The notes under the pieces were generated by a model, which was given only the letters and a program-made list of their open reading frames with translations, searched no databases and was not told the DNA's origin. DNA of 64,000 bases from Cryobacterium psychrophilum. GTDB lineage: Bacteria > Actinomycetota > Actinomycetes > Actinomycetales > Microbacteriaceae. The DNA is taken from positions 3,224,001-3,288,000 of the forward strand of contig NZ_SODI01000001.1 of assembly GCF_004365915.1 (NCBI RefSeq), given 5' to 3'. The position numbers and the translations under genes are program-made. Shown here in pieces: positions 1 to 64,000 of the stretch; position 1 is the stretch's first letter; the number at the start of each line of letters is the position of its first letter.

Positions 1-347
1 CGGGCCGTACCGAGCGGGCCTTCGTGCTCGGCGACCTGCTCGCCGCGGGTGCGACGCTCGCCTTCGGGTCGGACGCGCCCGTCGCCCCCCTCGACCCCTG
101 GGTGAGCATGGCGGCCGCGGTCGGGCGCACCAAGCACGGTCGGGCACCATGGAACCCCGAGCAGGCCGTGTCCCGGCAGGCCGCGCTCGCCGCATCCGCT
201 CGCGGGCGACACCGTATCAAGGTTGGGGACGTCGCCGACCTCGCCGTGTGCGAGATTGACCCGCTGGTCGCGTCCGTTTCCGACCTCCGACGGATGCCGG
301 TGGCCGCGACGCTGCTCGCCGGCCGGTTCACCCACAACACCCTGTAA
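1..347 (+). CDS. Amidohydrolase family protein, C-terminal part
   Basis: The reading frame is already open at base 3 and stops with TAA at 345-347, so only the last ~114 residues are present. The segment GATLAFGSDAPVAPLDPW resembles the late metal-site motif (SDxP) of YtcJ-like amidohydrolases (Amidohydro_3). The end, with GDVADLAVCEIDPL and a short LLAGRFTHN strand, is the typical closing beta-sandwich of these enzymes. They hydrolyse amide or related C-N bonds on unknown substrates. The substrate cannot be read here, and the N-terminal HxH motif lies outside the window. Confidence 0.75.
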   Translation, partial: GRTERAFVLGDLLAAGATLAFGSDAPVAPLDPWVSMAAAVGRTKHGRAPWNPEQAVSRQAALAASARGRHRIKVGDVADLAVCEIDPLVASVSDLRRMPVAATLLAGRFTHNTL

Positions 348-385
348 GCCACCCAGCTCACCGAGACCAGAACGCCCGTGACTAT

Positions 386-1897
386 ATGAACGTGCTCACC
401 TCCACCCCGCAGCGCTCATCAGGTGCCCGCCACCCCCTCGCCACCCGCCTCACGGTGGCCCTTGCTGCGCTCGCGGCACTCACCATCGCGCTCGCCGGGT
501 GCTCCGGCGATCGGGGTGCGGGGGTCATCAACACGGTGGGGACGGTGGACTTCTCGAATCCGCTCCTCATTCCGCCGCTGGCCCCGTCCACCGTGGCAGC
601 AGACGGTACGAGGTCGTTCGACCTCACGGCCCAGGCCGACACGACCCAGTTCACACCCGGTGTCGACACCGAAACCTGGGGCTACGACCAAGGCTTCCTG
701 GGGCCCACCCTCGTGATGGACCGCGGCGAGCATGTTCAGATGAACGTCACGAATACGCTGGCCGAAGCCACCACCGTGCACTGGCACGGCATGCGATTGC
801 CGGCCCGCATGGACGGCGGCCCGCACCAGCTCCTGGCGCCCGATGCGAGCTGGCACCCGGACTGGACCATCGACCAACCCGCCTCGACGCTCTGGTACCA
901 CCCGCACGTGAGCGGGCAGACCGAGCACCAGGTGGAGATGGGGCTCGCGGGAATGATCATCCTGCACGACGATGCGGAGCGGGCGCTCGACCTGCCCAGC
1001 ACGTATGGGGTAGATGACATCCCCGTCATGGTGCAGGACCGCCGTTTCGACGAGAACGGGCAGATGGTCACCGACGTGCGCGGCTTCATCGGCCCCCTCG
1101 GCGACCAGATGCTCGTGAACGGAACCGTTGATCCCTTCCTCGACGTGACAACGGATGTCGTGCGCTTGCGCCTGCTGAACGCCTCGGCGTCCCGGGTGTA
1201 CAACTTCGCGTTCAACGACGAGCGTTCCTTTGACCTCATCGGCACCGATGGGGGACTGTTGCGGTCCCCTGCACCGATGACCGGTATCCGCTTGTCACCG
1301 GGTGAACGGGCAGAAGTGCTGGTCAGGATGGTTCCGGGGGAGACCGTGACGCTGCGTTCCACGCCGCCGGACCTCGGGCTGAAGCCCACAGTCAGCGAGC
1401 AGAACGCGGGCGCGGACACCCTCGATGTGCTCGAGCTGCGGGCCGCGGGCACCCTCACGGCGGAGGCCGTCACGCCGTCGTCCCTGGTACCGATGCAGAA
1501 ACTTTCAGCGAGCGACGCGAGCCAGAAACGCTCCTTCGTGCTCAACGGCTACAACATTAATAACAAGCTCATGGACATGGGACGCATCGACGAAACCGTC
1601 GAGGCCAATTCCACCGAGGTGTGGACCGTGGAGAACACGATGCCCATGCCGCACAACTTTCACGTTCATGCCGTGCAATTCCAGGTGTTGCGAGTGGGAA
1701 GCGCGCCGCCGCCACCGGAGCTCGCGGGCTGGAAAGACACCATTTATCTCGAACCGGGGGTGCGGTACGAGCTCATCATGCAGTTCGGACCGTATACCGA
1801 CCCGAACTCTCCCTACATGTACCACTGCCACCTCCTCGCCCATGAAGACGCGGGCATGATGGGGCAGTTCGTCGTGGTGAAGCCGGAAACACAATAG
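386..1897 (+). CDS. Multicopper oxidase, predicted lipoprotein
   Basis: 503 residues. A lipoprotein signal peptide ends in LAGC (Cys39), so the enzyme is probably anchored outside the membrane. All four copper-binding motifs are present: HWHG at 132-135, HPH at 172-174, HNFHVH at 423-428 and HCHLLAHEDAGMM from His480, with Met as the likely axial type 1 ligand. This is the three-domain laccase/CueO/bilirubin-oxidase plan: one-electron oxidation of substrates, possibly Cu(I), with reduction of oxygen to water. The ATG at 386 has no obvious ribosome binding site. No copper chaperone or ATPase lies next to it, so a role in copper tolerance is only inferred. Confidence 0.9.
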   Translation: MNVLTSTPQRSSGARHPLATRLTVALAALAALTIALAGCSGDRGAGVINTVGTVDFSNPLLIPPLAPSTVAADGTRSFDLTAQADTTQFTPGVDTETWGYDQGFLGPTLVMDRGEHVQMNVTNTLAEATTVHWHGMRLPARMDGGPHQLLAPDASWHPDWTIDQPASTLWYHPHVSGQTEHQVEMGLAGMIILHDDAERALDLPSTYGVDDIPVMVQDRRFDENGQMVTDVRGFIGPLGDQMLVNGTVDPFLDVTTDVVRLRLLNASASRVYNFAFNDERSFDLIGTDGGLLRSPAPMTGIRLSPGERAEVLVRMVPGETVTLRSTPPDLGLKPTVSEQNAGADTLDVLELRAAGTLTAEAVTPSSLVPMQKLSASDASQKRSFVLNGYNINNKLMDMGRIDETVEANSTEVWTVENTMPMPHNFHVHAVQFQVLRVGSAPPPPELAGWKDTIYLEPGVRYELIMQFGPYTDPNSPYMYHCHLLAHEDAGMMGQFVVVKPETQ

Positions 1898-1926
1898 GAC
1901 CGCAGCCAGTGGGCTGCGGTCCTATT
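1893..1926. terminator. Hairpin after multicopper oxidase
   Basis: A perfect 15-bp inverted repeat (1893-1907 against 1912-1926) with a 4-base loop overlaps the stop codon of the oxidase gene. There is no long T tract, but it lies between the oxidase and a convergent tRNA-Gly gene, so it could stop transcripts from both sides. Confidence 0.7.
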
Positions 1927-1933
1927 GTTCCAA

Positions 1934-2007
1934 TGGAGGGGATGACGGGAATCGAACCCGCGCCATCAGTTTGGAAAACTGAGGCTCTACCATTGAGCTA
2001 CATCCCC
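1934..2007 (-). tRNA. tRNA-Gly (anticodon TCC)
   Basis: Read on the minus strand, the acceptor stem GGGGATG pairs with CATCCCC. The D arm contains TAGCTCAATGGTAGAG, the anticodon loop is TTTCCAA with anticodon TCC, and the T arm has GGTTCGATTCC. The CCA end is encoded at 1934-1936. Total length is 74 nt. Confidence 0.95.
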
Positions 2008-2172
2008 AGGCCCGTTTTGTTGGGCACTCGAATATCGTAGTACAGGAAACAGGGTGCCGGGTGCCAGTTAGGGCACTCGTTGCCGAATCGCGTGCATTAG
2101 ACTGACGGAGGCCAATCCGCCGGGCGTTGCTGCACACGTCAGACGGTTGTCCACTACGGGTTGAATTTGATC

Positions 2173-2247
2173 CGGGGCGTAGCTCAGTTTGGTCAGAGTG
2201 TCCGGTTTGGGGCCGGAAAGTCGCAGGTTCGAATCCTGTCGCCCCGA
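2173..2247 (+). tRNA. tRNA-Pro (anticodon TGG)
   Basis: Acceptor stem CGGGGCG pairs with CGCCCCG. The anticodon stem TCCGG/CCGGA encloses the loop TTTGGGG, giving anticodon TGG. The T arm has GGTTCGAATCC. CCA is not encoded. The gene ends 43 nt before the start of tig, and the two may share a transcript. Confidence 0.95.
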
Positions 2248-2290
2248 CATTACCCGCAGCACACCGTTTCAATACACAGGAGAGTCCCGA

Positions 2291-3646
2291 GTGAAGTCCA
2301 CGGTCGAAAAACTGAGCCCCACGCGCGCCAAGCTCACCATCGCGGTGAGCCCCGACGAGCTGAAGCCAGCCATCACCCACGCCTACGGGCACATTGCCGA
2401 GGACATCAATATCCCCGGTTTCCGCAAGGGCAAGGTTCCGCCGCCCATCATCGACCAGCGCGTCGGTAAGTCGGCCGTGCTTGAGCGCGCCGTCAACGAG
2501 GGTCTCGACGGTTTCTACCGCGCGGCCGTCGAAGAGCACAAGCTTCGCCCGCTCGGTCGCCCCGAGGCTGACATCCTCGAATGGCCGAGCGACAAGGACT
2601 TCTCCGGAGACCTTCAGCTCGCCATCGAGGTTGACGTTCGCCCCGAGATTGAGATCCCCTCCTACAAGGGACTCAAGCTGACCGTTGACGCCGTCGAGAT
2701 CACCGACGAAGAGGTTGCCGAAGAACTCGACAAGCTGCGCGGCCGTTTCGGTACGCTCATCACCGTCGATCGTCCCGCCAAGACGGGCGATTTCGCCCAG
2801 ATCGACCTGATTGCCGCCATTGACGGCGTCGAGGTCGACACTGCGGCAGGCATCTCCTACGAGGTTGGCTCCGGCGACCTCATCAACGGCATCGACGAGG
2901 CACTTGACTCGCTCACCGCTGGCGAGACCACAACCTTCAACTCCGACCTGATGGGTGGAGATCACGAGGGCCAGACCGCCGAGATCACCATCACCGTCAT
3001 CGCCGTCAAGGAGCGCGAGCTTCCTGCCGCCGACGACGACTTCGCGCAGATCGCGAGCGAGTTCGACACGATGGCCGAGCTCACCGCGAGCCTCAAGACC
3101 CAGGTCGAGAAATCCAAGGTGTTCGGACAGGGCGGCCAGGCGCGCGAGCGTCTGATCGAGACCCTCCTCGCATCCGTTGAGGTTCCGCTTCCCTCCGCGA
3201 TCATCGAGGACGAGGTGAACCGTCACCTTGAGGGTGAAAGCCGCCTCGAAGACGACACCCACCGCGCCGAGGTCACCGAGGCGAGCGAGAAGACGTTCCG
3301 TCAGCAGATTCTGCTCGACACGATCGCCGAAGCCGAGCAGGTCAAGGTCAGCCAGGACGAGCTCACGCAGTACCTCATTCAGGGCGCCAGCCAGTACGGC
3401 ATGGACCCGAGCGAGTTCGTGCAGACGCTCAACACCAACGGTCAGATCCCGTCGATGGTGGCCGAGGTCGCCCGTAACAAGGCGCTCGCGATTGCCCTCG
3501 GCCAGGCCGAGGTCGTCGACTCCAACGGCAAGCCCGTCGACCTCGCGGAGTTCACTGCGCCGGTCATCGCCGACGCTGGCGAAGCCGAGACGAGGGAAGA
3601 CGCGGCCGACGCCGTTGACGCCCCCGCCGAGGACGCTGCCAAGTAG
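2291..3646 (+). CDS. tig: Trigger factor, ribosome-associated chaperone and peptidyl-prolyl isomerase
   Basis: 451 residues from a GTG start preceded by CAGGAG. Starts further upstream would run through the tRNA-Pro gene and are excluded. The N-terminal ribosome-binding domain carries the signature GFRKGKVP near residue 43, which docks at the peptide exit tunnel. The central FKBP-type domain (about 155-240) contains [11 protein letters not shown], and the C-terminal half is the helical chaperone arm. The acidic Ala/Glu/Asp-rich tail is usual for actinobacterial forms. It lies just upstream of clpP1-clpP2-clpX, a conserved order linking folding to proteolysis. Confidence 0.97.
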
Positions 3647-3685
3647 CACTGGTTCCACTAGCACCACCGGCGCGTAGTGCGCCCC

Positions 3686-3722
3686 AAGGGCCGGATGTCT
3701 CACGACATCCGGCCCTTTTTGG
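3686..3722 (+). terminator. Rho-independent terminator of tig
   Basis: A 13-bp stem, AAGGGCCGGATGT with its complement, closes a 6-base loop and runs straight into a T tract (3716-3722). It is well placed 40 bases after the tig stop. Confidence 0.9.
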
Positions 3723-3875
3723 CTTTCCGCACTCGCTCCCGCCCGTTCCACGCCCCTTTTTCGACGGTGGCGGGCGGGGGAGTGCCCCGATCAATCTGCC
3801 GAGGGCGAACACGGTCATTTTGGCGTGCGTGCTCAGATACCTTTATGGAGAAGCGACAACGAAACGGAGCACGAT

Positions 3876-4472
3876 ATGGCCGACCCGACACCCAACACCG
3901 GTGTTTTTGACCGACTGCTGAAGGACCGCATCATCTGGCTCGGATCAGAGGTCCGGGACGAGAATGCCAACGAGATCTGCGCCAAGATCTTGCTGCTTGC
4001 AGCCGAGGACTCGAAGCGCGACATCTTCCTCTACATCAACTCGCCCGGTGGTTCCATCACGGCCGGTATGGCGATCTACGACACCATGCAGTTTGTTCCC
4101 AACGACATCGTGACCGTGGGTATCGGCATGGCCGCCTCGATGGGGCAGTTCCTGCTCACGAGCGGCACCAAGGGTAAGCGCTACATCACCCCCAACGCCC
4201 GGGTGCTGTTGCACCAGCCATCCGGTGGATTCGGCGGCACCGCCGCCGATATCCAGACCCAGGCTCGGCTCATCCTCGACATGAAGCAGCGCCTGTCCGA
4301 GATCACGGCCGCCCAGACCGGTAAGACCCCCGAGCAGATCAATGCCGATGGTGACCGTGACAACTGGTTCAGCGCCCAGGAAGCCGTCGAATACGGCTTC
4401 GTCGACCACCTCCGTGCATCCGCTTCGGATGTCACCGGCGGCGGCGGCACGGATCCCGAAGCCACCAAGTAG
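3876..4472 (+). CDS. clpP1: ATP-dependent Clp protease proteolytic subunit ClpP1
   Basis: 198 residues from ATG 3876, with GGAG about 7 bases upstream; an in-frame ATG at 3825 lacks a site. The serine protease triad is visible: Ser88 in AASMG, His113 in LLHQPS and Asp162 in DRDNW, with the same spacing as E. coli Ser98/His123/Asp172. It forms the degradation chamber, in actinobacteria usually a mixed tetradecamer with the second ClpP encoded 26 bases downstream, and works with ClpX or ClpC. The clpP1-clpP2 pair is one operon ending at a hairpin near 5216. Confidence 0.96.
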
Positions 4473-4498
4473 TCCACCGAAGGAACAGGAAAGTAATC

Positions 4499-5182
4499 AT
4501 GAGCATCCCCACATTCGGTGGAACGGCCTACAGCTCGATGGGCGGTTCGGCCAAGAACATGCCCGACTCCCGCTACATCCTGCCCACGTTCGAGGAGCGC
4601 ACGGCCTACGGCTACAAGCGCCAGGACCCGTACGCGAAGCTGTTCGAGGACCGCATCATCTTCCTCGGCGTGCAGGTTGACGACGCATCCGCTGATGACG
4701 TCATGGCCCAGCTTCTCGTTCTCGAGAGCCAGGACCCTGACCGCGACATCACGATGTACATCAACTCTCCCGGTGGATCATTCACCGCGATGACGGCGAT
4801 CTACGACACGATGCAGTACATTCGTCCGCACGTGATGACCGTGTGTCTCGGCCAGGCGGCGTCGGCCGCGGCAGTGCTCCTCGCCGGTGGCACCGCCGGC
4901 AAGCGCCTCGCCCTGCCGAACGCCCGTATCCTCATCCACCAGCCCTCGGTTGGCGGACAGGGTGGAGGCCAGGCGTCGGACATCGAGATCCAGGCGGCCG
5001 AGATCCTGCGCATGCGCGTCTGGCTGGAGGAGACCCTGTCCCACCACTCCAACCGGTCCGTGGAACAGGTCAACAAGGACATCGACCGCGACAAGATCAT
5101 GAGCGCGGCGGATGCGCTGGAGTACGGTCTGATCGACCAGGTCCTGACCAGCCGCAAGAACCTTCCGATGTTGGTCAAGTAA
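4499..5182 (+). CDS. clpP2: ATP-dependent Clp protease proteolytic subunit ClpP2
   Basis: 227 residues, with a good site (GAAGGAACAGGAAAG region) before ATG 4499. The triad is Ser122 (GQAAS), His147 (IHQPS) and Asp198 (DRDKI). The N-terminal extension of about 30 residues compared with ClpP1 ([15 protein letters not shown]) is typical of actinobacterial ClpP2 and probably contains a processed propeptide. It is the partner of ClpP1 in a hetero-oligomeric protease; both are usually needed for activity. Confidence 0.96.
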
Positions 5183-5215
5183 CCGCCAGCCACGGATACA
5201 CGCACGACACTGCGC

Positions 5216-5250
5216 ACGGCGCGTCATCCTTCGGGGGACGCGCCGTTTCG
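5216..5250 (+). terminator. Hairpin terminator after clpP2
   Basis: ACGGCGCGTC at 5216-5225 pairs perfectly with GACGCGCCGT at 5237-5246, followed by a short TTT. This separates the clpP1-clpP2 operon from clpX. Confidence 0.75.
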
Positions 5251-5272
5251 CAAGTGCCAGCTTGCGCGCAAG
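5249..5272. promoter_or_regulatory. Overlapping palindromes upstream of clpX (possible operator)
   Basis: Three CGCAAG half-sites alternate in direction: CGCAAG 5249-5254, CTTGCG 5261-5266 and CGCAAG 5267-5272. They form an 18-bp inverted repeat and an overlapping 12-bp perfect palindrome. A candidate -10 (TAGGCT, 5289-5294) follows. The arrangement looks like a repressor or activator site for clpX. It does not match the HAIR or ClgR consensus as I know them. Confidence 0.4.
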
Positions 5273-5328
5273 TGTCGCGGGCACAGGCTAGGCTCGATGG
5301 CAGTGATACCGATGGAGGAGGCTGACCG

Positions 5329-6609
<1,281 letters not shown>

Positions 6610-6620
6610 CCCTCCGCCCC

Positions 6621-6680
6621 GGAGCGGGCCATACCGGAGCGGGCCATACCGGAGCAGGCCAGACCCGAGCGGGCGCCATC
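6621..6680. repeat. 15-bp tandem repeat downstream of clpX
   Basis: Four tandem units of 15 bp follow the clpX stop: two identical copies of GGAGCGGGCCATACC (6621-6650), then two degenerate ones (6651-6680). It is non-coding and lies between the convergent clpX and M3 peptidase genes. Confidence 0.8.
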
Positions 6681-6687
6681 GTTCGGG

Positions 6688-8733
6688 CTAGGTGAGGCCG
6701 CGGCGCTCCAGCAGGGGCTCGATGCCGGCCGGTCGACCGCGCCAGTCCACGTAGGCCTCAAGCGGGTCCTTGCTGCCGCCCACGCCGAGCAGGCGGTCCC
6801 GGAAGCGGTCCCCGTTGCCGCGCGTCAGGCCGCCGTTCTCCGTGAACCAGTCGACCGTGTCTGCATCGAGCACTTCGCTCCAGATGTAGGAGTAGTAGCC
6901 GGCGTCGTATCCTCCCGCGAACGTGTGGGCGAAGTAGGTGCTGGCGTATCGTGTGGGCACGACGGGATTGTCCAGTCCTACCGCTGAGAGCGCCGCGGCC
7001 TCAAACTCGGCGACATTGGTGACGACAGTGTCGGAATCGATCCGGTGCCACGCCTGGTCGAGCAGGGCGGCGGCGAGGTATTCACTCGTGGAGAAGCCCT
7101 CGTTGAACGTCGCGGATGCCTTTATGCGGTCGACGAGGTGCTGCGGCATCGGCGCACCCGTTTCGTGGTGCCGGGCAAAGTTACCGAGGACTTCCGGCCA
7201 CAGCATCCACATTTCGTTGACCTGACTCGGAAACTCCACAAAGTCACGGTACACATTGGTGCCGGAGAACTTGGGGTAGGTGACCTGCGCGAAGAGCCCG
7301 TGCAGCGCGTGACCGAACTCGTGGAAGAGTGTGGTGACCTGGTCGAAACTCAAGAGCGTGGCCTGACCCGGGGCCGGTTTCGCGACGTTGAGGTTGTTGC
7401 AGACGACCGTGGGGGTGCCGAGGAGGGTCGACTGCGAAATGAGGGGGTTCATCCATGCCCCGCCGCGCTTCGAGTCACGGGTGTAGAAATCACCGATGTA
7501 GAGCCCCGCTGGGGACCCATCTTCATTCGTGACCTCGAAGACGCGGGACTCCGCATGCCAGCCGCTGAGGTCCGGGCGTTCGGTGAAGGTCACCCCGTAG
7601 AGTTTCTCGGCCGCAAAGAACACCCCGTTGCGCAGTACGGTTTCGAGTTCGAAATACGGGCGCATTGCGGCGGTGTCCACGTCGAACTTCTGCTGGCGAA
7701 CCTTCTCGGTGTAGAAGGCCCAGTCCCAGGCGGCCAGTTCGAACGACGCACCGTCCTCGCTGAGTGCCGCCTGCAGGTCAGCCTGCTCGGCACGGGCGTT
7801 CCTGGCGGCGGCGGGAGCCAGCCGGCCGAGCATATCGGCAACGGCTTCCGGAGTCTTTGCCGTCTCGTCGGCGGTGACGTAGGCCGCATGGCTGGCAAAG
7901 CCGAGCAGACGAGCTCGCAACGCGCGCACGTGGGTGATCTCGATCACGAGGGCACGGTTGTCGTTGGCGCCACCACGGATACCGCGGGCACGTGACGCGG
8001 CCAGCAAACGTTCGCGCACATCGCGGTCGGTCAGATCCGCGAGGTAGGGGTGAGAGGTGGGCAGCACAAGCGTGAGCAGGTACTTGCCGTCGAGTCCGCG
8101 TTCCGTGGCCGCCTGCGCCGCGGCGGAGATCTCGCCGGCCGCGAGCCCGTCGAGCTCCGCGAGGGTGTCCACAACGACGGCGAGGTCGTTCGTGTCAGCC
8201 ATCAGGTTCTTCTCGAACCGGGTGGTGAGCGTTGACAAGCGCCTGTTGTATTCCCGCAGTATGGCCTTGTCCTCGACGGAGAGCCCTGCCCCGGCGAGGG
8301 TGAACTCCGTGAAGTACCGTTCCACGAGATAGTCGGCCTCGTCGCCCAGGCCGAGGGAGCCGCGCTGTTCGTGCAGGGTGCTGATGCGTGAATAGAGTGC
8401 CGGGTCGAGGCGGATGGCGTCGCCGTGGGCCGCGAGGCGGGGGGCGAGTTCCTCCTCCAGCGCGTTGGTGAACTCGTTAGAGTCGCTGGACGTCTGGTTG
8501 AAGAACACGGCAGCGACTCGGCCCAGCACCTGTCCACTGCGCTCAAGCGGCAGCATGGTGTTGTCGAAGGTCGCCGCAGACGCATTCGTGGTGATCGCGG
8601 CAATCTCCGCGAGCTGGTCGGTGAAGCCGCGCTCGAAAGCGGGGCGATAGTGGGCCTCCGATATCTCGAGAAAGGGCGGCAGTTGGTACGGCAGAGCGCT
8701 CGCAGCGAAGAAGGGGTTTGCCGAATCAACCAT
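6688..8733 (-). CDS. M3 family zinc metallopeptidase (peptidyl-dipeptidase / oligopeptidase)
   Basis: 681 residues. The zinc motif HEFGH is at 471-475 with downstream FVEFPSQVNEMW, the expected third-ligand region of thimet-type peptidases. Length and sequence fit peptidyl-dipeptidase Dcp or oligopeptidase A: a cytoplasmic enzyme that trims short peptides, for example those released by Clp. It lacks a signal peptide. It is transcribed divergently from the methyltransferase gene with 41 bases between the starts. Whether it removes dipeptides or cuts internally cannot be told from sequence alone. Confidence 0.93.
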   Translation of the reverse strand: MVDSANPFFAASALPYQLPPFLEISEAHYRPAFERGFTDQLAEIAAITTNASAATFDNTMLPLERSGQVLGRVAAVFFNQTSSDSNEFTNALEEELAPRLAAHGDAIRLDPALYSRISTLHEQRGSLGLGDEADYLVERYFTEFTLAGAGLSVEDKAILREYNRRLSTLTTRFEKNLMADTNDLAVVVDTLAELDGLAAGEISAAAQAATERGLDGKYLLTLVLPTSHPYLADLTDRDVRERLLAASRARGIRGGANDNRALVIEITHVRALRARLLGFASHAAYVTADETAKTPEAVADMLGRLAPAAARNARAEQADLQAALSEDGASFELAAWDWAFYTEKVRQQKFDVDTAAMRPYFELETVLRNGVFFAAEKLYGVTFTERPDLSGWHAESRVFEVTNEDGSPAGLYIGDFYTRDSKRGGAWMNPLISQSTLLGTPTVVCNNLNVAKPAPGQATLLSFDQVTTLFHEFGHALHGLFAQVTYPKFSGTNVYRDFVEFPSQVNEMWMLWPEVLGNFARHHETGAPMPQHLVDRIKASATFNEGFSTSEYLAAALLDQAWHRIDSDTVVTNVAEFEAAALSAVGLDNPVVPTRYASTYFAHTFAGGYDAGYYSYIWSEVLDADTVDWFTENGGLTRGNGDRFRDRLLGVGGSKDPLEAYVDWRGRPAGIEPLLERRGLT

Positions 8734-8774
8734 GTTGCCACCCTAGTTGGGTACTTCCGTCCTAGGCTCGGGTC

Positions 8775-9644
8775 ATGGCCCACCCAGATTTTGCTGCCGG
8801 TCCGGAATTCGATGACCCGGAGGTTGCTCCGCGCAAGGCGGTCCCTCTGGACGCCTACACGCACGGGCACCACGAGAGCGTGCTCCGATCCCATACCTGG
8901 CGCACAGTGGACAATTCGGCGGCCTACCTCGCACCCGAACTGAAACCCGGGATGACGCTGCTCGACGTGGGTTGCGGTCCGGGAACCATCACGGTCGACC
9001 TGGCGCGCCGGGTGTCACCCGGGCGGGTCGTCGGCATCGATGCCTCGGCGCAGATCATCATCTATGCCGAAGGCCTCGCCGTTGATGAGGCGGTGCACAA
9101 CGCCAGCTTTCGGGTGGGGAACGTCTATGCCCTCGATTTCGACGATGCGTCGTTCGACATCGTTCATGCCCATCAGGTTGTGCAGCACCTCTCCGATCCC
9201 GTGGCGGCCATGCGCGAGATCAGACGGGTACTCAAACCCGGTGGTCTCTTCGCCGCCAGGGACGTGGACTATGGGGGCGTCGCTATCTATCCCGCGCTCC
9301 CGGGACTCGAAAAATGGATGGAAACCTATCGGGACGTGCATTTCTGGAACGGTGGAGACCCGGACGCGGGCCGCGCGCTCAAGGCGTGGGCGCGACGGGC
9401 CGGGTTCGCCAGTGTGGCCGCGAGCGCGTCCATCTGGTGTTTTGCTACGGATGCCGAACGAGAGTGGTGGGGGGAATCGTGGGCTGTTCGCGCCACGGAA
9501 TCGTCGTTCGCAGCACACGCCATCGAATCCGGTGTCGCCGACTTGGCGGAGCTGCGTGACATTGCGGCGGCGTGGCGCACGTGGGTTCACGATCCTGACG
9601 GCTGGTTCGCCATGCCGCACGGCGAAATACTCGCACGAACGTAG
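8775..9644 (+). CDS. Class I SAM-dependent methyltransferase
   Basis: 289 residues. The SAM-binding motif LDVGCGPGT begins at residue 63, an acidic ribose-binding residue is in VVGIDAS, and VQHLSDP plus the REIRRVLKPGGLFAARD strand complete the fold. It resembles the UbiE/COQ5 and Methyltransf_11/25 group, which methylates small molecules. The substrate is unknown. It stands alone; the next genes run on the other strand. Confidence 0.88.
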   Translation: MAHPDFAAGPEFDDPEVAPRKAVPLDAYTHGHHESVLRSHTWRTVDNSAAYLAPELKPGMTLLDVGCGPGTITVDLARRVSPGRVVGIDASAQIIIYAEGLAVDEAVHNASFRVGNVYALDFDDASFDIVHAHQVVQHLSDPVAAMREIRRVLKPGGLFAARDVDYGGVAIYPALPGLEKWMETYRDVHFWNGGDPDAGRALKAWARRAGFASVAASASIWCFATDAEREWWGESWAVRATESSFAAHAIESGVADLAELRDIAAAWRTWVHDPDGWFAMPHGEILART

Positions 9645-9819
9645 GGCCTGTCACGAGCCTGGCATTTCGGAACCAACGTCGACGGTGGTGAGTCGAGCAA
9701 CCAGCCGGCGTGTGCTCGGCCACTGGATTGTCCCTCGCGGCGCTCAGCGTCGCGGGCGGCCTGGGTTCGGCTGCTCTGTGGGAACGAATCGACCGGCACC
9801 GGATGGACCCGGACACGGG

Positions 9820-10086
9820 CTAGATCCAGTCCTCGTCGTCCTCCACGGCCGTCGCCGGCTGGGTGATCGTCGCGCTGTCTTCGGCGGCGTCGTAGTTGAT
9901 GACGGTGCCGTCATCGAGCTCAATGACTGGCTTCTTCTCCAGCCAGGTCAACGTCCAACGCCAGGCTGACGTGTCCGTGTCGACCCCGGCCAGGTCGCCC
10001 TCGACCGCCTGGACGGCGATCACTACGACCTCCGGCAGGCCGGAGGGAAGGGGCGCTCCCAGCGCCCAGCGAGTTCCGAGCTGCAT
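9820..10086 (-). CDS. Small conserved hypothetical protein, acidic C-terminus
   Basis: 88 residues, no recognised domain. It begins MQLGTRWALGAPLP, has a central WRWTLTWLEKKPV segment and ends in an acidic EDDEDWI tail. The start lies 3 bases after the acetyltransferase stop, so it is the last gene of the valS-acetyltransferase operon. The stop codon shares CTAG with a short plus-strand frame that I do not accept as a gene. Function unknown. Confidence 0.7.
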   Translation of the reverse strand: MQLGTRWALGAPLPSGLPEVVVIAVQAVEGDLAGVDTDTSAWRWTLTWLEKKPVIELDDGTVINYDAAEDSATITQPATAVEDDEDWI

Positions 10087-10089
10087 GAC

Positions 10090-10536
10090 CTAGACCGTGA
10101 TCTCGTAGGTGACCCAGTCGGTGCGAGTGCCGACCTGGTCGTACAGAATCTGAGCGGTCGCGTTATCGGCCGCCGTGATCAAACGGATGCGGGCCAGACC
10201 CTTGTCCTTCGCGTGCTGCTTCACGAAATCCATGATGGCTCGCCCCGTGCCGGCACCGCGGGCGTCGGGCGTCACAAAGAGGTCGTCCAGGCACAGGCCC
10301 ATGGTGGCGCTCAGGGTTTGCGGCACGGCACGGAAATGCGCGAGCCCCACGTAGGTGCCGTCATCGTCGATCGCGACGGCGCCGGTCAGGGGATGATTCT
10401 TATCAATGATCCAGCTCCACACCTGCAGAGCCTTCCCATCGGTGAGTTCGCTCCCGTAAAACTCGCTGTAGCCCTCGAACAGGCCCAGCCACGAAAAGAA
10501 ATCCTTGTCGCCCAGCGGGCGTACCTGTACTGACAT
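10090..10536 (-). CDS. GNAT family N-acetyltransferase
   Basis: 148 residues. The acetyl-CoA-binding motif A appears as LDDLFVTPDARGAGTGRAIM, with the R/Q-x-x-G-x-G/A loop in RGAGTG, and YDQVGTRTDWVTYEI closes the fold. The N-terminal MSVQVRPL beta strand is typical of GNAT proteins. It follows valS after 9 bases and precedes the 88-residue gene after 3, so the three are probably co-transcribed. The acceptor (protein, amino acid or polyamine) cannot be inferred. Confidence 0.88.
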   Translation of the reverse strand: MSVQVRPLGDKDFFSWLGLFEGYSEFYGSELTDGKALQVWSWIIDKNHPLTGAVAIDDDGTYVGLAHFRAVPQTLSATMGLCLDDLFVTPDARGAGTGRAIMDFVKQHAKDKGLARIRLITAADNATAQILYDQVGTRTDWVTYEITV

Positions 10537-10545
10537 CCGGTGCTC

Positions 10546-13143
10546 CTAACTTTCCAACACGGTGGCGAACACAATGTCGGTCACGGCTAATTCGCTGCCC
10601 TCGACAAAAATCAGTTCATCGATCCGACCCACTGCCTTGAGATCAGCGGCGGCCAGCGCAAGCAGGCCGACCTCCGGTGTCGTTCCCCTTATTACAGCAG
10701 ATGAAATGTCGGTTTTCGGGGAGGCTTTGGCATCGGTCTTTCCGCGCCGGATGCCGGTGAGGGCTCGGCTGGCCAGATCGAGCAGCGCGATGTTGCCGCG
10801 TGAGGCACCGGCGTCCTCCGAGATGAGCTCGGAAACGATCGGCCAGGGGGCACGGTGAATGGATTCGTCGTTCGTCCATGACCAAGCTTCCTCGGTGGCG
10901 AAAGGCACGAAGGGCGCGAAGAGGCGAAGGAGCGTCGAGAGGGCGGTGCGCAGCGCAGCGACGGCCGAGTCCCTGGCCGCCCCGGGCTCTCCGTAGGCGC
11001 GTTCCTTCACCAGCTCAAGGTAGTCGTCGCAGAACGTCCAGAAGAAGCTCTCGGTCACCTCGAGGGCGCGAGCGTGGTCGTAGTTCTCGAAGGCCTTGGT
11101 GGCCTGGCCTACGACGAGCGCGAGGCCGGCGAGCATGCTCTGGTCCAGCGGCTCTGACACCGGCGCGTCGGTCTTACCCTCGAAGGCGAGGATGAACTTG
11201 CTGGCATTGAGGATCTTGATCGCCAGGCGACGTCCGATCTTGATCTGCGTCGGGTTCTGCGGGTCGAAGGCCGCATCGGTTCCGAGGCGAGACGAGGCCG
11301 CCCAGTAGCGCACGGCGTCCGAGCCGTGCTTCACGAGCATGTCTGCGGGGGTGACGACGTTGCCCTTGGACTTGGACATTTTTTTGCGGTCGGGGTCCAC
11401 GATGAACCCGGACAGTGCCGCGTGCTGCCACGGTGAGGTTCCGTGCTGCTGTTCGGCGCGCAAGAGCGTGCTGAACAGCCAGGTGCGGATGATGTCCTGC
11501 CCCTGCGGGCGCAGCGAGTATGGGAACACCAGCTCGAACAATTCGGGGTCGCGCTCCCAGCCACCGGCCAGCTGCGGGGTGAGGGACGACGTGGCCCACG
11601 TGTCCATCACGTCGACTTCGCCGACGAAGCCGCCGGCCTGCCCGCGCTGGTCCTCCGTGTAACCGGGGGCGGCATCCGAGGTGGGATCGACGGGGAGCAT
11701 ATCGCGGGTCGCAACGACCGGCGCATCGAAGAGGGGGTTGGCGTCGGCGTCGAGGGGATACCAGACCGGGAGGGGAACGCCGAAGAAGCGCTGGCGTGAG
11801 ATAAGCCAGTCCCCGGTCAGTCCATTGACCCAGTTCTCGTAGCGGACCTTCATGAATTCCGGGTGCCACTGCAGGTCGGATCCATGCTTGAGCAGGCGGG
11901 CACGCAACGCTTCGTCGCGGGCGCCGTTACGGATGTACCACTGGCGTGTGGATACGATCTCGAGGGGCTTGTCGCCCTTTTCGAAGAACTTGACGGCGTG
12001 CACGATGGGCTTGGGGTCGCCGACGAGCTCACCGCTTTCGCGCAGCAGGGTGACGATGGCGGCCTTGGCGCCGAAGACGGTCTTGCCGGCGAGCTGGGCA
12101 TACGCTGCCACGCCCGTCTCCGAGGTGATCACGTCGGGGGCGTCGGCGATGATGCGGCCGTCGAAGCCCATGATGGCGCGGTTGGGCAGGTCGAGTTCGC
12201 GCCACCAGACCACGTCGGTGACGTCACCGAACGTGCAGATCATCGCGATTCCGCTGCCCTTGTCCTTCTGGGCCAGGTGGTGGGCGAGTACGGGCACCTC
12301 AACGTCGAAGAGGGGCGTGCGAACGGTGGTGCCGAACAGGTGCGCGTAGCGCTCGTCGTCGGGGTGGGCGACGAGGGCGACGCAGGCCGGAAGCAGTTCG
12401 GGGCGGGTGGTCTCGATGTTGATGACCTCGCCGCCAGGCTGGTGGAAGGATACGCGGTGGTATGAGGCCGGCTGGTCCTTGTCTTCGAGTTCTGCCTGGG
12501 CGACGGCGGTGCGGAACGTGACGTCCCACAGGGTGGGCGCCATGGCCTGGTAGGCCTCACCGCGCTCAACGTTGCCGAGGAAAGCGAGCTGCGAGGTGAA
12601 CAGTGCCTCGTGGCCGATCGTGCGATAGGTCTGGTTCCAATCGACGCTCAGCCCGAGGGTGCGCCACAGCTCTTCGAACTGCTTCTCGTCCTCCTTGGTC
12701 AGCACCTCGCACAGCTCAATGAAGTTGCGGCGGCCGATCGGCAGTTGGTCGGCGGCCTTGATGCTCTTGCCATCGCCGCCCTCAAACGGCGGTACGAGAT
12801 TGTCGACATAGGGGAGCGACGGGTCGCAACGCACGCCGTAGTAGTTCTGCACCCGGCGTTCGGTGGGGAGACCGTTGTCATCCCAACCCATCGGGTAGAA
12901 CACGTTCTTGCCGCGCATGCGCTGGAAACGGGCAACGACGTCCGTGTGCGTGTACGAGAACACGTGGCCGATGTGCAACGATCCGGAGGCGGTGGGCGGG
13001 GGAGTGTCGATCGAGTAGATCGACTCCCTGGTCGCGATCTCGCGGTCGAAACGGTAGGTGCCAGAGGCGTCCCACCTGCTCTCCCACTTGGCTTCGAGGC
13101 CTTCGAGGGCGGGCTTCTCGGGGACGCGGTCGACGTGGTTCAT
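10546..13143 (-). CDS. valS: Valyl-tRNA synthetase
   Basis: 865 residues from ATG 13143 with GGAGAG upstream; the frame stays open for 43 more codons but without homology-like sequence. Class I signatures are HIGH at 57-60 and KMSKS at 588-592. The WYIRNG and MDTWATSSLTPQ segments fit ValRS. It charges tRNA-Val and edits Thr misactivation through the CP1 domain. The length and lack of a clear long C-terminal coiled coil match the shorter actinobacterial form. First gene of an operon with an acetyltransferase and a small protein. Confidence 0.97.
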   Translation of the reverse strand: MNHVDRVPEKPALEGLEAKWESRWDASGTYRFDREIATRESIYSIDTPPPTASGSLHIGHVFSYTHTDVVARFQRMRGKNVFYPMGWDDNGLPTERRVQNYYGVRCDPSLPYVDNLVPPFEGGDGKSIKAADQLPIGRRNFIELCEVLTKEDEKQFEELWRTLGLSVDWNQTYRTIGHEALFTSQLAFLGNVERGEAYQAMAPTLWDVTFRTAVAQAELEDKDQPASYHRVSFHQPGGEVINIETTRPELLPACVALVAHPDDERYAHLFGTTVRTPLFDVEVPVLAHHLAQKDKGSGIAMICTFGDVTDVVWWRELDLPNRAIMGFDGRIIADAPDVITSETGVAAYAQLAGKTVFGAKAAIVTLLRESGELVGDPKPIVHAVKFFEKGDKPLEIVSTRQWYIRNGARDEALRARLLKHGSDLQWHPEFMKVRYENWVNGLTGDWLISRQRFFGVPLPVWYPLDADANPLFDAPVVATRDMLPVDPTSDAAPGYTEDQRGQAGGFVGEVDVMDTWATSSLTPQLAGGWERDPELFELVFPYSLRPQGQDIIRTWLFSTLLRAEQQHGTSPWQHAALSGFIVDPDRKKMSKSKGNVVTPADMLVKHGSDAVRYWAASSRLGTDAAFDPQNPTQIKIGRRLAIKILNASKFILAFEGKTDAPVSEPLDQSMLAGLALVVGQATKAFENYDHARALEVTESFFWTFCDDYLELVKERAYGEPGAARDSAVAALRTALSTLLRLFAPFVPFATEEAWSWTNDESIHRAPWPIVSELISEDAGASRGNIALLDLASRALTGIRRGKTDAKASPKTDISSAVIRGTTPEVGLLALAAADLKAVGRIDELIFVEGSELAVTDIVFATVLES

Positions 13144-13325
13144 GACTCTCCGGTTCGGTATATGCGGCACCGTGTCTTTGGTGAGGTGCCTGAACGTGCC
13201 CTTCCAATCTACCGGACGCCCCGTTGGGAGCGATATTCCCGATGAATCTACCAAACGAGACGACCCCAGCACCTCTTGCCTGGGGGGAGGCGGTCAAGGG
13301 GCCGGGGCCGTCGTTCGGAGTGGGG

Positions 13326-13353
13326 GACTCCACCTACAACGGTAGGGGGAGTC
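13326..13353. repeat. 12-bp inverted repeat in the valS / ABC importer gap
   Basis: GACTCCACCTAC (13326-13337) pairs with GTAGGGGGAGTC (13342-13353) with one mismatch across a 4-base loop. The 292-bp gap between the valS start (13143) and the importer ATPase stop (13436) otherwise holds only a weak short plus-strand frame. The hairpin may end importer transcription on the minus strand, although a T run is missing. Confidence 0.5.
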
Positions 13354-13435
13354 GCCTGACAAGAGGCTGGAAATCGCGGCACAAGTGCACCCAAAGCGAG
13401 TGGCACCCCAACGCCCGAGGTGGCAGCGGCCCTGC

Positions 13436-15115
13436 CTATCCGAGGGTCAGCGTCGGCACCGCGGCGAGCAACTGCCGCGTGTACGCCTGCGCCGGTGACC
13501 TGAAGATCTGCGCGGCGGCACCCGTTTCAACAATTCGACCGTTCTGCATCACGGCAACGCGGTCGCTCATATGCTGCACGACCCCGAGGTCATGGGAGAT
13601 GAAGATCATGCTCAGCCCGAGTTCGCGCTGCAGTTCGTCGAGCAGGTCGAGAACCTGCGCTTGCACGCTCACGTCGAGGGACGATACCGGCTCGTCGCAG
13701 ATCAGAACTCGAGGCCGGCCGGCCAGGGCGCGGGCGATGCCGACACGTTGTCGCTGGCCGCCGGAGAGCTGGAGCGGGCGTCGATCGAGCACGGTGCTGT
13801 CAAGACCAACACTGTCAAGCAGCTCGAGCACTCGAGGGCTCGACGTTCGTCGTCGGCCGCGCCCCTCGCCGGCGGCATCACGCATGATCTCCGCAACCGA
13901 GTGCCGGGGATCGAAAGAGCCGAGCGCGTCCTGGTAGATGGCGCCAACAGATGCCCTCCGCGGCCGCCGCTGCGCCTCGCTGAGGGCGCTCCACGGCTCG
14001 CCCATCACCTGGACGTTTCCGCGGTCGGCGGTGCTCAGCGCGAGCAGCAGGCGCGCCGTGGTGGTCTTGCCCGATCCGGACTCGCCCACGATTCCGAGGG
14101 TGGTGCCCTCGTCGAGGTGGAAGGAGACGTCGTCGACGGCGTTGACCCTGGTCCCGTCGGGCCGGGTGAAGGTCTTCACGAGGCCGCGAGCCTCAAGCGC
14201 AACCGTGGCTGCGCTGGGCGTGCTGGCTGAGCCGCGCTCCCGAACCTGCGGTGCCTCGGCCAGGGCGCCACCGGCGGGCACAGCCGCCGGTGGCGCCAGG
14301 CGGGTGCCCCGTGGCTTGTCCCCGGGAACCGCGGCGATCATGCGGCGCGTATACACATGCTGCGGGCTGCGCAGCACCTCCCGGGTTGGTCCACTTTCGA
14401 TCAGCTCGCCGTCACGCATCACCGCAACGCGGTCGGCGATCCGGCTCACGACCGCCAGATCGTGGCTGATCAGCAGCAGGGCCGTTCCGCGGCGCTTGAT
14501 GTCGCCGAGCAGTTCAAGGACCTGCGCCTGCACGGTCACATCGAGCGCGGTCGTGGGTTCATCGGCGATGAGTAGCGGCGGGTCAAGTGCGATGGCCGCG
14601 GCGATGAGCGCTCGCTGCCGTTCGCCGCCCGAGAGCTCTCCCGAGCGTTGCAGGACCCGCATGTCCGGTTCGGGCAGTCCCACGGCTGCGAGCAGCTCAA
14701 TCACCCGCTGTCTGCGGGCCGTGGCACCCATGCCGGTGTGCAGCCGCAGGGAATCCCCGATCTCGCGGCCGATGGGGCGCAGGGGGTCCAGGGAAACGAG
14801 GGCATCCTGCAAAACGAGTCCAATATCGCGCCCGCGGCGTTGTCGCCACGCGGCAGGGGACAGGTCGAGCACGGAGCGCCCTCCCAGCGCGACCTCGTCG
14901 GCACGCACCGTCGCGTTCGCGCCGGCAAGCCCCAGCAGGGTCCGCGCCGTCACCGACTTCCCCGAGCCGGATTCACCGACGATGGCGAGACATTCGCCGG
15001 CCGCAACCTGGAACGAGACGGACCGAACGACCGTGGCCCCGCCGAACGACACGCTCAGGTTGGCTACGGACAGGGGAAGCCCCGGCCCCTCACTCGGGCG
15101 ATTCACCGCGGTCAT
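13436..15115 (-). CDS. ABC transporter, fused tandem ATPase (peptide/nickel type)
   Basis: 559 residues with two complete nucleotide-binding domains in one chain. The first has Walker A GESGSGKS, signature LSGGERQR and Walker B LLIADEP. The second has [16 protein letters not shown] and VLICDEP. The linker carries oligopeptide-transporter C-terminal sequence, [11 protein letters not shown]. This is a fusion of the DppD and DppF subunits that drive a peptide, opine or nickel importer. It overlaps the upstream permease gene by 4 bases (ATGA). Confidence 0.95.
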
Positions 15116-15978
15116 GCGTGACGCAACCGTCGCTCAATGCTGCGGCCGAGGACAGTGGCCGTGACGGCGGTCAGTACGATGAACAGCCCAGGGAAGAAAC
15201 TCATCCACCACGCAGACGTGATGTACGTGCGGCCCGCGGAGAGCATGGCGCCCCACTCGGCGGTCGGCGGGGTGGAGCCGAGGCCGAGGTAGCTGAGCGT
15301 GGCCGCCCAGACGATGGCCTGCCCAATCCCCAGGGTTCCGAGTACGAGCAGGGGCATGAGGGTGTTGGGCAGAATGTGGCGGGTCAGGATGGTGACGCGG
15401 CTGAGTCCCTGCACGGTGGCGGCCTCGACAAATGCCGATGAGCGAACGGTCAGAATCTGCGCTCGGATGATGCGGGCATAGCCGGGGGCGGTCGACAGGC
15501 CAACGGCAATCGTCGCCGTGGCGACCCCCGGACCAAAGATGAGGATGAACACCAGCGCGAGGAGCAATCCGGGAAAGGCGAACAGCACCTCGAGCAGACG
15601 GTTCACGGTGAAATCGACGACGCGGCCGAGCATCCCCGCAAGGACACCGAGCAGCAGGCCGAGGCCCAGGCCGATTGCCGTGGCAGCCGCGCCGATGAGC
15701 AGGGAATTGCCCGTGCCGTGCACCACGCGGGTGTAGATGTCCCGGCCGGACTCGTCGGTCCCGAACCCGTGCGCGAACGACGGGGACGTGAACGCCGACA
15801 GCGGATCGATGGCGAGGGGGTCACCGGGCGCCACGAGGTGCGGTACGAGCGCGGCGGCGAGGAGGAACAGGGCCAGCAGGCCGGTGACCGCCTCCACCGC
15901 GCTCACGCGCCGTGCCTCGACGCCCTGCTGGCGTCCCTCGGACGAGGCGACGCGTGCTCGAATCTCAAGTTCGCTCAT
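15112..15978 (-). CDS. ABC transporter permease, DppC type
   Basis: 288 residues from ATG 15978, which overlaps the stop of the preceding permease by 4 bases. A longer upstream frame is not needed. About six membrane segments are visible. The DppC hallmark [21 protein letters not shown] follows the first periplasmic loop, and the EAA-type loop near [20 protein letters not shown] contacts the ATPase. It pairs with the DppB-type permease encoded just upstream. Confidence 0.93.
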
Positions 15979-16961
15979 GCGAGGCGCAATCGGGGGTCGG
16001 CGACGCGAGCGGCCACATCGGTGAGAACGGTCATCACAATGTAGGCGAGGGCCACGATCAGGACCACACCGACCACGACCGGAACGTCGCGCACGGTCAC
16101 CGCGTTGAGCAGGGTTCGGCCGAGCCCCGGCCGGGCGAAAATGGTTTCCACGACGACCGCTCCGCTGATCAGTGAGCCGAAGGCCCAGCCCGAGAGATTG
16201 ATGGCCGGGAGCGCGGCGTGGCGCAGGGCGTGAACCCAGCGCACTCCGCGTTCGCTCTCTCCGCGGGCCCTCGCCGAGAGCACGAAGGGGGACTCCAGCG
16301 CGGTGAGCAGGGACTCCCGCATGAGCTGGCCCAGAAAACCGGCGAGGGGAACGGCGAGGGTCACGACGGGCAGAACGAGTCCGGCCGCTCCCGAGGTGCT
16401 GATGGGCGGGACGAGGCCCCACCAAATGCTGAAGACCACAATGAGCGATGTGGCGAGCCAGAAATGGGGCAGCGCTGCCCCGACGATCTCAAGCCCGGAA
16501 CCGATCCGTAGCGCGACGACGCCGCCGCGCGTCGACCACGTGGCGAGCGTGAGCGCAAGCAGCCACGCGAGGGCGAGGGCGAGTATCGCGAGAAGCAGCG
16601 TTCCGCCGATCTGGCTCATGACGAGCGGTCCCACATCCATGTTGAGGGCATAGGAACGGCCAAGGTCACCGGTGGCCAAACGACCCAGCTGAGCGAGATA
16701 CTGCACGAGGAGCGGCTGGTCGAGTCCGTATTCGGCGCGAACTGCGGAGAGCGCCTCAGCGGATGCCTGCGACCCCGGCCCGCCGAGGATCGCCTGGGCG
16801 GGGTCCCCGGGGATCAGGCGCACGGCGAAGAAGGTGAGCGTGGCCACGAGCCAGAGCACGCCGATCGCACCGAGCGCTCGCACGGCCAGGCGCACCATGC
16901 CGGAGCGCGCCGCAACCAGTCGGGTGCCTCGAGTGTCATCGGGCGCCGTGCGGCGGAGCAT
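15975..16961 (-). CDS. ABC transporter permease, DppB type
   Basis: 328 residues. It begins with a membrane segment followed by FFAVRLIPGDPAQAILG, the conserved DppB/NikB N-terminal motif, and carries an EAA-type loop near SARARGESERGVRWVHALRH. It starts 3 bases after the binding-protein stop. With the DppC-type partner it forms the membrane channel of the importer. Confidence 0.93.
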   Translation of the reverse strand: MLRRTAPDDTRGTRLVAARSGMVRLAVRALGAIGVLWLVATLTFFAVRLIPGDPAQAILGGPGSQASAEALSAVRAEYGLDQPLLVQYLAQLGRLATGDLGRSYALNMDVGPLVMSQIGGTLLLAILALALAWLLALTLATWSTRGGVVALRIGSGLEIVGAALPHFWLATSLIVVFSIWWGLVPPISTSGAAGLVLPVVTLAVPLAGFLGQLMRESLLTALESPFVLSARARGESERGVRWVHALRHAALPAINLSGWAFGSLISGAVVVETIFARPGLGRTLLNAVTVRDVPVVVGVVLIVALAYIVMTVLTDVAARVADPRLRLA

Positions 16962-16964
16962 CGG

Positions 16965-18617
16965 CTACCGGTTCAGCCAGGCGTCATAGAACGTGGGAGT
17001 GGAGACCGTCGGCAGGGCGCGGGTCCCCTGGACGGCGGAACCGAGCAGGAAATGGTTCTGCTGGTCGTACAGCGGAAGGATGTAGAAGCCGCTGAGGATG
17101 AGGTCCTGGGCCTCGTTGTACAGTGCAGCCCGCTGGTCGGCATCGGACACCTGGGCGGCCTCGGTGAGGAGCTTGTCGATCCGGGGATCGTTGACCTGGG
17201 CGTGGTTGGCGAAGTACCCGCTCGGTGCGGGGACGATTCCCGCGGAGTCGTAGAGAATTCGAAGGACGTCCGGACCGACCTTGGTGTACGGAGCGCTCAC
17301 AGCGTCGTACTCGTTGGCGCCGAGCGCGCCGTACCAGCTCGACAGGTCCATGGGGGTCAGGAGCACGTCGAAGCCGGTCTCCTTCGCTGTCGCCTGGATC
17401 TGCTCGAATACGGACTGTTCTGCGGGGATCGACTGGTTGGTGCTCACCGGGAATACGACGGAGAGGCGAACGCCGTCCTTGACCCGATAGCCGTCGGAGT
17501 CCCTGGTGGTCCATCCGGCCTCGTCGAGAAGCTGATTCGCGGTGGAGGGGTTGTACTCGAACAGGTCGGGGCGCTCAAGGGCCATCGGTTCGACGCTGGA
17601 GAGCGCGGAGGTGGAGCGCTCGGCTGTGCCCTGGAACAGGCCGGAAACGGCGTCGTCGATGTTGGCCGATCGCACGAACGCTTCGCGCACGAGCGGATCG
17701 TTGAAGGGGGCCTTGCCCGAGTTCAGTTCGATGCGGTTCGACGCTCCGGGGCGCGGGGCGTCGAGGTGCGCGATCGTGTCGCTCGCCTGGGCCTGCGCGA
17801 TCGTATCGGGCTGGGCGTTGTCGATCACGTCGACCTCACCGGCCTGCAGGGCGGCGTAACGCGACGCGGAATCCGGGATGAAACGCCAGACGATCGAGTC
17901 GAGATATGCCGGCCCCGTGTTCAGGGCGTCCTCGGGCGGGGACGTGTAGTCGTCGTTGCGCACGAGTGTGATCGCGTTCTGCTTGACCCAGCTGTCCACC
18001 ATGAACGGTCCGGTGCCAACCGGCGCGGCGCAGTTGTCGTCCTGACTGCGCGCCAACGCGGTCGGAGACTCGATGGCGAGCCAGGGCTGCGACAGGGATT
18101 CGAGCAGCGCGCTGTCGGGTTCGCTCAGCACGAATCGCACCACGTTCGTGGAGACGGCCTCGGTCGCGGTGACCTTGCCGAGTGCGAGGTAACCGGTGGA
18201 GGAACCCGTCTCCGGATCCTGCAGGTGATCGACGTTGGCCTGAACGGCTGCCGCGTCCAGGGGGGTGCCATCGGTGAAGGACACGCCCGTCTTCAGGGTG
18301 AAGTCCCATGACAGCCCGTCGGGGCTTTCCTCCCACGAGTCCGCGAGCCACGGGATGATCGCGCCCGACGAATCACGGGAAACGAGGGCTTCGAGGAATT
18401 GCCCGCTGACGAGCGCTTGGGGATAGTTCCCGCCCACGTGGGGGTCGAGGCACGTCGGTTCCGCATCGCCGGAGGCGTAGGTGAGCGTGCCTCCGCGGAC
18501 CGGGTCGCCAACGGGCGTCTGGGGCGCCGTGCCGGAGCACGCGGTGAACAGAAGTCCGGCGGCGGCCACCGGGGCCACGAGTCGGAGGGTGCGGAGGAGT
18601 GGGCTCCGAAGAAGCAT
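16965..18617 (-). CDS. ABC transporter substrate-binding lipoprotein (SBP family 5)
   Basis: 550 residues. The signal peptide ends in LLFTAC with lipidated Cys27. The mature part starts RGGTLTYASGDAEPTCLDP, the opening strand of the peptide/nickel-binding family (SBP_bac_5), and contains WDFTLKTGVSFTDGTPLDA, the family signature. It captures a peptide or similar ligand outside the membrane and delivers it to the permeases encoded downstream. The ligand is not predictable. It is the first gene of a four-gene importer operon and is transcribed away from the 95-residue gene at 18813. Confidence 0.94.
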   Translation of the reverse strand: MLLRSPLLRTLRLVAPVAAAGLLFTACSGTAPQTPVGDPVRGGTLTYASGDAEPTCLDPHVGGNYPQALVSGQFLEALVSRDSSGAIIPWLADSWEESPDGLSWDFTLKTGVSFTDGTPLDAAAVQANVDHLQDPETGSSTGYLALGKVTATEAVSTNVVRFVLSEPDSALLESLSQPWLAIESPTALARSQDDNCAAPVGTGPFMVDSWVKQNAITLVRNDDYTSPPEDALNTGPAYLDSIVWRFIPDSASRYAALQAGEVDVIDNAQPDTIAQAQASDTIAHLDAPRPGASNRIELNSGKAPFNDPLVREAFVRSANIDDAVSGLFQGTAERSTSALSSVEPMALERPDLFEYNPSTANQLLDEAGWTTRDSDGYRVKDGVRLSVVFPVSTNQSIPAEQSVFEQIQATAKETGFDVLLTPMDLSSWYGALGANEYDAVSAPYTKVGPDVLRILYDSAGIVPAPSGYFANHAQVNDPRIDKLLTEAAQVSDADQRAALYNEAQDLILSGFYILPLYDQQNHFLLGSAVQGTRALPTVSTPTFYDAWLNR

Positions 18618-18723
18618 GTCGTCTCTTTCATCAGCGTGTCCGGCCGAGACAGGCGGGTTGCCAACATTCAGTGATACACGGGCCTGCGTCCATGATACGT
18701 GACACCGGTCGCGGGGATTTCTC

Positions 18724-18746
18724 GTAAAGGGGGGGGGGCTTTTTAC
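18724..18746. repeat. Ten-G homopolymer in a divergent promoter region
   Basis: A run of ten G (18729-18738) flanked by GTAAA and TTTTTAC lies between the divergent importer operon and the 95-residue gene. A candidate -10, TACTAT (18759-18764), serves the plus-strand gene. Such a run could slip during replication and change promoter spacing. Confidence 0.6.
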
Positions 18747-18812
18747 CGCCGTACTGCCTACTATGGGGATGTCTTAAGGAGCAAAAGCCCTCCAGACCAA
18801 GGGGAGACCGCA

Positions 18813-19100
18813 ATGCAGGCACACCGGCTGACCATCAACACGGACTCCTTCCACCTGCCGGCCGACTACGACGTGGCCGGGCTCAAGTCGGCGCTCGCCG
18901 CGGCAGCGCGACACGGCGGCGGGTTCGTTGACCTCGTCAGTACCTCCGGCACACACCTGGCCCTGCTCGTCACCCCCAGCTCGACCGTGAGATTCGAGGC
19001 CCTGCCCGACTTCGACGACCTCGACGTGTACGCCGCCCGTCCGCTTCTCCTGGACGGTGGCGCGTTCGCATTCTACGAAGAGGACTACGCGCTCGAGTAG
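18813..19100 (+). CDS. Small conserved hypothetical protein
   Basis: 95 residues with GGGGAG 9 bases before ATG 18813. No membrane segment and no named domain is recognised. The chain alternates short strands with a helix (VAGLKSALAAAARHGGGFVDL) and ends in an acidic FYEEDYALE tail. The phrase THLALLVTPSSTVRFE suggests a small alpha/beta fold. It lies between the importer operon and the T-box leader of ileS. Function unknown. Confidence 0.7.
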   Translation: MQAHRLTINTDSFHLPADYDVAGLKSALAAAARHGGGFVDLVSTSGTHLALLVTPSSTVRFEALPDFDDLDVYAARPLLLDGGAFAFYEEDYALE

Positions 19101-19123
19101 TGCGACCCGAGCCTGTCGTCGGC

Positions 19124-19129
19124 TAGAAT
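19124..19129 (+). promoter_or_regulatory. Candidate -10 box for the ileS leader
   Basis: TAGAAT lies 12 bases before the first paired bases of the T-box Stem I. A weak TGCGAC 17 bases upstream could be the -35. A start near 19136 would give a leader of about 240 nt. Confidence 0.45.
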
Positions 19130-19135
19130 CGGAGG

Positions 19136-19373
19136 AGAATGACTGTGATCCGGCCATCACCGGTGAGTCTTCGGCAGAACAGCAACCGTCCCCGGGCGGG
19201 CGCCCACTAGAGCCGAACGGGTCGGGCCCGTCACAGCCTATGAAGAAGCGGTCACTCCGGCAGGGTCATTCCTGAAGCGGGCAGTGGCAAGCGAGGTGGT
19301 ACCGCGGCGGCTCCCAACAGAATCGTTCGTCCTCGTGGCAAAGGCCAAGCGCCCGTCCACCAGGAGAACAATT
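19136..19373 (+). promoter_or_regulatory. T-box riboswitch (translational type) controlling ileS
   Basis: The T-box sequence AGGTGGTACCGCGG sits at 19294-19307, and CGAGG 19292-19296 pairs with CCTCG 19331-19335, the usual antisequestrator helix with its UGG bulge for the tRNA CCA end. A very short Stem I is formed by GACT 19141-19144 with AGTC 19166-19169, and its 5 prime internal loop contains ATC (19148-19150), an isoleucine specifier. In the alternative fold GGTGG 19295-19299 can pair with CCACC 19357-19361 beside the AGGAG ribosome site. There is no terminator, so control is probably at translation start: uncharged tRNA-Ile opens the site. Confidence 0.88.
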
Positions 19374-22300
19374 TTGTACCCCAAGGCTCACAATTCCGGC
19401 CAGCAGGCCCCCGGCGCTCCCGCCTCGTCGGGTGCTGCCGCCTCTCCCGGAGCAGGGGTCGTCCCGTCGCCGAGCTTTCCCGCGCTGGAGACCGAGGTGC
19501 TCGCGTTCTGGAAGGAAGACGGCACCTTCCAGGCGTCCATCGATAACCGGGCGGATGCCCCGGAGTGGGTCTTCTACGACGGCCCGCCCTTTGCCAACGG
19601 GCTGCCGCACTACGGGCATCTTCTCACTGGATACGCGAAAGACCTCTTTCCCCGTTTTCAAACCATGCGCGGCAAGCAGGTACACCGCCGCTTCGGCTGG
19701 GACACGCATGGCTTGCCGGCCGAGCTTGAGGCCGAGCGCAAGCTCGGAATTACCGACAAGAGCGAGATCGAGAAGATGGGCCTCCAGGCGTTCAACGCCG
19801 TCGCCAGGGACTCGGTCCTCGAGTACACGAAGGACTGGGAAGAATACGTCACCCGGCAGGCCCGCTGGGTGGACTTTGAGAACGACTACAAGACCCTCGA
19901 TATCACCTACATGGAGTCGGTGATCTGGGCGTTCAAGCAACTGCACACCAAGGGACTCGCCTATGAGGGTTACCGGGTGCTGCCATATTGCTGGCGCGAC
20001 CAGACCCCGCTGTCCAACCACGAGTTGCGCATGGACGACGACGTCTACAAGATGCGTCAGGACCAGACGGTCACCGTGACGTTCCCGCTCGTCGGGGCCA
20101 AGGCCGAAAGCCTCGGGCTCACGGCCGTGCGGGCGCTCGCGTGGACCACCACGCCGTGGACCCTTCCGACGAACCTCGCCCTCGCGGTCGGCCCGGACAT
20201 CGTCTACGCCGTTGTTCCGGCCGGCCCGAACGGAACCCCCGATGCAACGGTGCGCCGCGAAGAGGTCCTCTCCGAGCTGTCCGTTCCGGCGGAGGTGCTC
20301 GGCGCGGAGTACCTGATCGCGATCGATCTCGTGGGCAACTACGCGAAAGACCTCGGGTACGAGTCTGCGGACGATGCCGTCACCGCGATTTCACGCACCG
20401 TGGGCGGACGTGACCTCGAAGGCGTCTCCTACGACCGTCTCTTTGACTACTACGCCGACGCAAGCGTCTGGGGCACACAGAACGCCTGGCGTTTCGTGCT
20501 TGCCGACTACGTCACGACCTCTGACGGTACCGGCATCGTGCACCAGGCGCCGGCCTACGGCGAGGAGGACCAGACGGTCTGCCAGTCCTACGGGATCCCC
20601 GTCATCCTCTCCCTCGACGACGGCGGAAAATTCCTTCCCGAGATCGAGGAGGTCGCCGGCCAGCTCTGGAGTGACGCGAACAAGCCGCTCACCCAGATGA
20701 TCAAGGCCGAGGGCCGTTTGGTGCGCCAGGCGAGCTACGAGCACTCGTACCCGCACTGCTGGCGCTGCCGCAACCCGCTCATCTACAAGGCCGTATCGAG
20801 CTGGTTCGTGCGCGTCACCGACTTCCGTGATCGCATGGTTGACCTCAACCAGGACATCAACTGGGTGCCGGACAACGTGAAGGACGGCCAGTTCGGCAAG
20901 TGGATCGGCAACGCCAGGGACTGGTCCATCAGCCGCAACCGGTACTGGGGCTCGCCCATCCCGGTGTGGAAGAGCGACAATCCCGAGTACCCGCGCGTAG
21001 ACGTGTACGGCTCCCTCGATGAACTCGCCGCCGACTTCGGAGTGCGCCCGACCGACCTGCACCGCCCCTACATCGACGCTCTCACCCGGCCCAATCCCGA
21101 CGACCCCACCGGGCAGTCGACGATGCGCCGCATCACGGATGTGCTCGACGTCTGGTTTGACTCCGGTTCGATGCCGTTCGCCCAGGTGCACTATCCCTTC
21201 GAGAACCGCGAATGGTTCGACACCCACAACCCGTCCGACTTCATCGTGGAGTACATCGGTCAGACGCGCGGCTGGTTCTACCTGCTGCACGTGCTCTCGA
21301 CCGCGCTCTTTGACCGGCCGGCGTTCAAGAACGTCGTCAGCCACGGCATCGTGCTCGGCAACGACGGCCAGAAGATGTCCAAGTCGCTGCGCAACTACCC
21401 CGACGTGAACGAGGTCTTCGACCGCGACGGCTCCGACGCCATGCGGTGGTTCCTCATGAGCTCCCCGGTGCTGCGTGGCGGCAACCTGATCGTCACCGAG
21501 GAGGGCATCCGCGAGGCCGCCCGCCAGGTGATGCTGCCGCTCTGGAGCACCTGGTACTTCTTCTCGCTCTACGCCAACGCGGCCAGTGAAGAGGGCTACG
21601 ATGCACAGTGGCGCACCGACTCCACGGATGTACTCGACCGCTACCTCCTCGCCAAGACGCGTGACCTGATTGTGGGCGTCGCCACCGACCTGGAAGCCTT
21701 TGACAGCACCGTTGCGACCGCGCGGGTGCGGGAATTCACGGACGTGCTCACCAACTGGTATGTGCGCCGGTCCCGTGACCGTTTCTGGGGCGGCACCGAG
21801 AACACCGAGGCCTTCGACACCCTGTACACCGTGTTGGAAACGGTGTGCCGGGTCGCGGCGCCCCTGCTCCCGCTCGTCACGGAGCGAATCTGGCAGGGAC
21901 TCACCGGAGGGCGCAGCGTGCATCTCGCCGACTGGCCGGACGCGGAGCTCTTCCCGGCCGACGACGCGCTCGTCGTCGCCATGGACCAGGTACGACTGAT
22001 CAGCTCCACCGTGCTGTCCTTGCGCAAGCAGGCGTCACTTCGGGTGCGCCTTCCGTTGGCGAACCTCACCGTGGTGACCTCGCGGACCTCGGCCCTGACC
22101 GATTTCGAGGGCATCCTGCGCAGCGAACTCAATGTGAAGACCGTCAGCCTCGTGGAGCTCGCTGATGACAGCGCCAGCGCGTATGGCGTGACCTCTCGCC
22201 TCGTCGTCAACGCCCGTGCGGCGGGGCCGCGACTGGGCAAGCGCGTGCAGCAGGTCATTCAGGCCGCCCGCGCCGGTGACTGGAGCGAGAGCGACGACGT

Positions 22301-22799
22301 CGTCACCGCCGGCGGCATTGAGCTCGCCGCGGGCGAGTACGAACTGTCATTGCAGGCCGGCGAGGCCGGCGACACGGGAACGGCCCTTGCGCTGCTTCCC
22401 GCCGGTGGCTTCGTGCTGCTGGACACGAACACCACTGCTGAACTGGAGGCCGAGGGCTTCGCCCGCGACCTGATCCGGGCCGTGCAGGACACCCGCAAGT
22501 CCGCCGGTTTCGACGTGAGTGATCGCATCCGTCTCAATCTCGTTTTCCTCAACGAGGATGACGCAGCCGTCTTCGATCTCGCATCGAACGTCGATGTGGC
22601 GGGAGATACGCTCGCCACCGCGTTCGCCACGCACCGTCCGTCCGAGGGCGAGGTTCCGGGCGCGCTTCCCTCCGAGTGGCTCCCTGGGCTCGTCGGTGCC
22701 CCGGTGGAGCACTACGTACGGTTCGAAGCCGCACATTATGTCAACCGCGGACCACTTCTTGTGGCCGTCGCCCGAGTGAACGGAGTCGAGAATGTCTGA
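19374..22799 (+). CDS. ileS: Isoleucyl-tRNA synthetase, eukaryote-like (type 2)
   Basis: 1141 residues from a TTG start with AGGAG 7 bases upstream. An in-frame ATG at 19284 lies inside the T-box leader and would translate the T-box itself, so it is rejected. Class I motifs are HYGH at 79-82 (in [11 protein letters not shown]) and KMSKS at 667-671 followed by LRNYPD. Both flanks match the eukaryote-like IleRS2 branch rather than the bacterial HIGH/KMSKSxGN form. It charges tRNA-Ile and edits valine. The end overlaps the folC start by 8 bases. Confidence 0.96.
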
Positions 22800-24264
22800 C
22801 CTGAATGAACCGAACGACTTCGACGACCTGGGTGCGCCCGGCGAATCCGGCGAATCCGGCGAATCCGGCGAGCCCACGGAGCAGAGCGCGCTCAACGAAC
22901 CCACCGAGCCGAACGAGGAAACGCGTGAGGCCGGCGATGCCGTCTTCGCCGCGCTGCTCACGCGTGTGGGGGAGTCAGCGCCGCGTCCGCGGCTCGAACC
23001 CACGCGGCGGGCAATGGACCTGCTGGGCGACCCGCAGCGTTCATACCCGATCATTCACATTGCCGGAACCAACGGTAAGACGAGCACGAGCCGGATCGCC
23101 GAGAGCATCCTGCGTGCCTATGGACTCCGCACCGGCCTCATGACGAGCCCGCACCTCGTTCGCCTCAACGAACGAATTGTGATCGACGGCGAGCCGATCA
23201 GTGATGAGCTGCTCGCCAGCAACTGGCAGGACATTCAGCCCTACCTTGCCATGGTCGACGCAGGGCTCGAGAAGGACGGAGAGGAAGCCCTCACGTTCTT
23301 TGAGGCCCTCACCGTGCTCGCCTTCGCGTGCTTCGCGGACGCGCCGGTTGACGTTGCCGTCATTGAAGTGGGCATGGGGGGCGAGTGGGATTCCACGAAC
23401 GTCGCCGACGGGCAGGTCGCCGTCTTCACGCCGATCGCCCTTGACCACACGCAGCGGCTGGGCAGCACGGTTGCCGAGATCGCGCGCACCAAGTCCGGCG
23501 TCATCAAGCCCGCCTCCGCCGTGGTCTCAGCGGCGCAGGGCGCAGATGCCAGCGCGGAGATCGAGCGCGCGGCCGGGCTGCGCGATTCGACCCTCGCGGT
23601 CGAGGGCGAGGCCTTTGAATTGTTGGAGAGCAGGGTCGCCGTCGGTGGTCAGCTCATCTCGGTTCGAGGGATCGCCGGCACCTACACCGAGCTCTTCCTG
23701 CCGCTCTACGGATCCCACCAGGCGCAGAACGCGGCCCTGGCCATTGCAGCCGTTGAATCCTTCCTCGGCGGTGGCACCCAGGAACTTGTTGGCGACCTGC
23801 TCGCCGAGGGACTCGGCACCGCAACGTCGCCGGGGCGGCTGCAGCTCGTGGGGATCGAACCCACCGTGTTCATCGACGCCGCGCACAACCCGCACGGGGC
23901 CACAGCCCTCGCCGCGGCGCTCGACGAGTACTTCGACTTCGAGGAGATCGTTGCTGTCGTGGGCATTCTCGGCGACAAGGATGCCGAGGGCATCATTGAC
24001 GCACTCGCGCCCCGGGTGGCCCGGTTCCATGTGACCCCGTTGCAGTCCGAGCGTTCTCTCGACGTTGATACCCTGGCCGACATGATCGCCGAACACACGA
24101 GCGAGGAAACCACATTCCGCTTCGGCGGCACCGCCGATGCCCTCGAGCAGGCCCGCGCGTGGGCGAGTGAGAAGCCCAAGCGAGCCGTCATCGTCACCGG
24201 CTCGATCACTCTCGTTGGTGAGGCCCTCACCCTCGCCGACACCGGGGAATGGATGAAGCCGTGA
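22792..24264 (+). CDS. folC: Folylpolyglutamate synthase / dihydrofolate synthase
   Basis: 490 residues. The Mur-ligase type P-loop GTNGKTS is at 92-98. The C-terminal ligase domain contains PGRLQLV followed by [15 protein letters not shown], the family hallmark, then a [13 protein letters not shown] strand. It adds glutamates to folates and, in bifunctional forms, makes dihydrofolate from dihydropteroate. The first ~55 residues are a low-complexity acidic extension with ESG repeats that is not part of the fold. It follows ileS with an 8-base overlap and is coupled to the DUF4233 gene. Confidence 0.95.
22839..22869 (+). repeat. 9-bp tandem repeat in the folC N-terminus
   Basis: Three consecutive GGCGAATCC-type units encode Gly-Glu-Ser triplets, followed by a related GGCGAGCCC unit. 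The repeats keep the reading frame and fall in the dispensable N-terminal extension. Confidence 0.75.
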
Positions 24265-24680
24265 CGAATGTCTCCGACCCATCGGAGCCCGCAGACCCGG
24301 CGAACCGACCGGAAGGCCCAAGGCCCCGCCGGGGTCTGACCTCCGGTCCGCGGTCCGTCAAGCGTTCCCTCGCGTCGATCGTGCTCGGATTCGAGAGCAT
24401 CGTCGTTTTCCTCGCCGCCCTCGTGACCTTTGGTCTCGGGTCGCTGCCGCCACTCGTCGCACTCGGTGGGGGAGCCGTTTTGTGCCTGGCCACGGTCGCG
24501 CTCATCGGGCTCCTGCGCTTCAGCTGGTCCTATCCGGTCGGCTGGGCGCTGCAGGCCATCATCATCGCCACCGGATTCATCACCCCCGCCATGTTTTTCG
24601 TGGGCGCACTCTTCGCCGCCATGTGGACCTACTGCATGATCCAAGGCACTCGCATCGACAATCAGAAGGAAATCTCATGA
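24261..24680 (+). CDS. DUF4233 family integral membrane protein
   Basis: 139 residues from GTG 24261, which overlaps the folC stop (GTGA) and has GGA 7 bases upstream; an ATG at 24249 is possible but has no spacing for a site. A charged N-terminus is followed by RSVKRSLASIVLGFESIVVF and four hydrophobic segments with a GLG and GWALQ turn. DUF4233 proteins are found next to folC in actinobacteria; the function is unknown. It overlaps ndk by 4 bases (ATGA). Confidence 0.85.
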   Translation: MTNVSDPSEPADPANRPEGPRPRRGLTSGPRSVKRSLASIVLGFESIVVFLAALVTFGLGSLPPLVALGGGAVLCLATVALIGLLRFSWSYPVGWALQAIIIATGFITPAMFFVGALFAAMWTYCMIQGTRIDNQKEIS

Positions 24681-25099
24681 ACACTCCAATCGAAGAAACT
24701 CTCGTTTTGATCAAGCCCGACGGCGTCGCCCGCAACCTCACCGGCGAAATCCTTCGCCGCATCGAGGCCAAGGGATACTCCCTCGTTGACATCAAGCTCG
24801 TTCAGGCCGACCGTAGCCTGCTCGCTGCCCACTACGCCGAGCACGAGGGCAAGCCCTTCTACCAGCCCCTCGTCGAATTCATGGAGAGCGGCCCCATCGT
24901 CGCTTTCCGCATCGCCGGAAACCGTGCCATTGAGGGATTCCGTGCCCTTGCCGGCACGACGGACCCCACGACCGCTGCTCCGGGAACGATCCGTGGCGAC
25001 CTCGGTCGCGACTGGGGCGTCAAGGTCCAGCAGAACCTCGTGCACGGCTCCGACTCGCCCGAGTCGGCCGCGCGCGAACTCGCACTCTGGTTCAACTAG
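24677..25099 (+). CDS. ndk: Nucleoside diphosphate kinase
   Basis: 140 residues, the standard length, with AGAAGGA before ATG 24677. The phosphohistidine is His123 in NLVHGSDS. LIKPDGVARN and GTIRGD form the nucleotide site. It equilibrates nucleoside triphosphate pools using ATP. It is the last gene of the ileS-folC-DUF4233-ndk run and is followed by a strong hairpin. Confidence 0.97.
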   Translation: MNTPIEETLVLIKPDGVARNLTGEILRRIEAKGYSLVDIKLVQADRSLLAAHYAEHEGKPFYQPLVEFMESGPIVAFRIAGNRAIEGFRALAGTTDPTTAAPGTIRGDLGRDWGVKVQQNLVHGSDSPESAARELALWFN

Positions 25100-25111
25100 A
25101 CCGCACTGCCA

Positions 25112-25163
25112 AACGCCGCCCCGCTGGGACGCCCGACTTCGGGTGCCTCGGCGGGGCGGCGTT
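25112..25163. terminator. Long hairpin terminator between ndk and VKOR gene
   Basis: A 13-bp GC-rich stem, AACGCCGCCCCGC at 25112-25124 and its complement at 25151-25163, encloses a loop that itself holds a small CCCGA/TCGGG hairpin. It lies between convergent genes and ends in a short T/G run, so it probably works in both directions. Confidence 0.8.
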
Positions 25164-25189
25164 GTGCGGGGCGGGGATGCGCTGACCCG

Positions 25190-25789
25190 TTAGAGCCGGT
25201 TGAGCGCGTCCATGTTCACTTGGGCCACGATGGCGAACGCGATGTAGCAGGCGATCGTGATCACGAACAACCAGGAGTAGGCACCGGCCGCCACCCGGCG
25301 AAAGGACGCCGAGGCGGGAATCTGCCCGGATTTGAGGTTGTACAGGGTGACGGCGAGAAAGACGGGAATCGTCACCGACCAGGTGACCATGCACCAGGGG
25401 CACAGAACATCGAGAACGAAGATGCTCTCGAAGATCAACCAGATGACGAACGCGATCGCACCGGTAACGCCCACGTTCAGGCCGATCCAGAACCACCGCC
25501 TGAATTGCGCTCCCGAGAGGATCGCCATGCCGATCGTGATGACGACGCTCCAGGCGGCCAGCCCGATCAGCGGGTTGGGAAAGCCGAACAGGGATCCCTG
25601 CCAGGATGCAAGATTGGTGCTGCAACCGATCAAGACGCTGAAGTTGCATGACAGCTGGGCGTCGGGATCCTCCAACATGCGCACCTTGTCAAGCGTGAGC
25701 GCGAAAGCGGCCGCGAAACCGATGGCTCCGGCGATGATGAGAAAGATGGCCAGCCCGGTGGGGCGTTGATAACGCTGGGTCAGTGACAC
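25190..25789 (-). CDS. Vitamin K epoxide reductase (VKOR) family membrane protein
   Basis: 199 residues from GTG 25789. Four to five membrane helices carry the active-site CPWC at 130-133 and the loop cysteines Cys48 and Cys56. Bacterial VKOR passes electrons from a secreted DsbA-like thiol oxidase to quinone and so supports disulfide formation outside the membrane, replacing DsbB in many actinobacteria. No DsbA-like partner lies next to it in this window. Confidence 0.93.
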   Translation of the reverse strand: MSLTQRYQRPTGLAIFLIIAGAIGFAAAFALTLDKVRMLEDPDAQLSCNFSVLIGCSTNLASWQGSLFGFPNPLIGLAAWSVVITIGMAILSGAQFRRWFWIGLNVGVTGAIAFVIWLIFESIFVLDVLCPWCMVTWSVTIPVFLAVTLYNLKSGQIPASASFRRVAAGAYSWLFVITIACYIAFAIVAQVNMDALNRL

Positions 25790-25835
25790 CCTCGGATTAT
25801 GTCACGCGCCATCGCACGTTCCCGGTGCCAATACA

Positions 25836-25844
25836 TGCGATAAT
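25836..25844 (+). promoter_or_regulatory. Extended -10 promoter and long leader of the RNase E/G gene
   Basis: TGCGATAAT matches an extended -10 box and would start a leader of about 220 nt before ATG 26074. The leader (25850-26073) contains several small stems, such as around GCGCAGGCGACGACTCGC, and no gene. Long leaders that bind the enzyme are known for E. coli rne; autoregulation here is an inference. Confidence 0.4.
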
Positions 25845-26073
25845 CGGATCTAGTCGTTGAGCCGCGCTCAAGCAGACGCAGATGAGGCTTTTTGGGAACA
25901 GCAATAATTCCCACATGCAGTGGTCGCACGACCAAAGGTATTAGCAATCAGAGCCAAGAGCCGGTTGCGCACGTAAAAACATTCGCGGGGAAGTCGCGCA
26001 GGCGACGACTCGCACGAGAGAGTAACCGGGTGGGTGGCGCGGTCGCCTACACCGGTCAAGGAGCACACCAGTA

Positions 26074-28890
26074 ATGGTGGAAGACAACCAAAAGAAGAAA
26101 CGCCGGGGCCTTTTTGGCTCCCGTCGCACCACGCGAAGGTCGCCGACGAATAATGAGGCCCCAGTGGAGCCTTCGTCGACCGAGTCGGTGCCCGATCCCA
26201 CGGCGTCCGCCCACACACTTCAGAACGTGACCGAGCGAAGGCTCGCCACCGATCCAGCTACCGAGCAGGCACCGGCAACGGTGCCGAACCAGCCAACGGT
26301 GCAGAAACAGGACACGACAGTGACCAGTACAACGAATTCACCGCCGCTCACGACCGACGCGTCACCTGATGCGGCTCCCGAGCCCACCGAGCCGGTTGTG
26401 GCCGCCGTGCGCCGTCCCTCCACGTCGCTGCTATTCCAGGCGCCCGAGATCCTCCCGTATATGCCTCGTGCCAACAGCCAGAAGGACGACCGCAACGATC
26501 GCGGCGCCAACAACGCCGACCGCAGCGCCGCCGACCGCAACAACGGCGGCCACGACGATGACGAGGACGAGGAAACCACCACGGTTCGTCGTCGCGCGCG
26601 TCGGCGCACCGGGGACGAGGGGCGTTCCGGCTCCGACGACCCCGCCAACACCGTCGTCAAGGTTCGCGCCCCGCGTGAACCCGAGCTCATCACCGAACCG
26701 CAGCGTATCAAGGGGTCGACCCGCCTCGAGGCCAAGAAGCAGCGTCGCCGGGACGGTCGCGATGCCGGACGACGCCGTCCGGTCATCACCGAGGCCGAGT
26801 TCCTCGCGCGCCGGGAATCCGTCGACCGCCTCATGGTCGTTCGGGCCAAGCACAACAAGATCCAGATCGGCGTTCTTGAAGACGGCGTGCTGGTGGAGCA
26901 CTACGTGGCCAAGAATCAGGACGCGTCCCTCATCGGGAACGTGTACCTCGGTCGCGTTCAGAACGTGTTGCCGAGCATGGAAGCGGCCTTCGTTGACATC
27001 GGACGCGGACGCAACGCCGTGCTGTACTCCGGTGAGGTTGACTGGGACGCCGCTGCCGAGAGTTCGGGCACGACCAACCAGCCGCGTCGCATTGAACTGG
27101 CTCTCAAGCCGGGGGACAAGGTCCTCGTGCAGGTCACGAAGGACCCGATCGGCCACAAGGGCGCCCGGCTGACCAGCCAGGTCTCGCTGCCGGGTCGTTA
27201 CCTCGTGTACGTGCCCAACGGGTCCATGAACGGCATCAGCCGCAAGCTTCCCGACACGGAGCGCGCTCGTCTCAAGAAGATCCTCAAGGAGGTTCTGCCC
27301 GAGAACGTGGGCGTCATCGTGCGCACGGCGGCCGAGGGCGCCACCGATGAGCAGCTGACCGTTGACGTCAACCGACTCACCGCGCAGTGGGCATCCATTG
27401 CCAAGCTCGTGGAAACGGCACAGGCACCCGCCGAGCTGCACAGCGAGCCCGACCTGCTGATCAAGATCGTTCGCGATGTCTTCAACGAGGACTTCGCGCG
27501 CATGGTCGTGTCCGGCGACGAATCCCGTCAGACCATCGAGAACTACCTCGCTCAGGTTGCACCCGACCTCGTTGAGCGCATCGAGAACTACACCAGCGAA
27601 ACGGATGCCTTCGACGAGTACCGTATCTCGGAGCAGATCGAAAAGGCCCTCGACCGCAAGGTGTGGCTGCCGTCGGGTGGCTCGCTCGTCATTGACCGCA
27701 CCGAGGCCATGACGGTCGTTGATGTCAACACCGGCAAGTTCGTGGGCTCAGGCGGAAACCTTGAGGAGACGGTCACCAAGAACAACCTCGAGGCCGCGGA
27801 AGAAATCGTTCGTCAGTTGCGACTGCGTGACATCGGCGGAATTATTGTCGTTGACTTCATCGACATGGTGCTCGAATCCAACCGGGACCTCGTCTCGCGT
27901 CGCCTCATCGAATGCCTCAGCCGGGACCGTACGAAGCACCAGGTTGCCGAGGTCACCTCGCTCGGTCTCGTGCAGATGACCCGCAAAAAGCTCGGCCTTG
28001 GCCTGCTGGAGTCCTTCAGTGAAAACTGCGAGGCCTGTGCGGGACGCGGCATCATCGTGCACCACGATCCTGTCACCAAGCATCGCCAGACGGCGCAGCC
28101 GCCGCAGGAACGTCGCCCGCGCGCCCGTTCGGGCAGCGGTTCCGGTAACAGCTCCAACAACGGTGGCAGCCACAACGGCGGCAACGCCGCGGGCGGGTCG
28201 AAAGACCTCGTGCCCGCAACGGACGCGCCCAAGGCGAGCAACGGCACGCACGGAATCACCGAGGATGCCAAGAACGCCCTCGCCTTGATCGCCGCGCGCA
28301 CCATCACCCGCACGGGATCGATCCCCGTTATCACTGAAGAAGTCAAGGCGGAAGCGCTTGCCGTGGTCGCAGCCGAGACTGCCGTCGCGGCGGAGGCGTC
28401 GTCACAACAGGTTCCCGTGACCGATGCGGCTCTCGCGCCGACCACGTCTCCTGAGCCTGCGCGCACGGAGACCCCTGCGCAAACGGAGACCCCTGCGCGC
28501 GCCGAGACCCCTGCGCGCGCCGAGTCGTCGCGCAACCGACGAAGCCGGTCCTCGCGTGCCCAGTCGGCGCCCACTGAAGCTCCTCGCACTGAGGTTCCGC
28601 ACGCTGCGGCTCCTCGCTCCGAGACGACCGCGACCGTCACCACGGATGCTGCGGCGAGCGACGAATCATCCGACTCGCTCGCGATTCTCGACATCCCGGT
28701 GAACAAGTCCACGAAGAGCCAGCGTCGGGCGAGCAAGCAGGTCACCGACCAGCTGCTCGGCTCCGTTCTTGAGTCGCTTCCCGAGCCCAAGCAGCCCGGC
28801 CAGGGGCGTTCACGCAGCCGTCGGGTGACGACGGCCGGTGGGTCCACCGCGCAGCCTGTCATCGTTCCCGTGCCTGATCACCAGGACTAG
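26074..28890 (+). CDS. rne: Ribonuclease E/G
   Basis: 938 residues with AAGGAG before ATG 26074. The first ~260 residues and the last ~250 are disordered, charged and repeat-rich (Arg/Asp- and Ala/Pro/Glu-rich). The catalytic core lies between them: an S1 domain starting near KIQIGVLEDGVLVEHY, the metal-binding aspartates Asp550 (VVDVNTG) and Asp594 (VVDFIDM), and the Zn-link pair Cys652/Cys655 in CEACAGRG. It starts mRNA decay and processes rRNA and tRNA. Core in the middle with arms on both sides is the actinobacterial layout. Confidence 0.95.
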   Translation: MVEDNQKKKRRGLFGSRRTTRRSPTNNEAPVEPSSTESVPDPTASAHTLQNVTERRLATDPATEQAPATVPNQPTVQKQDTTVTSTTNSPPLTTDASPDAAPEPTEPVVAAVRRPSTSLLFQAPEILPYMPRANSQKDDRNDRGANNADRSAADRNNGGHDDDEDEETTTVRRRARRRTGDEGRSGSDDPANTVVKVRAPREPELITEPQRIKGSTRLEAKKQRRRDGRDAGRRRPVITEAEFLARRESVDRLMVVRAKHNKIQIGVLEDGVLVEHYVAKNQDASLIGNVYLGRVQNVLPSMEAAFVDIGRGRNAVLYSGEVDWDAAAESSGTTNQPRRIELALKPGDKVLVQVTKDPIGHKGARLTSQVSLPGRYLVYVPNGSMNGISRKLPDTERARLKKILKEVLPENVGVIVRTAAEGATDEQLTVDVNRLTAQWASIAKLVETAQAPAELHSEPDLLIKIVRDVFNEDFARMVVSGDESRQTIENYLAQVAPDLVERIENYTSETDAFDEYRISEQIEKALDRKVWLPSGGSLVIDRTEAMTVVDVNTGKFVGSGGNLEETVTKNNLEAAEEIVRQLRLRDIGGIIVVDFIDMVLESNRDLVSRRLIECLSRDRTKHQVAEVTSLGLVQMTRKKLGLGLLESFSENCEACAGRGIIVHHDPVTKHRQTAQPPQERRPRARSGSGSGNSSNNGGSHNGGNAAGGSKDLVPATDAPKASNGTHGITEDAKNALALIAARTITRTGSIPVITEEVKAEALAVVAAETAVAAEASSQQVPVTDAALAPTTSPEPARTETPAQTETPARAETPARAESSRNRRSRSSRAQSAPTEAPRTEVPHAAAPRSETTATVTTDAAASDESSDSLAILDIPVNKSTKSQRRASKQVTDQLLGSVLESLPEPKQPGQGRSRSRRVTTAGGSTAQPVIVPVPDHQD

Positions 28891-28904
28891 CCCGGAAGGA
28901 ACCC

Positions 28905-28988
28905 GACCGTCAGCCACCACGCGGCAGCTGACGGTCGACAGGACAATGCGCGGGGGTGCCGGGCGACAGCCGGGTACCCCGCTTTCTT
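28905..28988 (+). terminator. Two hairpins after the RNase E/G gene
   Basis: A perfect 10-bp stem (28905-28914 with 28927-28936) is followed by a second GC-rich hairpin (28950-28960 with 28973-28982) that runs into TTTCTT. The second is the better terminator. The rest of the gap up to the DUF4031 gene holds nothing else I can recognise. Confidence 0.65.
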
Positions 28989-29077
28989 GTGCGCTCTGCG
29001 AGCCGGCATCATCCGCTTCGGGCGTCGACCCACGTTGGCATGAGCGCCGGCGACCACACGCGTGGGAGCGTTGACGA

Positions 29078-29350
29078 TCAGAGGCCGCGGCGCTCGCGCA
29101 TCGTCACGCGCAGGCCGCTGGCGCGCAGCTGCGTCACCAGCTCCCTATAGGTCACCGGCTGCGCACCTGCGGCCACCAGGGCCTCGTAGCTGGCCGCTGG
29201 CACGTCGTAGTGGTCGAGGTCGAAGGCCCGGGGAGGAACGTTCTGAGCCGCCGTGAAGGCGTGCAATTCGTCGAGGGACACGTTGCTGACGAGGTGAGAC
29301 CACACCGTTCCATGCGCGGGCCAGCTAGGGTGGTCTATAAGTACGGCCAT
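29078..29350 (-). CDS. DUF4031 domain protein
   Basis: 90 residues. The sequence begins MAVLIDHPSWPAHGTVWSHL and contains PPRAFDLDHYDVP, which I recognise as the DUF4031 signature of actinobacteria. No catalytic role is known. The gene is a single transcription unit facing the RNase E/G gene and divergent from the rplU promoter. Confidence 0.8.
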   Translation of the reverse strand: MAVLIDHPSWPAHGTVWSHLVSNVSLDELHAFTAAQNVPPRAFDLDHYDVPAASYEALVAAGAQPVTYRELVTQLRASGLRVTMRERRGL

Positions 29351-29397
29351 GGTGCAAGTTTACGAGTCGTTCCTGAACGACTCGCCGGGGCCGCAGT

Positions 29398-29426
29398 TTG
29401 ACCGCGGGTGATGGATCAGGTAAAGT
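29398..29426 (+). promoter_or_regulatory. Sigma-70-type promoter of rplU-rpmA
   Basis: TTGACC (29398-29403) and TAAAGT (29421-29426) are separated by 17 bases. Transcription would begin near 29433, about 180 nt before the rplU start. Confidence 0.75.
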
Positions 29427-29432
29427 CATCCC

Positions 29433-29613
29433 TTGGTGTGCGATGAATTTTTAGCGCGATCATCAAGATTTTCTGTCTGAGAAGAGCCAATTAGGCTTAT
29501 TCATGCCAGCAAATTTCCAAGCCTGAGCTTTTCAGGCAGTATTTTTCCAGTAATTGCCCTTTCCGGTAATTAGGAACCGGGGCCTTCGGGCCTCCCAGAG
29601 ATTGGTACGTAAA
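29433..29613 (+). promoter_or_regulatory. Structured 5 prime leader of rplU
   Basis: This AT-rich stretch contrasts with the GC-rich surroundings and holds several hairpins: GCCTGAGCTTTTCAGGC (29520-29536), a CCGGTAATTAGGAACCGG stem and GGGGCCTTCGGGCCTCC just before the gene. Such leaders before ribosomal protein operons are often autogenous control elements. The type is not identified. Confidence 0.5.
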
Positions 29614-29922
29614 GTGGTTTACGCAGTTGTGCGCGCCGGAGGGCGGCAGGAGAAGGTAGAGGTCGGTACCATCGTCACGATGGACCGAATCAAGGCTGAC
29701 AAGGACGGCAACGTCGAGCTGGCCGCCGTGCTTCTCGTCGACGGCGACAAGATCACCTCTGACGGTGCGTCGCTGGCCAAGGTCAAGGTGACCGCCGAGG
29801 TTCTCAACAACCTCCGCGGCCCGAAGATCGTCATCCAGAAGTTCAAGAACAAGACCGGGTACAAGAAGCGTCAGGGGCACCGTCAGGAGCTCACTCGCGT
29901 TCAGGTTACCGGCATCGTCTAA
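29614..29922 (+). CDS. rplU: 50S ribosomal protein L21
   Basis: 102 residues from GTG 29614, giving the normal N-terminus [18 protein letters not shown]; longer in-frame starts would read through the leader. The C-terminus has [18 protein letters not shown], the L21 signature region that contacts 23S rRNA. It is followed after 17 bases by rpmA. Confidence 0.96.
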
Positions 29923-29939
29923 GGCCAGGAGAAGAACAG

Positions 29940-30197
29940 ATGGCACACAAAAAAGGTGCGAGTTCCACTCGCAACGGTCGCGACTCCAATGCTCAGCGCC
30001 TCGGCGTGAAGCGCTTCGGCGGACAGGTTGTCGGAGCGGGCGAGATCATCGTTCGTCAGCGCGGCACCCACTTCCACCCCGGCATCAACGTCGGTCGCGG
30101 TGGAGACGACACGCTCTTCGCTCTCGAAGCTGGCTCGGTTCATTTCGGAGCCAAGGGTGGCCGCAAGGTCGTCAACATCCTGGCGGCTGCCGAGTAG
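29940..30197 (+). CDS. rpmA: 50S ribosomal protein L27
   Basis: 85 residues with AGGAGAAG upstream. It starts [16 protein letters not shown], so the N-terminal tail that reaches the peptidyl transferase centre begins at its final residue and needs no protease processing, unlike the Firmicutes form. [20 protein letters not shown] is the family signature. Confidence 0.97.
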
Positions 30198-30211
30198 GCA
30201 TCCAGCTTTGA

Positions 30212-30243
30212 ACGTAAGGGCGGGCCTCGGTCCGCCCTTACGT
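30212..30243 (+). terminator. Hairpin between rpmA and obgE
   Basis: A perfect 12-bp stem, ACGTAAGGGCGG (30212-30223) with CCGCCCTTACGT (30232-30243), encloses 8 bases. No strong T run follows, so it may only reduce read-through from the ribosomal genes into obgE. Confidence 0.7.
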
Positions 30244-30281
30244 GTATTTAGACCCAAATTTTCGCCTGAGAGGGGCACTTC

Positions 30282-31856
30282 ATGGCCACATTCGTTGACC
30301 ACGTCACGCTGCATTTGCGAGCGGGTAACGGAGGAAGCGGCTGTGTCTCTGTAAAGCGCGAGAAGTTCAAGCCGCTTGCCGGCCCCGACGGCGGTAACGG
30401 CGGCAGTGGCGGAGATCTCGTTCTCGTCGCAGACCCTGGTACGACAACGCTTCTGGGTTACCACCGTTCGCCCCACCGCAGCTCCGACAACGGCGGACCC
30501 GGCATGGGCGACCACCGCAACGGCCACAACGGCGAGATTCGCGAACTTATGGTTCCGATCGGCACCGTTGTCAAGGACGCGGAGGGCAACATGATCCTCG
30601 ACATGAACGAGCCGGGCCTGCGCCTCGTTGTCGGCCCCGGCGGCCAGGGGGGTCTCGGCAACGCCGCGCTCGCCTCAACCAAGCGCAAAGCCCCCGGCTT
30701 CGCCCTGCTCGGCACCCTCGGCTTCGAGGGAAGCGTCTACCTCGAACTCAAGACGCTGGCGGATGTGGCTCTCGTGGGCTACCCGTCCGCGGGGAAGTCG
30801 AGCCTGATCGCGGCCATGTCGGCTGCCAAGCCCAAGATCGCCGAGTACCCCTTCACGACCCTGCACCCCAACCTCGGCGTCGTCGAGTCCGGTGATTCCC
30901 GCTACACGATGGCGGATGTCCCCGGCCTGATCGAGGGCGCAAGTGAAGGCAAGGGCCTCGGCCTGGAGTTCCTGCGTCACGTGGAACGCTGCACCGCGCT
31001 CCTGCATGTGCTCGACTGCGCCACGCTGGAGCCGGGGCGCGACCCGCTGAGCGACCTCGACGTGATTCTCGGTGAGCTCGCCGCTTACCCGGTCCCGGAA
31101 GGGCAGAAGCCGCTCCTGGAGCGCACCCAGCTCGTCGCCCTCAACAAGATCGACGTGCCCGAGGGCCGCGAACTCGCCGGATTCGTGAAGGCGGACCTCG
31201 AAACGCGCGGCTATCGCGTGTTCGAGATCTCCACCGTCACCCACGAGGGCCTGCGCCAGCTCAGCTATGCCCTGGCCGAAATCGTCGAGCAGGGCCGGGT
31301 AGAGACTGCTGCTGCCGAAGCCAGGAAGCCGCGCATCGTCATGCGCCCGAAGGCCGTCGATGACGGTGGCTTCTCGGTGCGGGTCGAGGGCGGATCCTTC
31401 GGCAACATCTACCGCATTCTCGGCGCCAAGCCGGAACGTTGGATCCAGCAGACCGACTTCACCAACGAGGAGGCCATTGGCTTCCTGGCTGATCGTCTCG
31501 CGAAGCTCGGCGTGGAGAACGAACTGTACAAGGCCGGCGCCATTGCCGGCTCGACGGTCATCATTGGCCCTGGCCACGGAGTGGTGTTCGACTGGGAGCC
31601 CACGCTCACCTCGACCGCCGAGCTCATCACCGCCCCGCGCGGTACCGATACGCGTCTCGACGATTCCAAGCGACGCACGAGCAACGAGCGTCGTGAAGAA
31701 TACTTCGGTCGCATGGATGCCAAGGCCTCCGCTCGCGCAGAGATGATTCGCGAGCGCGAAGCCGGCATGTGGCGGACCGATGAAGAAGAACAAAACGAAG
31801 ATGTACGCGCAAGCGGCAAGAATTCAGAAGACGACGGCTCAACGAAAGAGGATTAG
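30282..31856 (+). CDS. obgE: Obg family GTPase, ribosome assembly and stress
   Basis: 524 residues. The glycine-rich Obg fold fills 1-158 ([10 protein letters not shown] and similar). The G domain has G1 GYPSAGKS at 166-173, G3 DVPGLIEGA and G4 NKID. A C-terminal OCT domain follows ([20 protein letters not shown] onwards) and then a ~90-residue charged tail. It binds the 50S subunit and couples assembly to nucleotide status. The order rplU-rpmA-obgE-proB-proA is conserved in actinobacteria. Confidence 0.96.
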
Positions 31857-31858
31857 CA

Positions 31859-32665
31859 GTGATTGGCTTAAAGCGCGACCAGGTCGCATCCGCAAAGAGA
31901 ATTGTGGTCAAGGTTGGATCATCATCGATCAGCGGTGAGAATTCCGAACAGATCACTCCACTCGTGGACGCCCTGGCAGAGGCCTACGGACGAGGTACCG
32001 AGGTAGTTCTCATCTCCTCCGGAGCGGTGGCAACGGGAATGCCGTTCCTGCAGCTCGACGAGCGTCCCGTTGACGTTGCGACCCAGCAGGCCGCGGCATC
32101 TGTTGGCCAGAATGTGTTGATCTTTCGCTATCAAGAAAGCCTCGACCGGTATGAAATCGCCGCCGGCACGGTGCTGCTGACGGAAGGCGACCTGCTCAAC
32201 GAGCCGCATCGCAGCAACACCCGCCGGGCGCTGAACCGTCTGCTCGACCTGCGGATTCTTCCCGTCGTCAACGAGAACGACACAGTTGCGGTCTACGGAC
32301 TGCGCTTTGGCAGCAACGACCGCCTCGCGGCCCTGGTGGCCACGCTCATCAGCGCCGACCTGCTGATCATGCTCAGCGACGTGGACGCCCTCTACACGAA
32401 GCCGCCGCACCTCCCGGGTGCCGAGAAGCTCGAGGTGATTGCGGCGGATGACCCGCTCACCGATTTCGAGTTCTCCTCCAGCGGAGCCACCGGCGTCGGT
32501 ACCGGTGGAGCAAGCACAAAGGTAGTGGCCGCCCGTCTGGCGACCAACGCCGGCACCGCCGTTCTCGTGACGTCGACGGAGCTGGCCACCGCGGCACTGC
32601 GTGGCGAGCAAGTGGGAACCTGGTTTGAGCCCGTTGAGGGCGAAGCAGAGCGAGCACTGCTCTAA
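31859..32665 (+). CDS. proB: Glutamate 5-kinase, first copy
   Basis: 268 residues from GTG 31859, 2 bases after the obgE stop. The amino-acid-kinase fold shows KVGSSSIS (phosphate loop), ISSGAVATGM, VVNENDTVA and LLIMLSDVDALYTKPP. It phosphorylates glutamate as the first step of proline synthesis. There is no C-terminal PUA domain, which E. coli ProB has. A second, diverged copy follows 115 bases later. Confidence 0.93.
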   Translation: MIGLKRDQVASAKRIVVKVGSSSISGENSEQITPLVDALAEAYGRGTEVVLISSGAVATGMPFLQLDERPVDVATQQAAASVGQNVLIFRYQESLDRYEIAAGTVLLTEGDLLNEPHRSNTRRALNRLLDLRILPVVNENDTVAVYGLRFGSNDRLAALVATLISADLLIMLSDVDALYTKPPHLPGAEKLEVIAADDPLTDFEFSSSGATGVGTGGASTKVVAARLATNAGTAVLVTSTELATAALRGEQVGTWFEPVEGEAERALL

Positions 32666-32683
32666 GCACTTCCGCAACGCCCT

Positions 32684-32717
32684 GAAGCGCCTTCCCGAGT
32701 CCTCGGGTGGGCGCTTC
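32684..32717 (+). terminator. Hairpin between the two proB copies
   Basis: GAAGCGCC 32684-32691 pairs with GGCGCTTC 32710-32717, and inside it CCCGAG 32694-32699 pairs with CTCGGG 32702-32707. The 14-bp stem has one small internal loop. Only a weak CGTTGT follows, so it may be a weak terminator or an mRNA stability element. Confidence 0.6.
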
Positions 32718-32780
32718 CGTTGTAAGCTTCCCGAGGCTGTCCAAATGACGTGTTCGGGCGCCGGGGAGGGCCTAACTGCC

Positions 32781-33590
32781 GTGAATCCGCTGTCTCGCGA
32801 CCAGATCGCATCCGCTGCCCGAATTGTCGTTAAGGTGGGGTCATCGTCGATCAGCGGTGAGAGTGCCGACCAGATCGGCCCGCTCGTTGAAGCCCTCGCC
32901 GGAGCACATGCACGCGGCACCGAAGTCGTTCTCGTGTCGTCCGGGGCCATTGCAACGGGGATGCCCTACCTTCGGTTGAGCGATCACCCGAGCGACCTGG
33001 CCACGCAGCAAGCCGCTGCCTCCGTGGGTCAGAGCCTGCTCATCTCCCGCTACCAGGCCAGTCTCGACCGCTACGACATTGTGGCCGGCCAGGTGCTGCT
33101 GACCGCCGGCGACCTCGAGAACGCCACGCCACGCAGCAACGCCCAGCGGGCGATGGACCGTCTCCTGGGCTTGCGGATCCTGCCGATCGTGAATGAGAAC
33201 GACACGGTGGCGACCCACGAAATTCGCTTTGGCGACAACGACCGGCTCGCCGCGCTCGTGGCGACGCTGTGCGGCGCCGACCTGCTGCTTCTGCTGAGCG
33301 ACGTGGACGCGCTCTACACGAAGCCGCCGGAGCGTCCGGGTGCCGAGCCCATCTCGTTCGTGGCACACGGTGATCTGTTGCCCGGCATGGAATTCGGCTC
33401 AACGTCCGTCAACAGCGTGGGTACCGGGGGAGCGAGCACCAAGGTGATGGCGGCTCGCCTTGCGGCGGCGGGCGGAACGGGCGTGCTCGTCACAGCCACG
33501 ACGCTGGCCGCGGAAGCCCTGCGTGGAGATCGTGTCGGCACGTGGTTCGAACCCCGCGGCACCGCCGGATCGCCGTCTTTGGTAAACTAG
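32781..33590 (+). CDS. proB: Glutamate 5-kinase, second copy
   Basis: 269 residues from GTG 32781, with GGGGAGGG about 10 bases upstream. All kinase motifs are kept: KVGSSSIS, SSGAIATGM, IVNENDTVA, LSDVDALYTKPP and GTGGASTKV. It is clearly a paralogue of the copy at 31859, with identical long blocks but many substitutions elsewhere, so this is an old duplication and not an assembly error. It ends 4 bases before proA and is the copy physically coupled to it. Confidence 0.92.
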   Translation: MNPLSRDQIASAARIVVKVGSSSISGESADQIGPLVEALAGAHARGTEVVLVSSGAIATGMPYLRLSDHPSDLATQQAAASVGQSLLISRYQASLDRYDIVAGQVLLTAGDLENATPRSNAQRAMDRLLGLRILPIVNENDTVATHEIRFGDNDRLAALVATLCGADLLLLLSDVDALYTKPPERPGAEPISFVAHGDLLPGMEFGSTSVNSVGTGGASTKVMAARLAAAGGTGVLVTATTLAAEALRGDRVGTWFEPRGTAGSPSLVN

Positions 33591-33594
33591 GGGA

Positions 33595-34863
33595 ATGTTG
33601 CAGCCTGTACTTCCCGATGTCCAGCTCACGCCCACTCTCGAAGACGCCCGTAGGGCGTCCATTGACCTCGCCTCGGCCCCGACCGCGCTGAAGAACGCCG
33701 CGCTTGGCGCGATTGCGGATCGGCTCCGGGGGAGCGTCGACACCATCCTCACCGCGAACCGTGCCGACCTGGCCGCCGGCGAGAAGAACGGCCTCACCGT
33801 CGGACTGCTTGACCGCCTCGCTCTCGACGAGGCCCGCGTGGCCGCCCTCGCTGACGCCGTTATGCAGATCGCCCTCCTGACCGACCCGGTCGGAGAGGTG
33901 GTGCGCGGCAGCACCATGCCCAACGCCATCAAGCTCAGCCAGGTGCGTGTGCCCTTCGGCGTGATCGGCGTCATCTATGAGGCCCGCCCCAATGTGACGG
34001 TCGACCTCGCGGCACTCGCGCTGAAGAGCGGCAACGCCGTCGTGCTTCGCGGTGGCTCTGCCGCCGAGAACACCAACCGCGTTCTCGTGGCCCTGGTGCA
34101 GGACGCCATCGAATCCGTCGGACTGCCCAGAGCAGCAGTGCAGACCATCGACCCGTTTGGTCGCGCCGGTGCCACCGAGCTCATGAAGGCCCGCGGCCAC
34201 GTGGACGTGCTCATTCCCCGCGGAAGCGCCAGCCTCATTCGCACCGTCGTCACCGAAGCCAACGTGCCCGTAATCGAGACCGGTTCGGGCGTCGTGCACA
34301 TCTTCCTCGACGAGAGCGCCAACGAGCAGTGGGCGATCGACATCGTGCACAACTCCAAGGTGCAACGCCCGAGCGTGTGCAACGCCCTGGAGACACTGCT
34401 CGTGCACCGTTCAGCGGCCGCTCGAGTGCTTCCCGGCGTGCTCGACAAGCTCACCGAAGCGGGCGTCACCATTCACGCCGACGCTCGCGTGCGAGCCCTC
34501 TACCCGACGGCCATCGCGGCCACCGATGAGGACTGGAGCACCGAGTACATGAGCCTCGATGTGTCGGTTGCCATCGTTGATTCCCTCGACGAGGCGATCA
34601 CGCACATTCGCCAGTACTCCACCGGACACACCGAATCCATCATCACGAACGACCTGGGCAATGCCGAAAGGTTCCTCAACGAGGTGGATTCGGCATCCGT
34701 TGTGGTGAACGCGTCGACGCGGTTCACCGATGGCGCCGAATTCGGTTTTGGCGCCGAGGTGGGAATTTCCACGCAGAAACTCCACGCGCGCGGGCCCATG
34801 GGCCTCCCCGAGCTCACAAGTACCAAGTGGATCCTGCGCGGATCAGGACAGGTGCGCGCCTAG
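33595..34863 (+). CDS. proA: Glutamate-5-semialdehyde dehydrogenase (gamma-glutamyl phosphate reductase)
   Basis: 422 residues. The aldehyde-dehydrogenase fold has the catalytic Cys262 in VQRPSVCNALE and the conserved VPFGVIGVIYEARPNVT and STGHTESIIT segments. It reduces glutamyl phosphate to the semialdehyde with NADPH, the second step of proline synthesis, and is encoded 4 bases after the second proB. RGPMGLPELTSTKW closes the protein as usual. Confidence 0.97.
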   Translation: MLQPVLPDVQLTPTLEDARRASIDLASAPTALKNAALGAIADRLRGSVDTILTANRADLAAGEKNGLTVGLLDRLALDEARVAALADAVMQIALLTDPVGEVVRGSTMPNAIKLSQVRVPFGVIGVIYEARPNVTVDLAALALKSGNAVVLRGGSAAENTNRVLVALVQDAIESVGLPRAAVQTIDPFGRAGATELMKARGHVDVLIPRGSASLIRTVVTEANVPVIETGSGVVHIFLDESANEQWAIDIVHNSKVQRPSVCNALETLLVHRSAAARVLPGVLDKLTEAGVTIHADARVRALYPTAIAATDEDWSTEYMSLDVSVAIVDSLDEAITHIRQYSTGHTESIITNDLGNAERFLNEVDSASVVVNASTRFTDGAEFGFGAEVGISTQKLHARGPMGLPELTSTKWILRGSGQVRA

Positions 34864-34923
34864 CCCGCACTAGACTAATCCCGGTGGCGCAAGCCCTACT
34901 TTTGTGTGTGAAATGGAGAACCC

Positions 34924-35172
34924 ATGTCGTTTGTGACCGCTGTGCTTACTAATCCCCTTCTGCTGACCGCCGTGGCGGCCGAAGCCGAGGTTGAGCACGC
35001 TGCCGTGCCCCTGCCCCTGCCCCTCTGGGCGTACCCGACCGTGGCCTTCGTGCTCCTCCTGGCCCTGGGCATTGTGCTCTGGAGCTTCCGCGACGTGGCC
35101 AACCGGCACAGCGCGAAGGCTGCTGCCTTCGCGGCCGCACATGGCGGCGACACCGGGCACAGCGGTCATTAG
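34924..35172 (+). CDS. Small single-pass membrane protein
   Basis: 82 residues, with GGAG near 34916-34919 in the leader before ATG 34924. An N-terminal hydrophobic stretch and a central membrane helix (AYPTVAFVLLLALGIVLWSF) are followed by a His/Gly-rich tail ending HGGDTGHSGH. The His-rich tail could bind metal, but nothing supports that further. It sits between proA and nadD, a place where similar small proteins occur in related genomes. Function unknown. Confidence 0.75.
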   Translation: MSFVTAVLTNPLLLTAVAAEAEVEHAAVPLPLPLWAYPTVAFVLLLALGIVLWSFRDVANRHSAKAAAFAAAHGGDTGHSGH

Positions 35173-35187
35173 CCGAATCGGCACCGC

Positions 35188-35793
35188 GTGAGTAGTCCCG
35201 GGACCGAACGTCGTCCGCGTATTGGCGTTATGGGCGGCACCTTCGATCCGATTCATCACGGGCACCTTGTGGCCGCGAGCGAAGTGGCACGGAGTTTCGA
35301 CCTCGACGAGGTCATCTTTGTGCCCACCGGCGAGCCGTGGCAGAAATCCGGTGTGACCCCAAGCGAGCATCGGTACCTCATGACCGTGATCGCCACGGCG
35401 TCGAACCCTCAATTCACGGTGAGTCGGGTCGACATCAACCGTGACGGTCCCACCTACACCATCGACACCCTGCGTGACCTGCATGACGAACGGCCCGACG
35501 CCGAGCTGTTCTTCATCACCGGGGCGGACGCCATCAGCCAGATCCTCGGTTGGAAAGACGTGCGGGAATTGTGGGAACTGGCGCACTTCGTGGCTGTGAG
35601 TCGTCCGGGACATGAGTTGAGTGTTTCGGGTTTGCCGAACCAGGACGTAAGCTTGTTGGAGGTTCCGGCTCTGGCCATTTCGTCCACTGACTGCCGGGCA
35701 CGGGTGAATCGGGGCTTCCCGGTCTGGTATCTCGTCCCCGATGGGGTCGTCCAGTACATCTCAAAGCACCATCTGTATCGGAGTGTGGTATGA
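35188..35793 (+). CDS. nadD: Nicotinate-nucleotide adenylyltransferase
   Basis: 201 residues from GTG 35188. The nucleotidyltransferase motif [11 protein letters not shown] is at 16-26, and [10 protein letters not shown] supplies the second (ISST/S-x-x-R) site. It converts nicotinate mononucleotide and ATP to deamido-NAD in NAD synthesis. It overlaps the next gene by 4 bases (ATGA-type), which links it to the repeat-rich membrane protein and rsfS. Confidence 0.96.
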
Positions 35794-37091
35794 CGTTGGG
35801 CAACAGCCAACCGCCACTGACCCGACGGCAAGCCCGCGAAGCGGCCTCGGCCCTTGAGCAGCAGTCCGGTGCCGAACAACCCGGTGCCGAACAACCCGGT
35901 GCCGAACAACCCGGTGCCGAACAACCCGACGCCGAACAACCCGACGCCGAACAGTCGCCCACGGATTCAGAAGACCTGCACGTCGAGTCCGCCCAGGCCG
36001 AGTCCGCCCAGGCCGAGTCCGCCCAGGTCGATGCGACCACCGCGCCAGAGACAACGACCGGCCGTAAACCGCGCCCCGGCCAGAAACGCCGCGGGAGTGC
36101 CGCGAAGTCAGCCCAGGGCGCAACCGCGGTCGCTGACGACACCGTCCCTGACGCGACGACTCCCAACGCCCCCGTGACTCCGGATTCCCCTCGGCCTGCT
36201 GCCATTCGGCCGGACGTCGACCCTCCCATGACCTCGTTCGCGCCGCGTTCGAGCGGATCGGGGGCGGGATCCGCTGCACCGAAGCTGTCACCGGACACCA
36301 CAGGACGCACGCTCACCCGCCGCGAATTGCGGGCGCTCAACGCCGCAGAGGCAGCGGACGCGCTCGAGTTTGAGTCAGAGGCGGCCGAGGACAAAATCGT
36401 TCCGGCGGAGCCGGCGTCCAAGCCCACCAAGCCTGCGTCCACCAAGCCTGCGCCCACCAAGCCCGCGGCCGACTCGTCCAGGCAGGTCTCGTCCAACCCG
36501 GTCTCGTCCAACCCGGGCGCTGCCGGAGCTGCCGCGCCTGACGCCATCGACGAGAGTCCCGACGCGGATGATGCGGCGGACACGAACGCTCTGCACCCCC
36601 CGGTCGGTCACTGGTCCATCGACAAGGGTGACGACGAGGCCCCCGAATCGCAGCGCCCGCAGTCCCTCGATGACCTCATGTCCCTCGGACTCGGTGCTGG
36701 TGGAATCCCCACGACGACCAATGCGCTGATCCTGCCGTCGACTCCCAACCATGGCACGACCTCCGGGCCGCTCTCCAATACGGGTGAGATCCTCATCACG
36801 GGCTCCTTCGATCTGCCGAGGAGCCTCGGTGAAACCGGCCAGCACCCGAATCACTTCGACTCGGCCGATGTCGACCACATGAACGACCAACTCGACGACG
36901 TGGGCCAGGCCGACAACGCTCCGGTCAGTGCCAGCCGGGCCGTCAGTACGCATGCGTCCACGCGAAACGTGATGACACCGCCCAAGAAGAGTGGCGTGAC
37001 ACTGCCCGTAGTTCTCGTTGTCTCGACGACCGCCCTCGCCGTGAGCGTGTCCGCCCTCTTGTTTGTCGGCCACCTCCTCCAAATTTTCTAG
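35790..37091 (+). CDS. Repeat-rich hypothetical protein with C-terminal membrane anchor
   Basis: 433 residues. It begins with [16 protein letters not shown] and later repeats the theme as [13 protein letters not shown], short basic helices seen in other actinobacterial envelope proteins. Between them are low-complexity tracts: six [10 protein letters not shown] units, three ESAQ units and Lys/Pro/Thr repeats. One membrane helix near the end ([26 protein letters not shown]) places most of the chain in the cytoplasm if the basic KK before it stays inside. It lies between nadD and rsfS, a conserved slot. No enzymatic domain is visible. Confidence 0.75.
35866..35955 (+). repeat. 15-bp coding tandem repeat (six copies)
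   Basis: Six units of CCGGTGCCGAACAAC or its CCGACGCC variant stand head to tail, encoding [10 protein letters not shown] pentapeptides. Four are identical, so recent slippage or unequal crossing over is likely. Confidence 0.9.
35982..36026 (+). repeat. 15-bp coding tandem repeat (three copies)
   Basis: Three near-identical units of GCCGAGTCCGCCCAG (the first begins GTCGAG) encode ESAQ-based pentapeptides in the same protein as the PGAEQ repeat. Confidence 0.85.
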
Positions 37092-37152
37092 CCCACTTCT
37101 GTTCACATCGATTTCTGTACATCAAGACGTCTCAAATTCAAGGATTTATTCA

Positions 37153-37587
37153 ATGACCGCAACTGCCCACTCTCGCGAACTCCTCAAGGTGGCCGTCGCC
37201 GCTGCCGAGTCGAAGGCCGGTGAAAACCTGATTGCGCTGGACGTTTCCAACCCGCTTCCGCTTGCCGACATCTTCCTGATCGTCACGGGGCGTTCAGAGC
37301 GCAACGTGATCGCCATCGCGGGTGAGATCGAAGACCAGCTGATCGAAGCCGGACACAAGCCGCTTCGCCGCGAAGGCCGCGCCGCCGGACGATGGGTGCT
37401 CGTTGACTTCGGCGACCTCGTCGTGCACGTCTTCCACGATGAGGAGCGCGAGTACTACGGACTCGAACGCCTGTGGAAGGACTGCCCGGTCATTCCTCTC
37501 GAGCTCGTCTCTGCTGCCGCTGCCGTCCCCGCTGCCGAGTCTGCCGAGTCGACCGAGATTTCCGAGTCTGCCGAGGCATCCGAGTAG
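37153..37587 (+). CDS. rsfS: Ribosome silencing factor
   Basis: 144 residues from ATG 37153 with AAGGA upstream; an in-frame ATG at 37063 overlaps the preceding gene. The DUF143/RsfS core has ALDVSNPLPLADIFLIVTG, GRAAGRWVLVDFGDLVVHVF and EEREYYGLERLW. It binds L14 on the 50S subunit and blocks subunit joining under starvation. A 30-residue Ala/Glu/Ser tail is unusual but dispensable-looking. It is the third gene of the nadD cluster. Confidence 0.94.
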   Translation: MTATAHSRELLKVAVAAAESKAGENLIALDVSNPLPLADIFLIVTGRSERNVIAIAGEIEDQLIEAGHKPLRREGRAAGRWVLVDFGDLVVHVFHDEEREYYGLERLWKDCPVIPLELVSAAAAVPAAESAESTEISESAEASE

Positions 37588-37628
37588 CCCGGTTTCGCAT
37601 CTGCTGTTTTATGCAGTAGTCTAAACAA

Positions 37629-37654
37629 GTTGTTTCGGGGCAATCCGAAACAAC
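37629..37654. repeat. Perfect 10-bp inverted repeat before tRNA-Ala
   Basis: GTTGTTTCGG (37629-37638) and CCGAAACAAC (37645-37654) flank a 6-base loop and end 5 bases before the tRNA. It may end rsfS transcripts or act in processing of the tRNA 5 prime end. Confidence 0.65.
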
Positions 37655-37659
37655 AGAAC

Positions 37660-37736
37660 GGGTCCGTGGCGCAGCCTGGTAGCGCACCTGCATGGCATGC
37701 AGGGGGTCAGGGGTTCGAATCCCCTCGGATCCACCA
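37660..37736 (+). tRNA. tRNA-Ala (anticodon GGC)
   Basis: Acceptor stem GGGTCCG pairs with CGGATCC with one G-U. The anticodon stem CCTGC/GCAGG encloses ATGGCAT, giving anticodon GGC. The T arm has GGTTCGAATCC, and the CCA end is encoded. Confidence 0.96.
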
Positions 37737-37742
37737 AAACAA

Positions 37743-37778
37743 AGAAAACCCCGACCTGGTCGGGGTTTTCTTTTTTTA
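37743..37778 (+). terminator. Rho-independent terminator after tRNA-Ala
   Basis: AAAACCCCGACC pairs with GGTCGGGGTTTT across a 1-2 base loop and is followed by a run of seven T. It is the cleanest intrinsic terminator in the window. Confidence 0.93.
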
Positions 37779-37810
37779 ATCCCTGTGCGTTTCCGCGTAT
37801 TTCTTCCGGG

Positions 37811-38221
37811 ATGGATACTCGAGTTGTGACCTCTTCCTTCTTGCCAACCGACCGGTGTCCGTGCTTCAGCGGACAGGGCTATCCGGAGTGCTGCAACCGG
37901 TACCACCGTGGCGACGCGCTCGCCCCCACGGCCGAACAACTCATGCGTTCGCGTTACTCGGCCTTCGCTGTAGGTGACGCGGCGTACCTCCTCGCGACCT
38001 GGCATCCGCTCACCAGGCCCGCATCCCTCGAACTGGACGCCAGTCTGGTCTGGACACGCCTCGTCATTGATCGCACGAGCGGCGGGGGCCCCTTCGACCG
38101 AGAGGGGCTGGTGGAATTCACGGCTCACTATCGCAGCGACGAGGAACGCGGCACGCAGCACGAGACGAGCCGGTTCGAACGGGTCGACCGCGTCTGGTAC
38201 TACGTCGATGGTGTCGAATAG
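37811..38221 (+). CDS. YchJ / UPF0225 family protein with SEC-C type cysteines
   Basis: 136 residues from ATG 37811 (GTG 37826 is an alternative). The N-terminus CPCFSGQGYPECCNRYHRG is the metal-binding SEC-C-like cluster; the usual Gly after the first CxC is Phe here. APTAEQLMRSRYSAFAVGDAAYL is the UPF0225 signature, and the rest folds like NTF2-type domains. The biological role is unknown. A terminator upstream makes it a separate unit from tRNA-Ala. Confidence 0.88.
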   Translation: MDTRVVTSSFLPTDRCPCFSGQGYPECCNRYHRGDALAPTAEQLMRSRYSAFAVGDAAYLLATWHPLTRPASLELDASLVWTRLVIDRTSGGGPFDREGLVEFTAHYRSDEERGTQHETSRFERVDRVWYYVDGVE

Positions 38222-38265
38222 TTTCGCGCGCTATTAGCCAACTTCCCAGCCGCAGGTCGTACCTT

Positions 38266-38625
38266 GTGAACATGACAGACACGCTGACCCGCGATATCGA
38301 GACGGGAAGCGATCCCAGCCATCCGGTGCGAGTCTTCCTGCGCCGCTGCCGCGCGTGGGTGGAACGCCACCCACGGGTGCGCTGGACCTATCGTTTCGTC
38401 GTGGGCCTGCTGGGAACGGTCATCGTAGGTGTCGGAGTGCTGTTGATTCCCCTGCCCGGCCCCGGCTGGCTGATTGTGTTCTTCGGTATTGGAATACTCG
38501 GAACGGAGTTCCCCTCCGCGCGTCGGATGGCGGCCTTCCTCAAGCGTGTTCTCTCACGGGTATTGGCGTGGTGGAGGGCTCGCCGTACGGCGAGCGACCA
38601 AACCAACAGCCAGGGCGCACAGTAG
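38266..38625 (+). CDS. PGPGW-motif membrane protein (TIGR02611-like)
   Basis: 119 residues from GTG 38266 (ATG 38272 also possible). Two membrane helices surround the signature LIPLPGPGWLIVFFGIGILG, followed by a basic helix (RVLSRVLAWWRARR). The family is widespread in actinobacteria and has no known function. Confidence 0.85.
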   Translation: MNMTDTLTRDIETGSDPSHPVRVFLRRCRAWVERHPRVRWTYRFVVGLLGTVIVGVGVLLIPLPGPGWLIVFFGIGILGTEFPSARRMAAFLKRVLSRVLAWWRARRTASDQTNSQGAQ

Positions 38626-38654
38626 CCTCGCTCACGCGGCATTAGCGTCCATCT

Positions 38655-38706
38655 GGGCGACGTGGCCGGGCGACGTGGCCGGGCGACGTGGCCGGGCGAC
38701 TTCGCC
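38655..38706. repeat. 13-bp non-coding tandem repeat
   Basis: Three identical copies of GGGCGACGTGGCC (38655-38693) and one diverged copy (38694-38706) lie in the 172-bp gap before glgX. The unit length is not a multiple of three and no gene covers it. Confidence 0.85.
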
Positions 38707-38797
38707 TGGCCGCGGCGATAAGTACGTCAAATCATGAGCTACCGTGATCAAGGGGCACCCGTGTGCCCCGTGTTCGATCTCCATTTCGAGGAGTCTC

Positions 38798-41017
38798 ATG
38801 GAAACCTGGCCCGGAACCGCCTATCCGCTCGGTGCAACTTTTGACGGCAGCGGCACAAACTTCGCAGTGTTCAGCGAGGCAGCCACACGCGTTGAACTGT
38901 GCCTCTTTGACGACGACGGCGTAGAAACCCGAGTCGAGACGCGCGTTGAGATTCTCGAGTCGTCCGCCTTCATCTGGCACTGCTATCTTCCCCTGGTGCA
39001 GCCGGGCCAGCTCTACGGATATCGGGTGTACGGCGACGGAGACTCCACCGCGGGTAATCGCGCCAATCCCAACAAGCTCCTGCTCGACCCCTACGCCAAG
39101 GCGACGTACGGCGCCATCGACTGGGACGAGTCGCTGTTCTCGTACCACTTCGGCGAGCCCGATTCGCGTAACGACGCCGATTCGGCGCCGCACATGATGC
39201 TCGGTGTGGTCGTGAACCCGTTCTTCGACTGGGCGGGGGACCGTCCGCTGCGCACGCCCTACAGCGAGACGCTCATCTATGAAGCGCACGTGAAGGGCCT
39301 CACTCAGTTGCAGGAGGCCGTGCCGGAGTCCCAGCGGGGCACCTACGCGGGCCTTGCGCATCCGTCAGTCATCGACCACCTGCAGAAGCTGGGTGTCACC
39401 GCCGTCGAGCTCATGCCGGTGCACCAGTTCGTGAACGACAGCACCCTGATGGAGAAGGGCCTCAACAACTACTGGGGCTACAACACCATCGGCTTCTTCG
39501 CCCCGCACAACACGTATTCCTCCACCGGCGATCTCGGGCAGCAGGTGCAGGAGTTCAAGGGCATGGTGCGCAGCCTGCACGCCGCCGGCATCGAGGTCAT
39601 TCTCGACGTGGTCTACAACCACACCGCAGAGGGAAACCACCTCGGGCCGACGCTCTCGTTCAAGGGCATCGACAATGAGGCCTACTACCGGCTCATGGAT
39701 GACGACAAGCGTTACTACATGGACTACACCGGCACCGGCAACACGCTCAACGTGCGCCACCCGCACGTGCTGCAGCTCATCATGGACTCGCTGCGCTACT
39801 GGGCGATTGAAATGCACGTCGACGGCTTTCGCTTCGACCTCGCCTCGGCTCTGGCGCGTGACCTGTACGACGTCGACAAACTGTCGACCTTCTTCGAACT
39901 GGTACAGCAGGATCCGATCGTGTCGCAGGTGAAGCTCATCGCTGAACCGTGGGACGTGGGTCCCGGCGGGTACCAGGTGGGAAATTTCCCGTCGCAGTGG
40001 TCGGAGTGGAACGGCAAATATCGCGATACCGTGCGGGACTTCTGGCGCGGCGAGCCGTCGACCCTCGGCGACTTTGGGAGCCGCATCGCCGGCTCGTCCG
40101 ACCTGTACGAACACTCCGGGCGCCGCCCCGTCGCGTCGGTGAACTTCGTCACCGCCCACGACGGCTTCACACTTTCCGACCTCGTCTCCTATAACGAAAA
40201 GCACAACGAGGCCAACGGCGAAGACAACAAAGACGGCGAATCCCACAACCGCTCGTGGAACTCCGGGGAGGAGGGGCCAACGAGCGATCCCGCCATTCGC
40301 GCGTTGCGAGCCAGGCAACACCGCAACTACCTCGCCACGCTTCTGCTCTCACAGGGCGTGCCGATGCTGCTGCACGGAGACGAGCTCGGACGCACGCAGA
40401 ACGGCAACAACAACACCTACGCCCAGGACTCAGAGATCTCCTGGCTGCACTGGGACGATGCCGACCAACCGCTGATCGAATTCACGGCCGCCATCTCGCG
40501 CCTGCGCCGAGACCACCCCACGTTTCGGCGCAGTCGCTTCTTCGACAGCAGTTCCGGAAAACGCGCGGAGGGCGAACCCCTGCCCGACATCGTGTGGCTA
40601 GCCGCCGACGGCGAGGAGATGGAGTCGGCGGACTGGGACGCGACGGACACGCGTTTCGTCGCCAAATTCCTCAACGGAGACGGGATCCGAGAACGCGACT
40701 CTCGCGGGGTCGAAATCACCGACGTGAACTTCATCCTCTGCTTCAACGCCGGTGCCGAAGACGTGGACTTCACCCTCCCCGACGAGGAATACGGGGCCGA
40801 GTGGGAGATCGTCGTTGACACGGCGGGTGAGGGCGCCGATCGGCTTCCGCGGTCGGCAGGGGCGATCCAGACGATCGTGTCCCGGTCCATGGTGGTGTTG
40901 CGGGCCTACGCTGCGCCTCTCGCTGCTCCCGATCACTCCGTGGCGGCGTCCCTGGCCGGACTCACCGGCACGATCACACTCCCTGGACCGGCCTCGCGCC
41001 TACACAGGGCTGTCTGA
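38798..41017 (+). CDS. glgX: Glycogen debranching enzyme GlgX (isoamylase type)
   Basis: 739 residues from ATG 38798 with GAGGAG upstream. An N-terminal CBM48 domain (GTNFAVFSEAATRVELCLFD) precedes the GH13 barrel. The nucleophile is Asp347 in DGFRFDLAS and the acid/base Glu383 in IAEPWDVGPGGYQVG; VNFVTAHDGFTLSDLVSYN carries the third Asp. It removes alpha-1,6 branches from glycogen to give linear maltodextrins, the substrate of TreY. It overlaps treY by one base (TGATG), so the three genes form one operon. Confidence 0.95.
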   Translation: METWPGTAYPLGATFDGSGTNFAVFSEAATRVELCLFDDDGVETRVETRVEILESSAFIWHCYLPLVQPGQLYGYRVYGDGDSTAGNRANPNKLLLDPYAKATYGAIDWDESLFSYHFGEPDSRNDADSAPHMMLGVVVNPFFDWAGDRPLRTPYSETLIYEAHVKGLTQLQEAVPESQRGTYAGLAHPSVIDHLQKLGVTAVELMPVHQFVNDSTLMEKGLNNYWGYNTIGFFAPHNTYSSTGDLGQQVQEFKGMVRSLHAAGIEVILDVVYNHTAEGNHLGPTLSFKGIDNEAYYRLMDDDKRYYMDYTGTGNTLNVRHPHVLQLIMDSLRYWAIEMHVDGFRFDLASALARDLYDVDKLSTFFELVQQDPIVSQVKLIAEPWDVGPGGYQVGNFPSQWSEWNGKYRDTVRDFWRGEPSTLGDFGSRIAGSSDLYEHSGRRPVASVNFVTAHDGFTLSDLVSYNEKHNEANGEDNKDGESHNRSWNSGEEGPTSDPAIRALRARQHRNYLATLLLSQGVPMLLHGDELGRTQNGNNNTYAQDSEISWLHWDDADQPLIEFTAAISRLRRDHPTFRRSRFFDSSSGKRAEGEPLPDIVWLAADGEEMESADWDATDTRFVAKFLNGDGIRERDSRGVEITDVNFILCFNAGAEDVDFTLPDEEYGAEWEIVVDTAGEGADRLPRSAGAIQTIVSRSMVVLRAYAAPLAAPDHSVAASLAGLTGTITLPGPASRLHRAV

Positions 41018-43326
41018 TGCGGGTGCCGGTCTCCACCTATCGCTTGCAGATTCGTGAAGCATTCGACCTGGATGCTGCGGTGGGGGTTCTCGACTATGTC
41101 TCCCGCCTCGGCGCAGACTGGTTGTACCTGTCTCCGCTGCTTGCGGCCGAGGCCGGCTCCGATCACGGTTACGACGTGATCGATCATTCTCGAATCGACC
41201 CGGTGCGCGGGGGAGCGGCCGGCCTCGACCGGCTCGCCGCCGCGAGCGCAGCAGCCGGTCGCGGCCTGCTCGTGGACATCGTGCCCAACCACATGGGCGT
41301 GGCCACCCCGGCCCAGAACCTGTGGTGGTGGGACCTGCTGCGAAACGGCGAGGCTTCACGCTATGCCGAGGCCTTCGACGTGGACTGGGAGATCGGCAAC
41401 GGCAAGATCCGGATCCCGGTGCTCGGCGATGCGCCCGATGAGCTGGACCAGCTCCGGATTGTCGGGGACGAGCTGCACTACTGGGACAACCGTTTGCCCC
41501 TTGCCCCTGGCAGCGCCGAGGACGGCGCATCCGTTGCCACCATCTACGGCCGGCAGCACTACGAACTCATGAACTGGCGGCGGGCCGATTCCGAGCTGAA
41601 CTATCGGCGCTTCTTCGCGGTGAACACCCTCGCCGGGTTGCGCGTTGAGGTTCCGTGGGTGTTTGACGAGTCGCACGCAGAAGTTGTGCGCTGGGTGCGT
41701 GAGGGACTCGTGCAGGGTCTGCGGGTTGACCACCCCGACGGCCTCGCCGACCCGGGCGGATACCTCGACCGGCTGCGAGAGGCGACGGACGACGCGTACG
41801 TGCTCGTTGAGAAGATTCTCGAGGGGCCGGAACAGCTTCCGACAAACTGGTCCACCGCCGGAACCTCGGGCTACGACGCCCTGGCCGACTTCGACCGTGT
41901 GCTCGTCGACCCCCACGGAGAGGCACCGTTCGACACGCTGGAAGCCCGGCTGCACGGCCACGCGGTCTCGTGGACCGACCTCGTGCTCGCCAACAAGCGG
42001 GTGATCGCCGACGGGATGCTGCACTCCGAGGTGCTGCGGCTGACCCGGCTGGCCACCGTTTCGGAGGTCGCCGCCGAGGTGAGCGCTGATGCGATCGCCG
42101 AACTGCTCACCTGCTTCCCGGTCTACCGTTCCTACGTGCCCATCGGTGCCGCGTATGTGCGCGCGGCGGCGCAGGTAGCCGCCGACCGGCGCCCTGAACT
42201 TCGCAGCGAGTTCGACCGGCTGGTGCCGCTTCTGCTCGACCCCGAGCATCCGTTTGCCGTGCGGTTTCAGCAGACGTCCGGCATGGTGATGGCCAAGGGC
42301 GTGGAAGACACGTCGTACTACCGATTCAGCCGCTTGACCTCGCTCAACGAGGTCGGCGCCGACCCGGGGGAGTTCGCCATTACCCGGGATGAATTCCATG
42401 CTCGGCAGCAGCTGCGCCAGGCGGCCCTTCCGGCGTCGATGACGACACTGTCCACCCACGACACGAAACGCGGCGAAGATGTTCGCGCGCGCATCAACGT
42501 GCTCGCCGAGGTCCCGAGCGAATGGGAACACGCCCTCGGCGAGTTCACGGCCGCTGCGCCCCTCGGCGACGCTCCCTTCGAGAACCTGCTCTGGCAGGCC
42601 ATCGTCGGAGCCTGGCCGCTGTCGCCCGAGCGCCTCGGCGCGTATGCCGAGAAGGCGGCGCGGGAGGCCGGCACCTCCACGACCTGGACCGCACCCAACG
42701 AGGCCTTCGAGACGGCCCTGTCGCGTCTCGTCACGGCGACCAACGAAGACGATGCGCTGCGCACCCTGATTGCGGCGTTCACCCTGCGGGTGCGCGCGCC
42801 CGGGTGGAGCAACTCACTCTCCGCGAAGCTGCTGCAGCTCACGGCACCGGGGGTTCCCGACGTGTACCAGGGCAGCGAGCTGTGGGAGACCTCGCTCGTC
42901 GACCCGGACAACCGCCGGGTGGTCGACTTTGACCTGCGCCGCGACTACCTCGCGCGCGTCGACAGCGGATGGCTCCCGCCCGTTGACGAGACCGGTGCCG
43001 CCAAACTGCTGGTCACGACGAGGGCCCTGCGCCTGCGCCGTGACCGACGGGAGCTGTTCACCCGCTACGCACCCGTCACGTCCCTGGGGGCCGGAGCGCA
43101 CCACGTGGTCGCCTTCGATCGTGGTGGCGCGGTCACGGTCGCCACGCGGCTTCCCGTGGCCCTGGAGGCCGCGGGCGGCTGGGGTGAGACGACGATCGTG
43201 CTCGGCACGCGACCGTACGTGAACGTACTCACCGGAGAACGCGTCGCGGGAGGGGTGCTTCGTGTGGCCGATCTGCTCGCCCACTACCCGGTCGCTCTGC
43301 TCGTGGCCGAAGGGACTCACTCATGA
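41017..43326 (+). CDS. treY: Maltooligosyl trehalose synthase
   Basis: 769 residues. It is a GH13 enzyme with an early DIVPNHMGV, nucleophile Asp238 in [13 protein letters not shown], acid/base Glu265 in LVEKILEG and [14 protein letters not shown] near the third Asp, the TreY hallmark. It rearranges the reducing end of maltodextrins to an alpha-1,1 linkage. It overlaps treZ by 4 bases. Confidence 0.96.
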
Positions 43327-45089
43327 TGGATGACCGTTTTGCCGTATGGGCTCCGGCCGCTGCGACCGTGCATCTTGTGCTGGGCGACGCTGCTGGCCAG
43401 ACCGAGCACGAAATGCGGCGCGGCGACGATGCTTGGTGGCGTCCGGCGGTCGGGCTCAGCGCGAGCGCCTCTGCCACTGTCGATTACGGCTTTCGTGTCG
43501 ACGGGCGCGGTCCCTTCGCGGACCCACGGTCCCGCCGTCAACCAGACGGGGTGCACGGGCTCTCGCAGCTGTTCGACACCGACCAGCACGTGTGGGCGGA
43601 CGGCGCGTGGACCGGTCGGCAGCTCGCCGGGAGCATGATCTACGAAATGCACGTGGGCACCTTCACCCCGGAGGGAACTCTCGACGCGGCCATCGCCAGG
43701 CTGCCGCACCTCACGTCGATCGGCGTTGACTTCGTGGAGGTTCTCCCGGTCAACGCCTTCAACGGAACGCACAACTGGGGCTACGACGGCGTGCTCTGGT
43801 ATGCCGTGCACGAGGGCTACGGCGGCCCGGCCGCCTACCAGCGTTTCGTCGACGCCTGCCATCTCGTCAATATCGGGGTGATCCAGGACGTCGTGTACAA
43901 CCACCTCGGCCCGAGCGGAAACTACCTGCCGCAGTACGGTCCGTACCTGAGCGACGCCGCGGGCAACACCTGGGGTGACTCGCTCAACCTCGACGGGCAC
44001 AATTCCGAGCCCGTGCGCCGATACATCATCGACAACGCGCTCATGTGGCTCGGGGACTACCACGTTGACGGTCTTCGGATCGATGCCGTGCATGCTCTGC
44101 GTGACGACCGAGCCATTCACCTGCTCGAGGAACTCGCGGTGGAGGTCGCCGTGTTGAGTGCAGCAGAGGGCCGACCGCTCACCCTGATCGCCGAGTCCGA
44201 CCTCAACGACCCACGCCTCATCACGCCTCGCGAGGCGAACGGCTATGGCCTCGATGCCCAGTGGAGCGACGACTTCCACCACGCCGTGCACGTGGCACTG
44301 ACCCGTGAGACCACGGGCTACTACGCTGATTTCGAACCCCTCAGCGCCCTCGCGAAGGTGCTCACCCAAGGGTTCATGCACGACGGCACCTTCTCAAGCT
44401 TTCGTGATCGCAACCACGGTCGCCGCATCGACACCGAGCACATGCCCACATCGCGGCTCGTCGTCGCGTCCCAGAATCATGACCAGATCGGCAATCGCGC
44501 CATAGGTGACCGCCTCACGGCGCAACTCGATGCCGGTCAGCTTGCCATTGCCGCCGCGCTCACCCTGCTCGGCCCGTACACGCCGATGCTCTTCATGGGC
44601 GAAGAATGGGGCGCGAGCACGCCGTGGCAGTTCTTTACGTCCCACCCCGAACCCGAGCTGGGCGAGGCGACAGCGAAGGGCCGGATCGCGGAATTCGCCC
44701 GCATGGGCTGGGACCCTGCGGTTGTTCCAGACCCACAGGACCCGGCCACCTTCGAGCGGTCCAAGCTCGACTGGGCCGAGATTGACCAGCCGCAGCATGC
44801 GCGCATGCTCACGTTCTATGAGGATCTCGCGGCCCTTCGTCGGTCGAACGCCGACGTGACCGACCCGCGTTTTGCGAGCACCACCGTCGAATATGACGAG
44901 ACGGATGCCTGGCTTCGACTTCGTCGCGGTCAGACCCAGATCGTGGTCAACTTCGCGTCCCACGCGCAGTCCCTCCCGGCGGCGCCCGGCTCGGTGCTGC
45001 TCGCCTTCTCCACCGACGGTCATCCGGTGGTGCGGAGCAACGCCGATTCGATTGTGCTCGCACCCCACGCCGTGGCCGTACTGGGCTGA
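43323..45089 (+). CDS. treZ: Malto-oligosyltrehalose trehalohydrolase
   Basis: 588 residues. An N-terminal CBM48-like sandwich is followed by a GH13 barrel with [12 protein letters not shown], nucleophile Asp254 in [11 protein letters not shown], Glu291 in LIAESDLND and [10 protein letters not shown]. It releases trehalose from the product of TreY. The glgX-treY-treZ set makes trehalose from glycogen and typically serves osmotic, cold or desiccation protection. Confidence 0.96.
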
Positions 45090-45273
45090 CCTTGCCGGCT
45101 GTGTGTGAGGTTTCGCGGTTGAGCCCATGCCGCGGGTGTCGGCCCGGCCTCAACTCGTCAGCCAGGCGCGTGCCCGCCTCAGAATCCAGCTTCGGCCCGG
45201 TGGCGTCGATGCCGCCGACCCATAGATCGTGGATACCTGGCCTCGGGGGTTCCAGATCGCGACGGCCGGTGTG

Positions 45274-45381
45274 TCAGCCGCCGAACGCGACGAGGTGGCG
45301 CTGGGAAGCGTCCAGAAGGTGCTCGTAGACCGCGAGAACATCGGGGGCGGTGACTCCGAATGTAGCGGCGGTGAGATCCAT
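45274..45381 (-). pseudogene. DUF2202 (ferritin-like) protein remnant, C-terminal end only
   Basis: On the minus strand about 35 codons read DLTAATFGVTAPDVLAVYEH and then LLDASQRHLVAFGG before a stop. The phrase VYEHLLDASQRHLVAF matches the last helix of DUF2202 proteins (VYENLLxxSRNHLRAF in relatives). Everything N-terminal to it is missing: upstream of 45381 the sequence is response-regulator DNA on the other strand. I infer a deletion that removed the start of this gene and of its divergent neighbour. The stretch from 45090 to 45273 holds no further gene. Confidence 0.6.
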
Positions 45382-45390
45382 GGGAGGGGG

Positions 45391-45873
45391 AACCTCCCGG
45401 TCATCGTTCTCACCGCGCGCAGCACCACGGAAGACCGCATTCAAGGCCTCGAGCTCGGCGCCGACGACTACGTGACCAAACCTTTCAGCCCCGCCGAGGT
45501 CGTGCTGCGTGTGCAGGCCGTGCTCCACCGTTACAGCGGACTGCCCGCCGCGACCGGCCCCGTGAACTACGGCAACAAGAGACTCCGCATTGACGAGAAC
45601 GCACACAAGGCGTGGCTGGACGGCACGCTGCTCGACCTGACCCCCACCGAGTGGGGCCTCCTGGCCGCCGTGGCAGCAGCCCCGGGTCGGGTGTACTCGC
45701 GCTACGAACTGGTGAACCGGGTTCGCGGCTACGAGTACGCCGGCTACGAGCGCACGATCGGCTCCCATATCAAGAACCTCAGGCGCAAGCTCGGCGCCGA
45801 CGGGGCGGATGTGGTGGAGACCGTGCTCGGAGTCGGCTACCGGCTGGGGCTGCGTCAGGATGATGAGCGATGA
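45391..45873 (+). pseudogene. Response regulator (OmpR/PhoB type) lacking the first half of its receiver domain
   Basis: The homologous part begins abruptly at NLPVIVLTARSTTEDRIQGL. Helix 4 to helix 5 of the receiver (GADDYVTKPFSPAEVVLRVQ) and a full winged-helix DNA-binding domain (LDLTPTEWGLLAAV, RTIGSHIKNLRRKLG, ETVLGVGYRLG) follow. The phosphoacceptor Asp, about 25 residues before this point, and the start codon are gone. A frame open from ATG 45229 covers it only by reading the DUF2202 remnant antisense. The stop overlaps the kinase start (ATGA). Confidence 0.85.
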
Positions 45874-47224
45874 AATCTATCGGTCCCGGCTTGGGGCCCC
45901 TTGGACGACGCCTCCTGCTTGCCTTCGTGCTGGTCGCAATCTCGTCGGTCGTCGTTCTCTCGGGGGCAGCATTGATCGGTGTGGACCGTGGCGTGCAGGT
46001 TGCACAGCAGGACGACCGTGAACGGATCGCGGGCGCTGCTGCTGCTGCCGCCGCCGACGCCAATCAAAACGCAGGCGGCTGGGAGCAGGCCGACCTGAGC
46101 CCGGCTATCGCGATCAGCGATGCGGCATCAGCCCGTATCACCGTTCTGGACGCCAGCGGCACGACGCTCCAGTCCAGTGGTGACGGCAGGGGAAACCCGA
46201 ACGGGCAGGGCGCGGGGCCGGCTGCCGGCACGAGCCAGAACGTTGTCACCACGCCCATCGTCGTCGACGGAACGTCGATCGGAACGGTCCGGATGAATTT
46301 CGGCGCTACCTCCGGAACCAGGGTGCTCGACATCGCATGGTCCTGGATCGCCGTGGCCGCTGCCGCCGCACTCCTTGTGGCGCTCGCCGCGAGTTGGCTG
46401 GTGACACGGCTTCTCGTACGGCCGATCCGCGCGATGACGGATGTGGCACGAGCATTCACGGCCGGTGAACGGCAGACCCGTGTCAGAGGGCGGGGCCCCG
46501 GGGAGCTCGGCGAACTGGCCGTCGCCTTCAACGGTATGGCAGATGCGGTGGTCCGGTCCGATCAGGATCGCCGCAATCTGACGGCTGACGTGGCCCATGA
46601 ACTGCGCACGCCACTGGCAGCGCTGCAGGCCGGGTTGGAGGAGCTACGCGACGCACTGGTGCCACCCACGCCCGAAGGCCTCCCCGCCTGCATGACCAGT
46701 CGCTTCGGCTGGGGCGAGTGGTGGCAGACCTGTCCGAACTATCGGCGGCGGAGACCTCGGGGTTGTCCCTGCAACTGGAATCCGTCGACGTGGCGCAGAT
46801 CTTGCGCGACGAATCGTCACTACGTGAACCTCAGCTCCGGGCGGCGGACGTGAACGTGACCGTTCACACGGGTGGGCCTGCTTACGTGCGGGCGGATGCC
46901 GACCGGTTGCACCAGGCCGTGGGAAACCTGCTGGCCAACGCCGCACGGTACTGCCAGCCGGGGGACAGCGTCACACTCACCGTCTCAGTCGATGACGACC
47001 AGGCGGTGCTCAGGGTCGCCGATAACGGTCCGGGCATCCCACCCGACGAGCTCCCACACATCTTTGACCGGCTGTGGCGGGGGCGTGCAGCTGAGCAGGT
47101 CGCCGGTTCCGGGATTGGCCTGGCCCTGGTTCGTGAAACCGTCAGCAGCCACGGTGGAACCATCGAGGCGACTTCTGTTCCAGGAGAAGGAACCACGATT
47201 ACGATCCGGTTGCCCAGCGCCTAG
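45870..47224 (+). pseudogene. Sensor histidine kinase, frameshifted
   Basis: Two membrane segments, a HAMP linker (LVRPIRAMTDVARAFTAGER) and the phospho-His243 motif HELRTPLAAL read in one frame up to about 46688. The rest (VADLSELSAAETSG, the N box LANAARY, DNGPGIPP and GSGIGLALV) continues to 47224 in another frame. One base is missing within about 46681-46688, in a C-rich stretch. The frame without correction ends at 46853 with nonsense. With the truncated regulator before it, this two-component system is dead unless the frameshift is a sequencing error. Confidence 0.85.
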
Positions 47225-47763
47225 GCGTCGAGGTCGAATCGCACCATGGGAAGGTCGCTGCCACTGTCATCCAAGGCAGTGCCGAGGGTAGCGGTGAGCA
47301 CCGGCTTCAGCGCGGACCAGGCCTTCGGGTGCGCCACTCGATATGCGGTCATCGCAGTTTGTGTTTCGGCCGGGGTGAGCACGTGGGCCGTCGCAGGGGC
47401 TGGCCTCCGGCTTGCGATGAACAGACGGACGTGGGGGTTCGCCTGGACGTTGATGAACCACTGGGAATGTGAACCCAACCCGGACGCGACGATGTAACTG
47501 CCGGGGGCTGCACGGGAAACGACCTCCAGAACCACGTAACGGGCCAGACCGGATTTGCGGCCCGTGTGTTCGAGCATGAGAAGCCGTCGCCCGAACAGGC
47601 CCCCCAACCGTGCCCGATAAACACCGATCGGTGCTCGCATCAACCAGCGCACGCGCAGCAGGCCGGCGACCCATGATGCGATCTTCCCTGACGTCCCTGA
47701 CGTCCCTGACGTCCCTGACGTCCCTGCCGTCCCTGACGGTGACACGTTCGCATCGTCGATCAT
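47221..47763 (-). CDS. Nitroreductase/deazaflavin-dependent oxidoreductase family protein
   Basis: 180 residues from ATG 47763. The core LLMLEHTGRKSGLARYVVLE with SYIVASGLGSHSQWFINVQA is the DDN/PnbA family of small F420- or flavin-dependent reductases. WFINVQANP and the basic RKSG loop match the cofactor phosphate site of this family. The N-terminus has a variable GTSGTSGTSG tract from a 9-bp repeat. The stop shares CTAG with the dead kinase. Substrate and cofactor (F420 or other) are not decided by sequence. Confidence 0.85.
   Translation of the reverse strand: MIDDANVSPSGTAGTSGTSGTSGTSGKIASWVAGLLRVRWLMRAPIGVYRARLGGLFGRRLLMLEHTGRKSGLARYVVLEVVSRAAPGSYIVASGLGSHSQWFINVQANPHVRLFIASRRPAPATAHVLTPAETQTAMTAYRVAHPKAWSALKPVLTATLGTALDDSGSDLPMVRFDLDA
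47685..47738 (-). repeat. 9-bp coding tandem repeat (six copies)
   Basis: Six copies of TCCCTGACG (one with a single change) stand in tandem and encode Gly-Thr-Ser triplets on the minus strand near the N-terminus of the reductase. Confidence 0.9.
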
Positions 47764-47798
47764 CCTTCTGACTGTACTCCGCGCCCGGCTCAGGACTG

Positions 47799-48440
47799 CT
47801 AGCTGCTGGCGCCCGAAGCAATGACACCCACGCCGAGCACGGCCATGATTGCGCTGCTTGCGTGTTCCACGGTGGCGTTGACTTTGGGCCTGCGCAGCCA
47901 TTTCATCGCTTTGGCCGCGATCACGGCGACGACCGCCAGGTAGGCGAAGGCAATAACGGATTCCACCACGCCCAGGATCAGGGCCGTACCCATGGTGTCC
48001 CCGCCATGCGGAATGAACTGCGGCACGATAGCGAGATAGAACAGTCCCACCTTGGGGTTGAGCATCGTGGACAGCGCCCCGGCACTCAGCCCGGCAAGCC
48101 GCGTGTAGAAAAGCGGTGAGGCCTCTCCGGTGCTCGCGAGGGCCTGTTTGGTGGATCTGCGGCTCTTCACGAACGAGGAGATACCCAGGTACAACAGGTA
48201 CAGGCCGCCGGCGATCTTCAGCCACCGAAAGACCTCCGCGGACTGTTCCATGATGGCGGCCAGTCCGAGGCCCACCAACGCCGCCCACACCAAGGACGCT
48301 CCGGCCGAGCCCGCGGCGGCCGCGATGCCGGCGCTTGCGCGGTTCAGGGCGACGCGCAGCACCAGGAAGGTGTCCGGTCCAGGCGTCACCGAGAGCAGGA
48401 GGCACAGCCCTGCGAAAGCGGCGAGCGAGGCGATGGTCAT
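47799..48440 (-). CDS. LysE family amino acid exporter
   Basis: 213 residues from ATG 48440; 11 upstream codons exist in frame but have no homologous look. Six hydrophobic segments, with PGPDTFLVLRVALNRASAGI near the N-terminus and NPKVGLFYLAIVPQF in the middle, are the RhtB/LysE signature. It exports amino acids or homoserine lactone-like molecules; the substrate is unknown. It follows a possible start region near 48500 and is not in an obvious operon. Confidence 0.93.
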   Translation of the reverse strand: MTIASLAAFAGLCLLLSVTPGPDTFLVLRVALNRASAGIAAAAGSAGASLVWAALVGLGLAAIMEQSAEVFRWLKIAGGLYLLYLGISSFVKSRRSTKQALASTGEASPLFYTRLAGLSAGALSTMLNPKVGLFYLAIVPQFIPHGGDTMGTALILGVVESVIAFAYLAVVAVIAAKAMKWLRRPKVNATVEHASSAIMAVLGVGVIASGASS

Positions 48441-48542
48441 ATACACGAGTATCCCGCATCGCGTACCCGCCACACCAGCAGTTCACCGGCTCGCTCGCGT
48501 GAGTGTGCACGCTATCGGCTCGTGTTCTCTGTTCCCCGGTTC

Positions 48543-50021
48543 TTAGAAGGGGGTGTCGGTGGCGTAGGTGAGGGGTTGGGCCCAGTGGTCGATTCGGGGT
48601 TTTTTGACCGGGGGTGGGGTGAGGTCTGGGGGTAGGAGTGGTGGCCGGATTCTGCTGGCGGGGTGGGTGGCGTAGTGTTTGCCGGCGGGGCTGGTCCAGG
48701 TGAGGGTTCCCTGGTCGTTTTGGCTCACGTCCCAGCCGGTTTCGTGCTTGAGTTTGTGCGATCGGCCGCAGAGCGCGGCGAGGTTGCTGAAGGTGGTTTC
48801 ACCGCCGTATTGCCATGCCGTGGTGTGGTCCATGTCGCAGTGCCGGGCGCTTCTGTTGCAGCCGACGAAACGGCAGGTCTCGTCGCGCACCTCCAGGTAG
48901 CGACGGAGGGCTTTGGGCACCCGGTAGGTGTCGCGGCCGAAGGAGAGCATCGCGCCGGTCTCGGGGTGGATGAGGATGCGGTGAAACCCGGTGGCAGTGC
49001 CGGCGAGTCGGCGTGCGGTCTCGGGGTCGATCGGCCCGAATCCTTCGAGCATGGCGGGTTCGTCGCCTTTGCCCATCAGGGTGAGGATGGGGATGGTGAC
49101 GTACACGTTGCCGACGACGCCGGCGCCGAGCCCGGTTTCGGTGACGCCCTTCAGCAGCAGGTCGACGGCCACGTCGCAGCGCAGCTGCGGCAGGGTGCGC
49201 TCCTCACCGGTGACGCGGAGGCTGCGCGCCATCGCTTCGACCCGGTCGTTGATGGCGCTGGCATCATCGTTGGTCAGGGTCATTTCGAGGTACGCCATGC
49301 CGTCACGGGCCGGATGCACCCCGAAACAGCGGTCTTTGACGGCGGTGGTGTGCCGGGCCCGGCTTGTCTCCGGGTGGGAGAGTTCCCGCAGGGTGATGGC
49401 CTTCTTCTTCAGTTGCGGCACCGTGAGGGTCTCGGCGTCGGTGAGCACCTCCGTCTCGTAAGTGTCCATCGCTGAGTCGGGCAACGCTAGGGCGTTGTCG
49501 ATGATGACCTGCGCGTGCCGGTAACTGATGTCCCCGTCCAGCAGCGCCCGGTGTGTGCGCGGCAGGTTGTACTGGAGCAGCTCACTCTCGGTGAGCAGGT
49601 TCCGCGCGGATCCCTCGGGAAGCTTCAGCAGTGCGGCGAGCTCGGCGATGAATCCTTCGTGTGCGGCCGTCGCATCGGACCACTGAAACTCGGTGAGGTC
49701 GTGCGACCCGTTGGGCCGCCCGGACTGCGCGGTGCTCGTTGTCCACCGGTGCGCGTCCGCGATGACGACCGCGCGGGCGGCGTGAGCCATGTTGATCAGC
49801 CGGTCGAACGCGGTAATACTGTCGAGTAGTACGGCCTGGGCGTTGTCGATCACCCGGCGAATGCGCGCAACGTCAGACGGACGAACGTCACCGTTCGTAA
49901 TGGCCAGCATTGGCTTCACCGGGGTCGTCAGGGGTGTCGGGTCGGGTGCAGTTGCGGGTGTGTCGGGCGGGACGGGGCCCGCGGCATCCTCTTCTGGAGG
50001 CACTTCTTCGTTGTTCTCCAT
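48543..50021 (-). CDS. DUF222 / HNH endonuclease domain protein (13E12 family)
   Basis: 492 residues from ATG 50021 (an in-frame TTG at 50033 adds four). The long N-terminal helical DUF222 region is followed by a C-terminal HNH nuclease site: CRFVGCNRSARHCDMDHTTA, then TFSNLAALCGRSHKLKH, with zinc cysteines at each end. The family is common and multi-copy in actinobacteria and is sometimes mobile. A role in DNA cutting is assumed from the fold only. There is no transposase or inverted repeat around it. Confidence 0.92.
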   Translation of the reverse strand: MENNEEVPPEEDAAGPVPPDTPATAPDPTPLTTPVKPMLAITNGDVRPSDVARIRRVIDNAQAVLLDSITAFDRLINMAHAARAVVIADAHRWTTSTAQSGRPNGSHDLTEFQWSDATAAHEGFIAELAALLKLPEGSARNLLTESELLQYNLPRTHRALLDGDISYRHAQVIIDNALALPDSAMDTYETEVLTDAETLTVPQLKKKAITLRELSHPETSRARHTTAVKDRCFGVHPARDGMAYLEMTLTNDDASAINDRVEAMARSLRVTGEERTLPQLRCDVAVDLLLKGVTETGLGAGVVGNVYVTIPILTLMGKGDEPAMLEGFGPIDPETARRLAGTATGFHRILIHPETGAMLSFGRDTYRVPKALRRYLEVRDETCRFVGCNRSARHCDMDHTTAWQYGGETTFSNLAALCGRSHKLKHETGWDVSQNDQGTLTWTSPAGKHYATHPASRIRPPLLPPDLTPPPVKKPRIDHWAQPLTYATDTPF

Positions 50022-50086
50022 AACCCAATTCAAGCAGACACCACCGACATTCCTGATTCCTGCTCAGGTTCGGGAGGACGGCCAGA

Positions 50087-52954
50087 TCAGGAGGGGCGGG
50101 TGAGATCGGCGAGAAGCTCGAGTACGTGGCTGTAGGGCTGCTCGGTGGCGCGGGTCATCCCAAGCTCGCACGTGCGGTTGCAGGAGGCATGCGCCGCGGA
50201 ACCGAACTCCACAACCTCCGCGGCCTGCACCCGCGTGGCCGAGGCGGTCAGCTCGGGATGCAGCATGCCCCGGTCCCCGGCGAAGCCGCAGCATCCCCAG
50301 TTCTCCGGCACATCCACGCGCTCGGCGACTCCGTCCGCGAGCGCACGCAGCGAATCGTTGATGCCCAGCCGCGTCGATGAACACGTGGGGTGCAGGGCCA
50401 GCGACTCGAGCTTTTCGTACGGGGGCAGATGCGGCAGGATGCTGGTGGCTGCGAACTCCACCGCGTCCATCACGCGCAGGGACGGTTCGCTCTCATCGCT
50501 TTCGATGGTGGCCCGCAGGCCCTCGGTGCACGAGGAGGCGTCGCAGATGATCGGCAGGGCGCCATCACGCGTTGCGCGGCGCAGCGCAGCGAGGGTGTTC
50601 GCGCGCATGGTGGCCTGGCCGGCGACGAGGCCCTTCGATGCCCAGGGCGTGCCACAGCACAGACCGTCAATCTCCGGTGGTACCGCCAGGGTGACACCGA
50701 CACGAGCGCAGAGCTGCTCGAAGCTCACCTGTACGCCGGCGGAGTCGGCATCCGCTGGACCGAACATGGTACTCACGCACGCCGGAAAATAGACGGCCTC
50801 GACGACTGCCGCGGCGGGTGGGACGGGGCGCTGCCGGGTGGGACCGCCGGCAGGGAGCTCGGGGGAGTACAGCGGAACGGTGTCCGTGCCGAGCAGCGTG
50901 CGCGCAAGCCGGTTGGGCCCCAGCACGAGCGGCACGGGAACGCGAGCCACCGCCGAGAGGGCCAGGCCCGCTCCACGGGTGACCGTTCCCCAGTTCTTCG
51001 CCGCGGTGTTCCAGACCGCGTCCTGCACGGGCTTCGGCTGCGCCAGGCGCAAGCGTTTCACGAGGCTCCCCGTGTCAATGTTCACCGGGCAGGCCGTCTG
51101 GCACATGCCGTCGACGGCGCAGGTCTCGACGGCGCTGTAGGTGTAGTCCTGTTCAAGCTGGGCGGCCAGGTCGGTGTCGCCATCGAGCTTCGCCTGTTCG
51201 ATGGCCCGCAGTGTGACAATCCGCTGTCGGGGAGTGAGCGTCAGCTCCCGGCTCGGACACACGGGTTCGCAATACCCGCAGGAGACGCAGCGATCCACCT
51301 CTTCTGCCACGGGCGGGGTGCTCTTGATATCGCGCAGGTGCACGTCGGGGTCGTCGTTCATGATCACCCCCGGGTTCAGCATGCCCGTCGGGTCGAAGAG
51401 CGTCTTGAGGGAGCGCATCACGTCATACAGTTCGTCACCGTATTGGCGGCGCACGTAGGGGGCCATGACACGGCCAGTGCCGTGCTCGGCCTTGAGCGAT
51501 CCGCCCTCGCCGAGCACCAGGTCCACCATGTCCTCGGTAAACGCCCGGTAGCGTTCGAGCGATTCCGTACCGGTGAACCCGTCGGTGAGCATGAAGTGGA
51601 TGTTGCCGTCCTTGGCGTGCCCGAAGATCACGCTGTCCTCATACCCGTACTGGTCGAACAGCTCGATCAAGTCGATACAGGTGCGGCCGAGTGCGGGAAC
51701 GGGAACCACCACATCCTCGAGCAGCGCGGTCGTGCCGGTCGGGCGAGCGCCGGCGACGGCCGCGTACAGGCCCTTGCGCAGATGCCAGAGCTCGGCGCGG
51801 GCGGAGGTGTCGGTGCTGAATCGCGCCGGAGAGCTGAGTCCCAGGGTGGGCAACAGGTCGAGCCCGGCGGCGCTGGTCTCCATCAGTCGTTCGGCGCTGT
51901 CGGACTGGAATTCCACCAGAAGCGCCGCGTGGTCTTTCAGTGGGAGGTCGCGAATGATGGCGGGAGTGTCCGGCAGCCCCTGGCCCACCCGCAACGAGCG
52001 GGCGTCCATGAGCTCGAGCGTGGCGGCACCCGCATCCACGAGAGCCGGCAGAGCCGCATTGGAGGCCTCGAGGTCGGGAAACACCAGCAGGCCCGTTGTC
52101 ACGTGGGACTGCACGGGAATGGTGCGGAAGACCGCCTCCGCCACAAATCCGAGAGTCCCCTCGCTGCCCACGATGAGGTGAGCGAGCATATCGACGGGGC
52201 GCTCGAAGTCGAGGAAGGAATTGACCCCGTAGCCCATGGTGTTCTTCATCGAAAACTGGTGCCGAATCGTGGCAACGGATGCCGGATTTGACCGCACTCG
52301 TCGGGCGAGGCGTACCAGTCCCTCGTGGAGCTCCGGTTCGAGGGCGCGGAGGCGCGCGTCGGCATCCGCTTCCCCCGTGTCGATGACCGTACCGCTCGGC
52401 AACACCACGGTGAGGGACTCGAGCGTCTGATACGTGTTGTCGACCGTTCCGCAGGCCATGCCGGAGGAATTGTTGGCGACAACACCGCCAATGGTGCACG
52501 CCGACTCGCTTGCCGGGTCCGGCCCAAATTTGCGACCATACCGGGACAAGCGGGCATTCAGTGCTCGCACGGTCACGCCGGGCTGCACCCGCACCCGAGC
52601 GCCGGAATCGAGAACATCGATGCGCTTGAAGTTGCGGCGCACGTCCACGAGCACTCCGCCGGTCAGTGCCTGGCCGCTCAGGCTCGTGCCGCCGGAGCGG
52701 AACGTGAGCGGTACGCCCTGCGCGGCGCTGGCCTGCAACAACCGGCCCACCTCTGCGGCGTCGGCGGCCACCACCACGGCCTGCGGAATGAGCAGAAAAT
52801 GCGAGGCATCGTGGGCGTTGGCATGCCGGTCAATCGCACGGGTCAGCACCCGGGTCGAGTCCTCAACGGCGCCACGCAGGGCATCGAGAGTGGCCGGGGC
52901 GGCGGCGACATCAGGGGCAAGAGCAGTGGAGCGAGAAATTAGGGCACCATCCAT
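50087..52954 (-). CDS. FAD- and Fe-S-binding D-lactate/glycolate-type dehydrogenase
   Basis: 955 residues from ATG 52954; the in-frame ATG at 53020 would overlap the permease by 82 bases. The N-terminal half is a VAO-type FAD domain (PLTFRSGGTSLSGQALTGG) with its substrate cap. Two 4Fe-4S motifs follow: CVSCGYCEPVCP from about Cys556 and CAVDGMCQTACP. Two CCG domains (GLCCGTPW, NWGCCGFAGDRG) end the chain. It fuses GlcD- and GlcF-like parts and probably passes electrons from D-lactate to quinone. It overlaps the lactate permease gene by 16 bases. Confidence 0.92.
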   Translation of the reverse strand: MDGALISRSTALAPDVAAAPATLDALRGAVEDSTRVLTRAIDRHANAHDASHFLLIPQAVVVAADAAEVGRLLQASAAQGVPLTFRSGGTSLSGQALTGGVLVDVRRNFKRIDVLDSGARVRVQPGVTVRALNARLSRYGRKFGPDPASESACTIGGVVANNSSGMACGTVDNTYQTLESLTVVLPSGTVIDTGEADADARLRALEPELHEGLVRLARRVRSNPASVATIRHQFSMKNTMGYGVNSFLDFERPVDMLAHLIVGSEGTLGFVAEAVFRTIPVQSHVTTGLLVFPDLEASNAALPALVDAGAATLELMDARSLRVGQGLPDTPAIIRDLPLKDHAALLVEFQSDSAERLMETSAAGLDLLPTLGLSSPARFSTDTSARAELWHLRKGLYAAVAGARPTGTTALLEDVVVPVPALGRTCIDLIELFDQYGYEDSVIFGHAKDGNIHFMLTDGFTGTESLERYRAFTEDMVDLVLGEGGSLKAEHGTGRVMAPYVRRQYGDELYDVMRSLKTLFDPTGMLNPGVIMNDDPDVHLRDIKSTPPVAEEVDRCVSCGYCEPVCPSRELTLTPRQRIVTLRAIEQAKLDGDTDLAAQLEQDYTYSAVETCAVDGMCQTACPVNIDTGSLVKRLRLAQPKPVQDAVWNTAAKNWGTVTRGAGLALSAVARVPVPLVLGPNRLARTLLGTDTVPLYSPELPAGGPTRQRPVPPAAAVVEAVYFPACVSTMFGPADADSAGVQVSFEQLCARVGVTLAVPPEIDGLCCGTPWASKGLVAGQATMRANTLAALRRATRDGALPIICDASSCTEGLRATIESDESEPSLRVMDAVEFAATSILPHLPPYEKLESLALHPTCSSTRLGINDSLRALADGVAERVDVPENWGCCGFAGDRGMLHPELTASATRVQAAEVVEFGSAAHASCNRTCELGMTRATEQPYSHVLELLADLTRPS

Positions 52955-54747
52955 CCGAGTACGGGGGTCGACTGCAGCAGGATCAGGACCGTCATGAGCG
53001 CGAGAAGTCCGAGGCTCCAACCAATGAGCTTGCGGAACAGCACACTCTCCGACCCGGACATGCCCACGGCCGCGGCGGCCACGGCGAGGTTCTGCAGGGA
53101 GAGCATCTTTCCGAGCACACCGGCGGAGGAGTTCGCGGCCGCCATGAGTAGCGGGGAGAGTCCCGTCTGGGTCGCCGCGGTGACCTGCAGCTGCCCGAAG
53201 AGCGAGTTCGAGGAGGTGTCAGAGCCGGTGAGGGCGACGCCGATCCAGCCGATGAACGGTGACAGCACCGCGAAGAATCCGCCGGTGGTCGCGAGAGCCA
53301 CGCCGAGGGTGTTGGTCTGGCCGGAGAGGTTCATCACGAAGGCCAGCGCGAGAACGGCGGTGACGGTCACGATCGTCCAGCGCAACTGCACGAGCGTGTC
53401 CCAGTAGATGCGCAGCCCGCGGGGCGCGGAGACCCGATACAGCGCCATCGTCAGCAGGCCGGAGAAGAACAGGAGCGTTCCGGTGGCCTTGAGGTGGTCG
53501 AGTTTGAACGTCTGAGCGGGAACGGGATTGCCGGCCGTGTCGCTGACATTGAGACCGGGCCACTGGAATGTCACGCTGCCGACGACGCTCAGCCACGCCT
53601 TGACGGCGGGAATCTGGGCCACGGAGAAGATCGCCATGATGATCAGGTACGGGGCAACCGAGAGCAGCACCTGCCGGGCACTCGGGCGGGGCACGCGGGC
53701 GACACTCGGCATCGCGCCGGTCGCCGTTCCAACGGATGCCGCGGGCAGGGTGGCCTGGGTGCCCGCCGTTGTTGCGGTGCTCCCGCCCTGGACCGAGTGG
53801 GAGTCCACGAGTACGGCGGACTCGTCCGGGGCCAGGCCGATCGTCTCGGCCGGCTGCCAGAAACGCAGCATCACGAGCACGGCGGCGACGGTTGCCACGG
53901 CGGCGACGACATCGGTGAGCTCTACGGCGAAGAAATTGGACGTGACGAACTGGGCGAGGCCGAACACGACTCCGGCCACGAGGGCCACGGGCCAGGTCTG
54001 CTTGAGCCCGCGCTTGCCATCCACGATGAATACGAGGATGAGCGGCACGAGCACGGCAATGAACGGGGTCTGCCGTCCCGTCATCTGCGCAAGGTCGTGA
54101 ATCGGAAGACCCGTCACACCATTGAGGGCGATGATCGGTGCCGCCATCGCGCCGAAGGCCACGGGGGCGGTATTCGCCAGCAGGGAGACGATCGCGGACT
54201 TGAGGGGTTTCATGCCCGCGGCCATGAGCATGGCCGCGGAGATCGCCACGGGAGCGCCGAATCCAGCGAGTGACTCAAGGAGAGCCCCGAAGGAGAAGGC
54301 GATGAGAATCGACAGGATGCGCAGGTCACTGGAGATTGACCGGATGGTGCGGCCGAGTACCTCGAACCAGGGCGTGGCGACCGTGAGTTTGTAGATCCAC
54401 AGGGCGTTGACGAGGATCCACAGGATGGGTACGAGGCCGTAGAACAGACCGGCCGCCGTGGCGCTGAGGGTTTGGCCGAGCGGCATCTGCCAACCCACGA
54501 CCGCGAGCACCATCGAGAGCAGCAGGCTGGCGAGGGCGGCCTTGTGTGCCTTCACGCGAAAGACGCCGAGGAGAACGAAGAGGAGGGCGAGGGGGAGGGC
54601 GGCGCAGATGGCCGACACCGCAAGGTTGCCGAAGAGGGGATTGGTGATCTGTAGGAACGGATCCGCGCTGGCCGCGAGCACGGGGGCCGCGAGGACAGGA
54701 GCAAGGCTGGTCTGAATGATGAGGTCTCCACACTGAGGTTGCGCCAC
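52939..54747 (-). CDS. lctP: L-lactate permease
   Basis: 602 residues with about 12-14 membrane helices. LAGFGAPVAISAAMLMAAGM is the family signature, and GSDTSSNSLFGQLQVTAA lies in the second half. It moves lactate (and probably glycolate) with protons. It is the first gene of the lactate operon, reads divergently from the GntR regulator and is translationally coupled to the dehydrogenase. Confidence 0.94.
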   Translation of the reverse strand: MAQPQCGDLIIQTSLAPVLAAPVLAASADPFLQITNPLFGNLAVSAICAALPLALLFVLLGVFRVKAHKAALASLLLSMVLAVVGWQMPLGQTLSATAAGLFYGLVPILWILVNALWIYKLTVATPWFEVLGRTIRSISSDLRILSILIAFSFGALLESLAGFGAPVAISAAMLMAAGMKPLKSAIVSLLANTAPVAFGAMAAPIIALNGVTGLPIHDLAQMTGRQTPFIAVLVPLILVFIVDGKRGLKQTWPVALVAGVVFGLAQFVTSNFFAVELTDVVAAVATVAAVLVMLRFWQPAETIGLAPDESAVLVDSHSVQGGSTATTAGTQATLPAASVGTATGAMPSVARVPRPSARQVLLSVAPYLIIMAIFSVAQIPAVKAWLSVVGSVTFQWPGLNVSDTAGNPVPAQTFKLDHLKATGTLLFFSGLLTMALYRVSAPRGLRIYWDTLVQLRWTIVTVTAVLALAFVMNLSGQTNTLGVALATTGGFFAVLSPFIGWIGVALTGSDTSSNSLFGQLQVTAATQTGLSPLLMAAANSSAGVLGKMLSLQNLAVAAAAVGMSGSESVLFRKLIGWSLGLLALMTVLILLQSTPVLGWMVP

Positions 54748-54768
54748 ATTCAGGTGACGATTGCTAAA

Positions 54769-54779
54769 TTGTCTAACAA
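54769..54779. promoter_or_regulatory. Operator for the FadR-subfamily GntR regulator
   Basis: TTGTCTAACAA fits the TNGTNNNACNA pattern bound by GntR/FCD proteins. It lies in the 107-bp divergent promoter region between lctP and the GntR gene, close to the lctP start, where binding would block both promoters. Confidence 0.65.
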
Positions 54780-54854
54780 GTGTGCATGTAAGTCAACATC
54801 TCATGTGGTCTTGTCTGCCAAGATGGATGCACCCGTTTGTGAAAGGTCGGCACC

Positions 54855-55568
54855 ATGGTCATATCCGTTGCGGCGACATCTATTGTCGATGCGATAGCCA
54901 CCGATCTGCGCAGCCGCCTGTTCGCCGGTGAAATCACCGGCCAGATGCCGCTCACTGAGACCGACCTCGCCGCGTCCTATGACGTGGCCCGGCCAACGGC
55001 CAAGGCCGCCATCGAGCGTCTCGTGGGCGAGGGGTTGCTCGTGCGCGGCGCCCACAAGACCGCTCGCGTCGCTGAGCTCGGCCCCGAAGCGGTGCGCGAC
55101 ATCTATCTGGCTCGCGCCTACCTCGAGAGCGAGGTCCTGCGCCGACTCGCCCACACCCGAACGGTTCCCACGGATGCCGTGATCGCGAACCGTGAAATCG
55201 CCGAGTTCACCGACGGGTCGCCGCTGGACCTCGTGGAACCCGACATGCGGTTTCACCTGAGCCTCATCGACGCCATGGGCAACGAGCGCATGAGCAAGAT
55301 GTACCGTTCCCTGGTGAGCGAGGTGCGACTGTGCATGACGCGGGTGCAGGGCCTCAACCTGCTGGGCCCCGGCCTCATCCACGCCGAGCACCAGAAGATC
55401 CTCGAACTCCTCCGCGAGGGGGAGGGTGAAGCCGCGGCGCTTCTGCTCGACGACCACCTCGGCCGGGCGAGAGAACGCCTCGTCGAGGCGCTGGGCGGCG
55501 AGGCCGGACCGGAAGCCCGCGTGCCCGACCTGCCCCCGGCCGAGGAGACGCACCTTGACCACGGATGA
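54855..55568 (+). CDS. GntR family regulator, FadR/FCD subfamily (lactate-responsive by context)
   Basis: 237 residues. An N-terminal winged helix (LTETDLAASYDVARPTAKAA) is followed by a helical FCD effector domain with the metal/ligand residues DMRFHLSLIDAMGN, a His in HAEHQKILELL and a final His in LLDDHLG. It reads divergently from the lactate permease-dehydrogenase operon, so it likely represses that operon until lactate is bound, as LldR does. A longer Pro/Glu-rich tail ends the protein. It overlaps the next gene by 14 bases. Confidence 0.9.
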   Translation: MVISVAATSIVDAIATDLRSRLFAGEITGQMPLTETDLAASYDVARPTAKAAIERLVGEGLLVRGAHKTARVAELGPEAVRDIYLARAYLESEVLRRLAHTRTVPTDAVIANREIAEFTDGSPLDLVEPDMRFHLSLIDAMGNERMSKMYRSLVSEVRLCMTRVQGLNLLGPGLIHAEHQKILELLREGEGEAAALLLDDHLGRARERLVEALGGEAGPEARVPDLPPAEETHLDHG

Positions 55569-56043
55569 CTTTCTCGCCCCCGGCACGCGAGCATCCCTCA
55601 CCGCGGTCAACAGCCAACTCGACCGAAGCGACAGTGCACCGCTCACGCGCCTCCGTCTGGTGCGGACCCTGCTGCACGAACTCGAAGCCGACCCGGTCAT
55701 GCTCACGAGCGTGCGCGAGGCCCTGGACGGCGGGGCCGCCTGGGAGCAGATTGCGGAGGCCGCGGGGCTCAAGGCCGCGGCCGCCCGGTGGCGCTGGTCG
55801 GGAACCGACGCGGAGATCGCCGCACGTCTCCTGGCGGGACGCAAGCGATCCGTGCGCCCCAGTAGCGTGCCCACCGACCTCCCGGGGCTCTCGGTCGCGG
55901 AGGCTGCCGCGCAGCTTGGCGTGAGTGCGCAGGCCGTGTACCTGCAGATATCTCGGGGCAAGCTGGCGAGCCAGACCGTGCAGCTCGAGGATGGTCGCAC
56001 CTACAAGCGGGTTATCCTGAACGAGGCCGAACCCCATTCTTGA
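55555..56043 (+). CDS. Helix-turn-helix domain protein
   Basis: 162 residues from TTG 55555, preceded by GAGGAG; it begins inside the GntR gene and is translationally coupled to it. The first two thirds are helical with no named domain. The C-terminal part, LSVAEAAAQLGVSAQAVYLQ followed by ISRGKL, is an excisionase/MerR-like HTH, and LEDGRTYKRVIL resembles the wing. Possibly a partner or a second regulator of the lactate region. Function not established. Confidence 0.72.
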   Translation: MTTDDFLAPGTRASLTAVNSQLDRSDSAPLTRLRLVRTLLHELEADPVMLTSVREALDGGAAWEQIAEAAGLKAAAARWRWSGTDAEIAARLLAGRKRSVRPSSVPTDLPGLSVAEAAAQLGVSAQAVYLQISRGKLASQTVQLEDGRTYKRVILNEAEPHS

Positions 56044-56103
56044 CCGAGCCACTTGGTCGCACCACAATGGGGCGATACCACCACACGGATGACGGAGCCA
56101 CAG

Positions 56104-56751
56104 ATGACTGATTCGCCCACGGCCAAGCCCACTGGCACAGGCGCCGACCGAGGTTCGTCGTCCCTGGGCAACGCCTCCGGGCTGGATCTTCGCAATGAGG
56201 CCGAGACCAGGGTGCTCAACCTCGGCCAACCGGCCACCAGTGCGGGCAGCGCGACGCCCCCGGCCAGCCAGTCCGCAGCGCCGAACTCACCCTCAGCAGC
56301 ACAGCAGGCGGACCCACCCGCCGACCCGCCACCCGCCGAGTCGTCGTCGCGGCCGCGGGCATCCTTTCCCTCGGTGAAGGGGCCGCAGAATATCGCCCTT
56401 GTCGTGCTCGTTGGCATGGTGTCCCTCGCCGTGGCCTTCATCGTGATGATCATCGTGAGTGTCACGTCTGAGAGCATCAATGCACTCGCCGTGATTGCCA
56501 CGCCGATCGCTTCGATGGTGGCCGCGTATTACGGCATCACGCTGAGCATCCAGCAGGTGAAGAATGAGCGCGACGAGAAGGAGAAGGCGTTGGCGCGAGC
56601 GGATGCCGCGGATGTCGCCCGTCGCGAGATCGAAGTCTGGTCCGCGCAGATGGAATCCGGCCTGCGCGTGGCCATGGCCAAGCTCAATGCCGCGCGGGTC
56701 AGCACGGACGAGGTCACCAAGGCAGCCGGCACCCCGGATGACTTCTTCTAA
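56104..56751 (+). CDS. Membrane protein with proline-rich N-terminus and coiled coil
   Basis: 215 residues from ATG 56104, with GGAG 7 bases upstream. The N-terminal ~85 residues are Pro/Ala/Ser-rich. Two hydrophobic segments follow (ALVVLVGMVSLAVAFIVMII and NALAVIATPIASMVAAYYGI). A charged helix, probably a coiled coil (QQVKNERDEKEKALARADAA), leads to the C-terminus. No enzyme motif. It lies between the HTH gene and the enoyl-CoA hydratase. Confidence 0.7.
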   Translation: MTDSPTAKPTGTGADRGSSSLGNASGLDLRNEAETRVLNLGQPATSAGSATPPASQSAAPNSPSAAQQADPPADPPPAESSSRPRASFPSVKGPQNIALVVLVGMVSLAVAFIVMIIVSVTSESINALAVIATPIASMVAAYYGITLSIQQVKNERDEKEKALARADAADVARREIEVWSAQMESGLRVAMAKLNAARVSTDEVTKAAGTPDDFF

Positions 56752-56767
56752 GCCGGGGCCTGACGCC

Positions 56768-57538
56768 ATGCTGATAGACGCCGTTCCCACAAACCCCGTG
56801 CCAACGACACTGCTCATCGAACGGTCCGCCGACCGGGTGCACGTGCAATTGCATCGTCCGGAGGTGCGCAACGCCATCGACCAGACCATGATCGATGAAC
56901 TGCACTCCGTGTGCGATGAGCTCGAGCGGGAACCCCGCATTCTCATTCTCTCCGGCAGCAACGGCGTCTTCGCGTCGGGTGCCGACATTGCCGAGTTGCG
57001 GGAGCGGCGCAGCACTGACGCGCTCAAGGGAATCAACTCCGGGCTCTTCTCCCGCATCGCGCGTCTGCCGATGCCGGTAATCGCCGCCCTCGACGGCTGG
57101 GCGCTGGGCGGGGGAGCAGAGCTCGCCTACGCCGCTGACTTCCGCATCGCCTCCACGACCGTGCGGCTCGGAAATCCGGAGACCGCACTCGGTATCCTGC
57201 CCGCGGCCGGCGCACTCTGGCGACTCGCGCAACTCGTGGGCGAGCCCGTGGCGAAGCAGATCATCCTGGCGGGACGCATCCTCACCGCGGGGGAGGCGCT
57301 CGCCGTGCACCTCGTGACGGAAATACACGAGTCGGTCGATCTCCTCGCCGCAGCCCACGCCCTGGCCGATCGAATCGGGGCGCAGGATCCGCTCGCCACG
57401 CGCCTGGCCAAGGAAGTGTTCCATGCGCCACTTGACGCGCACCCGCGCGTGGACAATGCGGCGCAGGCCATTCTGTTCGAGTCGCCGGAGAAGTTTGCGC
57501 GCATGGATGCGTTCCTCGCGCGTAAGAAGCGGTCCTGA
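56768..57538 (+). CDS. Enoyl-CoA hydratase/isomerase family protein
   Basis: 256 residues. The crotonase fold has the oxyanion loops ASGADIAEL and ALDGWALGGGAELAYAADF. The catalytic Glu of hydratases aligns with NPETALGILP (Glu of PET); the second catalytic Glu position is less clear. It hydrates enoyl-CoA or performs a related isomerisation; the exact substrate is not readable. It starts 16 bases after the membrane protein. Confidence 0.9.
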   Translation: MLIDAVPTNPVPTTLLIERSADRVHVQLHRPEVRNAIDQTMIDELHSVCDELEREPRILILSGSNGVFASGADIAELRERRSTDALKGINSGLFSRIARLPMPVIAALDGWALGGGAELAYAADFRIASTTVRLGNPETALGILPAAGALWRLAQLVGEPVAKQIILAGRILTAGEALAVHLVTEIHESVDLLAAAHALADRIGAQDPLATRLAKEVFHAPLDAHPRVDNAAQAILFESPEKFARMDAFLARKKRS

Positions 57539-57620
57539 TCGGTGGCAGATGACCTTTGGCCCTAGTGCGGCTGCCTCGGAGGCGGGACTCTTAAGCCACA
57601 ACCCCGAGAAAGGTGGTCAT

Positions 57621-57776
57621 ATGACCTTCACGTGCCCCTACTGCAGTTCCCAGGCCCGACTGAGCCCCAACCCCGCGTATGAGCAGCGCACCTCGCTTCC
57701 GATGTACCTTCTCGTGTGCACCGGCTGTGAGCATACGTCGGTGAGCCGGGTGCCCCTTCTGGTCATACCCCGCTGA
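57621..57776 (+). CDS. Small zinc-ribbon protein
   Basis: 51 residues with AAAGGTGG before ATG 57621. Two pairs of cysteines, CPYC at 5-8 and CTGC near 33-36, form a zinc ribbon with no other domain. The second half is hydrophobic and beta-like (MYLLVCTGCEHTSVSRVPLL). Its target is unknown, and it stands alone between the hydratase and the sensor kinase. Confidence 0.7.
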   Translation: MTFTCPYCSSQARLSPNPAYEQRTSLPMYLLVCTGCEHTSVSRVPLLVIPR

Positions 57777-57859
57777 GACTGGTCGCCACAGGGCATCCGT
57801 GCGAGAGTAAAGGCACGAGATATCAGGCCAGAGTACCGGTGCGTCGGCGCCGGGCGTAG

Positions 57860-59689
<1,830 letters not shown>

Positions 59690-59784
59690 GGAGCAGGGAC
59701 GCCAGACTAAGGCCGATATCCCCGTGCGGTTGCGCGCCGAATCGGCGGAATTCGTGGTGAACCTGCTCATTTAGTCTGGGAGGC

Positions 59785-60492
59785 ATGGACGTACTGCGCG
59801 GAATCTGGGAAAGCATGATCGAGCCTCACGCTCCGCTGCCCCTTCAAGCGGCGTGGTTGACCATCCTGGCCTCGGCGCTTCTCGTACTGGTCCCGGTGAT
59901 ATGGCACGTCACCCGCCACGGCATCACCATTGTGCACGAGGGCGGGCACGGCGTGGCGGCGACGTTGAGCGGGCGCCGGCTGAGCGGCATCCGCCTGCAC
60001 AGCGATACCTCGGGTCTCACCGTGAGCCGTGGGCGCCCCCGTGGCCCTGGCATGGTTTTCACGCTCATGGCCGGGTACACGGCCCCGGCGGTGCTGGGGC
60101 TTGGCGCGGCGTGGCTCCTCGGCCGCGGGTACGACGTGGGCCTGCTCTGGCTGTTGCTCGTGGCGCTCGTGCTGCTGCTGGTGCAGATTCGCAACTGGTT
60201 CGGACTGTGGTCTGTGCTCGTGGCGGGCGCGGTCATCTTCGCCGTGTCCTGGTTCGGATCACCGCTCGTGCAGAGCGTCTTCGCCCTGGCGCTCACGGCC
60301 TTCCTGCTTCTGGGCGCGCTGCGCACCGTGATGGAGTTGCAACGGTCCCGGTCGCGGGGTTCAGCCGCCTCCTCCGATGCCGATCAGCTGGCTCGGCTCA
60401 CGCACGTGCCCGGAATTTTCTGGGTCGGGGTCTTCCTCGCCGTCGACCTGGCGTGTGTCGCCCTGGCCGCCAGGTTCCTCGGCCTGGTGTGA
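59785..60492 (+). CDS. M50-type membrane metalloprotease-like protein
   Basis: 235 residues with 5-6 membrane helices. HEGGHGVAATLSGRRLSGI carries the HExxH zinc motif of M50B peptidases in the second helix. The later NPDG/D-x-x-D ligand motif is not obvious; the segment after VLLLVQIRNWFG could carry it. Such proteins may be site-2-like proteases or inactive relatives. It converges on the dehydrogenase operon with 10 bases between stops. Confidence 0.8.
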   Translation: MDVLRGIWESMIEPHAPLPLQAAWLTILASALLVLVPVIWHVTRHGITIVHEGGHGVAATLSGRRLSGIRLHSDTSGLTVSRGRPRGPGMVFTLMAGYTAPAVLGLGAAWLLGRGYDVGLLWLLLVALVLLLVQIRNWFGLWSVLVAGAVIFAVSWFGSPLVQSVFALALTAFLLLGALRTVMELQRSRSRGSAASSDADQLARLTHVPGIFWVGVFLAVDLACVALAARFLGLV

Positions 60493-60500
60493 CGCCGAGG
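60477..60500. terminator. Small hairpin between convergent stops
   Basis: CCTCGGC (60477-60483) pairs with GCCGAGG (60494-60500) and overlaps the M50 gene stop. It would serve both converging genes if it terminates, though no T run is present. Confidence 0.45.
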
Positions 60501-60502
60501 AC

Positions 60503-61948
60503 CTAGAGTTCCGCGAGGAGCGACACCGGATTCTCGATGCACCGAGCCACGAAGGTGAGGAAGCCGGCAGCGGAGCCGCCGTCGCACACTCGATGGTCGA
60601 AGACCATTGACAGTTCCACAACGGTGCGCACGGCCAGTTCGTGGTTGACGACCCAGGGGCGCTCGATCATGCGCCCAATCCCGAGGATCGCCGCTTCCGG
60701 GTGGTTGATGATGGCGGCGGACCCGTCGACGCCGAGGGAACCGAAATTGTTGAGGGTGAAGGTTCCGCCGCTCAGCGTGGCCGGTGCGAAGGTGCCATCG
60801 GCGGCGTCAGCAACGAGGCCGGCCACGGCATCCCGCAACTGCCGGGTCGTCAGGTTGTGTGCGCCGTGGATCACGGGAACCATGAGTCCGCGCGATGTCT
60901 GCGCGGCAATTCCGAGGTTGATGGCGCCGTGGTGCAGGATTTCCTGGCTCGCGGTGTCGACGGACGAGTTCAACTCGGGGAACTGGCGCAGTCCGGCCAC
61001 CACGAACCGGGCGATGAGAGCGGTGACGCTGAACCGTTCACCCGTTGCGGCGAGCAGCCGATCGCGAGCCACGAAGAGCTCGGTTGCATCGACATCAAGC
61101 CAGATGGTGGCTTCGGGGATCTCCCGGCGGGAGGTTGCCAGCCGTTGGGCGACGACCTTGCGCAGCCCAACGATGGGAATGCGCACGCTCTCGCCCGTGC
61201 CGGCCGTAGCGGGAGCGGGAGTGGATGCGGCGGGCGCGGGCGCTGCGGCGGCCTCGGCCGGTCGCGGATTCTCGGCCTCGCGCGTGCCGTGGAGGAATGA
61301 CTCCACATCGGCGCGCACCACGAGGCCGTCTTTCCCGGTGCCGAGAAGCTGACTCGCCTCGAACCCGTTTTCACGGGCCAGACGGCGCACGAGCGGTGAA
61401 ACCACGGGGGAGCGTCGATCCGCGTCGAGCGCCTGGACGGCGTGCGCTGCCGGTGCTGCCGGTGCTGCGGGTGCCGGTGCGGCAGGTGCCGGGGACGCCT
61501 TGCCGAATCGACCCTGCGCTGGCTGGCGAGCCGGCCGCGTGCTCACGGTCGTTCCGTAGCCAATCAGTACGGCACCGGACACATCGGCCGACGCCTCCGG
61601 CGCCGCCTCGACGGGCGGTACCGGTGCAGCAGTGGGCATCGTGCCCTGTGTGGTCTCGACCGGCGCCGCCTTGGGCGGCATGGAATCGGTGCCTACAGCA
61701 TCCGTTTCGGCAGGGTCGGCGACCGTGATGAGAACCTGACCGGCGTGGATGGTCTGCCCTGGTTCGCCGAAGATCTTCTCGACAATGCCGCCGAACGGCG
61801 ACGGCAGCTCCACGACCGACTTGGCCGACTCCACCTCGACGACGGGCTGGTCAATGGCGATGGTGTCGCCGGGGGCCACGAGCCAGGACACGATTTCGGC
61901 CTCGGTGAGGCCCTCGCCGAGGTCGGGGAGCAGAAACTCGTTGGGCAT
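60503..61948 (-). CDS. 2-oxoacid dehydrogenase E2 (dihydrolipoamide acyltransferase)
   Basis: 481 residues from ATG 61948; upstream in-frame codons belong to the E1-beta gene. The lipoyl domain has lipoylated Lys43 in VESAKSVVELP. An Ala/Pro-rich hinge leads to the E3-binding domain (SPLVRRLARENGFEASQLLG), and the catalytic domain ends with FDHRVCDGGSAAGFL. It moves acyl groups from E1 to CoA. One lipoyl domain and the E1-alpha/beta neighbours suggest the branched-chain or pyruvate type rather than the SucB type. No E3 gene is in view. Confidence 0.95.
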   Translation of the reverse strand: MPNEFLLPDLGEGLTEAEIVSWLVAPGDTIAIDQPVVEVESAKSVVELPSPFGGIVEKIFGEPGQTIHAGQVLITVADPAETDAVGTDSMPPKAAPVETTQGTMPTAAPVPPVEAAPEASADVSGAVLIGYGTTVSTRPARQPAQGRFGKASPAPAAPAPAAPAAPAAHAVQALDADRRSPVVSPLVRRLARENGFEASQLLGTGKDGLVVRADVESFLHGTREAENPRPAEAAAAPAPAASTPAPATAGTGESVRIPIVGLRKVVAQRLATSRREIPEATIWLDVDATELFVARDRLLAATGERFSVTALIARFVVAGLRQFPELNSSVDTASQEILHHGAINLGIAAQTSRGLMVPVIHGAHNLTTRQLRDAVAGLVADAADGTFAPATLSGGTFTLNNFGSLGVDGSAAIINHPEAAILGIGRMIERPWVVNHELAVRTVVELSMVFDHRVCDGGSAAGFLTFVARCIENPVSLLAEL

Positions 61949-62958
61949 CAGCTCCATTCCCAACGTGAGATCGCGGCGAGGATACGGTCGGGCGTGGGCA
62001 GGAAGTACTCCTCGAGCTTGGGTGAGGGGTAGGGGATGTCGAATCCGGTGATGCGCAGAATGGGCGCGGCGAGGTAGAAGAAATTGCGCTCCGTGAGGCG
62101 GGCGGCGACCTCGGCCCCGTAGCCGCCGAACTGGGCTGCCTCATGAATGACGGCGACCCGGCTGGTCTTACGCAGCGAGGCGCTCACCGTTTCGTCATCG
62201 AAGGGCGAGAGGCTCCGCAGGTCGATGACCTCGATGGACAGCCCCTCCTTCGCCCCGAGTTCGGCCGTCGCGAGGGCCGTTTTCACCGTGGGGCCGTAGG
62301 CGAGGAGGGTCACATCAGTGCCCTCACGCAGAACCACGGCGCTGGTCATGGGGGCGGTCTGCACGGGCAGGGTCAGCTCGGCCTTGCTCCAATAGCGACT
62401 CTTGGGTTCCATGAAGATAACCGGGTCGTCGCTCGCGATGGCCTCTCGAAGCATCGAGTAGGCGTCAGCCGGATTTGACGGGGAGACCACCGTGAGGCCG
62501 GGCGTTGCCGTCCAGTACGCCTCCGAGGAATCCGAGTGGTGCTCGACGCCACCGATATCGCCGGCGTAGGGAATGCGAATGACGATCGGCAGCTGGATCT
62601 TGCCCCGGGTACGATTGCGCATTTTGGCCACGTGCGACACGATCTGCTGGAACGCCGGGTAGCTAAAGGCATCGAACTGCATCTCAACGACCGGGCGCAT
62701 GCCATACATGGCCATGCCGATGGCCGTCCCGACGATGCCGGACTCGGCGAGCGGCGAGTCGCTCACCCGTGTCTCGCCGAACTCGGCGTAGAGGCCGTCG
62801 GTCACGCGAAACACGCCGCCGAGCGGGCCGACGTCTTCACCGAACAGCACCACCGTCGGGTCGTCGGTCATGGCATCACGAATGGCGGCGTTGAGGGCGG
62901 ATGCCATGGTGAGGGTTTCGGGGGCGCGTTGCGCGATCCCTGGAATCGGCTGGCTCAT
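61948..62958 (-). CDS. 2-oxoacid dehydrogenase E1 component, beta subunit
   Basis: 336 residues. ALNAAIRDAMTDDPTVVLFG, GEDVGPLGGVFRVTDGL and VEMQFDAFSYPAFQQIVSHV are signature segments of the transketolase-like pyrimidine domain. The C-terminal half is the transketolase C domain (LAYGPTVKTAL, AVIHEAAQFGGYGAEV). It forms the TPP-binding alpha2-beta2 E1. It is coupled to E1-alpha by a 4-base overlap and to E2 by one base. Confidence 0.95.
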   Translation of the reverse strand: MSQPIPGIAQRAPETLTMASALNAAIRDAMTDDPTVVLFGEDVGPLGGVFRVTDGLYAEFGETRVSDSPLAESGIVGTAIGMAMYGMRPVVEMQFDAFSYPAFQQIVSHVAKMRNRTRGKIQLPIVIRIPYAGDIGGVEHHSDSSEAYWTATPGLTVVSPSNPADAYSMLREAIASDDPVIFMEPKSRYWSKAELTLPVQTAPMTSAVVLREGTDVTLLAYGPTVKTALATAELGAKEGLSIEVIDLRSLSPFDDETVSASLRKTSRVAVIHEAAQFGGYGAEVAARLTERNFFYLAAPILRITGFDIPYPSPKLEEYFLPTPDRILAAISRWEWS

Positions 62959-64000
62959 CGTTGGGTGCCCGTCTCTGTGGCCGATTCGGCGGCGGCCTGG
63001 TTGGCGTCGTCCTCGGCGAGTTCGGCGGCGAGGGCCGCTCTCTGCTCGGCGATTGCGGGCCGGGGGTTGGCATACACATGTTCAAACAGCTCGAGTGGAT
63101 CGACAACGGCCTTAACCGTCATGCACTCGCGGGTTGCGGCAGCCATGTCCTCGGCTTCCTGCGTGATCGAGGCTCGTTCGCTGTCCGAGAGGGCCCCCTC
63201 GGAGACGAGGTATTTCTCGAGGCGTTCGATGGGGTCACGGCCGCGCCACACGTCGACGTCTGCAGCATTGCGGTACCGGCTCGGGTCATCCGAATTGGTG
63301 TGTGCCTCGATGCGATAGGTGAGGCCCTCGATGAGCGTGGGACCCTGGCCCGAGCGGGCACGGTCAACGGCGGCGCTCGTCACCGCGAACATGGCGGCCA
63401 CGTCGTTGCCGTCAACGAAATATCCCGGCATGCCGTAGCCGATCGCCTTATCGGCGATCGTGCGGCAGGCCATCTGCTTGTCCAGCGGAACGCTGATGGC
63501 GAACTGGTTGTTCTGCACGAGAAAGACGACGGGCGCCTGCCACACGGCGGCGAAGTTGAACGCCTCGTGGGCGTCGCCCTCGCTGGTGGCGCCGTCGCCG
63601 AGCAGGGTGAGGGTGACGGTGCTGTCTCGCTTGAGCTTCGCGGCGGTCGCGAGGCCCACGGCGTGCAGGGCCTGGGTGGCCAGCGGCGTGGCCTGCGGGG
63701 CGATGCGGTGCTCGTTATAGTCGTAGCCACTGTGCCAGTCGCCGCGGAACGACGCGAGGATGTCTTCGGGCTTCACCCCGCGGGTGAGTAGCGCGATGCT
63801 GTCACGGTACGTGGGGAACAACCAGTCGCCTGAATCCAGCGAAGCGACGGCAGCGATCTCGCAGGCTTCTTGGCCGAGGGCCGACGGATAGGTGGCGAGG
63901 CGTCCCTGGCGGGTGAGGGCCGTCACCTGCACATCGAACCGACGGGCGATCACCATGCGCCGATACAGGCTCAGCAGCGTAGCGGTGTCCGGCAGGGTGA
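62955..64000 (-). CDS. 2-oxoacid dehydrogenase E1 component, alpha subunit (5 prime end outside window)
   Basis: The frame is open to the window edge, giving about 348 C-terminal residues; the start codon lies beyond 64000. The segment TLPDTATLLSLYRRMVIARRFD continues upstream of the first Met in view. The TPP-binding motif is GDGATSEGDAHEAFNFAAVW followed by VQNN, and YRIEAHTNSDDPSRYR is the E1-alpha phosphorylation-loop region. The context favours branched-chain 2-oxoacid dehydrogenase (bkd), which would feed branched fatty acid synthesis, but pyruvate specificity cannot be excluded. Confidence 0.93.
   Translation of the reverse strand, partial: TLPDTATLLSLYRRMVIARRFDVQVTALTRQGRLATYPSALGQEACEIAAVASLDSGDWLFPTYRDSIALLTRGVKPEDILASFRGDWHSGYDYNEHRIAPQATPLATQALHAVGLATAAKLKRDSTVTLTLLGDGATSEGDAHEAFNFAAVWQAPVVFLVQNNQFAISVPLDKQMACRTIADKAIGYGMPGYFVDGNDVAAMFAVTSAAVDRARSGQGPTLIEGLTYRIEAHTNSDDPSRYRNAADVDVWRGRDPIERLEKYLVSEGALSDSERASITQEAEDMAAATRECMTVKAVVDPLELFEHVYANPRPAIAEQRAALAAELAEDDANQAAAESATETGTQR

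Follow-up and report, generated by a model that had tools for sequence, protein, structure and literature searches.

A deletion scar joins the tail of a DUF2202 gene to a beheaded response regulator in Cryobacterium psychrophilum

We analysed a 64,000-nucleotide stretch of Cryobacterium psychrophilum DNA (hereafter the window). The gene order in the region of interest is a plus-strand gene with Pfam alpha-amylase and CBM48 domains (43323-45089), which we take to be treZ; the tail of a DUF2202 gene on the minus strand; the remnant of a response regulator on the plus strand; a broken sensor histidine kinase, also on the plus strand; and a set of minus-strand genes that includes a LysE-type transporter. 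The genome is 3.68 Mb in two contigs and 99.38% complete. It was compared with 56 other Cryobacterium genomes (57 including its own), the set holding one genome of this species. The closest organism-named proteins among the matches listed were from Cryobacterium. For tblastn, the proteins of an intact relative (locus L068) served as queries against a small database of 19 loci and the window.

The minus-strand remnant (45274-45378) consists of the last 34 codons and the stop codon of a DUF2202 gene. Residues 219-252 of the L068 DUF2202 protein matched 45378-45277 of the minus strand with 76% identity over 34 residues (E 2.4e-10; tblastn, 19 loci and window). Collinear DNA in the relatives, this match, and a stop codon (45274) at the place homologous to the relatives' stop together identify the tail as the end of a DUF2202 gene. 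Residues 1-218 are lost, and with them the start, the signal peptide and the bulk of the domain. Pfam did not recognise PF09968 in the 35-aa minus-strand tail alone; the tail covers only the end of the domain and is too short for such a match. The full-length DUF2202 proteins of two relatives that were scanned (P0121 and P0122) scored 103.8 and 108.7 bits against a PF09968 cut-off of 22, with E values of 1.1e-29 and 3.3e-31; the intact DUF2202 protein matched no NCBIfam family. An earlier note, made from the letters alone, had read the minus frame as DUF2202. Similarity to the protein ends of relatives was confirmed by tblastn, but recognition by Pfam was not obtained, and the identity assigned here is one by alignment to relatives whose product is PF09968.

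The plus-strand remnant (45373-45873) was identified by tblastn and Pfam as an OmpR-type response regulator that runs from residue 64 to the end. Residues 64-226 of the L068 regulator align to 45373-45861 with 93% identity. The Response_reg profile was matched only at positions 64-110 of 111 and the receiver is incomplete, whereas the C-terminal winged-helix DNA-binding domain Trans_reg_C is complete (positions 3-77 of 77, 71.1 bits). Lost residues 1-63 include the acidic residues of the VEDE motif and the aspartate of LDLGLPD, which are present in all 17 intact regulator copies; the latter is the phosphorylation site in this family. A contig scan with the regulator remnant returned 80 distant regulators at 39-51% identity, whose loci were left out of the analysis.

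The intact counterpart of this locus was found in 13 of the 56 other genomes, at one locus in each (L061-L073). Its order is DUF2202 (minus), 132-164 bp, response regulator (plus) and histidine kinase (plus), the spacer being measured between the points that match the two start codons of L068, and each gene of these modules was a single tblastn piece. Sixteen of the other genomes have a regulator closely homologous to that of the window (82-94% identity), amounting to 17 complete copies, and genome G003 holds an additional regulator fragment. DUF2202, counted as PF09968 above the cut-off, is present in 14 of the 57 genomes, 13 of which carry this regulator and module; the fourteenth is G027, discussed below. 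Three of the 14 profile alignments cross one stop codon; they reach profile position 137-140, past the usual 134-135, and we therefore read them as ordinary gene ends. For the intact regulator and kinase, NCBIfam returned rows below the cut-off alone.

The neighbourhood of the regulator is not uniform. In 4 of the 17 complete copies (L074-L077) the divergent neighbour is a different secreted-type protein (family F11; regulator-forward positions 8180, 8437, 9076 and 8782, respectively) and not DUF2202. The one that was scanned, in L075, has methionine/glycine repeats and sulfocyanin/copper-binding matches. This alternative neighbour hints at metal or redox stress as the signal sensed by the system.

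Comparison with the 13 intact loci revealed what is missing from the window. Between the points matching 45378 and 45391 the intact loci hold 927-1020 bp and the window 12, a net loss of 915-1008 bp that removed the 5' part of DUF2202, the divergent promoter region and the 5' part of the regulator. At a threshold of E <= 1e-6, blastn found the right arm at all 13 loci and the left arm at 11, the left arms of L069 and L072 being located by local alignment only; the left arm of L073 was lengthened by 20 bases without alignment. The lost segment thus lies between two homologous arms of copies that are intact and collinear at 13 loci, which is the pattern of a pseudogene formed by deletion. That the two remnants stand head to head with nothing between them was borne out by tblastn with the L068 proteins, and the proposal in the earlier note of a deletion across a divergent promoter agrees with the additional 915-1008 bp in the relatives.

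The join was placed at 45372-45379 by column counts against the 13 left and 13 right arms. T at 45372 matches all left arms and 1/13 right arms, while C at 45379 and A at 45380 match all right arms and, respectively, 1/13 and 0/13 left arms. The intervening GAGATC (45373-45378) is assignable to either arm. The two homologies therefore meet within 45373-45378, and the limits proposed previously, 45381 for the tail and 45391 for the regulator, were off by a few to some eighteen bases.

GAGATC is found exactly in 9/13 right arms and in 2/13 left arms (L063 and L066). Within a single relative, the two arms have 6-7 consecutive bases in common at the homologous point in one case of 13, 5 bases in four, and 0-2 bases in eight, so the micro-repeat is not a strong element of the explanation; random nearby pairs share at least 6 bases in 0-0.55% of cases. 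It is plausible, though not proven, that the break lies at a short direct repeat, and it may have arisen there, near GAGATC, by slippage or end-joining. It had been suggested instead that the inverted repeat GGGAGG-GGGAA-CCTCCC helped the event. This repeat does exist (45382-45398) and starts four bases right of the micro-repeat. It is not at the breakpoint itself, however, but right of the join and inside the regulator codons, and none of the 17 relatives has it at the corresponding position. Inverted repeats of 6 bp with a loop of 3-8 number 212 in the 64 kb window, or 3.3 per kb, which is at chance level. On these grounds we rejected the inverted-repeat mechanism and consider it hardly credible; the direct micro-repeat is a better candidate, if a weak one.

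The time of the break was judged from the state of the remnant. It is 93.3% identical in protein and 83.8% identical in DNA to the regulator of G048. Long-term decay was tested by counting changes at columns invariant in the other 17 copies, and was not seen: the sole such change is D193G, in the DNA-binding domain, and the intact copies have 0-4 each. With 93% identity to the nearest intact copy and one invariant-column departure, the break looks recent. A recent break on this lineage is a simpler reading than a remnant kept from drifting, although so little decay would also be expected under continued selection.

The kinase is also damaged, by a frameshift (46682-46688) that the earlier note had missed. 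Its first part (45870-46853), with HAMP and the start of HisKA by Pfam, ends out of frame, and the rest, with HATPase_c, lies in another frame (46688-47224; tblastn residues 274-450, 82%; ORF 46718-47224). With the kinase of the intact relative as the tblastn query, homology follows one frame to 46682 (residue 271) and another from 46688 (residue 274), and HAMP, HisKA and HATPase_c do not share one open frame in the window. Nearly all other kinase matches listed are full-length, mostly 440-500 aa. The kinase departs from otherwise invariant columns at 7 places, one of them the frame-break gap; the other 17 copies depart at 0-11 each, with L078 left out and several of their departures being alignment ends. 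A separate frame break was observed in the kinase of L074 (genome G008), at about 10435-10439, where two tblastn pieces meet at residues 257-258; a 293-aa C. breve database protein perhaps represents this break.

We then considered the open frame that spans the join. Starting at 45229 with GTG, not with ATG as stated in the earlier note, it is open for 214 codons to 45873 on the plus strand, and its first 48 codons are the antisense reading of the DUF2202 remnant and of the sequence flanking it on the 3' side. A protein search with this composite scored 8000 candidates and gave 5131 matches, of which the best 120 were listed. Among these 120, only P0001, a protein identical to the window's own, matches the composite over its initial 48 residues. 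This entry is 205 aa long, with 100% identity to the composite and 2 member sequences, and its contig measures 348,319 bp; besides it, three rows were listed for the first 48 residues, with E values of 2.0, 9.2 and 9.2. Matches covering 96-97% of the composite might be taken for full-length homologues. This was rejected, as among those listed P0001 alone agrees with the start of the composite, and in P0007, the one examined, an intact receiver N-terminus is aligned with gaps to unlike residues. The frame from 45229 is a by-product of the deletion and not an inherited gene, as the earlier note had also held in denying that it is a real regulator.

Could the composite nevertheless work as a shortened regulator, with half a receiver beside its DNA-binding domain, expressed from treZ upstream and independent of phosphorylation? 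The 214 open codons share their strand with the treZ-like gene that ends at 45089, the DNA-binding domain is complete by Pfam, and the remnant has decayed little, all of which would suit such a protein. Read-through from treZ into the composite is possible. Neither a promoter-like nor a terminator-like site was detected in 45000-45450. The lack of a terminator would favour read-through and that of a promoter would speak against expression, but with 0.2 terminator-like and 0.0 promoter-like sites expected by chance, the latter in a scan for the sigma-70 consensus only, this silence says little either way. Against a working regulator stand the first 48 residues, which have no independent match among the best 120 listed, the unique change D193G at a column of the DNA-binding domain invariant in 17 relatives, and the frameshifted partner kinase. 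We regard this reading as very improbable.

An assembly or sequencing artefact, in which the missing kilobase was misassembled and the kinase frameshift is a base-calling error, is another rival reading. One genome of the species was searched, and a single frameshift is a common type of error. However, the join is clean and collinear with the relatives; the composite protein has an entry from a contig of different size; and the broken 327-aa kinase frame occurs in identical form on two contigs, of which the longer (3,565,758 bp) has the length of the window's own contig. The second contig is possibly not independent, since contigs sharing this state may stem from a single isolate assembled more than once, and this limits the preferred reading too, as the frameshift might be a sequencing error. 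A PF09968 profile search of the genome gave no match at E <= 10, and with 99.38% of the genome present the missing part of DUF2202 has not simply been placed elsewhere. We regard an artefact as very improbable as well.

Similar losses were observed in two other genomes. L078 is the second module copy in G003. Measured against L069, about 1.84 kb is deleted there, which took DUF2202 and roughly 137 codons of the regulator, its receiver included, and the kinase has lost an internal segment; the decayed stretch covers about 8536-9393 as fetched. In L079 (G027), about 2.4 kb net is gone relative to L071, a loss that comprises roughly the first 89 codons of DUF2202, the promoter region, and both the regulator and kinase genes, with the decayed stretch at about 10255-10732 in regulator-forward orientation. 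The breakpoints differ, and we take the losses in the window, L078 and L079 as separate events. That one promoter was crossed by three distinct deletions in a set of 57 genomes suggests that the module is dispensable in some lineages. The promoter might possibly be a deletion hot spot, for which three events are too few. A broader proposal is that the locus represents either a new gene born by deletion, joining 48 antisense residues to half a receiver and an entire DNA-binding domain, expressed by read-through from treZ and independent of phosphorylation, or such a hot spot in Cryobacterium; we think it very unlikely that this would hold.

In this genome the module occupies a position unlike that in the relatives, as judged from DNA and protein matches that are limited to the module. 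Between 41000-52000 of the window and the 19 stretches retrieved, matches of more than 50 bases were confined to 45237-47256, except for 48858-49021 in L074, and the regulator and kinase were the only protein families of the window that recurred. The flanking treZ-like and LysE-type genes had no match near the relatives' modules within the fetched stretches. The segment between treZ and the DUF2202 3' flank (45090-45236) had short, chance-like matches only in the genus set. Short matches of about 45193-45220 and 45300-45336 in several genomes, seemingly collinear, belong to one gene, presumably release-factor-2-like, with their order reversed, and were taken to be due to chance. Surroundings of the module vary among L061-L073 and L079: by reading of their ORFs, some adjoin rhodanese-, thioredoxin-, flavoprotein- and sulfite-exporter-like genes, and those of L064 and L066 adjoin ferric-reductase- and flavin-transferase-like genes. 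A search for the flavin-transferase family in the C. psychrophilum genome gave two matches, both at 1.44 Mb.

Taken together, the sequence comparisons indicate with high confidence that a deletion fused the tail of DUF2202 to the back half of the regulator, in a course of ordinary gene decay that yielded a recent pseudogene cluster. The ancestor would have carried a DUF2202 ferritin-like gene divergent from the regulator and kinase, with a short intergenic promoter region between them, and one deletion of ~0.92-1.01 kb would have taken both 5' parts and everything between. A single deletion is the simplest reading and is indistinguishable from two nested ones. Since the promoter region and the phospho-accepting half are gone, the two-component system presumably cannot work as such; with the kinase frameshifted in addition, we regard the module as a recently formed pseudogene cluster. 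The deletion scar is real, and its formation is that of an ordinary pseudogene.

The finding guards against wrong annotation. The database entry P0001 carries both response-regulator Pfam domains although its phosphorylation site is missing and it begins with residues encoded antisense, which illustrates how a product of this type can pass for a normal regulator in annotation. The comparisons further show a DUF2202 gene and one specific two-component system co-occurring, and decaying jointly, in Cryobacterium. This offers a clue to the function of DUF2202, on which no paper was found under DUF2202 or PF09968 in the library searched.

Among known systems, a parallel is RecA-independent deletion between short direct repeats in bacteria (PMC5426353). 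The deletion in the window would be alike in the loss of the DNA that lay between short direct repeats, and differs in that its repeat is of at most 6-8 bases and is deduced from relatives only. L078 resembles the window in its beheaded regulator, its deleted DUF2202 and promoter region and its broken kinase, although its deletion is a different and larger one that reaches regulator codon about 137. The closest known system is the intact Cryobacterium module of DUF2202, OmpR-type response regulator and BaeS-like histidine kinase (L068, L071 and L067), where BaeS-like denotes resemblance only, the NCBIfam scores being below the curated cut-offs. The window shares with it the genes, their strands and their order, whereas the divergent promoter region, both 5' ends and the unbroken kinase are features of the intact module alone.
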